30,945 nt of DNA from a virus. A program made the translations under genes and the position numbers. How positions within the stretch are numbered: the stretch's first letter is position 1; each line of letters opens with the position of its first letter. The notes beneath the pieces are model-generated. The model had not been told where the DNA came from and searched no databases. It saw only the letters and a program-made list of their open reading frames with translations. Positions 1-30,945 of this stretch are shown here, piece by piece. The stretch is taken from positions 1-30,945 of IMG/VR virus record IMGVR_UViG_3300012964_000041. The stretch is one strand, 5' to 3'.

Positions 1-1233
1 CAGGTTATGCTGAGGTGTTGCCGCGCCGCCCATGATGCGAGACCCTGTCGGAATACGGTATTCACCCGCTTGATTGGTGATTGTGGCGGTCCAGTTGAAG
101 AAGTTGCCAACGTCGCACCATTTCACAAGCAATGGATCGTGGTATACGCCTATGGACGCTATTTGCGTTGAGCCCCAGGATATTAGGATTTGCTGCGCGA
201 TTGAGACGAACGCGCCTGAATTGTACACTGGCCCAGTCGCGATGATGGAGGCGTTCTTAAAGCCTGACGCTGGCCCCCAGTAGAAAATCCCATCATTCTC
301 GGCGTTCGCTATGAGAAGTTCGCCCCAATTATCCAGGCTCCAGTCTGTAGCCGTCAGGTTCACGCCGGTTTGCCCGGTTATGGCCGTGCCCGTGCCATAT
401 CCGCCCGTGCCATATGTCCCCGTGCCATATCCGCCGCTTGTCGCCTGCGGCCCGATGGCGATGTAATATTTGAACCCAGCCTGGCCCCCGTTCATGGGCG
501 TCGGCCCTGCGGATGAAGACGCCTCATGCGTGGCCGTCAGGACGACGTTATCAACGTCCGTAACGGTTTGGACGATGTAGCGCCCCTGGATCGTCAGCCC
601 GCCGACTGTCGTCGCCAGCGGCAGGATAACGTCCCCGCCCACGCTGAGACCGTGCGCGACAAGATGCATGGTGAAGTTGGCCGAGCCGCTTGTCGTCGTG
701 AAACCCGGAATGGAGCCGCCGGGCGCGACGACAGTTGCGGAGGCGGGTTTGCTGGCGGCTATCTGATAGCTCGTGGGCGTGATGTTCGCCATAACCGGAT
801 AGGCCCCTGACAGGATAAGCCCACCGACAGAAACAGGCGTGTTGAGAAAGACCACATCATACGTCGTAATGTTGGTTATAGTCGTGTCTGTTATTGTGAC
901 TAAATTGGAACCTAGCGTGGTTGCAAAGTTCACGGCAGAGTCTGTTACAAGTATTTGCGGTGTTATATCCGAGTAAACACCGTTCGTAATGTCGTCCAGT
1001 TCCGCAGTTGTACCAATCGTCAGGCGTTTGTTTTCCGCCAAGTCTTGGTACGTGTGCATAAATTTCGGGATGCCGTCGATGTTGACGGAGACATAGCGCA
1101 CCCAGCCGCCCAGTTTTTGGAACATGCCGTCTTTAAAGCGTCCGGCGTCCATGGCTGAATACCCGCCCATATTGAGCGTGGGCGTCTTTTCGGCGTTCAT
1201 GCCTGGAATGAGCTGTACGGCCTGCCACGGCAT
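1..1233 (-). CDS. P22 gp10-like packaged-DNA stabilisation / tail neck protein (3' end cut by window)
   Basis: The minus-strand frame opens at an ATG at 1233 and stays open through base 1 (411 codons), so the C-terminus lies outside the window. It starts 2 bp after the stop of the adaptor gene. The N-terminus reads MPWQAVQLIPGMNAEKTP, followed by GRFKDGMFQKLGGWVRY. Near residues 355-400 it has KWCDVGNFFNWTATITNQAG followed by EYRIPTGSRIMGG. These are features I associate with the short-tailed-phage stabilisation protein family (P22 gp10-like), which plugs the neck after packaging and links to the tail. A glycine/tyrosine-rich loop with repeated YGTG units is encoded near 385-440. Position next to an SU10-type adaptor supports a neck role. 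The family call is from remembered motifs and was not searched. Confidence 0.72.
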   Translation of the reverse strand, partial: MPWQAVQLIPGMNAEKTPTLNMGGYSAMDAGRFKDGMFQKLGGWVRYVSVNIDGIPKFMHTYQDLAENKRLTIGTTAELDDITNGVYSDITPQILVTDSAVNFATTLGSNLVTITDTTITNITTYDVVFLNTPVSVGGLILSGAYPVMANITPTSYQIAASKPASATVVAPGGSIPGFTTTSGSANFTMHLVAHGLSVGGDVILPLATTVGGLTIQGRYIVQTVTDVDNVVLTATHEASSSAGPTPMNGGQAGFKYYIAIGPQATSGGYGTGTYGTGGYGTGTAITGQTGVNLTATDWSLDNWGELLIANAENDGIFYWGPASGFKNASIIATGPVYNSGAFVSIAQQILISWGSTQIASIGVYHDPLLVKWCDVGNFFNWTATITNQAGEYRIPTGSRIMGGAATPQHNL

Positions 1234-1235
1234 GT

Positions 1236-1934
1236 TTAACCTCGTTCCGGTTGCGCCTGCACGGGCGATTTGGCCGTCCAGCTCGACGATCCATACTTCT
1301 TGCGCGCCTCTTCCCGGCTCGCGCTCTGGAGGCGGGTTTGAAACATCTGTTCCCAGGATACCGCCATTTTCGGCTCGTCCGCCTGTGCGCCGTAATTCTT
1401 CATATACCCCGCAGCCGCGACCATTGCGGCGGCGAAGAACACATCCGACAGGTAGAGCGACAGGAAGGACGTTGGGTTGCCCGCTGAAAGGGCATTAGGA
1501 CGTATCGTGCCAATCACCTCCACCGCCATGATCGCGCCCGGCGCCGGGCCGAACAAGAGAGTCTGGTCCGTCAGCATGGCGTACATGCTGGGATAATCCG
1601 CGCTTGATCCGGCAATCTCGGATGGCCAAAAGGCGTCCATGGCCTCCCGCGACACAGCGGCGAGTGGGACTCGCGTGGAAGCGGGGAACACATTCACGCC
1701 TTCCACGACGACGAAGCGGCCAAGGGACGAGGGGAGGGCGAAGTCACGGCTATTGGCGACTGTAACGCCCGTGTTGTCGCGCACGATCGTGCCCAGCAAA
1801 TCCAGCTCGCGGTAGCAGCGTTGTTCCGCGTCGTCAATGATCTGCGGGAGGGCGCTCGCCAGATCCGCGTCAGTCTCTGGCACAACCATTTCGACTGCGA
1901 GCGCCGTGATAAATGTTGAATATGTGTAGCTCAT
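1236..1934 (-). CDS. SU10-type head-tail adaptor protein
   Basis: A 232-residue protein. It has a helical start (YSTFITALAVEMVVPETD, then ALPQIIDDAEQRCYRELDLL), a beta-rich middle, and a helical C-terminus. The helical end contains YLSDVFFAAAMVAAAGYMKN and WEQMFQTRLQSASREEARKK, with a polar tail. This pattern matches the adaptor family of short-tailed phages (SU10 adaptor, functional equivalent of P22 gp4), which forms a ring beneath the portal. The ATG overlaps the stop of the zinc-ribbon gene by 4 bp, and the gp10-like gene follows after 2 bp, so the three are probably translated together. A divergent second adaptor-like protein is encoded at 6189-6881. Confidence 0.75.
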   Translation of the reverse strand: MSYTYSTFITALAVEMVVPETDADLASALPQIIDDAEQRCYRELDLLGTIVRDNTGVTVANSRDFALPSSLGRFVVVEGVNVFPASTRVPLAAVSREAMDAFWPSEIAGSSADYPSMYAMLTDQTLLFGPAPGAIMAVEVIGTIRPNALSAGNPTSFLSLYLSDVFFAAAMVAAAGYMKNYGAQADEPKMAVSWEQMFQTRLQSASREEARKKYGSSSWTAKSPVQAQPERG

Positions 1935-2284
1935 TGCGAACCCCCGAGCGGGGCGTCTGCCATGGGAGACCCGCCCAACAGATAGGAGACGCCCTGGATT
2001 GCAGGCGGGTAACCCCCTGCCTCATCAATGCTGTAGAATTCCGGGCGCGCGTTGAACACAGGCTGCGGGTCTGGCGGAAGGAAGAGCGCTTTCAGGAACA
2101 CGGACGGATCATCCCGGCAAGTCTTGCACACGAGAATTTTTAGGTTCGTCAAGCCGCCGGGCGTGTACTGGAATTGCCAGCGGAGCGTCGAGAGAGTGTG
2201 TTGCCGCCCGCAACGGTCGCAGATCCCGCGCGCCTCCGGGTTGCGCGGGTCAATGTCAACCCTGGTGAAGAACCGCCGCGTCAT
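1931..2284 (-). CDS. small zinc-ribbon phage protein (paralogue A)
   Basis: A 117-residue protein with two CxxC knuckles, C22/C25 (ICDRCG) and C53/C56 (LVCKTCRD), separated by WQFQY. This is the layout of a four-cysteine zinc ribbon. The C-terminal third is proline-rich (FLPPDPQPVFNARPEFYSID) and ends in a glycine-rich YLLGGSPMADAPLGGSQ. A close paralogue at 5839-6192 has the same length, identical cysteine positions and the same C-terminal motif. The gene starts 1 bp after the tailspike stop and overlaps the adaptor start by 4 bp. Position suggests a neck or appendage accessory role, but the function is unknown. Confidence 0.7.
   Translation of the reverse strand: MTRRFFTRVDIDPRNPEARGICDRCGRQHTLSTLRWQFQYTPGGLTNLKILVCKTCRDDPSVFLKALFLPPDPQPVFNARPEFYSIDEAGGYPPAIQGVSYLLGGSPMADAPLGGSQ
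2019..2049. repeat. 31-bp direct repeat, copy 1 (within zinc-ribbon paralogue A)
   Basis: This 31-bp segment is identical to 5927-5957 in the second zinc-ribbon gene and encodes the conserved PEFYSIDEAG region. Flanking sequence is similar but not identical, so it reflects gene duplication with strong local conservation or recent recombination. Confidence 0.85.
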
Positions 2285-2285
2285 G

Positions 2286-4544
2286 TCAGTAGCCTATACA
2301 ACTAAAGGACACAACGTCAGCGTTAGCCATGGTCCCCGTGAATGTTACTGACGCGGTCGTCGTCGCGGTTTGATTCATGAGGTTTGCGGGGGTGGTTCGG
2401 TTGTGCGCCGTGCAGGAAAACCCGTGCGAGACAGTCGTCGCAAACGTGAGAACAACGGTTCCACCGGCGCATGCCCCCGAAGCGGTAAAGGTTCCTGCGG
2501 ACGTTCCTCCGGTTTGCGTGGCGATGGCGCATGTTCCTGTTGGCGTCGGAAGCGCCCCGGTGGAAACCAGAACATTCGATGCCATCTTAGGCCCCTGGAA
2601 TGTTCCACCGAAGTTTATGTTTGTCTCCCCAGTAGACGGAACGTTTCCAACCATTTGTTGCTGTGCAGATATTGTTCCTGCAAAGTTCATTCCGCCAGTG
2701 ACATTGTAAGATACGTCATTTGCTACGATATTTGCCAATGTGACAGTGCCACCACTTATAAATTCAATACCGTATTTCTGGTTGTTGTATAGAACTCCTG
2801 ATACCTTACCAAACCTATTTCCTACCAGACTAATATTGTCAGCATTCGTAGCTGCAAATCCGTCGTATAATCCTGATCCCGCGAGAGAGCAGTGCGTGCC
2901 GACCGAACCGACCACGGATATCTCTCCGCCCTCGACAAAATAGCAGTGCTTCTGGTTATTCTGACTGCGGTGAGATGAGAAGCTGGTTTCGCTGATAGTC
3001 CCCGTTGACCCGAGATGAACCCCATGCCCTTGCATTGACGCCGTCCACGAGTCAGTGAAAAACGCGCCAACAACCTCCCCACCGGCGGCCGGATTTATGT
3101 AAATCCCATCTCCAGACGAAGTGTCAAACGCAACGCCACTAAAAAAGATCCACTTAACGGATTGCCCGTTCTGGGGGTCAATTAGCATTCCCGTCCCACA
3201 ATGGATGAAATCACTATTGAGGCCGAGCAATCCCCCATTCTGAGTGACCTCAATGCAAGCGCGTGGCTGAGGGTCTGTGCTATCTGCTATAACGCCAACA
3301 AAATATTGATCGTTGGCGGCTGGATACAACAATACTACGCCATATGTTGGCGCCGTATTCCGAATGTTAGCATTAGTAACGCGTACTCCGTTATTGGATA
3401 GGCTCATGCCGTTGAACATCCTATACATATGGATGTTATCTATGGTCATGTTGGGGCCGCCAAGCGCGTTTATACCGGCTCCGCCTGTGCGCATGAACGC
3501 GCTTGAAATATTAATATCTGATATATTCGTTAACCCAGGGCTTCCGCTTCCCTGCCATAACACATCTGAAGACGGAGAGACCGGGTTTATGAAGGTGTTT
3601 CCCCAGCCAGCCCCCGTTATCTTGTTTGGCGCCGAACCAATGGCTATTCTGTCGCTGGTATTGTACGTCCCTTTCGGAATATATACATGACCTCCCGCGG
3701 GCCAAACCGACCCGATTGCATGCGTTATTGCGGACGTGTCGTCATGCGCCGCCAACTGTGCGGTTGCCGCCGTCGTAGCGGTTGCCGCCAATGTGAGCGT
3801 CGTTGTTCCACCCCCCGCATTGATCGTTGTCACGAGCCAGTCAGCCGCCTGCGTCGCTGGCGGCGTCGATCCCAGCCAGTCCGGCGCAGTGGTCGCGGCA
3901 TAGCCGTGATCGTCCCATGAGACGACAGGGGCGCCATGAAACGTTCCGGGCAGCAATGCACGGAGAGACAGCGAGCCCGCAATATTGCCCCACACCGCGC
4001 ATCCCGCGGGCGCTGTGCCAGTCGGCGCCGTCCAGCTAACCGTGTTGTAATTTGTGGTGTTCAGCGTGGCGTTGCCGGTCGTGGTTGCCACAGTCGTGAG
4101 CGCGGCGTCGATGCCGCCGGAGTTATCGAAGCAACTCACCGTGTACGTGTAAGTGGTGGTTCCCGGTGTGCCCACATTGGCAACACCTAGGCCCGTGGGC
4201 GGGTTGAGGGCGTAGGCCGCGCCCGCGTGGTTGACGCGAACGCCCTGGCCGTTCACAAAGTCGATCGCTCCCGCCAGCGTGAGCGTCGCTGATCCCGCAG
4301 ATATCGTTCCTGTGGTGCTTGTGCTCGACCCGGACGCCCCGAAGTCCTTGACGCTGATGGGGCCGTCCTTGATATGCGCATCGATCATACGCTGGATGGC
4401 GCCAGAGCCCGTCGCCGTAAAAGTGACGTCCGTTGTAGCAGGGGCTGAAAACGTCCCATCGTCTCGGTTGAACGTGTGCTGGGCCAATGCTTGGGATGAT
4501 GCCAGCACGGCGATAAGTGCAAGAATATTTCTCGTAAACATCAT
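2286..4544 (-). CDS. tailspike-like protein: signal peptide, inserted domains, pectin-lyase-type beta-helix
   Basis: A 752-residue protein. Residues 1-21 look like a Sec signal peptide: basic start MMFTRN, hydrophobic core ILALIAVLASS, and an ALA cleavage site followed by Gln. VKDFGA at 65-70 and DDTSAITHAI at 268-277 are the two halves of the usual entry to a Pectate_lyase_3 beta-helix. They are separated here by about 200 residues, including an Fn3-like stretch (about 114-215). The helix then runs to about residue 650, with PAGGHVYIPKGTYNT and many Asn/Gly turns. The C-terminal 95 residues form a Cys/Thr-rich beta domain ending VVSFSCIGY. The likely role is binding or degrading a surface polysaccharide; catalytic residues cannot be named. 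The DNA for the helix (about 2700-3600) is visibly more AT-rich than both ends. The ATG overlaps the stop of the fibre-like gene by 4 bp. Confidence 0.75.
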   Translation of the reverse strand: MMFTRNILALIAVLASSQALAQHTFNRDDGTFSAPATTDVTFTATGSGAIQRMIDAHIKDGPISVKDFGASGSSTSTTGTISAGSATLTLAGAIDFVNGQGVRVNHAGAAYALNPPTGLGVANVGTPGTTTYTYTVSCFDNSGGIDAALTTVATTTGNATLNTTNYNTVSWTAPTGTAPAGCAVWGNIAGSLSLRALLPGTFHGAPVVSWDDHGYAATTAPDWLGSTPPATQAADWLVTTINAGGGTTTLTLAATATTAATAQLAAHDDTSAITHAIGSVWPAGGHVYIPKGTYNTSDRIAIGSAPNKITGAGWGNTFINPVSPSSDVLWQGSGSPGLTNISDINISSAFMRTGGAGINALGGPNMTIDNIHMYRMFNGMSLSNNGVRVTNANIRNTAPTYGVVLLYPAANDQYFVGVIADSTDPQPRACIEVTQNGGLLGLNSDFIHCGTGMLIDPQNGQSVKWIFFSGVAFDTSSGDGIYINPAAGGEVVGAFFTDSWTASMQGHGVHLGSTGTISETSFSSHRSQNNQKHCYFVEGGEISVVGSVGTHCSLAGSGLYDGFAATNADNISLVGNRFGKVSGVLYNNQKYGIEFISGGTVTLANIVANDVSYNVTGGMNFAGTISAQQQMVGNVPSTGETNINFGGTFQGPKMASNVLVSTGALPTPTGTCAIATQTGGTSAGTFTASGACAGGTVVLTFATTVSHGFSCTAHNRTTPANLMNQTATTTASVTFTGTMANADVVSFSCIGY

Positions 4545-5842
4545 ACAATCTCGTAGCTATATGTTCTATCTGGGTAGGCGTTCTCGGGATGGTATACCGT
4601 GAATGAACCATTACCAGGAATGACGTACAGGCTCGCGTAACTGTTTGCCGCGTGCAGTGTCGTTGATGTCAGGTTGATATGACTTGATATGGTGCAGTGA
4701 GCATCGGTGACTACTGTGGACGTGGCCGGGCTTGCCGCAAGCGTTACGGCCCCTGTGGCGGGGTATGTTTGCCAGGATGGATCAGCGCCCGGCCCGTTTG
4801 TTCTGAGCACCTGCCCGGCGGTCCCTGGAGCGAGCAGCAACCATTCTGTGGCGCCCCGATACAGGATGTCTCCGCGCCCCGGCGTGGCGGAGACCGAAAC
4901 TTCACCGGGAGTGACATAACCGTAGAGATTCCACGTCCATTCATTCGGATTGACCTTCGTCAGGACGCCCCGTGAGTAGAGGGCCGGGAACGTCAACGGC
5001 GCTCCGGCATCGATCGCCACCCCCGCTTCACCAACAAGCGTGACGTCATTCGCCCCGAAGCGCATCAGCTCCGTTTGGAATCCCACGGGGAGCGGGTCTG
5101 TCGCGTCGGCCGGGACTGTGATCGTGCGGACGCCCGCCGAACTGTCCATATAGAGCAGTGATCCACCGTGGATGACGCCTATCTGGACGCTCGACGCCTT
5201 GTAGCGGAGCGGCTTCAGAACCGGATCGACTTCGACGATCCAGTTGTGCGCGCTTATGCAACGATAGACGTAGAATGCGTATTGCACTCCGAAGCTGTGG
5301 TTTTGCCCGTAGGGGCCGATTGCGCCACCCGCTCCCGCGTTCACCGTGACCGTGCTTGTTGATACGAGATCCGCCATGTAAACCGCCACCGCGTCACCCG
5401 CCACAGCCGTAGGGGGCAGGGCGATGGAGACGGGGGCGGTTTGCCCGGTGACGACATAGAGCGTCTTGGACACAGCCGTCACGACAGACGCAGGGGTCGT
5501 GACGATTGACCAACTTCCAGGCGTCAGCGTGGGCGTCGTCAGGTCTTCGGCGCGAGGCGTGAGCGTGACGATCGATGCGCCGCTGAGGGCCAGGATGGCG
5601 CCCGTTGTCGAGCCCGTCATAAGGCGCGTCATGCTTGTTGTCGGCCCGGTGATCGTCACCACGCCCACGCCGTACTCGTGCTGGTTTTGGTCCGATATGG
5701 AGTAGCTCACGAGGTCGCCGCTCGCCACACCAGCCGCCACGAACGTGCGATAGCCGGACGTGGCGGCGACAAGGATGGCCGGACCAGTCCCCACGGTCGA
5801 GCAAACCATCTGCGCCAGGTTGAACAGTTTCGCCGCCATCAT
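4541..5842 (-). CDS. tail fibre-like / appendage protein
   Basis: A 433-residue protein. Residues 1-100 form a module I recognise from many phage fibre or appendage proteins: GYRTFVAAGVASGDLVSYSI, then MTRLMTGSTTGAILALSG, then VTLTPRAEDL. It is usually the part that attaches to the virion. The remainder is beta-rich and Gly/Thr/Val-rich, with TPGRGDILYRGATEWLLLAP near 310-330, a common fibre-tip motif. The protein ends in a short aromatic stretch (YPDRTYSYEIV). It overlaps the preceding zinc-ribbon gene and the following tailspike gene by 4 bp each. It could be the adaptor on which the tailspike is mounted. The fibre class is fairly sure; partner and receptor are unknown. Confidence 0.65.
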   Translation of the reverse strand: MMAAKLFNLAQMVCSTVGTGPAILVAATSGYRTFVAAGVASGDLVSYSISDQNQHEYGVGVVTITGPTTSMTRLMTGSTTGAILALSGASIVTLTPRAEDLTTPTLTPGSWSIVTTPASVVTAVSKTLYVVTGQTAPVSIALPPTAVAGDAVAVYMADLVSTSTVTVNAGAGGAIGPYGQNHSFGVQYAFYVYRCISAHNWIVEVDPVLKPLRYKASSVQIGVIHGGSLLYMDSSAGVRTITVPADATDPLPVGFQTELMRFGANDVTLVGEAGVAIDAGAPLTFPALYSRGVLTKVNPNEWTWNLYGYVTPGEVSVSATPGRGDILYRGATEWLLLAPGTAGQVLRTNGPGADPSWQTYPATGAVTLAASPATSTVVTDAHCTISSHINLTSTTLHAANSYASLYVIPGNGSFTVYHPENAYPDRTYSYEIV

Positions 5843-6192
5843 GAACCCCCGAGCGGAACGTTGGCCAAGGGCGAGCCGCCCAACAGATAGGAAACCCCCG
5901 CGACCGGCGCGGGCGGGTAACTCCCCGCCTCATCAATGCTGTAGAATTCCGGGCGCGGGTTAAACACCGGCGTTGGGTCCGGCGGGAGAATGATCGTTCG
6001 GAGGAATTGAGACGGTCTGTCGCGGCAATTCTCGCACACGAGAATGCGCTTGTTCTGAAGACCGGCGCCCTGGTACTGGAATTGCCAGGCTAGATCATGA
6101 TGATTGAACAGAAAGCCACACCTGTCGCACACCGCGAACGGGCGGGGGCTATCTGGATCAACCCGCGCTCTCCCGCGTGGACGATAGCTCAT
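5839..6192 (-). CDS. small zinc-ribbon phage protein (paralogue B)
   Basis: A 117-residue paralogue of the protein at 1931-2284. The cysteine pairs are at the same positions, C22/C25 (VCDRCG) and C53/C56 (LVCENCRD). Both share WQFQY, the FNPRPEFYSIDEAG region, and a YLLGGSPLANVPLGGS end. The N-termini differ (SYRPRGRARVDPDSPRP here). It overlaps the adaptor-like gene upstream and the fibre-like gene downstream by 4 bp each. The two paralogues bracket the fibre and tailspike genes, so duplication may have accompanied insertion or exchange of the appendage genes. Biochemical role unknown. Confidence 0.7.
   Translation of the reverse strand: MSYRPRGRARVDPDSPRPFAVCDRCGFLFNHHDLAWQFQYQGAGLQNKRILVCENCRDRPSQFLRTIILPPDPTPVFNPRPEFYSIDEAGSYPPAPVAGVSYLLGGSPLANVPLGGS
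5927..5957. repeat. 31-bp direct repeat, copy 2 (within zinc-ribbon paralogue B)
   Basis: Identical over 31 bp to 2019-2049, about 3.9 kb away in the same orientation. The pair flanks the fibre and tailspike genes and could serve as a recombination point for swapping them. Confidence 0.85.
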
Positions 6193-6881
6193 CTGAAATA
6201 ACCCACAAGACTAGGCGAAATGTAAATATTTACCGCTTCTTGATCTTGCTCAGCCGCCAAGATAAATTTCTTCTCGTATTGGTCTTCAAGGAGCGCAAAT
6301 CTATCAGGCGCATAGATTAAAGCCAGACGTGAGGCCAGTCCAAACGTGAATGCGTCCAAAAATCGGTAAGGCGTATCAAGCGTTTGACCACCTGCAACGT
6401 TGATGTCCTGCATCTGGCGGAATGTCTGAAGTTGCAGCGTGTATGCAAAACTGGCGTCCGGCGTCAGATAGACTGTCAGCGTTGGTTGCGGACTGGTCAG
6501 CGTGAGCGCGAACGAGCTGGGAAAACCCTGTTGCGCTTTGTTCGGAATCGCCGCGTACTCGCTCGCTGATATGCGCCCGAGTACGCGGCCAGTCACAACG
6601 GCCCCCGTGGACGTCTCAATGTACGCCACGGCGACAGAGACCGTTCGTGGCGTAAGCAGATAGCCCGATTGACCGGGTATCAGAGGGATGGACTGCGTCT
6701 CAAGGCCCCATTGATTGGGGTTTCGATTGGTGAAGTCCACCATCAACAGGTTGGCTTGAGTACTCGCATCGGCAATATGCTCCATGACAACTTGAGTTCG
6801 TCTCAATCCACACAGCGAAAACGCCGCTATAAACACGTCACTCGCGGCCGGATTGAAATTATACGTGTTGGACGTTGTCAT
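6189..6881 (-). CDS. putative neck / head-tail adaptor protein (second adaptor-like gene)
   Basis: A 230-residue protein. The N-terminal helix region (FNPAASDVFIAAFSLCGLRR, then IADASTQANLLMVDF) resembles the start of adaptor and connector proteins. A beta-rich middle includes LETQSIPLIPGQSGYLLTPR. The C-terminal part has DTPYRFLDAFTFGLASRLAL and IYAPDRFALLEDQYEKKF, then ILAAEQDQEAVNIYISPS. This fold order (helices, sheet, helices) and the DAFTFGLASRLAL...P.R motif recur in phage genes placed next to portal or neck proteins. A tail-accessory or adaptor role is inferred from this and from position; the exact family is not certain. The stop overlaps the ATG of the zinc-ribbon gene by 4 bp. Confidence 0.55.
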   Translation of the reverse strand: MTTSNTYNFNPAASDVFIAAFSLCGLRRTQVVMEHIADASTQANLLMVDFTNRNPNQWGLETQSIPLIPGQSGYLLTPRTVSVAVAYIETSTGAVVTGRVLGRISASEYAAIPNKAQQGFPSSFALTLTSPQPTLTVYLTPDASFAYTLQLQTFRQMQDINVAGGQTLDTPYRFLDAFTFGLASRLALIYAPDRFALLEDQYEKKFILAAEQDQEAVNIYISPSLVGYFR

Positions 6882-6893
6882 GGAGCCTCTTAA

Positions 6894-7397
6894 TTACACG
6901 ATAGAAATGCGCTGGCGGTTCATATGCAACCGGGTGGCGCTAATGGCGTAACCAACAGGCTGCACCACGTTCGTTGGCGTTGCGGGCGGGGTTGCAGTGA
7001 TCGCCCCCGCTGTCCCGGCGTCAAGATAGTACTCCGCTCCGATCGTCAAACCGGACTTAGCGGTGTTTTCCCCCTGAAGATACACGGTCACCGGGTTGCC
7101 GCTCGTCCCGCCCACAAGGCAAAAGCCCTGAGCGATGGTTCCGACAGCGTCGGCCTTGGCCAGCTCGGCCACGCCAGCGGCGGTCAGGTACACGAAGTCC
7201 CCATTGGCGATGGTGGTCGTTCCAACGTTGACGATAACCGTAGCGGTTGCGCCATCCGGGAACATGGAGGCGTCGATAAGGCCGGTCGTGTCAGCAAGAG
7301 CCACGATCTTACCGGCGTTGCCCGCGCCGCCAACCTGGACGGCGGACGTGCCGGTGAGGACACCGCTCGTTAGGGCAATGTATTTATCTGCGGCCAT
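6894..7397 (-). CDS. small beta-rich virion protein (decoration- or fibre-tip-like)
   Basis: A 167-residue Gly/Ala/Thr-rich protein with no charged clusters. An AAGGAG ribosome site stands 9 bp before the ATG, supporting this start. The C-terminal half (NGDFVYLTAAGVAEL; then YLQGENTAKSGLTIGAEYYL; then PTNVVQPVGYAISATRLHM) is a compact beta module common in phage decoration and appendage proteins. The next gene upstream ends in a module with the same spacing of GL, Y/W-L, P and LG/VG residues. Exact role unknown; a virion surface protein is the best guess. Confidence 0.55.
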   Translation of the reverse strand: MAADKYIALTSGVLTGTSAVQVGGAGNAGKIVALADTTGLIDASMFPDGATATVIVNVGTTTIANGDFVYLTAAGVAELAKADAVGTIAQGFCLVGGTSGNPVTVYLQGENTAKSGLTIGAEYYLDAGTAGAITATPPATPTNVVQPVGYAISATRLHMNRQRISIV

Positions 7398-7415
7398 AGT
7401 GTGTCGCTCCTTGTT

Positions 7416-7928
7416 TTATATGATTATCGGTTGCCCGATATCTATGTACATCCTGGAACTGTTACTAACCCAGCCGAGACTTACAAACACCCCTGTTGTC
7501 GGCAAAACCTGCGTGATCGTGCCTGTGGCCCCAAGCCACATGTGCCCCGGTAGTAGTCCGCTCGTCACGGCTATTTCACCGTGACCAATTATCTCCACAT
7601 TCGTAGAGATTGCGTTGTCATCCACTGTCATCCCAAGTATTGTACTGCATTTGGTGATGTCAGTTGGATCTGCTTTCATGCATGTTACACCGTCAACATC
7701 ATAAACGATGCGGAAATGCTCGATGTGTTCCCCTGCGATACGGTATGACGCGAGGTCGTTCCCGATAATTAGCGGGAATGATCCGGTTGCCCCCGTAACG
7801 TACATGACTCCTGTCGGCGTGCCGTTGCTGTCCACGATTTCGATAAATCCGCCCGACAGAGAGGTTCCCGCTCCGGCGGCCAGCTCGGCCGCTGTCATGC
7901 GGTAAACGACTGGATAACCCGTGTTCAT
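7416..7928 (-). CDS. small beta-rich virion protein sharing a C-terminal module with its neighbour
   Basis: The start is taken at the ATG at 7928 (MNTGYPVVYRMTAAELAAGA) because AGGGAGG lies just upstream. The frame remains open further 5' but that part is an overlap with the previous gene. The 170-residue product is beta-rich. Its C-terminus (SGLLPGHMWLGATGTITQVL, then TGVFVSLGWVSNSSRMYIDI, then GQPIII) aligns by eye with the end of the 167-residue protein downstream. TGYPVVYRMTAAELAAG looks like a virion attachment or fibre N-terminus, but I do not recognise a named family. Confidence 0.5.
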   Translation of the reverse strand: MNTGYPVVYRMTAAELAAGAGTSLSGGFIEIVDSNGTPTGVMYVTGATGSFPLIIGNDLASYRIAGEHIEHFRIVYDVDGVTCMKADPTDITKCSTILGMTVDDNAISTNVEIIGHGEIAVTSGLLPGHMWLGATGTITQVLPTTGVFVSLGWVSNSSRMYIDIGQPIII

Positions 7929-7939
7929 GGCGCCCTCCC

Positions 7940-9277
7940 TTATTGTAGCACAAGTTCGACGTTCTGAAGGACGCCGCCAGATTGCCATGTGAGCAACAGG
8001 GCGTCACCCGCCCCAATGACCACCGGCGTTGAAAAGACCAGACGCTCAAGAGGGAGGCTTGAGCTTGACTGGACGCCAAGCGGGAACGTGACCAGGGCGC
8101 CGAGTCCGGTGTTGATGTTCAGAAGCTGCACGACAGTGTCAGCCAGCGGGGGGACGCCTGCCTCAAACGTGAGGGCGCTATAGGTGGCGGGGGCCAGATG
8201 GATGACCGCCCCCGAACGATTGAGCGAGCGTGCGCGCGCTCTCGCCAGCGGTGGGACTTGCGGGGATATGTTCGATACGGAGGTCACCCGCGCGCGCATG
8301 ATCGCGCCGGTCAGCGTGACGGGACCGCCGTCGCTTTCGCTTTGGATAACCAACGACATGATGTCCCAATCGGCGGGTTGACTCCATCGCACATGAAAGA
8401 GTTCAGGCGGATCAACGCCCAGCGTCGTTGGGCCGTTCTTGAGCCAGTCTGACGGGTCGTCTACGCCCGTAAAGGCGCGCCACGTCCCGCTAACTGAGTA
8501 GTATTCCAGGGCAATATCTCGGACATTTGGCGTCTTCCGGTGGACTTCCACGTCCATTCCAGGCCCGGCTGCGGGAAATACGAATATTTCGGAGCTTTCC
8601 ACCATCCATTCAACATTCGGTGTCGCTCCGAATGTTCCATCACTCATGGCGGCGTTCCAAATAGCCGTGTCATCACCAAAGTCTATTCCGGCGTCCATCA
8701 TGTACGTCATGGACATTTTTGGGGAGGTTGTGGCCGAAATGAAGCCCACGGGGCGAATGACGATCCAGCGCCGGGCGGCGATGAAACCGGGAACGGGGGA
8801 CCATTCCACGCGCGGCACGGCAGGGTCCGTCCACGTGATCGAATACGTTCCGGGGCCGCTCCGAAACCCGTTCGAGCCGTCCACAAGGCCGGTTAACACG
8901 CGATTTGCGCTCGTCCCATCCGTTGAATCAAGCACTTCCAAACCGCCCCCGACCCACACGCCGGGAGTGTCTATCGTCAGTCGAATCTCATGTGTCGGCT
9001 CATCTGAGGCCAAATATACCGCGTCACCAGCGGAAAATGTGGCGTTCGTCCCCCATGGCAAGAAAGAGTTAGCGACGCCCGACGTGCATTCCGTCGTGTA
9101 GTCCGTAAAGTCTACATGCCCGCTCGATAAGTCTAGATTGAAGGCATAGACGGCCTCTGTTGACTCTATACTGCTATACATTGACGTGAATAGAGACTGT
9201 CCGATTACGCCTCGTACAATTCCATCACCGCTACAACCGGCATGTTCGGATATCTCCGCCATTGTGACCGTAAACAC
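7940..9277 (-). CDS. unknown virion-associated beta-rich protein
   Basis: A 445-residue protein of no family I recognise. The start is a GTG at 9277, preceded at 8 bp by AGGAGG; the later ATG (codon 6) has no comparable site. It is rich in beta-forming and aromatic residues, for example NRVLTGLVDGSNGFRSGPGT, RRWIVIRPVGFISATTSPKM and DDPSDWLKNGPTTLG. This suggests several stacked beta-sandwich domains, as in receptor-binding or baseplate-like proteins. It lies among appendage-type genes in the late block, with the LamG-like gene 18 bp upstream. No signal peptide is visible, unlike the next two genes upstream. Confidence 0.5.
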   Translation of the reverse strand: MFTVTMAEISEHAGCSGDGIVRGVIGQSLFTSMYSSIESTEAVYAFNLDLSSGHVDFTDYTTECTSGVANSFLPWGTNATFSAGDAVYLASDEPTHEIRLTIDTPGVWVGGGLEVLDSTDGTSANRVLTGLVDGSNGFRSGPGTYSITWTDPAVPRVEWSPVPGFIAARRWIVIRPVGFISATTSPKMSMTYMMDAGIDFGDDTAIWNAAMSDGTFGATPNVEWMVESSEIFVFPAAGPGMDVEVHRKTPNVRDIALEYYSVSGTWRAFTGVDDPSDWLKNGPTTLGVDPPELFHVRWSQPADWDIMSLVIQSESDGGPVTLTGAIMRARVTSVSNISPQVPPLARARARSLNRSGAVIHLAPATYSALTFEAGVPPLADTVVQLLNINTGLGALVTFPLGVQSSSSLPLERLVFSTPVVIGAGDALLLTWQSGGVLQNVELVLQ

Positions 9278-9295
9278 AGCCGCAACCTCCTGTAA

Positions 9296-10129
9296 TCATA
9301 AGCCTATTTTGCCACGCAAAAAAGCGTCTAGACTAGTCAGTTCCCCTGCTGACAGTGACTGGCCAATGACAACCTGATATACGTTAGATGTGACCATGTA
9401 TCCACCTCCCGCCCAGCCGCAAAGACCTGTAGCGGGCGATGTAGAATTGGCCGTGAGTCCAGCCGTTTGTGACGCCACAGGCCCCACTATAGCTGTTCCA
9501 TTCTTATAGAGCGTAGTTGTTGCGCCTGAATAATCGTGCACGGCAATATATGACTGTAATGTCGTGTCCGTCGCGCCAACTGCCACAACAGAGAATGCAT
9601 CGCCGGTTATGCGCCTCCCAGAAAACTCATAACCCACGCCATTGTTAAAATAAGAATACTCGATTAGTTCCCCGCCTGCGGGGGTTTGCGCGCTCCAGAT
9701 CATGCCCGTGGCCGTTGTTTGCAGAGCGCTTCCGGCAAACAACAGGGCGGCGTTTTGAACGAGGCTTGTCGTTCCGCCGAGTAATTGTTTCGAGCCGTTG
9801 CATGCCAGATACGGGCGGCTCGCGCCGTCAAGCGTCAACACCGGGCACGCGGCGGCGTTGTTCTGAGTCAGATGGTAGCCCCCGCCCGACTTGTCGTTGA
9901 GCGCGCAGACGTTTTGCCCGGCGGCTGTTACCGGCGTTGTCTTCGCGGCGTCCTGCCACATCGTTGCAAAGTCAGTCGGATCGTACCAGGCGTAAGGGGC
10001 GGTCAGACTGGCGGGGGTCCACGCGCCGGTGGAGTGCCCGACTCCGAGCAGCATTTGCTGGCCTATGGCCTCACCGGCCCAAACCGCCAGTAGCGCCACG
10101 ATGCACGCCAGTGTGACCCGCCACATCAT
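9296..10129 (-). CDS. LamG/concanavalin-like phage protein with N-terminal signal peptide
   Basis: A 277-residue protein. Residues 1-23 read as a signal peptide: MMWR, the hydrophobic core VTLACIVALLAVWAG, then EAIG before QQ. The mature part has APYAWYDPTDFATMWQDAAK and TTPVTAAGQNVCALNDKSGG, then YHLTQ. This is a recurring introduction to LamG-like jelly-roll domains in phage and surface proteins. The rest is a sandwich-like beta pattern with TTLYKNGTAIVGPV and the closing YQVVIGQSLSAGELTSLDAF. Several cysteines (NVCAL, AACPV, LACNG, GLCGW) fit an exported, disulfide-bonded protein. Probably carbohydrate-binding; ligand unknown. It begins one base after the stop of the previous gene. Confidence 0.6.
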   Translation of the reverse strand: MMWRVTLACIVALLAVWAGEAIGQQMLLGVGHSTGAWTPASLTAPYAWYDPTDFATMWQDAAKTTPVTAAGQNVCALNDKSGGGYHLTQNNAAACPVLTLDGASRPYLACNGSKQLLGGTTSLVQNAALLFAGSALQTTATGMIWSAQTPAGGELIEYSYFNNGVGYEFSGRRITGDAFSVVAVGATDTTLQSYIAVHDYSGATTTLYKNGTAIVGPVASQTAGLTANSTSPATGLCGWAGGGYMVTSNVYQVVIGQSLSAGELTSLDAFLRGKIGL

Positions 10130-10130
10130 C

Positions 10131-11384
10131 TCATCTGTACCCCAGGTTGATCGCTACGCCTGTGGCAGCGCTCGCTGTGTCCGCGTCGGCAATTCCGCCC
10201 GTCAGGCAAAAGCCTATGCCGCTCGTGAACGCAAACCCTGGAAACGGGTTGACGGTCAGCCCGGCGCCCGTGGCCGACGCCGGGACAGGGTAGGTCTGGA
10301 CAGGTGTGTCCGTTCCGCATGTTGGGGCGGTCGCCTTATCGTAGATCTTGAGGTAATAGATCGTCGCCGTCGTGTTTACCGCGGTAATGCTGTGGAGTGT
10401 CCCGGCCGCTGCCTTCACGTTCGTAGCGTTCGTACTGGCCGTGCTCAAATAGTGCACCGGAGTCGCCGCTTGGGCCGTAATGAGCCACGGCGTTGTGTTG
10501 GCGGTGTTGCCGGGCTGGACGGTCCATGTTCCCGACTGTGTCGCCGCAACCGTATTGTTAGGGCTGACCGCGACCACAAGCGCGGGATCTGTCGCAGTCG
10601 CTGCCGTGCTCGCGGCTTTGACCGCCGCTGTATTCCCACCGGCGGAAGGCGAGACCAGCCACGGCGTTGTGTTGGCGGTATTGCCGGGCTGGACGGTCCA
10701 CGTCCCCGACTGTGTGACGCCTGGAAGCGTTGTCACCGTGCCAATATTCCACGTTCCCGACTGTGTCGCGGCAACCGTATATGTGCTGTCCGAAGACACG
10801 GCGACGCGGAGCGAACCGGTTCCCGCCACGCCAAGGCCGGTGAGCGGGGTTGCGCCATTGATGCCGGTGAGGTTGGTGGAGCTTCCCGCGCTGACTGGGA
10901 TTGTTCCGAACGCCGGAAGGCCCGCGCCGCCGGAGATATCGAGCGTGGCGGTTGAGCTTGCGGTAATGGCGGCAATGTATGTGCCAGCGCCCGGCGCGTC
11001 CGCGATGCAGATGCCGGACGGCAATTTTATGTCCGTGACCGCCGCTGTAACGCCCGCGCCGCCAAATTTGTAATAGATGGGAACAGAGCCGCTGTTACAG
11101 AGGATTGCCGATGTCCCGGAGGGGAGGGCCACGTTGCCCGTGCTCGTGGTGACGTTCAATACCGCCTGCGTCGATGGCGTGAACGGCGCAATGGTCGCCG
11201 TAGCCGACACAACCGCCGCAGTGCAGAGCTGGCCCGTCGTGTCCTGCGTGCAACTGCTAATGTTGCCCGCGCTGTATGTGATGCCCGCGCACGAAGCCAC
11301 GACACGACAGGCGGTGGATGTCTGAGCGCTGGCGGGGGTTGCCGCCAGAAGGCTTAAGGCTGTGAAAGTGGCGCGTTTCAACAT
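10131..11384 (-). CDS. repeat-containing phage protein with N-terminal signal peptide
   Basis: A 417-residue protein. It opens with an apparent signal peptide: MLKRATFTALSLLAATPASA, then Gln as the first mature residue. Four cysteines follow within about 40 residues (TACRVVASCAG, SSCTQD, QLCTAA), as expected for a disulfide-bonded exported segment. The middle contains imperfect repeats of the TQSGTW type: AATQSGTWNIGTVTTLPG, VTQSGTWTVQPGNTANTTPW, and the latter again after about 38 residues. TQSGTW repeats are common in phage appendage or surface proteins. The C-terminal part is a beta domain (IYYLKIYDKATAPTCG; then FPGFAFTSGIGFCLTGGIAD). The ATG shares one base with the stop of the previous gene. 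Function unknown. Confidence 0.55.
   Translation of the reverse strand: MLKRATFTALSLLAATPASAQTSTACRVVASCAGITYSAGNISSCTQDTTGQLCTAAVVSATATIAPFTPSTQAVLNVTTSTGNVALPSGTSAILCNSGSVPIYYKFGGAGVTAAVTDIKLPSGICIADAPGAGTYIAAITASSTATLDISGGAGLPAFGTIPVSAGSSTNLTGINGATPLTGLGVAGTGSLRVAVSSDSTYTVAATQSGTWNIGTVTTLPGVTQSGTWTVQPGNTANTTPWLVSPSAGGNTAAVKAASTAATATDPALVVAVSPNNTVAATQSGTWTVQPGNTANTTPWLITAQAATPVHYLSTASTNATNVKAAAGTLHSITAVNTTATIYYLKIYDKATAPTCGTDTPVQTYPVPASATGAGLTVNPFPGFAFTSGIGFCLTGGIADADTASAATGVAINLGYR
10483..10541. repeat. 59-bp imperfect direct repeat, copy 1
   Basis: Nearly identical (three mismatches seen by eye) to 10657-10715 in the same orientation. Both encode the QSGTWTVQPGNTANTTPWL unit on the minus strand. 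Confidence 0.8.
10657..10715. repeat. 59-bp imperfect direct repeat, copy 2
   Basis: Second copy of the segment at 10483-10541, offset by 174 bp (58 codons), so the reading frame is preserved. This is consistent with internal duplication in the encoded protein. Confidence 0.8.
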
Positions 11385-12043
11385 CAGATACTCGGTGAGG
11401 CGTTTTGCGACACGGTCGCCTTGAGCGAACCTGTCCCGGAATTGAGAGTGACCTGCACAAACGCGGGTGTAGCGGGAAACGCCGTCTGGGCGCTGCTTGA
11501 CATGCCCGTCAGGTTTGGATCTGGAAGCCAGGACATGGCCGCGAGGCCGATTGGCGTCCCAAAGCCAAACAGCCCGTTCGGGTTATCCTGACTGCTCCGC
11601 ACGGTGTAATCCACCGTCCCGGTCGCAATGACATGAACGAGCGTTGGTCCGAAGCCGAACGGGTCGAGGCTGATGGGGCGGGAATCCGCCACGCCATTTG
11701 TCCCCACCGTGACCGCACCGGCCGTGGCGGCGTTTGTGGCGATGCGGGTTATGGTGGCGAACGACACGCCGAAATCAGCCGCGCCCACATTGGCCCCCGC
11801 CACGCTGGCTTGCAGGGGTTGCCCGCTCCAGTCCGTGCCATAGGCCGTGAAGGTCGCGGTGCTGTCGTTGCCTGCGCTCGTGATGATGATGCGGCGTGGC
11901 GTATCCAGCACCGCCACGCCGCCCACGACAAGCGCTCCGTTCAAAGTGAGATTTCCAGCCGCGAGGGGGGTCTGAGACAACGCAATGTTGTTCGCCGCTC
12001 CGCTCGTGAGAGGCCCCACCGTCACTTGAATGAGTCTGCTCAT
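11384..12043 (-). CDS. unknown beta-rich virion protein
   Basis: A 219-residue Ala/Gly/Thr/Val-rich protein. The start is well supported by AAGGGGAG 5 bp before the ATG. The sequence (MSRLIQVTVGPLTSGAANNI, then RRIIITSAGNDSTATFTAYG, then FGFGPTLVHVIATGTVDYTV) has the alternating pattern of a beta-sandwich structural protein. The GNDS...F.. and DYTV.SSQD motifs recur in hypothetical proteins near phage capsid genes. It is probably a minor capsid, decoration or appendage component. It is not secretion-type: no signal peptide and no cysteine. Its TGA overlaps the next ATG by one base. No named family recognised. Confidence 0.5.
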   Translation of the reverse strand: MSRLIQVTVGPLTSGAANNIALSQTPLAAGNLTLNGALVVGGVAVLDTPRRIIITSAGNDSTATFTAYGTDWSGQPLQASVAGANVGAADFGVSFATITRIATNAATAGAVTVGTNGVADSRPISLDPFGFGPTLVHVIATGTVDYTVRSSQDNPNGLFGFGTPIGLAAMSWLPDPNLTGMSSSAQTAFPATPAFVQVTLNSGTGSLKATVSQNASPSI

Positions 12044-12054
12044 CGTGACTCCCC

Positions 12055-12375
12055 TTAGTTGCGCAGTTGCTTACCGGCCGAGCTGTACGGATTTGAGTCA
12101 GCCCCACCGCCATCCGCCCGGCGCTTCACCGCGCCGCCGCACTTGCGTTCCTCGGCGTCTTCATAGCTCTTGGACTCCCGCGCTTCATGCTTGGCCGCGC
12201 CGCCGCGCTTCCGATCGCCGCGAGCGAGCGGCTTCATGCCGCCGATCTTGCCGATGGACTTTGCGCCCTTGGCCTCTTTGATGACCGCCGGATTGCCGCC
12301 CGCGTCCTCAACCGGCGCTGCCCCGCCGCGTTTGCGTGCGTCTTTGGGCGCTTCACGTGTCTTGCGTCCCTTCAT
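12055..12375 (-). CDS. small basic KRGG-motif phage protein
   Basis: A 106-residue, strongly basic, low-complexity protein. KRGGA appears twice, with KCGGAVKRRADGGGA near the end. Lys, Arg, Gly, Ala and Glu dominate and there is almost no hydrophobic core, so it is probably disordered. AAAGGAG stands 7 bp before the ATG, a strong ribosome site, which argues for real and high expression. A second protein with the same style of motif (KRADGG, RKRGG) is encoded at 18498-18902. Small proteins like these are common near capsid genes in phages of alphaproteobacteria. A role in DNA condensation or as a capsid-bound peptide is only a guess. Confidence 0.55.
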   Translation of the reverse strand: MKGRKTREAPKDARKRGGAAPVEDAGGNPAVIKEAKGAKSIGKIGGMKPLARGDRKRGGAAKHEARESKSYEDAEERKCGGAVKRRADGGGADSNPYSSAGKQLRN

Positions 12376-12387
12376 ACGGACTCTCCT

Positions 12388-13329
12388 TTAAACCGGCGTC
12401 ACGCCGTACATGCCCGCGATAAGCGCGGCGTTGGTTGTCACGGCCATGCTCGCCGCAGGCAGGCTTACGAACGCCACGAGGCGAGTTACACCATTCGAGG
12501 CGCTTCCAGGCGTGAATGTTCCCCGCACGTCGCCGGTTAACGGAGTGGCGGGAGACGTTATGTCTGCGGCGGCGAACGTCGCGGCCAACTGTGCAACGTT
12601 GCCCCAATACAATCTGACGTAAGGGAACGATACGCATCGCAACGGAAGGCCGAAGATATCGGCGGTCCCGATCGACACGGTTGCGGCGTTCGTGGCGCTT
12701 GGCGTTACGCTCACAATCCACTTCCACGTCTTCTTTCCCGCCACAGTCAGCCCGGCGCCCGGCCCGGTGATCGCTTCCGTCTGGGGATAGCCGTAAACGT
12801 CGTAACCCCTGACAGTGTATGTGATCCCCGCCAGCGTGGTTGTCCCGGACGTGATCGACACGGCCCGGCTTGTGACCGTGGCGGGGTTCCAAATGTTGAC
12901 CATTCCAGTAGACCCGGCGGGGAGAACCGCCGGTTTTGGCCCAATGCGGTGCGCCGTGACCGTGGCGAACGTCACGGCGTTGCGCAGCGTGTCGCCTACG
13001 GTTATATCGCCCGCGCTGGTGGTCACGAGCGTGAGCGGCGTTCCGCTCGTATTGCCCTGCAAAGCCGCCAGATTGGCCGTTGCCGCGGCCAGCGGGGCGA
13101 AGTCCAGCGCCTGGATCTCCCCGCCCAGCCAACCGATAGTCAGAGGTGAACTGGGAGTCTGGCCAGGGTAGTACGTGTATGAGGCGCGCGGGTCCAGAGT
13201 GCACACGCCGCCATAGAACATGGACGGCCCGGCGTCCGGGTTCTGATTGTCGGATCGTGCGGCCATTCCGGGCGGAGTGGCCTCGTTTCCGAACACAATC
13301 AGCGGGCCACTGAAAGCAGTTTTTGCCAT
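12388..13329 (-). CDS. unknown virion structural protein downstream of the capsid gene
   Basis: A 313-residue beta-rich protein beginning MAKTAFSGPLIVFGNEATPP and containing YTYYPGQTPSSPLTIGWLGG. It then has RAVSITSGTTTLAGITYTVR followed by GYDVYGYPQTEAITGPGAGL, and KTWKWIVSVTP. The latter part has a beta-sandwich look, with aromatic residues at strand ends. It starts 18 bp after the major capsid gene, with a modest GAAGGG site, so it should be expressed as a late structural product. An overlapping frame (12353-13378) is also open but has an Arg-rich composition typical of a shadow. I do not recognise a named family. Confidence 0.55.
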   Translation of the reverse strand: MAKTAFSGPLIVFGNEATPPGMAARSDNQNPDAGPSMFYGGVCTLDPRASYTYYPGQTPSSPLTIGWLGGEIQALDFAPLAAATANLAALQGNTSGTPLTLVTTSAGDITVGDTLRNAVTFATVTAHRIGPKPAVLPAGSTGMVNIWNPATVTSRAVSITSGTTTLAGITYTVRGYDVYGYPQTEAITGPGAGLTVAGKKTWKWIVSVTPSATNAATVSIGTADIFGLPLRCVSFPYVRLYWGNVAQLAATFAAADITSPATPLTGDVRGTFTPGSASNGVTRLVAFVSLPAASMAVTTNAALIAGMYGVTPV

Positions 13330-13347
13330 TAGATGAGCCCTTCAAAG

Positions 13348-14277
13348 TTACGATGTCGGCATAGAACCGTATAGACACCTTGGATCGTTTGAGAAAAAAC
13401 CAGCTCGCTGATAACCTTTGACGAGCAAATTGTCCGTGACAAAATCCACGTGCATGTCTAATTCAAACGGTACACGGTCTATATGGATGAGACCTTCGAC
13501 ATCGGTTTTGATGAACCATGCGAAATTGCTTGTGAAGTAGTCGAATACTTCGAAGTCGTGCAGGCCGCCCGACAGGGAGTGAATAGCGTTCACGTCGTTG
13601 TCGGCTGTTCCTGGCCGGAGGTCCGTCTTGATCAAACGGATTGCCACGTCTTCCAGGGCGACAGGGACACAGAGCGTCTTGCCGCGCGCCCTGACCTTCA
13701 ATCCCGCTTCGTTGACGAAACCGGAGCGGATAGCCTTCAGTCCCGCAATAAGCGTGGCCTCGTTCAGATCGACGTCAACCGCCGGGCGGTTTGACCACGA
13801 GCCGCCCACGAACGGCGATGTTTCCGTGAGCGGATGAGCATTCGACAACAGGGGCTGACCGTCGCCGCCAAGACTGGCGTTGTACGTTCCGGCCGAGTTG
13901 AAGACGTTCGCCGCCTGGATTTCCCAGTAGTCCGCAAAGCTCTTTGCAAGACCAAGATTCATCGGGTTGAAGTCCGACTTGTACAGGTTATCGTCAATCG
14001 CCTTGCGAGTGATTGCGTAGCCAAGACCGGCTTCAATAGGTTCCATGTTGTACATCCAACGCTGACCGGCGTTGTTGTCAAACAGGGTTTGCGCACCTTC
14101 ATCTTTCAATGCGGCAAGCTGCAAATAGCGAACCTGAGCAGTACGCTCAATTTGCATTTTCGACGTGATCGTTCGGAAAACCCGCTTCCACTGCGGCTCG
14201 ATATTTCGATATTGCCCGGTGATCGCGGCAAGACCCGGCAGAAGCAGGTCTCTTTCTGCGGCTAAATTAATTGCCAT
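13348..14277 (-). CDS. major capsid protein, Mu gpT-like HK97 fold
   Basis: A 309-residue protein that forms the icosahedral shell. It begins MAINLAAERDLLLPGLAAIT. The family-like features are: ERTAQVRYLQLAALKDEGAQ (residues 44-63); the capsid-typical GLGYAITRKAIDDNLYKSDF (84-103); DGQPLLSNAHPLTET; and LKVRARGKTLCVPVALEDVA. LSNAHPLT and the length (usual 300-350) point to the Mu-like major head subunit gpT class. It follows a decoration-like gene after 3 bp, and the scaffold region and co-chaperonin genes lie upstream, as expected for a capsid module. Residues 6-30 are partly repeated in a small ORF at 18157-18495. Confidence 0.88.
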   Translation of the reverse strand: MAINLAAERDLLLPGLAAITGQYRNIEPQWKRVFRTITSKMQIERTAQVRYLQLAALKDEGAQTLFDNNAGQRWMYNMEPIEAGLGYAITRKAIDDNLYKSDFNPMNLGLAKSFADYWEIQAANVFNSAGTYNASLGGDGQPLLSNAHPLTETSPFVGGSWSNRPAVDVDLNEATLIAGLKAIRSGFVNEAGLKVRARGKTLCVPVALEDVAIRLIKTDLRPGTADNDVNAIHSLSGGLHDFEVFDYFTSNFAWFIKTDVEGLIHIDRVPFELDMHVDFVTDNLLVKGYQRAGFFSNDPRCLYGSMPTS

Positions 14278-14280
14278 AGT

Positions 14281-14898
14281 TTAGATTCCCGTCTCCTGAT
14301 AGATGTTCGCGCGAACAACGACAAGGTTGTATGGCGAGGTGTTGTCTGTTCCCGGCGTTCCGGCGGGGGCGAAATCGCTCCACATGCCTTCGACGCGGAA
14401 CGGCAGTGTTGCCGTGGTGGCGATGGTCGAAAGCGATGCATTCGACATGCCCAGCGCGCCCACGATGGCGCCCGTTCCCATGACCACGTCGGCGGTTGCG
14501 CCTATATCCGCGCGGGAATACGGCGTTGTGCCAGTCGCATAGCCGTTCGCCTGGACCACGAACAGCGGCGCGATAGAGCCCGTGCACGGGATGTAATAGA
14601 GGTCGTAATCCGCCTGGCTGATCGTGTCGGATGTGGCGGGGATAAACGAGTTGTTCGTTGTGCGCTGCATCACGTTGGAGACCCACTTGGCCCCCCAGAA
14701 GATGCCCACGAGCTGAGAAACGGCCGTGCCATTGGTCCACGGCACGATATAGCCGTCCGCCCGGCGCATGACCGGATCCCCTTTATAGATCGCGGCGCTG
14801 TTGTACGGCGCTGGGCCGTGCCCTAATGCAAACGTTGGACTCGCCGCGCCGCTGACGCCTAAGTGGCGAAGTCCAAACGGCGTATTGGTGTTCGCCAC
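14281..14898 (-). CDS. capsid decoration/cement-like protein
   Basis: I chose a GTG start at 14898, giving VANTNTPFGLRHLG, because GGAG lies 9 bp upstream. An ATG at 14913 and a still longer frame to 14976 lack ribosome sites. The product is about 205 residues, beta-rich, with YKGDPVMRRADGYIVPWTNG, LVGIFWGAKWVSNVMQRTTN and a final PYNLVVVRANIYQETGI. ANTNTPFG(F/L)R at the N-terminus followed by a YKGDPV/GYI pattern is typical of a protein encoded immediately before the major capsid gene in many short-tailed phages. A head decoration role is inferred from that position. It is followed 3 bp later by the capsid gene. Confidence 0.6.
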   Translation of the reverse strand: MANTNTPFGLRHLGVSGAASPTFALGHGPAPYNSAAIYKGDPVMRRADGYIVPWTNGTAVSQLVGIFWGAKWVSNVMQRTTNNSFIPATSDTISQADYDLYYIPCTGSIAPLFVVQANGYATGTTPYSRADIGATADVVMGTGAIVGALGMSNASLSTIATTATLPFRVEGMWSDFAPAGTPGTDNTSPYNLVVVRANIYQETGI

Positions 14899-15025
14899 TT
14901 TGGATAACTCCATGTTTTGGAAACTGTTAGCCCGGCAAACCCCGCGATGGCGAAACGCCAGCGTGAAATCTCGCACCGCGAAGTTTTGCAGGGGCAGTCA
15001 CCGAACCTTCAACGCGCTCATAAGA

Positions 15026-15118
15026 GGCGGGACAGTCCGATCATGTGAGGCCAGAAATTCAACGCCCGGCGCGGGCGGGACAATCCGGCTTTCTGCGTGG
15101 TTCTTGGCGGGACACTCC
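15026..15118. promoter_or_regulatory. three direct repeats GGANTGTCCCGCC before the capsid genes
   Basis: On the minus strand, in reading order, there are copies at 15106-15118 (GGAGTGTCCCGCC), 15074-15086 (GGATTGTCCCGCC) and 15026-15038 (GGACTGTCCCGCC). They differ only at the fourth base and are spaced 32 and 48 bp apart. They occupy the largest gap in the late block (14899-15167), directly upstream of the decoration and capsid genes. A protein-binding site or late-promoter element is plausible, but no clear -10/-35 pair is visible. Confidence 0.5.
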
Positions 15119-15146
15119 CCCCGCGCCAGTGGCCACCGGCGCGGGG
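15119..15146. terminator. strong GC hairpin after the scaffold-region genes
   Basis: CCCCGCGCC (15119-15127) pairs perfectly with GGCGCGGGG (15138-15146) around a 10-base loop, about 20 bp after the stop at 15168 in the minus direction. There is no T-run in the minus direction, so it may be an attenuator or RNA-processing site rather than a full terminator. Confidence 0.45.
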
Positions 15147-15167
15147 CGTTTCAACGCACGCAAACCC

Positions 15168-15893
15168 TTAATCGTCACCCGCAACCGGCAAATTCGGCTT
15201 CCAGCTCGCGGGGGTAGGCTCAACTGCCTGACGCAATAGCGTATGCTGCATTGCGTTAGGCGCGGTTGTATTAAACACCGCTTCGTTTGACGAATCAACT
15301 CCCCAGCTCTGCTGTTTCATCAGCACTTGCGAACGGGCCTTCTTGGCCTCTTCGACGCGCGCCGCTTCGCAAAGCTCCCAACGACGCTCCATCAAAATCA
15401 TTCCTTGATGGCGGATGTAGTTTTCATCATCGCGGGCACTAAATCGACCGGGCATGCGAGACGCCGGAACAACCTCCCAACCGTTATCCTTCAACCGTGA
15501 CAAATAGTCATCATTTGGCTGACCGTAAGTACTTTCACGCTTCCACTCCAGGACATAACCGTCTTCCGCTGTTCTTTGGATAAACTCCGGAGGAAGATCA
15601 AACGGGTTTATGCTGTCATCGTTACGTCTGGAAACAATCTGACCGTCACGCCCCCGTATTTCCCCGCTCGCCAGCGCGCCTGGCGCAGATTCCCGTGCAG
15701 GCTGACGCACTTCCGGGCGTATGGATTCGCGCTCATCAAGCCTCGCTTTAATAGCGGCGTTGTCGGCCATCAGGAATTGCAGACTCTCCATAATGGCCGT
15801 GAGCTGGGCGTTTGCCTCCGCTGCCTCCGCAGGCGGGGGCGGCGTCTCGACGTCGATAGAGCGCGGCGCCCGTCTTCCTGGATTCGTGTTCAT
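15168..15893 (-). CDS. scaffold-region phage protein of unknown function
   Basis: The start is the ATG at 15893 (MNTNPGRRAPRSIDVETPPP), which overlaps the previous stop by 4 bp and has GGGAGG upstream. The 241-residue product has an acidic/proline N-terminus and a short coiled-coil-prone segment (AEANAQLTAIMESLQFLMAD, then NAAIKARLDERES). The C-terminal module is DGYVLEWKRESTYGQPNDDY, LSRLKDNGWEVVPASRMPGR, GMILMERRWELCEAARVEEA. That module (an 'LKDNGWEVVPASR...G..L..R' pattern) recurs in phages of alphaproteobacteria next to capsid genes. It may be a scaffold companion or an internal head protein. A 274-bp stretch without a gene follows before the decoration gene. Confidence 0.55.
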   Translation of the reverse strand: MNTNPGRRAPRSIDVETPPPPAEAAEANAQLTAIMESLQFLMADNAAIKARLDERESIRPEVRQPARESAPGALASGEIRGRDGQIVSRRNDDSINPFDLPPEFIQRTAEDGYVLEWKRESTYGQPNDDYLSRLKDNGWEVVPASRMPGRFSARDDENYIRHQGMILMERRWELCEAARVEEAKKARSQVLMKQQSWGVDSSNEAVFNTTAPNAMQHTLLRQAVEPTPASWKPNLPVAGDD

Positions 15894-16870
15894 GTCCGGC
15901 CTCCCTGGTATTTCGCGGCGGACCACCTGAGATTCGTGCCCGTGCCGTCGTTTATCGTATCAACCCCTTGAGCATAAACAAGAATAGCTTGCTGAGGGCT
16001 CAAATCTGGCCGCGTCTCGATGGCCGCTTGCTTCTGCTCGGCGGTCAGCGAGATCTGCCCCTTCCGGGTTGGAGCCTGGCCGAATGCGGCAGGGCTTACA
16101 GGCGCGGCAGGGACACGAGCGGGCGCCTTTGACGCGGGCGGCGGCGGAGCTCCGCGCATCGTTCGATTGATGTGATCGTCCATGAACGCAAAATACTCCG
16201 GTGAATCAGGGATTAACCCCATGCCTTCAACGGCCATTTCATGGCCCTTGCGCGTGAGAATCTGCGACTTCTCGTCTTTAAAGACTGCGTCTCGGTTTTT
16301 TCGCAGCCACGCCTGCGACTGTGGCGTGAACTGCGCAATCTGCGCCTCCACCGGATCTCCTACGGGTTGACGCGGCGCGGGGTTCTTGGCGCGATACTCA
16401 ATTTCCGCCTTGGCGGCGTTAAGCTCCGTTTGCTTGGCCAGGTTTTCGGAAAGGTTCTTTTGGGCTTCCGAAAATAGCATCCAATCCCCCGCCGCTGCGC
16501 TGTCGGCGATGGCGCGCTGGGCTGCGGCGATGTTTGACTGCGTCAAGTGCAGTCCGTTCTCTACCGCCGCACGGGCGGCGTTGAGCGCTTCGGCGGCCGC
16601 GCCGTCTGCCTCTCGCCTGTAGCTCGTCGCCGCATGTTCGGCCGTCGTCTTGCTGGCCAGGAGCTGGCGCTTTTCCTCCCGTTCGCGAGCGAGCTGCTCG
16701 CGAAGGCTTTCTACGGTTTCCTCCGGTTCCGCCCCCGCCTCGATCTGCACGACTGCGCCCCCTTCCGGCGGCGCGTCGTCAACAATCTCGATATCCTCTG
16801 GAGCGGGCGCCGGTGGGGCGGCGTCAAGAAGTTCTGACGCCCTCTTTCGTCTGGATAATTTCTGCGTCAT
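15890..16870 (-). CDS. scaffolding-like protein
   Basis: A 326-residue, highly charged, Ala/Glu/Gln-rich protein. An acidic N-terminal part (APEDIEIVDDAPPEGGA) leads to a long coiled coil at about residues 50-160 (EETVESLREQLAREREEKRQ; NLSENLAKQTELNAAKAEIE). Then comes FTPQSQAWLRKNRDAVFKDE and a Pro/Ala linker with a short C-terminal helical region (ISLTAEQKQAAIETRPDLSP). This acidic plus coiled-coil layout, the position before the decoration and capsid genes, and the co-chaperonin directly upstream fit a capsid scaffold. FTPQSQ.WLR..... is a motif I have seen in such phage proteins. GAGG lies 5 bp before the ATG. Function inferred, not proven. Confidence 0.6.
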   Translation of the reverse strand: MTQKLSRRKRASELLDAAPPAPAPEDIEIVDDAPPEGGAVVQIEAGAEPEETVESLREQLAREREEKRQLLASKTTAEHAATSYRREADGAAAEALNAARAAVENGLHLTQSNIAAAQRAIADSAAAGDWMLFSEAQKNLSENLAKQTELNAAKAEIEYRAKNPAPRQPVGDPVEAQIAQFTPQSQAWLRKNRDAVFKDEKSQILTRKGHEMAVEGMGLIPDSPEYFAFMDDHINRTMRGAPPPPASKAPARVPAAPVSPAAFGQAPTRKGQISLTAEQKQAAIETRPDLSPQQAILVYAQGVDTINDGTGTNLRWSAAKYQGGRT

Positions 16871-16877
16871 TTGGGCC

Positions 16878-17405
16878 TCAATAGATCAAATCTGGATTAG
16901 AGATGCGCCCCTTGATGCAAGTGTCCGGTATTAAACGGCAATTTACACCGTTAAACTTGCACATCCATGTATCTGATGTTCTGTAGTAAAGCCAGTCTCC
17001 GAGTTTTGGGGTGTTCTTTTCAACTCTAACAAGGTAATCTTGCTCATTCTCCCCCTTACGCTTCGTATGATATGGGAAAGAACCCCTGAACAGGAAAGCG
17101 TCTTCCCCTGCCTTGAGCATCACTCCAACCTTGCCTTGGAAAATGCTTTCGCGAAGGTTTGTATCGGGACGAATGATGCCGCCTTTGGTCTTTTCCGGTT
17201 CGATGTACGTTGCAATCAGCACATCAGAGCCAAATACTTCCAGCTCACTAAGAACAGGACTTAGTAACTCTAGAAAATACGCGCGCTGATCTTCTGCGGA
17301 TGCAATGTCGCGAATGTCAATATGCCTCTGAGGCGACTGCGCCTCTTTGGTTGGCTGAGGGTACTTGTCACTTATTGCGTCTAGTGTACTCTTCAACATC
17401 ATCAC
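16878..17405 (-). CDS. GroES-like co-chaperonin (Cpn10), phage type
   Basis: A 175-residue protein whose middle (about 58-100) reads FGSDVLIATYIEPEKTKGGI, then IRPDTNLRESIFQGKVGVML, then KAG. This aligns with GroES: DRVIV, the mobile loop with GGI, and the strand after the loop, GEVLAVG. A later segment (LGDWLYYRTSDTWMCKFNGV, then NCRLIPDTCIKGRI) matches the GDWV...NG..CRI.DD..I end of phage GroES-like proteins. It probably partners with host GroEL to fold the capsid protein, as T4 gp31 does. It is longer than cellular GroES (about 97 residues) through a 55-residue N-terminal extension and an inserted loop near 105-130. The start could be GTG 17405, ATG 17402 or ATG 17399; AGG sits 5 bp before the last. 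It overlaps the preceding small gene by 32-38 bp. Confidence 0.8.
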   Translation of the reverse strand: MMMLKSTLDAISDKYPQPTKEAQSPQRHIDIRDIASAEDQRAYFLELLSPVLSELEVFGSDVLIATYIEPEKTKGGIIRPDTNLRESIFQGKVGVMLKAGEDAFLFRGSFPYHTKRKGENEQDYLVRVEKNTPKLGDWLYYRTSDTWMCKFNGVNCRLIPDTCIKGRISNPDLIY

Positions 17406-17589
17406 CTGCCAACTTATCGTAAATTTGTTTCGCTATCGCGCGAGCCTCTTCCATGCCTTGAAGCATGGCCACGTCTCTAACGTATTGTTCCGTGGAAACG
17501 CCCTCACACAGTTGCGCGGCCACTTCCAGGCGGCGCACGTTCAAAGCGTCGTTGAATGCTGCGGTAAACTGGCGAAGGCGCAAGCTCAT
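17368..17589 (-). CDS. small helical protein of unknown function
   Basis: A 73-residue, mostly helical, charged protein (LRQFTAAFNDALNVRRLEVA, then AMLQGMEEARAIAKQIYDKL) ending in EEYTRRNK. It lies between the HAD phosphatase and the co-chaperonin. Its start overlaps the phosphatase stop by 4 bp (ATGA), and its 3' end runs into the co-chaperonin start region. Context suggests an accessory of assembly or a host-takeover peptide. No family recognised. Confidence 0.5.
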   Translation of the reverse strand: MSLRLRQFTAAFNDALNVRRLEVAAQLCEGVSTEQYVRDVAMLQGMEEARAIAKQIYDKLAGDDVEEYTRRNK

Positions 17590-17969
17590 GGTTTGTTCCA
17601 GGGCTTGAAGGCGTCGATGGTTTCCGGCGTCGGGAACACTCCTTGAAACGCGAATGCTCTATCGTCGATGGTCAACCACGCTGGCGGTTTATTGACCGGG
17701 TAGGCGATAGAGCCAAGCATTTCTTCGGACTCAGCCGCGCCAAACTCGTCAACCGCCCAACTGCGAATTGCGCTTTTCATAGCGGCGATTCCGTCAGGGT
17801 GACTTGAGCGAGACGAATAGACGGCTATCTTAAGCCCGGCACGCCAGTAGGCCATAAGCGCGCCCATGGCGCCAGGAACTGGGCCGTCCATGACAACCCC
17901 CGCCCCATGCCAACCAGAGGTGTAGGCGTGCAAAACGCCGTCAAAATCAATGCAGATAATTTTTTGCAT
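17586..17969 (-). CDS. HAD-superfamily hydrolase (small phosphatase)
   Basis: A 127-residue protein. Motif I is IDFDGV (nucleophile D8 and acid D10), motif II lies in VYSSRSS (S52/S53), the lysine is probably K94 in YPVNKPPAW, and motif IV is IDDRA (D102, D103). These residues define a HAD-like hydrolase with a minimal cap. Phage relatives are often annotated as HAD phosphatases or nucleotidases; the substrate cannot be told here. It starts with an ATG that shares one base with the previous stop (TAATG) and overlaps the next gene by 4 bp, so all three are translationally linked. Presence inside the late morphogenesis block, not among nucleotide metabolism genes, is notable. Confidence 0.8.
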   Translation of the reverse strand: MQKIICIDFDGVLHAYTSGWHGAGVVMDGPVPGAMGALMAYWRAGLKIAVYSSRSSHPDGIAAMKSAIRSWAVDEFGAAESEEMLGSIAYPVNKPPAWLTIDDRAFAFQGVFPTPETIDAFKPWNKP

Positions 17970-18154
17970 TACACGCCGTGCCTCCGCCGGATTTCGCGCA
18001 TGACGCCCACTGGATAGCGGCGGTTACGATCCTGAAAGTAGAGCCATCTGCAACGCCGGGCGCCATTTGACGCCCGGCAGAGCTGTATTTCCCTGTTAAT
18101 ACGGGCCTCTGAGTTGCCCTTATGAACGCGTCGTTCTGGATTCCGACGTCCCAT
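17969..18154 (-). CDS. small basic protein of unknown function
   Basis: A 61-residue Arg-rich protein (about one quarter Arg) with two cysteines 10 residues apart (QLCRASNGARRCRWLYFQD). It ends RYPVGVMREIRRRHGV. The stop shares a base with the phosphatase ATG (TAATG), a typical coupling, and it starts 2 bp after the previous stop. Within it lies a GC hairpin (18055-18078), so part of its RNA may have a structural or regulatory role instead. No family recognised; moderate confidence that it is translated. Confidence 0.4.
   Translation of the reverse strand: MGRRNPERRVHKGNSEARINREIQLCRASNGARRCRWLYFQDRNRRYPVGVMREIRRRHGV
18055..18078. other. GC hairpin within a small ORF
   Basis: GCCGGGCG (18055-18062) pairs perfectly with CGCCCGGC (18071-18078), 8-base loop. 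It resembles the other GC hairpins of this genome but lies inside the 61-codon frame and lacks a T-run. Confidence 0.5.
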
Positions 18155-18156
18155 GG

Positions 18157-18495
18157 TTATTCACCTATGTTTGTGTAATAGCTGGCGGGCTCAAGCGCCC
18201 AGCCTGGTTTAAGTTTTCGGAATGCACTGCTAACTGCGGCAAGACCAGGGAGCAACAAGTCTCGTTCCGCAGCCATCATTTCCGCCCTGGTGAACTTGCG
18301 CGGCGGATGTATTCGCATTCCGGCGTATGATCTGGCCAGCCATACATCGCGAACCTGATCAAGCTTGAAATGCCGCCTTATCCAACCGGAACACGTGTCT
18401 TTAGCCGACAAAAACGGCCAAGTGTCCTGAAAGCGCCTCCGAATTTCTTCAGTGCGGCGCCGCTTCCGTTTCCTTCGAACCGCCACGGACGCCAT
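18157..18495 (-). CDS. small basic protein ending in a capsid-N-terminus-like segment
   Basis: I use the ATG at 18495 because AAAGG lies 7 bp upstream; a TTG at 18501 is also in frame. The 112-residue product begins MASVAVRRKRKRRRTEEIRR and has WPFLSAKDTCSGWIRRHFKL and VRDVWLARSYAGMRIHPPRK in the middle. Its C-terminus contains AAERDLLLPGLAAVSSAFRK followed by LKPGW. This matches residues 6-30 of the major capsid protein at 16 of 25 positions. The similarity is also visible in DNA (18235-18273 against 14224-14262). Either a fragment of a capsid gene was copied here, or the peptide has a shared binding role. No named family recognised for the rest. Confidence 0.5.
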   Translation of the reverse strand: MASVAVRRKRKRRRTEEIRRRFQDTWPFLSAKDTCSGWIRRHFKLDQVRDVWLARSYAGMRIHPPRKFTRAEMMAAERDLLLPGLAAVSSAFRKLKPGWALEPASYYTNIGE

Positions 18496-18497
18496 GC

Positions 18498-18902
18498 TCA
18501 AACCTTTCCGCCGCGTTTGCGCATTGGGGGCACGGGGCCAGGCGCGCCGAGAGCGCCCAGTCCAGGCGGCGGGGCGATTGGAGGCGTGGGCAGGCGCGGG
18601 GGCATTGCGCCCAGGCCCGGAACCGGCGGGGCGATTGGAGGCACAGGCGGCGCCGTGTTGACATTGATAACGGTCGTTGACTTGCCCGCTCCGCCCTTAT
18701 GCCCTTTGTGACTTCCGCCAACCATTCCCCCATCCGCCCGCTTTAGGGCAGCGGGTTTGACCATGGATCGAATTTGCCGGGCGTCCATGGCCGCGTCGGA
18801 ATGGACCCCGCCTCCTTCAGCGCGCGGTTTGTAACCGCCTCCGGTCACGGCGCGGCCCTTCTGCATATGGCTCGCCTTGGCGGCCGCCTTTATGTCCTTC
18901 AT
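18498..18902 (-). CDS. glycine/proline-rich KRGG-motif phage protein
   Basis: The start is taken at ATG 18902 (MKDIKAAAKASHMQKGRAVT), which overlaps the stop of the previous gene by 4 bp; a longer open frame to 19004 has no support. The 134-residue product has basic/Gly motifs (YKPRAEGGG, LKRADGGMVGGSHKGHKGGA) and then a Pro-rich region (NTAPPVPPIAPPVPGLGAMP). It ends PPMRKRGGKV. It looks disordered. The RADGG/KRGG signature is shared with the protein at 12055-12375. It lies between the gp49/66-like gene and small genes leading to the capsid module. Role unknown. Confidence 0.5.
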   Translation of the reverse strand: MKDIKAAAKASHMQKGRAVTGGGYKPRAEGGGVHSDAAMDARQIRSMVKPAALKRADGGMVGGSHKGHKGGAGKSTTVINVNTAPPVPPIAPPVPGLGAMPPRLPTPPIAPPPGLGALGAPGPVPPMRKRGGKV

Positions 18903-19207
18903 ACCGGCTTTCCTTTCTTTGCAGGCTTCACGGGCGGGAGCGGGGCATTTGGCCGTTCCGTCTTGTGAAGATGAGTGCGCAACTCGTAACCCATAAGAGG
19001 ACATATTTGTCTCATGGCGTCTTTGCGCGAAAGTTCTTTTCCCAAATCAGCGTTGAAGTTGCTTGCGGCGGCGCATGCCGAAACGCCAACGACGCTGTAA
19101 CCGTTCTTAAGAGTCAGAAGGCAACATGTCACCAGTGTTCCCGGCCACACATAATACTGTTCGCCTTCTATGTTCTCAAGAATCATATCTTCTGTAATAC
19201 GTGGCAT
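18899..19207 (-). CDS. N4 gp49 / Sf6 gene 66-like phage protein
   Basis: A 102-residue protein. The segment YYVWPGTLVTCCLLTLKNGY, then SVVGVSACAAASNFNADLGK, then ELSRKDAMRQICPLMGYELR carries the family hallmarks. These are T.C.LTL.NG..V.G.SAC.....F....G...ARKDA...I..L.GY.L, as in the Phage_gp49_66 family. It is widespread in phages and its function is not established. Its ATG directly follows the portal stop (TAAATG), and its stop overlaps the next ATG by 4 bp. Confidence 0.75.
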   Translation of the reverse strand: MPRITEDMILENIEGEQYYVWPGTLVTCCLLTLKNGYSVVGVSACAAASNFNADLGKELSRKDAMRQICPLMGYELRTHLHKTERPNAPLPPVKPAKKGKPV

Positions 19208-21280
19208 TTAAACCGTTCCCGCTAAATCGCTGCCCAAGATTGCCGCGCCTTCTGGATGAATGATTAGCTCTTTGGCCATTTCAACTTGCTGATTTTGTTT
19301 GTCATGCGCCAGCTTTTCCGATTGCATCTGAGCGCGCGCCATAATGTCAAGCCGTTTCGTGGCGTCCTGAAGTTTAGCCGCTTGCAGCTTGGCGTCGTTG
19401 GATTGTGCGGCGGCGTCGGCCTTAAGCACGTCCGGGTTTGGCCCGTTCGCGGCTGGCGGCGCGGGCGGGGCAAACAGACTGTCCGCGTCGTCTACCCGCA
19501 TCATGGCGAGCAACCGTTTGATGACCGCAACAGGGTCCAGAATGCCAACAGGCGCTTGCTGGGCAACCTGTGCAAGAGCGGCGGCTTTCATCAACCTATG
19601 GACGTGCGAGGGCGTGTTCGGATCGCTGCGGGGGATGATGTTGTATTGGGCGAACGCCGTCAGAACCTTCTGTTCGTCCCATCCGTTTGTATTCGGCGTT
19701 CCCATCCACAACGCAGAGGGGTTTTCGCGCAACAGGTCGCAAATGAGTTCAATTTCAGTCCCTTGCGCCGTGCACATCCGCTTGTGGACGGCGTCTAGAA
19801 TTTTGGACGCCTGCTCTATGGCCGCGAGCATTGTGCCCACCGGAACGTCAGCCCGCCCCTCGGCGGTTGGAAGCTCCGCCGTTCCGCCAAGCCGCTGACC
19901 GCTAGCCGCAACCTGCTCGGCAAGCTGCATGAGCGCGGGGTCTGGCCCTTTGTACGGCAGCGCCATAATTGCGTCCTGCAACCGCGTCCCGCCGGGAACA
20001 TCGACGGGCGCGCCTCCGCCCGGCGGAACTCGGAAATTGTTGTTCGTCTGGCGGGCGCCGGTTTTGGCGTATAGAAAACCAGGGAAGTTGCTAAACATGC
20101 CTGCGTCGAGCAGCAGGCGCCACGCGCCAGTTAGAGCGCTGGATGTGTTCCCTAGTATCTGGAGTAGACCAATGTTGTAAAATCCGAACGCTGGGACGAA
20201 ACCGAAGGGAACGAAAGTGCGCTTTCGTAGATAGTCCTTATCACCTTCCTTCCAATCTCGCCTTATCTCAAGTATTCGCCTAGATGTTTTTTCGATTGTA
20301 ACTCTGTACGGTATCGGGAGTCCTGTAATTTCCCCGTTTTCGTCTCTGTGCTCAAAGCCTTCCAGGTCGATATCCGTATAACACTCGTAAATCGTCCTAA
20401 CCTGATCTTCGGGGCGGGTTATATTCAGGTCCACGCCGGTCATACGGGCGGCGGCTGCGTCAAACGGGTTTATATGCGCGTCGGGTGGCGTCAGGGAAAC
20501 GTCCCGGTAAACCCCCGCCAGCACCATGCGCTTGTATGTCACCTGTTGCATCGGGATAACATGTGTGACGCGGGGGGCCGTTTGTATATCCGTGGCCGAA
20601 TTGGCCACGATGAGGTGTTCCGCGTCCACACATACAGATGTAGGGCGGCGCTTCAGCGGGCAATTGTTGACTTTCTTGAACGCCATGCCGGAAAACCCGA
20701 CCATAAATAGCATTCTGTCAGTGTCAGGAACGTATTCCGTGGCCGTTTTAGTTAGGAAATAGTTCATATCCATTTCCAACTGCTCGGCCAATTCATCGGA
20801 CATTGCCGTCTGTTTGCCCCACACGCGTGTTTTCGTGGGGCCGTCCGCTGGCAAAAGTTCCCCGCGCCCGTTCGCCTGGAAATGGAGCACAGCTTCCGTC
20901 AAAATCGGATGGCGGACGGTGGACATTCCTTCCATCGGCGCGCTTGATGAAGCCAAATCTGATCGCGGTTCCTCGATCTTGAGGCCAAGAAGCTTGATTC
21001 CCGCCGCCCGGTCGCGCAGCCACTCCTGACGACTCCTGTCGTCCTCTTCGATTCCTTCCAGCAACCATTCCGCCAGCGTGGCGAGCTCGGAATCCGCCAC
21101 GAACTCCGCGAGGTTGGCGGTGTGATCTCTGGCGCTTTCGTTTGAGTTGCTGGCGCGGGGGGTGAATTGGATAACAACCCCGCCGTCTGGCTGATCAATA
21201 AACATGGCGTCGTCGCTGAACGATACGCCGGGCGCAGCATACGGGTCGTGAGGTTTGAAATAGTCCGCCAGTTCCGCCAT
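19208..21280 (-). CDS. portal protein, short-tailed-phage type
   Basis: A 690-residue protein that forms the dodecameric DNA gate. Features typical of P22/SU10-class portals include: an acidic N-terminus; LLEGIEEDDRSRQEWLRDRA and RSDLASSSAPMEGMSTVRHP (about 95-140); VLHFQANGRGELLPADGP; MLFMVGFSGMAFKKV; an IPMQQVTYKRMVLAGVYRDV region; and FVPAFGFYNIGLLQILGNTS then SALTGAWRLLLDAGMFSNFP. LPTAEGRADVPVGTMLAAIE follows, and the C-terminal tail is Ala/Gln-rich and helical. Length is usual for this class (about 600-750). It lies just after the terminase and a small gene, with GGAGG 11 bp before the ATG. The call is confident. Confidence 0.9.
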   Translation of the reverse strand: MAELADYFKPHDPYAAPGVSFSDDAMFIDQPDGGVVIQFTPRASNSNESARDHTANLAEFVADSELATLAEWLLEGIEEDDRSRQEWLRDRAAGIKLLGLKIEEPRSDLASSSAPMEGMSTVRHPILTEAVLHFQANGRGELLPADGPTKTRVWGKQTAMSDELAEQLEMDMNYFLTKTATEYVPDTDRMLFMVGFSGMAFKKVNNCPLKRRPTSVCVDAEHLIVANSATDIQTAPRVTHVIPMQQVTYKRMVLAGVYRDVSLTPPDAHINPFDAAAARMTGVDLNITRPEDQVRTIYECYTDIDLEGFEHRDENGEITGLPIPYRVTIEKTSRRILEIRRDWKEGDKDYLRKRTFVPFGFVPAFGFYNIGLLQILGNTSSALTGAWRLLLDAGMFSNFPGFLYAKTGARQTNNNFRVPPGGGAPVDVPGGTRLQDAIMALPYKGPDPALMQLAEQVAASGQRLGGTAELPTAEGRADVPVGTMLAAIEQASKILDAVHKRMCTAQGTEIELICDLLRENPSALWMGTPNTNGWDEQKVLTAFAQYNIIPRSDPNTPSHVHRLMKAAALAQVAQQAPVGILDPVAVIKRLLAMMRVDDADSLFAPPAPPAANGPNPDVLKADAAAQSNDAKLQAAKLQDATKRLDIMARAQMQSEKLAHDKQNQQVEMAKELIIHPEGAAILGSDLAGTV

Positions 21281-21281
21281 G

Positions 21282-21527
21282 TCAGTTCAGCGCCTCCGCG
21301 CGCAAGGATTCGGCAAGCCGTTCCTCGGCGGCCGCAGCTTGTTTAACCCCTTGAGCGAGCTGCAATATGCGGTAAGCCGATTCTTCAACACGCACAACAT
21401 CAAGCGTTTCGACTCCGCCCGCCAAATATTGTTCAAGAGTCACCGCTATTGTTCGGCAATGCAACACAACCGCCGACAGCATTTCCGCCCGCGTCATGAA
21501 GCACTGGTGTTGATTTATTGTTGTCAT
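21282..21527 (-). CDS. small helical protein between terminase and portal
   Basis: An 81-residue helical protein (MTRAEMLSAVVLHCRTIAVT, LEQYLAGGVETLDVVRVEES, LQLAQGVKQAAAAEERLAES). A strong GGAGG stands 7 bp before the ATG at 21527. The apparent 95-bp overlap with the terminase reading frame disappears once the terminase frameshift is corrected, which supports both genes. The stop is 1 bp before the portal ATG. Function unknown; a portal or terminase accessory is possible from position. Confidence 0.55.
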   Translation of the reverse strand: MTTINQHQCFMTRAEMLSAVVLHCRTIAVTLEQYLAGGVETLDVVRVEESAYRILQLAQGVKQAAAAEERLAESLRAEALN

Positions 21528-23280
21528 AAGGAAGCCTCCATCGTTTTACAGCATGCACACTCCCCGCGCCAATGCGTTGCGTCGTGCTAGTTTGTGTGTA
21601 CTCTACCGGACGCTCAACACGGATAAAGCGGCCGGTCAGCCGATTGCGGGCGACTCCCCGCCGCTGCAACTTCCGCCGCGCGCTCTTCATGATGCTGCAA
21701 AAATCCGGCGTTGCGTAAATACCATAAACCTTGGGTTGTAGCGTCACACAGTCATCAAATGAGCCTCGTGGGAACGCCGCCATTTCGTCAACAACCATGT
21801 CGCTCCATTTGCGAATTGGGCGCCAGACCATATCTGCGGCAAACAGCGGTTCTACGCGAAGCGCTCTCACAGTCTTATCTGCGCGGCCCGGATTGACAAG
21901 CTCAATTCCAAATTGCTGATCGAACAACAGTCGCTCAAGTTCTTGGACAACGGTTATCCCGCTCGCTTTGGCCTCCACAAGCAGTTTATCGACCTTAAAT
22001 CGACGGCAACTATACGTTATCCATTCGATGAGGCCCCATGCCGGTTGCGCCCGCGCCAGATATGACGCCTCGCTCTCTCCGGGCCAGCGCGCAATCTTTG
22101 GCCCCCGCAAAACCAGATGCTTGCGCCACGCGTTGATAAGAAAAACGCGCGGATGGCCGTTATCCTGAATATTCAATCCGAGAATGACGAAACCGGAAGG
22201 GTCGTTTTGTTGATTATCGGTGTATGCCGGATCAAGAGAGGCGATAATATACTCAAACGCCGGAAACATTCCGTCTTCAGGCTCCCAACTATTCCAGTAT
22301 TCTCGTTTGAATATGCCACCTCCGCGTGGTTCAGGTCTTTGCTGATATTGACCGGCGAAAGCAAATTCCCCCATTGCCTCAAATGATGCAATGGACTCCG
22401 GTGGAAAACGACTATCCCAAAAACATTCACCCTCAGTAGTTCTTGGGTCTTTCCACCCTAATACTGTCTCGCAACCCCGTCCTTCCTCGTAAAGGAGTGG
22501 GATATACAGGTGCACGTAGGGAAGTTCATTCGACAGGATGACGCCAGATATATCGTCTTCATGGCAGCGTTGCTGAATGACAATAATGGCCGACTTGGTC
22601 ATATTGTTAATGCGGTTGGAAAGAGCTTCCAGGAAGAAACGCGCGGTTTCTTTCCGGACAGTATCTGATTCGATTTCTTTGATGGAGTTTGGATCGTCCA
22701 GAATGACTATGTCGGCCCGCGCGCCTGTTACTGTACCGCGTATGGAACTTGCTTGCTTTATACCTGTACGATCATTCTGAATAAGTTCCTCTCCCGTTTT
22801 GGTCATTTTAAATTCATGGCCGTACAGTTCTTGGAACTTTTCGGAACGAATAATGTCCAAAATTTTGCGGTTGTCGCGCTCTGTCAGATTCGCCGCGTAT
22901 GACAGGGCGAGGAACCGCACGCCTGGCCGGGCGCACGCCGACCACAGCCACAAAGGAAAGTATACTGACGTCAAAAGCGATTTGCAGCTGCCCGGCGGAA
23001 CATTTATTAAAAGTCTAGTTATAATTCCGTCCGCTACAGCCTCCAGATGAAGCGCCATGGCTTCTAGAGCCCAACCCTCTTGAAACTTCGCGTCGGGCTC
23101 CAATACACCCCAAAAGTAGCGGACGAACGCCATAAGAGACGCCGCGTGATCTTCCCGGAGCTTCCGCAGGCGTTTTTCATGGAGGGCGGCGGCGAGCGCT
23201 TGGCGCCGATCGCGCGCCGTTCGCAGCGTCTTAAGAAGCACCGGCTGACAGCTCCAAAATGAGCGCGTCCAGATCCTCAT
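21433..23280 (-). CDS. terminase large subunit, with a -1 frameshift near the 3' end
   Basis: Packaging ATPase-nuclease. Walker A is NVPPGSCKS (residues 93-101), Walker B IVILDDP (191-197), and the coupling region SAIIVIQQRCHEDD. Nuclease acidic residues are D350 (SLDPAYTD), E436 (LLVEAKASG) and D509/D510 (GSFDD). After CV at 511-512 the frame leaves the family pattern. In the frame one base back the DNA reads DATTQGLWYLRNAG, then FLQHHEERAAEVAAAG, the expected terminase end, stopping at 21614. So a base appears to be missing at about 21744-21747, and the 21433-21613 tail is spurious if the frame is restored. The first 13 codons overlap the small-terminase frame, and a GTG at 23241 with GGAG 10 bp upstream is the likelier start. 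Call sure; gene integrity not. Confidence 0.85.
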   Translation of the reverse strand: MRIWTRSFWSCQPVLLKTLRTARDRRQALAAALHEKRLRKLREDHAASLMAFVRYFWGVLEPDAKFQEGWALEAMALHLEAVADGIITRLLINVPPGSCKSLLTSVYFPLWLWSACARPGVRFLALSYAANLTERDNRKILDIIRSEKFQELYGHEFKMTKTGEELIQNDRTGIKQASSIRGTVTGARADIVILDDPNSIKEIESDTVRKETARFFLEALSNRINNMTKSAIIVIQQRCHEDDISGVILSNELPYVHLYIPLLYEEGRGCETVLGWKDPRTTEGECFWDSRFPPESIASFEAMGEFAFAGQYQQRPEPRGGGIFKREYWNSWEPEDGMFPAFEYIIASLDPAYTDNQQNDPSGFVILGLNIQDNGHPRVFLINAWRKHLVLRGPKIARWPGESEASYLARAQPAWGLIEWITYSCRRFKVDKLLVEAKASGITVVQELERLLFDQQFGIELVNPGRADKTVRALRVEPLFAADMVWRPIRKWSDMVVDEMAAFPRGSFDDCVTLQPKVYGIYATPDFCSIMKSARRKLQRRGVARNRLTGRFIRVERPVEYTQTSTTQRIGAGSVHAVKRWRLPYDNNKSTPVLHDAGGNAVGGCVALPNNSGDS

Positions 23281-23746
23281 CAGACATGACCGCGAGCGTC
23301 TGAGTCACGCTAACTTCGTGACGTTCCGTGAGCCTGCCGTGCAGCTTGGCGAGACCCATGGCGGCGGTAACCGCCGCCGACACCTGGGGTGTTTCCAGGC
23401 CCTCAAGGGCCGTCGTATAGCAACGTTTGAGCATGACAGTAAGCTCCCCCGTCGTGACCGTTTCCGCCTCTTCTTTGCTGCGGGCGGACTTGGCGCGGGC
23501 TTCCAGAATCTCCACCTTCCATTCCGCAACCCGCCTCCTTATCTGCTTGGCGCGTATGAGCGCCTTGCACCGTATAATCGTCTCGCGTTCGCTAGGGGCG
23601 GGTTCAAACCCCGCTCGCTCGTATGCGGCCGTGGGCCGGGCGCCTTCGGCTATGGCGCGGGCGAACGCCTCTTGGCCGGGACACGGCAGAGAGCGCCCGC
23701 GTGGAATTTTGAGCGAAACTGGATGAACCCACACGATGAAAGACAT
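23231..23746 (-). CDS. terminase small subunit
   Basis: I use the ATG at 23746 (MSFIVWVHPVSLKIPRGRSL), giving about 171 residues; longer open frames upstream are likely shadow. GQEAFARAIAEGARPTAAYE followed by RAGF is the helix-turn-helix that binds packaging sites in this family (usually (K/Q)QE.FA..I..G....AY..AG). A helical oligomerisation part follows (IIRCKALIRAKQIRRRVAEW, then GELTVMLKRCYTTALEGLET). The end is DEDLDALILELSAGAS. It partners with the large terminase just downstream. No good ribosome site precedes the ATG, so the true start is uncertain. The 5' end overlaps the start of a plus-strand gene by 11 bp. Confidence 0.65.
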   Translation of the reverse strand: MSFIVWVHPVSLKIPRGRSLPCPGQEAFARAIAEGARPTAAYERAGFEPAPSERETIIRCKALIRAKQIRRRVAEWKVEILEARAKSARSKEEAETVTTGELTVMLKRCYTTALEGLETPQVSAAVTAAMGLAKLHGRLTERHEVSVTQTLAVMSDEDLDALILELSAGAS

Positions 23747-23942
23747 TGCCAAACTCGCTGCCCGTCTGGAAGTGGACATTGCCCGCGCGCAACTGGAAGA
23801 AGACTTGGCGTGGCGCGAACCGAAACACAAGCGCCGCCCGCGCTGTAGCGCCCGGAATGTTTCCACGGGCGTACAGTGTTCCGCGCGAGCGACGAAGGGA
23901 AGTTTGTGTCAATTTCACGCCAAAATGGTCAAATACCGCTAG
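23736..23942 (+). CDS. small zinc-binding protein (C-x10-C-x9-CxxH)
   Basis: A 68-residue plus-strand protein with a helical, charged N-terminus (MKDIAKLAARLEVDIARAQL), then a basic linker. The cysteine module has C37, C48, C58 and H61 (CSARNVSTGVQC then GSLCQFH). This C...G..C...G.C..H arrangement resembles the small C/H proteins with an HGG-type end found in many phages and rhizobia; here HGG is HAK. It is divergent from the terminase genes and overlaps the small terminase start by 11 bp. It converges on the MucR-like gene with the two stop codons nested in a CTAG. Function unknown; nucleic-acid binding is a fair guess. Confidence 0.55.
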   Translation: MKDIAKLAARLEVDIARAQLEEDLAWREPKHKRRPRCSARNVSTGVQCSARATKGSLCQFHAKMVKYR

Positions 23943-24334
23943 GCTGACCGCCGCAAGCCTAAACCCATCGTCTTCGCCAGTTGAGAGCGTCTCTTGGAGT
24001 ATTCGCGGGAAACCATGGGGTAATCCACCGGCAAGCCGTGTTTCTCCCGGTACTGTTCTGGCGTCATTCCCAATGTCGTCAGATGCCGCTTAAGGGTCTT
24101 GTACGTTCCCCCGTCTTCAAAACTTACGAGCCCTCCCGGCTTAATGCTGGCCTTGACCTCCTGCGCCGTCTTCATTGCGGCGTGTTTCGGCTTCTGCTCG
24201 CTGATATCGGCGTCAAGCCCGCGCCGGGTTGTCAGAATTAAATCTTGCAACTCGTTCAGAGACATATCGTCCTGACGGTGGGCCAGATAGGCCGCGACAA
24301 TCGTGCTGATGGGATCCATTTTGAATTCACTCAC
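23939..24334 (-). CDS. MucR/Ros-family transcriptional regulator, zinc site degenerate
   Basis: A 131-residue protein. The N-terminal half (ISTIVAAYLAHRQDDMSLNE, LQDLILTTRRGL) matches the MucR oligomerisation region. The C-terminal half (LVSFEDGGTYKTLKRHLTTL, then GMTPEQYREKHGLPVDYPMV) matches the DNA-binding domain of MucR/Ros, followed by YSKRRSQLAKTMGLG. In Ros the zinc ligands lie in CLECG...KRHL...H. Here the first two positions are S71 and D74, H84 is kept, and the second His position is L88. So three of four ligands are gone. Relatives without zinc are known in rhizobia. The gene starts at GTG 24334, divergent from the lysin gene, and could control the lysis or late genes. The regulator class is quite sure; targets are unknown. 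Confidence 0.82.
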   Translation of the reverse strand: MSEFKMDPISTIVAAYLAHRQDDMSLNELQDLILTTRRGLDADISEQKPKHAAMKTAQEVKASIKPGGLVSFEDGGTYKTLKRHLTTLGMTPEQYREKHGLPVDYPMVSREYSKRRSQLAKTMGLGLRRSA

Positions 24335-24374
24335 GGTGGGGTTTCCTATAAGATGTTGAGGCTAAAGGCTAATC

Positions 24375-25271
24375 TTGAAACATCTTGATGTAAAGAGGAT
24401 GATTTACAACAGTACTGAAATTCTCGAAAAGTGGAATAAAGCCAAGCCGTTAAGACTTGTCGCGGCAAAGGCGCGCCTGTTGAAATTAACTAAAAACAAA
24501 GCGCGTTATGTCGAAGTTCAGCGGCGAACAGGTGTCCCGTGGTGGCTGATAATGTGTCTGCACGAGCGTGAAAGCTCAGGCGACATGACCACCTATCTCG
24601 GCAACGGAGAACCGCTAGACCGAGTAACCAACCTCGTCCCAAAGGGGCGGGGACCGTTCAAGACCTTCGAAGACGGGGCGGTTGACGCCCTTGTCCATGA
24701 GGGGTTCCATAAAATAACGGATTGGTCTATACCCCGCGCTCTTTGGGCAGCGGAAGTGTTCAATGGGGCAGGGTATAGAAATCGAGGGGTTCCAAGCCCG
24801 TATGTATGGGCGGGAACAAATCAGTATAGTACAGGGAAATACACTTCGGATGGTCACTATGACGCCGGAGCTACTGACAAACAACTGGGGATTGCTGTCA
24901 TGTTTCAGGGTCTAATCTCTCTCGGCATGCTTGCCGTGAACGCTCTAACCACGCCCAGCACATCGGGGGCGGGGGTTGTTGTGTCTCCGACAACCACGGG
25001 AACGAATTTCGTCGCCACTATCATTGGCGCGGCGCTGACTGTGCTGGGCGCGCAATCGTTCGGCGCGGATGCAATCCACACGATTGCCGCGCTTGGCGGC
25101 CCCATCGCCATCCTGGCCGGTGTACTTAACCAACTCCACATCACGGGCGGGTCGAATGCCAACACGATTGCGCAGCTCGTGGCGCTGACTGAGCAGGTCA
25201 CGCAGATGGCCGCCGAGATGGACAAGGCGAAAGCTCCGGCGCCGGTTGCGGATGCCGTCCCGGCAAGCTAA
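24375..25271 (+). CDS. endolysin with C-terminal hydrophobic (holin-like) region
   Basis: A 298-residue protein. The catalytic part (residues 45-175) has VQRRTGVPWWLIMCLHERES, YLGNGEPLDRVTNLVPKGRG, and LWAAEVFNGAGYRNRGVPSP followed by YVWAGTNQYSTGKYTSDGHY. This is the pattern of phage/rhizobial lysozyme-type proteins, where Glu in LHERE (E64 or E66) is the likely catalytic acid. It cleaves peptidoglycan at the end of infection. Residues 175-260 contain three hydrophobic segments (ISLGMLAVNAL; FVATIIGAALTVLGAQSFG; TIAALGGPIAILAGVLNQLH), so a membrane or holin-like domain seems fused to the enzyme. A TTG start at 24375 has AAAGG 6 bp upstream; the ATG at 24399 is the alternative. First gene of the plus-strand lysis cassette. 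Confidence 0.75.
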   Translation: MKHLDVKRMIYNSTEILEKWNKAKPLRLVAAKARLLKLTKNKARYVEVQRRTGVPWWLIMCLHERESSGDMTTYLGNGEPLDRVTNLVPKGRGPFKTFEDGAVDALVHEGFHKITDWSIPRALWAAEVFNGAGYRNRGVPSPYVWAGTNQYSTGKYTSDGHYDAGATDKQLGIAVMFQGLISLGMLAVNALTTPSTSGAGVVVSPTTTGTNFVATIIGAALTVLGAQSFGADAIHTIAALGGPIAILAGVLNQLHITGGSNANTIAQLVALTEQVTQMAAEMDKAKAPAPVADAVPAS

Positions 25272-25311
25272 GTTCGATTCTCATCTAACAACTGACAGGG
25301 GAATAAATCCT

Positions 25312-25539
25312 ATGATCGACATTTCGAAGCTTGCGGCCATCGTCGCCGAAAAGAACACCGTAATCGACTCGGCGGCCGTGCTGATCGCCAGTCTATCGAC
25401 CCGCCTCAAAGCCGCCGTTGAAGCCGCAGGGCAGGATAGCGCGGCGCTTCAGGCGAGCATTGATGCGCTGGCGCTCGAATTGGACACTCACGGCGCCGCG
25501 CTGGCTGAGGCCGTCGCCGCCAACACTCCCGCCGCGTAA
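25312..25539 (+). CDS. small coiled-coil protein of the lysis cassette
   Basis: The start is the ATG at 25312 (MIDISKLAAIVAEKNTVIDS) with AGGGG 10 bp upstream. An upstream frame overlapping the lysin is not supported. The 75-residue product is Ala-rich and helical (AVLIASLSTRLKAAVEAAGQ, LQASIDALALELDTHGAALA) and ends EAVAANTPAA. Such short helical proteins are frequent beside phage lysis genes in rhizobia, and the same motif occurs in fibre-associated proteins. A GC hairpin follows directly. Role unknown. Confidence 0.5.
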   Translation: MIDISKLAAIVAEKNTVIDSAAVLIASLSTRLKAAVEAAGQDSAALQASIDALALELDTHGAALAEAVAANTPAA

Positions 25540-25545
25540 TCGAGT

Positions 25546-25575
25546 GGCCGGGCGCTTCTGGGGAGGCGCCCGGCC
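25546..25575 (+). terminator. GC hairpin after the small coiled-coil gene
   Basis: GGCCGGGCGC (25546-25555) pairs perfectly over 10 bp with GCGCCCGGCC (25566-25575), 10-base loop, 7 bases after the TAA. No T-run follows, so termination would be weak or factor-assisted. Confidence 0.5.
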
Positions 25576-25605
25576 TGCCCACACTCAGCGACAGGGGAGC
25601 CGAGC

Positions 25606-25935
25606 ATGGACGAGCGGCCATTGCGTCATGGCATCTTGGAACCGTCAATGTTTCTGTACGTCGTCAAACATTGGCCCGGGCTTGCCGCCGTAGCCGGAAT
25701 ATTTCTGGGCGGCTACGGCTTTTTGGCGGGGTACGGTTTTATCGACGGGATTGTCCACGTTGCCGAATTCAATATCTTCAAGGCTCACGTTGAAGATAGG
25801 CACGAAGAGCTGAAAGAAACTGTTTCAGAAGTTCGCGGTGACGTGAAGCAACTGCTTCACGAGCAGATCAAACTGGGCCGGGCCGTCGAACGCATTGAAG
25901 CAAAAGGGTTGCGCGCTCCAATTGTACAACCTTAG
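25606..25935 (+). CDS. membrane-anchored coiled-coil protein of the lysis cassette (holin or spanin-like)
   Basis: A 109-residue protein. AGGGGAG precedes the ATG. After a short polar start (MDERPLRHGILEPSM) there is one hydrophobic stretch with glycine-rich helix character (about residues 24-50: AAVAGIFLGGYGFLAGYGFI). Residues 55-105 are charged and coiled-coil-prone (AHVEDRHEELKETVSEVRGD, LLHEQIKLGRAVERIEAK). This single-span plus coiled-coil layout resembles an inner-membrane spanin, though a holin is possible. The gene follows the lysin genes on the same strand. No family signature, so the lysis role rests on position and topology. Confidence 0.5.
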   Translation: MDERPLRHGILEPSMFLYVVKHWPGLAAVAGIFLGGYGFLAGYGFIDGIVHVAEFNIFKAHVEDRHEELKETVSEVRGDVKQLLHEQIKLGRAVERIEAKGLRAPIVQP

Positions 25936-25946
25936 TATGATAGGTG

Positions 25947-25970
25947 TGGCGGCGTTAATCCGCGCCGCCA
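25947..25970. terminator. bidirectional GC hairpin between convergent genes
   Basis: TGGCGGCG (25947-25954) pairs with CGCCGCCA (25963-25970), 8-base loop. It lies between the lysis cassette stop at 25935 and the end of the minus-strand gene at 25955, so it could end both transcripts. T-runs are short on both sides. Confidence 0.55.
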
Positions 25971-26491
25971 TGCCAATACAGGATGCGTCCTTTGGCTCCA
26001 AGAATAACATCAAGCAGCTTTGCTTGTAATCTGGTCAAACCCCTCAGTTGGGCGGTTGTATAAACGCCGTGCTTCACGATCGCACGGACAATGGCGTGGT
26101 TGATACCGAGTTCCGAGAAATCCGCCTGGAGTTTATTGAAGCTCCAGAAGGTCTTCCGCCCCTCAAGCCGCAGCATAAGCACTTCCGTTGCCTGTTCTGG
26201 GGTGTGACCGTACCCTTTGCAATACGGCCCGTAAGGGGCGTGCGCCTCCCAAAACTCCCCGTCCCATATATGCTCTATGGGCAATATTGCGGCCGGTCTT
26301 TCGCTTTCCGGGACATACCCGGAAAACTCATCCCACAGCTTATCCACCACACGCCTGCAATCTGGTAATCCGTCGATAAACGATACCGGTTCATCGCTCG
26401 TTTCCACGGTCACATTTGGATAGCGCTCCTTGAGCCAGTCGACGAAGTAACTCTCCGCACAGACGTCACTGGCAAGTTTCACATGTTCCAT
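25955..26491 (-). CDS. unknown protein with a helix-hairpin-helix-like C-terminus
   Basis: A 178-residue protein with a GGGAG site 6 bp before the ATG. It is acidic, with PVSFIDGLPDCRRVVDKLWD and LPIEHIWDGEFWEAHAPYGP, and the GYGHTPEQATEVLMLRLEGR region. The C-terminal 45 residues (NHAIVRAIVKHGVYTTAQLR, then GLTRLQAKLLDVILGAKGRI) have the 'L..HG..T..QL..LT...L......G.KG' spacing of an RNA-polymerase-alpha-CTD-like or helix-hairpin-helix fold. No named family recognised. It is last in the minus-strand block that begins upstream with the DNA polymerase. Confidence 0.5.
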   Translation of the reverse strand: MEHVKLASDVCAESYFVDWLKERYPNVTVETSDEPVSFIDGLPDCRRVVDKLWDEFSGYVPESERPAAILPIEHIWDGEFWEAHAPYGPYCKGYGHTPEQATEVLMLRLEGRKTFWSFNKLQADFSELGINHAIVRAIVKHGVYTTAQLRGLTRLQAKLLDVILGAKGRILYWHGGAD

Positions 26492-26493
26492 TT

Positions 26494-26631
26494 TTATCTC
26501 CCTATCGCCTCAAAAAATGTCATTATGAGAAACAGCGTTATTCCATAGAACAACGCCAGATAACCGGCATATGTAGGCAGTCCGATGAGGTAAAGTCCTG
26601 CCGTTACGAATATTATCGACCTGTCAATCAT
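26494..26631 (-). CDS. small transmembrane protein, 45 residues
   Basis: An open frame of 46 codons from ATG 26631 to TAA 26496-26494. The product (MIDRSIIFVTAGLYLIGLPT, then YAGYLALFYGITLFLIMTFF, then EAIGR) has two predicted membrane spans with a Pro-Thr turn between, typical of tiny phage membrane peptides. Its ATG overlaps the previous stop by 8 bp (ATGATTGA), the same junction type as the two preceding genes. Its last bases hold the ribosome site of the next gene. A hydrophobic product in a coupled series argues against a chance frame. Function unknown. Confidence 0.5.
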   Translation of the reverse strand: MIDRSIIFVTAGLYLIGLPTYAGYLALFYGITLFLIMTFFEAIGR

Positions 26632-26836
26632 TCTCCACAACCTTCATAAATTCAATTTCAGAAATACGGACAAGGGTTGCCTCTTTCCCGTTATCATCAA
26701 AAAATTGCCAAGTGTTACCCTCAAAACTTTTTACAACTTCTTTCAAAACACCAATCGGCCCGTTTTCATCTTTGAAGTTGAAGTTCATTACTGTTCCACC
26801 TTTCAGGTGCATTTCAACCCTGTAACTTTTAGTCAT
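26624..26836 (-). CDS. small beta-rich protein of unknown function
   Basis: A 70-residue protein (MTKSYRVEMHLKGGTVMNFN, FKDENGPIGVLKEVVKSFEG, NTWQFFDDNGKEATLVRISE) ending IEFMKVVEND. Alternating hydrophobic residues suggest a small beta sheet with one helix. The ATG overlaps the previous stop by 8 bp (ATGACTAA), and the stop overlaps the next ATG by 8 bp. The region is visibly more AT-rich than the late block. No family recognised. Confidence 0.55.
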   Translation of the reverse strand: MTKSYRVEMHLKGGTVMNFNFKDENGPIGVLKEVVKSFEGNTWQFFDDNGKEATLVRISEIEFMKVVEND

Positions 26837-27134
26837 TCTGTATCACCTCATTAAAAAGTGTTACTTCACAAGCTTCGGTGTAGTACAAGGGATGGTTGCC
26901 TATTCCAGATACTAAATCATCAAGCCAGATACGAATATCCCGCATTTCCTGTTCGCAATCTCTTTCGGTTTTATAATCCAACCTCCACACTTTAACGCCG
27001 TTACGACACGCAACAATGGAATGTCTCAATACGACTCCATCGCGGATCACAGTATGCATTCCCAGCGCCAACCCTGTTGGGTCGTCACATACGAGACTGT
27101 AAGAATTATGCCCATCTTTACGAATTTTAATCAT
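26829..27134 (-). CDS. small protein downstream of DNA polymerase, unknown function
   Basis: A 101-residue protein starting MIKIRKDGHNSYSLVCDDPT, with RNGVKVWRLDYKTERDCEQE and IRIWLDDLVSGIGNHPLYYT, ending FNEVIQND. It seems to have a beta-rich first half and an acidic helical second half. The ATG overlaps the polymerase stop by 8 bp (ATGATTAA), so it is probably translated by coupling to the polymerase. No family recognised. Confidence 0.55.
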   Translation of the reverse strand: MIKIRKDGHNSYSLVCDDPTGLALGMHTVIRDGVVLRHSIVACRNGVKVWRLDYKTERDCEQEMRDIRIWLDDLVSGIGNHPLYYTEACEVTLFNEVIQND

Positions 27135-29130
27135 TCTCTATCACCAGCTTTCTTGCCTCGTTAGCGTAAAATCTCATATCGTAATCTATTGCTTCGCCAT
27201 GATATTCTTGAGCGAGCACGATCTTACTTGCATGTTCGGCGTCTGCATGCTCGGACCATGCGCCTTTTGTCGGAAAGACCTTACCGCAAGCGGAACATTT
27301 CCAGGCGGCGGGTTTCTGTTTGACCGTGGCCTCCTTTTTATTATGCAGCACGTCTTTAACGTGTTGAGTCCATGCGGTTTTTGTCGGAAAGACCTTTCCG
27401 CAAACCTGGCACGTCCATGTCACCGGCTCTTTCACCACATCAGCATGCCCCTTGCCGTGAATGCGGGTGGTGGTGTTCGGCATGATCTTCGTCGCCGTGT
27501 GGCCCTCCTCGCTGACGTAGTAGCGGGTTACGCCGTACATCTTCTGACCGTCGCCAAGTAAGAGGTGAGACTCCCGCGATAGGTCCAAGCGGAGCATGAA
27601 GTCCCAACCGCATGCATCGTTGGCCGAAATGTAATCTTCCACATCGACCCCGTCGCACATGCATGCTTCCGCAGCCCGCGCGACGATTGGCATGGACTGG
27701 TTTTGGTGCCATCCGCGCACGGACTCGTAACAGCCCTTGCGCTTGCGCTTTCCTGTTTCTTTGTACTCAGCAATATAGTTGTTCACATCCCGCAGCCACA
27801 TACGAGAATACGTGTTGAATTCAAGGTCTATTCTTGTGGCCTTGGCCCACAAATCGCACAAATACTTGACTTGTGGACGTTGGCCGTCCGGAATAATGAC
27901 CGTTATGCCGTCCGTGTTGATCTGAACAACCCTCAATCCGGGGACAGTTATCAAAAGCTCCGTGAGGGACAACAGCAAGAACTGACCGTTGATTGTCGTC
28001 CCAAGAAAGTACTTTAGGTCATAAAAGCAAGTATAGTCTGAGCCCCCTGAGCCGAAAACGCTGTTTAATGCTCTCTTAAGAATTTCGTTCGGCGATGTTC
28101 CCTTGGCGAATTTGAGCCGCTCGGTCTTTAGTCCTCCGTACAGATCACAAAATTCTTCACCGAGATGCTCCGGGTAAATGCGGTTGACGATAGACACGGT
28201 AGGATAGAAAGACGTGGCGTCAATGTCCTCAATGTCGCAATCCGTAAGGACAACCGACTCCATCGACGCGTGCAAACCGCCTATGCCCATTGTGACTGTC
28301 AGCCCGGCAAACTCGAAGCTGTGGCTCTTGAACGGTTCGCCCTCCCGCGTCACAAATCGTTTTGTCTTGCCGTCTTCCTGGACCTGATCCAGCACATGGA
28401 CCCGCTCCATAACCCGCCTCGCCTCTTGCAGGGCGGGTGTTTTGAACTGTAGGTACGGGAAAATGACTTCGTCCAGGTAGACGCCTTCCGGGCGGAATGT
28501 TCCGCCCTTCTTGAGGGCAATTCCCAGCTCTTCAAGTCGCTGCTCGAAAAATTTCCTGCCGAGTCCGGTATCGCTTTGGTTGATCCACTTCGGGTTGATC
28601 GCCTCGCGCAGCTCGATCATGGGGGCGGAGAGTCCCCAGAATTTTTTCGTCTGGCGCAGATCATGCGCGTTGTATTCCCGCAACACGTCCATTTCCGCCC
28701 AACTCAGATGCATGCCATTCTCAAACGGAAGGGACTGCACCAGCTCGCTCCGCATGTTGAATTCCAACTTCTTGAGGCTCGTAGAGCGGGCGGGGTTGTC
28801 GAAATGATGCATGCGGAACAGATCGATCTGCGGGATCTCCGGCCGCCAGATCACGTTGGCGTTCCGGTCGTCGCCTCCAATGAGCGTCATCGCCACGGCG
28901 TAGAGCTTGGACGCGTCCGAGTCCGAATTACGCATGAAGAAATCCATGACGGGCCAGTCAAAGCTCATATTGTTAAAGCCTATCATGCGACTTAGGCCTG
29001 CAACGTAATGCCACAAGGCGTTATTTTCGCGTTTCCTGTCGCTTATCTCGAATATTCGAACCTCGTCACCGTCAACAGGGAGGAACCCAGCGAGGAAGCA
29101 ATTTGGGAAAGTCTCTAAATCATATAGCAT
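27127..29130 (-). CDS. family-B type DNA polymerase with two C-terminal C2H2 zinc fingers
   Basis: A 667-residue protein that should replicate phage DNA. Exonuclease motifs: ExoI YDLETFPN (D4, E6), ExoII FNNMSFDWP (N54, D58), ExoIII YNAHD (Y153, D157). Polymerase motifs: A IEDIDATSFYPTVSI (D304), B KRALNSVFG (K352-G360), C VVQINTDGITV (N405-T-D407-G), plus KRKRKGCYES. Motif C has Asn where family B usually has the first Asp (DTD). At 572-596 (CQVCGKVFPTK.AW..H.....H) and 610-633 (CSACGKVFPTK.AW..H....H) are two C2H2 fingers, nearly duplicates of each other. The ATG directly follows the previous stop, and the stop overlaps the next ATG by 8 bp. The polymerase call is sure; the fingers' role is unknown. 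Confidence 0.9.
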   Translation of the reverse strand: MLYDLETFPNCFLAGFLPVDGDEVRIFEISDRKRENNALWHYVAGLSRMIGFNNMSFDWPVMDFFMRNSDSDASKLYAVAMTLIGGDDRNANVIWRPEIPQIDLFRMHHFDNPARSTSLKKLEFNMRSELVQSLPFENGMHLSWAEMDVLREYNAHDLRQTKKFWGLSAPMIELREAINPKWINQSDTGLGRKFFEQRLEELGIALKKGGTFRPEGVYLDEVIFPYLQFKTPALQEARRVMERVHVLDQVQEDGKTKRFVTREGEPFKSHSFEFAGLTVTMGIGGLHASMESVVLTDCDIEDIDATSFYPTVSIVNRIYPEHLGEEFCDLYGGLKTERLKFAKGTSPNEILKRALNSVFGSGGSDYTCFYDLKYFLGTTINGQFLLLSLTELLITVPGLRVVQINTDGITVIIPDGQRPQVKYLCDLWAKATRIDLEFNTYSRMWLRDVNNYIAEYKETGKRKRKGCYESVRGWHQNQSMPIVARAAEACMCDGVDVEDYISANDACGWDFMLRLDLSRESHLLLGDGQKMYGVTRYYVSEEGHTATKIMPNTTTRIHGKGHADVVKEPVTWTCQVCGKVFPTKTAWTQHVKDVLHNKKEATVKQKPAAWKCSACGKVFPTKGAWSEHADAEHASKIVLAQEYHGEAIDYDMRFYANEARKLVIEND

Positions 29131-29346
29131 TTACAATCTCTCCGAATAATATTCGTCCCATGCGGCTTCCCACTCTTTTTCATTAATATCGTGGCAAATC
29201 TTGCAGAGATCACATTCGCCTGTTGATCTGGCGGGCATGGTGTGAATACGCCGGAAAACAAATTTCCCACAACAAGAGCACACGCCCCAATTGCTCCATT
29301 CCTTCCAAATGCGGCGTAAAATCCAGTAAATACGGCTGTGTCTCAC
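29131..29346 (-). CDS. small zinc-binding protein upstream of DNA polymerase
   Basis: I use a GTG start at 29346, with GGAGG 8 bp upstream and a 4-bp overlap with the previous stop; an ATG at 29361 is also in frame. The 71-residue product begins VRHSRIYWILRRIWKEW and has two CxxC pairs (VCSCCGKF and CDLCKICHD), a zinc-ribbon layout. It ends EKEWEAAWDEYYSERL. The stop is immediately before the polymerase ATG. Possibly a nucleic-acid-binding accessory; no family recognised. Confidence 0.55.
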   Translation of the reverse strand: MRHSRIYWILRRIWKEWSNWGVCSCCGKFVFRRIHTMPARSTGECDLCKICHDINEKEWEAAWDEYYSERL

Positions 29347-29723
29347 GACTTGAGCCTCCATGTCTTGGGCATGGCGCGCCCGTAGGCAACTTCCCAGACG
29401 CTTTCTTCGGTTACTATCCGGGCGGCAACGGCCTTGGCGTAGTCCCGGAGCGAACCGGATGACCGCGCCTTGTCCGCCAGTTTGCGGGCGGCTTTTACAG
29501 CCGTACTGTTCTCAACAGCCGCCTGCGCCGTGAGACGCGCTTTGTGATTGTCGCGCGCCCAAACCTTGCAACGCCAGTCGATACGGATGTCAGGGGTGTT
29601 CGCGGAGCGGCTGTTAGCCGCTTCAATCATGTCCCACGCGCGTTCGTAAGAGGTTTTCGCCTCCGCCCGGCATTGGCCGAGATGGCGGCGCACGTCCGCC
29701 TCATTGTCTATAAAAATCATCAT
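29343..29723 (-). CDS. unknown helical protein
   Basis: The start is the ATG at 29723 (MMIFIDNEADVRRHLGQCRA), with GGAGG 9 bp upstream. The frame is open much further 5' only because the repeat DNA there lacks stops. The 126-residue product is helical, Ala/Arg/Lys-rich (SYERAWDMIEAANSRS; KAARKLADKARSSGSLRDYA; KAVAARIVTEESVWEVAYGR). It ends AMPKTWRLKS. The stop overlaps the next gene's GTG. No family recognised. Confidence 0.5.
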   Translation of the reverse strand: MMIFIDNEADVRRHLGQCRAEAKTSYERAWDMIEAANSRSANTPDIRIDWRCKVWARDNHKARLTAQAAVENSTAVKAARKLADKARSSGSLRDYAKAVAARIVTEESVWEVAYGRAMPKTWRLKS

Positions 29724-29749
29724 CACTTTCCGCCTCCACAGAAAGAAGC

Positions 29750-29771
29750 GCCGCCCGACGTATCGGGCGGC
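29750..29771 (-). terminator. GC hairpin after the (Gly-X)n gene
   Basis: On the minus strand GCCGCCCGA pairs with TCGGGCGGC (9 bp, 4-base loop; plus coordinates 29750-29758 and 29763-29771), 7 bases after the (Gly-X)n stop. The following bases (GCTTCTTTC) are moderately T-rich. A terminator or processing hairpin is likely. Confidence 0.6.
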
Positions 29772-29778
29772 TTCCTGC

Positions 29779-30111
29779 TCAGCCGTCGCCGTGGCCGTAG
29801 CCGCTGCCGCTGCCGTTGCCGCTGCCGTGGCCACTGCCGTCGCCGTCGCCGTCGCCGTAGCCGTGGCCGTAGCCGCTGCCGCTGCCGTTGCCGTTGCCGT
29901 CGCCGTCGCCGTGGCCGCTGCCGCTGCCGTTGCCACTGCCGTGGCCACTGCCGTCGCCGTCGCCGTCGCCGTAGCCGTGGCCGTAGCCGTGGCCGTAGCC
30001 GCTGCCGCTGCCGTTGCCGTTGCCGTGGCCGTAGCCGCTGCCGCTGCCGTTGCCGCTGCCGTCGCCGTGGCCACTGCCGTGGCCACGGCAGTGGCCGTCG
30101 TTTTTATCCAT
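29779..30111 (-). CDS. (Gly-X)n low-complexity protein
   Basis: The ATG at 30111 gives 110 residues: MDKNDGHCRGHGSGHGDG, then alternating Gly and X to the TGA at 29779-29781. X is only His, Asp, Asn, Tyr or Ser, because the second codon of each pair is NAC or AGC. The DNA is a run of imperfect GCCGTN/GCCGCT hexamers (29780-30100 on the plus strand), so other frames are also open. I prefer this one because it has an ATG preceded by GGAGG (11 bp) and flanking hairpins on both sides. Similar Gly-X stretches exist in other phage hypothetical proteins. Probably disordered; its use is unknown. Confidence 0.6.
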   Translation of the reverse strand: MDKNDGHCRGHGSGHGDGSGNGSGSGYGHGNGNGSGSGYGHGYGHGYGDGDGDGSGHGSGNGSGSGHGDGDGNGNGSGSGYGHGYGDGDGDGSGHGSGNGSGSGYGHGDG

Positions 30112-30136
30112 TGTTCGTCCGTCCTCCGAAAATGTT

Positions 30137-30162
30137 AAGCCGCCCGGTTTTCCGGGCGGCTT
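30137..30162 (-). terminator. GC hairpin between the DUF6948-like and (Gly-X)n genes
   Basis: AAGCCGCCCGG (30137-30147) pairs perfectly over 11 bp with CCGGGCGGCTT (30152-30162) around a T4 loop (A4 on the minus strand). It lies just after the previous stop (TAG at 30167). The minus-strand sequence beyond it (AACATTTTC) is only partly T-rich. It may terminate or stabilise the upstream transcript. Confidence 0.6.
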
Positions 30163-30166
30163 TCCG

Positions 30167-30475
30167 CTACTTCGATTCGTTGGTCGCTGCTTCAATGCTG
30201 GCGATGGCCTCAGAACTGGCGGGGATAAACTCTATGCAGTCCTCAATGTACTGTTCTGGCACATTAATGTGGACCTGGGATTTATCCGTGTCGAGCCCGT
30301 TAATTGCCAACTCTGACAGGCTGCGCGCCCCATACCAATACCGGATGCGCCGCACGTCGCACAGTGTTGCGCGGCTGAACATGGCGCCATTTTCAACCGA
30401 TTTAACGGTTGCGAGATGTACGCCGGAAGCATAAGTGCGGACAATACAACGCTTTCCGATTGCGGGATGTGTCAT
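30167..30475 (-). CDS. DUF6948-like phage protein
   Basis: A 102-residue protein. IGKRCIVRTYASGVHLATVK, then RIRYWYGARSLSELAINGLD and then IEDCIEFIPASSEAIASIEA match a pattern I recall in phage proteins annotated DUF6948. That pattern is G..V.VRTYSAGVH.G.L...., ARRIWYW.GA.SL...A..G, and E.....II...EA. Function unknown; likely an early or middle gene in this phage. It follows the Pro/Gln-rich gene and a GC hairpin, and is followed by another hairpin. The family label comes from memory only. Confidence 0.6.
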   Translation of the reverse strand: MTHPAIGKRCIVRTYASGVHLATVKSVENGAMFSRATLCDVRRIRYWYGARSLSELAINGLDTDKSQVHINVPEQYIEDCIEFIPASSEAIASIEAATNESK

Positions 30476-30504
30476 TACTGCATTCCTTATGAGTTAGAGA
30501 TGGG

Positions 30505-30528
30505 CGGCGCGCCCTTCTGAGCGCGCCG
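30505..30528 (-). terminator. GC hairpin after the Pro/Gln-rich gene
   Basis: CGGCGCGC (30505-30512) pairs perfectly with GCGCGCCG (30521-30528), 8-base loop, just after the stop at 30538. No T-run on the minus strand. One of several GC hairpins placed right after genes in this part of the window. Confidence 0.5.
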
Positions 30529-30537
30529 TGTCTACTG

Positions 30538-30945
30538 TTACTGCGCCTCTCCGGTTGCAAAACCCACGAGCGGAGAACTACCAGGGGATACAATCTCCCC
30601 CGAGTCGCTGGCTCCACTCGCTGTGGCAGGTGTAGGGGCAGGGGCTTCTGTCCCTGCGGCCGGGGCAACCGGGGCGCCCACATCTGGGAGCCTCGGCGGA
30701 GTAAAACCCGTGTCAGAACGATGGGCAGTCGTCACATGTCCATCGCCCATCACTCCACTCGAACCCGCCGGTAAGTGTCCGGGCGATTCCGCAATAGGCG
30801 CAACTCCGTTTCCCGGCGCACTCTGCTGCTGCGCCGGAGGGGCGTAGGCCTGCTGCTGCGCCGGAGGGGCGTAGGCCTGCTGCTGCGCCGGAGGGGCGTA
30901 GGCCTGCTGCTGCGCCGGAGGGGCGTAGGCCTGCTGCTGCGCCGG
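30538..30945 (-). CDS. Pro/Ala/Gln-rich protein, C-terminal part only (5' end cut by window)
   Basis: The minus-strand frame is open from the right edge to the TAA at 30538 (135 residues). The first 45 or so residues are repeats of PPAQQQAYA, encoded by the 27-bp array. Then come SAPGNGVAPIAESPGHLPAG, HVTTAHRSDTGFTPPRLPDV and a Pro/Ala/Thr tail ending VGFATGEAQ. It is low-complexity and probably disordered; the folded domain, if any, lies outside the window. Similar tails occur on single-strand DNA-binding and virion proteins, but I cannot assign it. Its place upstream of the polymerase suggests a replication or early gene. Confidence 0.55.
   Translation of the reverse strand, partial: PAQQQAYAPPAQQQAYAPPAQQQAYAPPAQQQAYAPPAQQQSAPGNGVAPIAESPGHLPAGSSGVMGDGHVTTAHRSDTGFTPPRLPDVGAPVAPAAGTEAPAPTPATASGASDSGEIVSPGSSPLVGFATGEAQ
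30823..30945. repeat. perfect 27-bp tandem repeat, about 4.5 copies, at the window edge
   Basis: Units at 30823-30849, 30850-30876, 30877-30903 and 30904-30930, and a partial at 30931-30945, are identical. Each encodes one PPAQQQAYA unit (9 residues) on the minus strand. The array runs off the right edge, so its real copy number is unknown. Confidence 0.9.

Follow-up and report, generated by a model that had tools for sequence, protein, structure and literature searches.

An uncultivated tailed phage encodes three late proteins, here called P1, P2 and P3, that carry Sec-type signal peptides in front of appendage-type domains; cysteine pairing accompanies such signal peptides in their relatives. 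The explanation that we prefer, to which we give a probability of about 0.58, joins Sec export, signal-peptide cleavage, disulfide formation in the periplasm, a glycan-active accessory role and release at lysis. Many other uncultivated phages have similar cassettes, which suggests that appendage-type, probably sugar-binding proteins are sent out of the host cell by these phages as well, and not incorporated into the virion as is customary.

Three late genes encode Sec-type signal peptides

The window, that is, the whole stretch of DNA analysed here, spans an entire IMG/VR record (30,945 bases), and its TerL, portal, capsid and tail genes form a single minus-strand block. The three reading frames named in the original prediction (2286-4544, 9296-10129 and 10131-11384) are all present, on the minus strand, and the features used below are as follows.

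2286..4544, minus strand: P1, 752 aa; signal peptide and pectate-lyase-type (right-handed beta-helix) tailspike-like protein; 10 mature cysteines
4482..4544, minus strand: P1 signal peptide, residues 1-21; AxA cleavage, then Gln
2673..3746, minus strand: P1 lyase/tailspike-like region, residues 267-624; tblastn against phages
9296..10129, minus strand: P2, 277 aa; signal peptide and LamG/concanavalin-like phage domain; 4 mature cysteines
10061..10129, minus strand: P2 signal peptide, residues 1-23; exact site uncertain
10131..11384, minus strand: P3, 417 aa; signal peptide, Cys-rich N-terminal part and C-terminal beta-sandwich domain; 8 mature cysteines
11325..11384, minus strand: P3 signal peptide, residues 1-20; ASA cleavage, then Gln
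10137..10454, minus strand: C-terminal domain of P3, bearing the diagnostic Cys pair C356 and C393
11384..12043, minus strand: conserved late gene lacking a signal peptide; flanks the P3-P2 insertion site on one side
7940..9277, minus strand: conserved late gene lacking a signal peptide; flanks the P3-P2 insertion site on the other side
13348..14277, minus strand: major capsid protein (phrog_371)

The position of the major capsid protein gene places the P1-P3 block in the structural module. Because the start ATG of P1 and of P3 overlaps the stop of the preceding gene, and the ATG of P2 directly follows the preceding stop, all three read as part of the late operon. P3 also carries QSGTWTVQPGN repeats.

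N-termini were scored with a home-made scorer built on 39 signal peptides from E. coli, which at a score of 8 has a leave-one-out sensitivity of 90% and a false-positive rate of 0.23% (6616 internal-Met fragments). P1 (MMFTRNILALIAVLASSQALA followed by Q), P2 (MMWRVTLACIVALLAVWAGEAIG followed by QQ) and P3 (MLKRATFTALSLLAATPASA followed by Q) scored 9.4, 8.3 and 9.5, respectively, while the other 26 window genes tested scored 5.3 or less, including 7940-9277 and 11384-12043, which had rightly been named as lacking the peptide. On this calibrated measure, none of the 29 window genes besides P1-P3 has a Sec-type signal peptide. Each has a basic n-region, an uncharged hydrophobic h-region and small residues at -3 and -1; the earlier description of a basic start, a hydrophobic core and an Ala/Gly-type site followed by Gln therefore holds, except that the P2 site is ambiguous, being AIG-Q by eye and VWA-G by the scorer. 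The mature parts have no further transmembrane segment (maximum KD19 1.28), and there is no lipobox in P1-P3, the +1 residue not being Cys.

It is extremely unlikely that these peptides arose by chance or from wrongly chosen start sites. The scorer is simple and gave a few false positives among relatives, but the chance of at least 3 of 29 genes having signal peptides is 4e-5, the starts are tightly coupled to the preceding stops, and the P3 signal peptide is kept in diverged orthologues at loci L002, L003 and L004. The cysteine evidence described next also speaks against an artefact.

Cysteine pairing accompanies the signal peptide

The mature parts were predicted to be rich in cysteines, and this was confirmed: P1, P2 and P3 contain 10, 4 and 8, all even numbers, at a density above that of other late proteins (1.6% versus 0.6%, p 0.003). 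Even cysteine counts in signal-peptide proteins are what disulfide formation in the periplasm predicts. Among the proteins of about 340 loci, the count was even in 61 of 70 signal-peptide proteins (61:9) but in only 781 of 1782 others (781:1001; p 2e-13), and the difference persisted without the proteins carrying the P3 domain (41:8 versus 761:958, p 3e-8). This parity evidence is independent of the features used by the signal-peptide scorer.

The search of IMG/VR returned 267 relatives of P3, most having only the C-terminal domain in common. The domain exists in two forms, one with a Cys pair on signal-peptide proteins and the other with Val/Ala at those positions on the remaining proteins. 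Scoring the pair at P3 positions 356 and 393 in 170 classifiable distinct copies, with signal peptides called automatically, we found that 41 Cys-pair copies had a signal peptide and 13 had none, compared with 6 and 110 of the remaining copies (p 1e-21). The association was retained without the scan whose pattern required a cysteine (13/4 versus 5/101) and after clustering at 60% identity (24/4 versus 4/44, p 8e-12), and it was robust to score thresholds and to the choice of start. Inspection by eye shows a signal peptide in many of the 13 Cys-pair copies without an automatic call, either from a later start or with a score slightly below the cut-off; 12 low-scoring Cys-pair rows were rescued by hand, but because their Cys state was known during the rescue, the automatic counts serve as our main figures.

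The domain tree has at least six Cys-state changes, few of them well supported, and the Cys pair and the signal peptide are clustered on it, so that the association does not represent many independent events; a test for many independent gains of both had two usable pairs on supported branches and gave no significance. It seems that the association mainly reflects one old, putatively exported lineage, kept through wide divergence.

P2 belongs to a second domain family, alignable across its whole length in phages and marked by the motif WYDPSD..TMFQDAAGTTPVTA..Q, which we take by eye to be LamG/ConA. The IMG/VR search with P2 alone gave no close relatives, and the family surfaced only through a 3-sequence profile. 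The exported-type P2 copies (window, L002/L003 and L004) have Cys at four places, corresponding to the mature cysteines C75, C95, C110 and C237 of P2, while about 20 relatives of the non-exported type have VG, RP, FDG and IGRRGG there, along with varied other N-termini. Since the exported-type copies are three close relatives, they count as one event. In this way, two domain families show a link at the sequence level between cysteine pairing and the signal peptide.

Export had originally been read directly from the signal peptides. That premise alone is unsafe, since megatron tail-tip proteins start likewise and act in the virion (see below), but the step gains support from the cysteine evidence in relatives, and we regard P1-P3 as likely exported, with high confidence.

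P1-P3 domains point to carbohydrates

Residues 267-624 of P1 match phage tail fibres and lyase superfamily proteins at E 5e-9 (tblastn, phages), and P1 resembles a pectate-lyase-type tailspike, of which it is a putative relative. About 25 residues separate its signal peptide from the neck motif, and a recognised docking domain was not seen in that stretch. There was no Pfam match to P1 at E 0.1 and no close relative of it in IMG/VR, so the argument for P1 export comes from its own sequence. Pfam and PHROGs gave no useful family for P1-P3, and a PDB sequence search gave no match for P1 or P2.

The AF2 model of P2 (pLDDT 46) was too poor to use. That of the P3 C-terminal domain (pLDDT 83) is a beta-sandwich with weak matches to CBM35/36/6 (best PDB E 0.09, TM 0.43-0.46). 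Taken as putative assignments, the folds of P1-P3 point to carbohydrate binding or cleavage.

Signal-peptide genes form cassettes, and the P3-P2 pair is dispensable

Downstream neighbours of Cys-pair genes often have signal peptides themselves, in 14/33 cases at +1 and 13/30 at +2, compared with 7/95 and 1/77 beside the other domain copies and 2/472 far from those copies. The larger of these signal-peptide neighbours have Ig, fn3, pectin-lyase or propeller-type domains. Genes upstream of the cassettes encode portal, capsid, head-tail adaptor and terminase proteins of several unrelated families, which indicates that the cassettes adjoin structural modules in several phage lineages. The relatives in genome collections were mostly MAG contigs, among which no clear host was found, and our search of the open-licence literature found no description of such exported-appendage cassettes.

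Within the window's own lineage, L002/L003 and L004 have the P3-P2 pair. At the corresponding position in L083, L089, L090 and L091 the pair is missing and its flanking genes lie 19-29 bases apart, and L082 has a different gene there. Judged from these genomes, the pair is an accessory, dispensable insert. Despite this patchy occurrence, signal peptides are also retained in the diverged orthologues of L003 and L004.

Proposed export and fate of P1-P3

According to the explanation that we prefer, P1-P3 would be made as late proteins from the operon that also encodes the head and tail, exported by host Sec, cleaved by signal peptidase I and folded with disulfide bonds in the periplasm. They would be accessory glycan-active or glycan-binding appendage domains (a lyase-type beta-helix, a LamG-like lectin and a CBM-like beta-sandwich) in which a signal peptide replaces the N-terminus that would anchor them to the virion. 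From the pectate-lyase-type matches of P1 and the CBM-like sandwich of P3, we infer exported glycan-active accessory proteins; these probably build up in the envelope until lysis releases them to cleave or attach to surface polysaccharide.

The original prediction had offered secreted depolymerases or lectins, receptor blocking and assembly on the outside as jobs for exported proteins. All three fit a lyase-like P1, a LamG-like P2 and a weakly CBM-like P3, and the choice among them stays undecided; we favour a free glycan-active protein over virion attachment after lysis and over receptor masking. Attachment, in which exported and disulfide-bonded P1-P3 bind particles from outside after lysis as appendages added beyond the cytoplasm, appears unlikely. 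It agrees with the place of P1-P3 in the structural operon, with the location of signal-peptide-free domain relatives near the tail and late genes of cultured phages, and with the varying N-termini of non-exported P2 relatives. No docking partner was identified for P1-P3, however, and the absence of P3-P2 from close relatives means that the pair is not required for virions in general.

We consider it quite improbable that P1-P3 are sent to the infected cell's envelope in order to mask receptors or keep other phages out. The accessory, patchy character of the P3-P2 cassette would suit such a role, and lambda Lom, an outer-membrane protein whose gene lies between the tail spike and tail fibre genes, provides a precedent (PMC12309495). 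Nevertheless, mature P1-P3 lack an outer-membrane barrel, a lipobox and a membrane anchor, and expression with the late structural genes would be rather late for exclusion.

Implications for tailed-phage assembly and annotation

Tailed phages are assumed to assemble entirely in the cytoplasm. If the proposed export is true, cassettes of exported, disulfide-bearing appendage proteins in several lineages would mean a secreted stage of glycan attack or assembly on the outside. One study even took the lack of a signal peptide in variable lectin proteins as a sign that they come from phages (PMC6199706). The annotation of receptor-binding and depolymerase genes in soil and water viromes would change if export is true, because the reducing cytoplasm could misfold such proteins. 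A more far-reaching proposal, which we put forward as doubtful, is an extracytoplasmic stage of maturation in a class of uncultivated tailed phages: their disulfide-bearing appendage proteins would pass through export and periplasmic folding before joining particles, either from outside or once the cell has lysed, whereas cultured relatives produce the same domains in the cytoplasm.

Comparison with known systems

The pectate-lyase-type tailspikes closest to P1 are the tail fibre of Escherichia phage Ptacy1479 and gp54 of Pseudomonas phage MR4, with 25-31% identity to P1 residues 267-624. P1 shares with such tailspikes the VKDFGA motif (found in MR4 gp54) and the late position. Unlike P1, with its signal peptide and 10 cysteines, the Ptacy1479 fibre and MR4 gp54 lack a signal peptide (they score -1.6 and -2.0) and carry other N-termini in its place. 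Similarly, LamG-like phage proteins with the WYDPSD..TMFQDAAGTTPVTA motif, including gp6 of Pseudomonas phage Skulduggery, have the domain of P2 but neither a signal peptide nor its four cysteines at the aligned positions.

The seven cultured phages with the P3 domain have neither the signal peptide nor the Cys pair. Caulobacter phage KSC gp046 and the proteins of Cr30, S2B (gp004), Octadecabacter DB virus 2 (gp15) and Synechococcus S-SRP01 share the P3 C-terminal domain at 35-45% identity, but they lack a signal peptide and have Val/Ala for the Cys pair. Three further queries of the exported type (two P3-type proteins and one P3-type domain) matched only cultured phages of the non-exported type.

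The closest parallel to the N-termini themselves comes from megatron-type tail-tip proteins, which in cultured Paracoccus, Sinorhizobium and Rhizobium phages reach 7.6-10.9 on our scorer; those of Mesorhizobium and Synechococcus phages likewise score as signal peptides. Cryo-EM of RcGTA and roseophage R4C places the megatron N-terminus in the baseplate, as the iris and the penetration helix (PMC7296036, PMC10276861). Since these N-termini score as signal peptides yet act in the virion, such an N-terminus is not proof of export, and one may ask whether those of P1-P3, too, insert into membranes and remain with the virion instead of serving in export, which is the role suggested for the iris/penetration domain of RcGTA-type megatrons. 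The high scores and baseplate position of the megatron N-termini favour that idea, and these megatrons resemble P1-P3 in being late proteins of the tail whose signal-peptide-like N-terminus ends in AxA. On the other hand, the megatrons have a second hydrophobic helix and mostly odd cysteine counts and are integral components of the tail tip; the second hydrophobic segment and the odd cysteines are not seen in P1-P3, and the link between Cys pair and signal peptide would be left unexplained, which makes a virion membrane segment very unlikely. The original prediction had also mentioned similar proteins in rhizobial phages. This is right as far as megatron N-termini go, but the megatrons are not homologous to P1-P3: blastp gave a chance-level match only (E 0.12), the second hydrophobic segment is absent from P1-P3, and the search of P1-P3 against rhizobial phage records gave no match.

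Host Sec signal peptides like those of P1-P3 are known from phage proteins, namely the endolysin Lys44 of Oenococcus phage fOg44 and lambda Lom (PMC6116005, PMC12309495). Lys44 is a lysis enzyme and Lom an outer-membrane protein, whereas the signal peptides of P1-P3 precede appendage-type domains in a multi-gene cassette.

Variable and duplicated genes in the late block

In the close relative L082, the insertion site that holds P3 and P2, two signal-peptide-bearing late proteins, is occupied by a different gene (13432-14835) whose product of about 467 aa lacks a signal peptide, and the site is therefore a variable cassette position. The tail block also carries two minus-strand paralogues, 1931-2284 and 5839-6192, each of 117 aa with a zinc-ribbon pattern (CxxC...CxxC) and each adjoining a gene of the phrog_2941/phrog_12985 type. 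Together, paralogues and neighbors constitute an adaptor-like module that is duplicated within the tail block and kept in relatives.

Within the head module, 16878-17405 (-) weakly matches phage co-chaperonin GroES (phrog_3188, E 1e-5). The product of 24375-25271 (+), a gene on the other strand from the late block, has hydrophobic C-terminal segments and is probably a lysis enzyme. The region 29343-30195 is highly repetitive and open in several frames (Ala/Thr, Gly/His, and Arg/Cys repeats), and either strand could code; a second repeat, PAQQQAYAP (30713-30945), continues past the contig end.

N-termini of megatron proteins in cultured phages

RcGTA-type megatron tail-tip proteins of rhizobial, Paracoccus, and cyanobacterial cultured phages begin with a signal-peptide-like segment with an AxA end, directly before the iris helix. 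In L353 and L356, genes immediately ahead of the megatron gene have small products whose signals are of a twin-arginine-like kind (MKRRRFFG, MKRRGFLG, MKRRSFLA).

Megatron tail-tip proteins (signal-peptide-like N-terminus ending AxA)
L352 28443-32696
L353 36327-41894
L355 5869-8664
L356 5866-9333
L357 5866-8547
L358 5866-9117
L359 5917-9135

Small proteins with a twin-arginine-like signal, preceding the megatron gene
L353 35125-35322
L353 35641-35898
L356 4970-5284

Unlike these megatrons, Paracoccus phage Shpa gp19 has the iris helix itself as its N-terminus.
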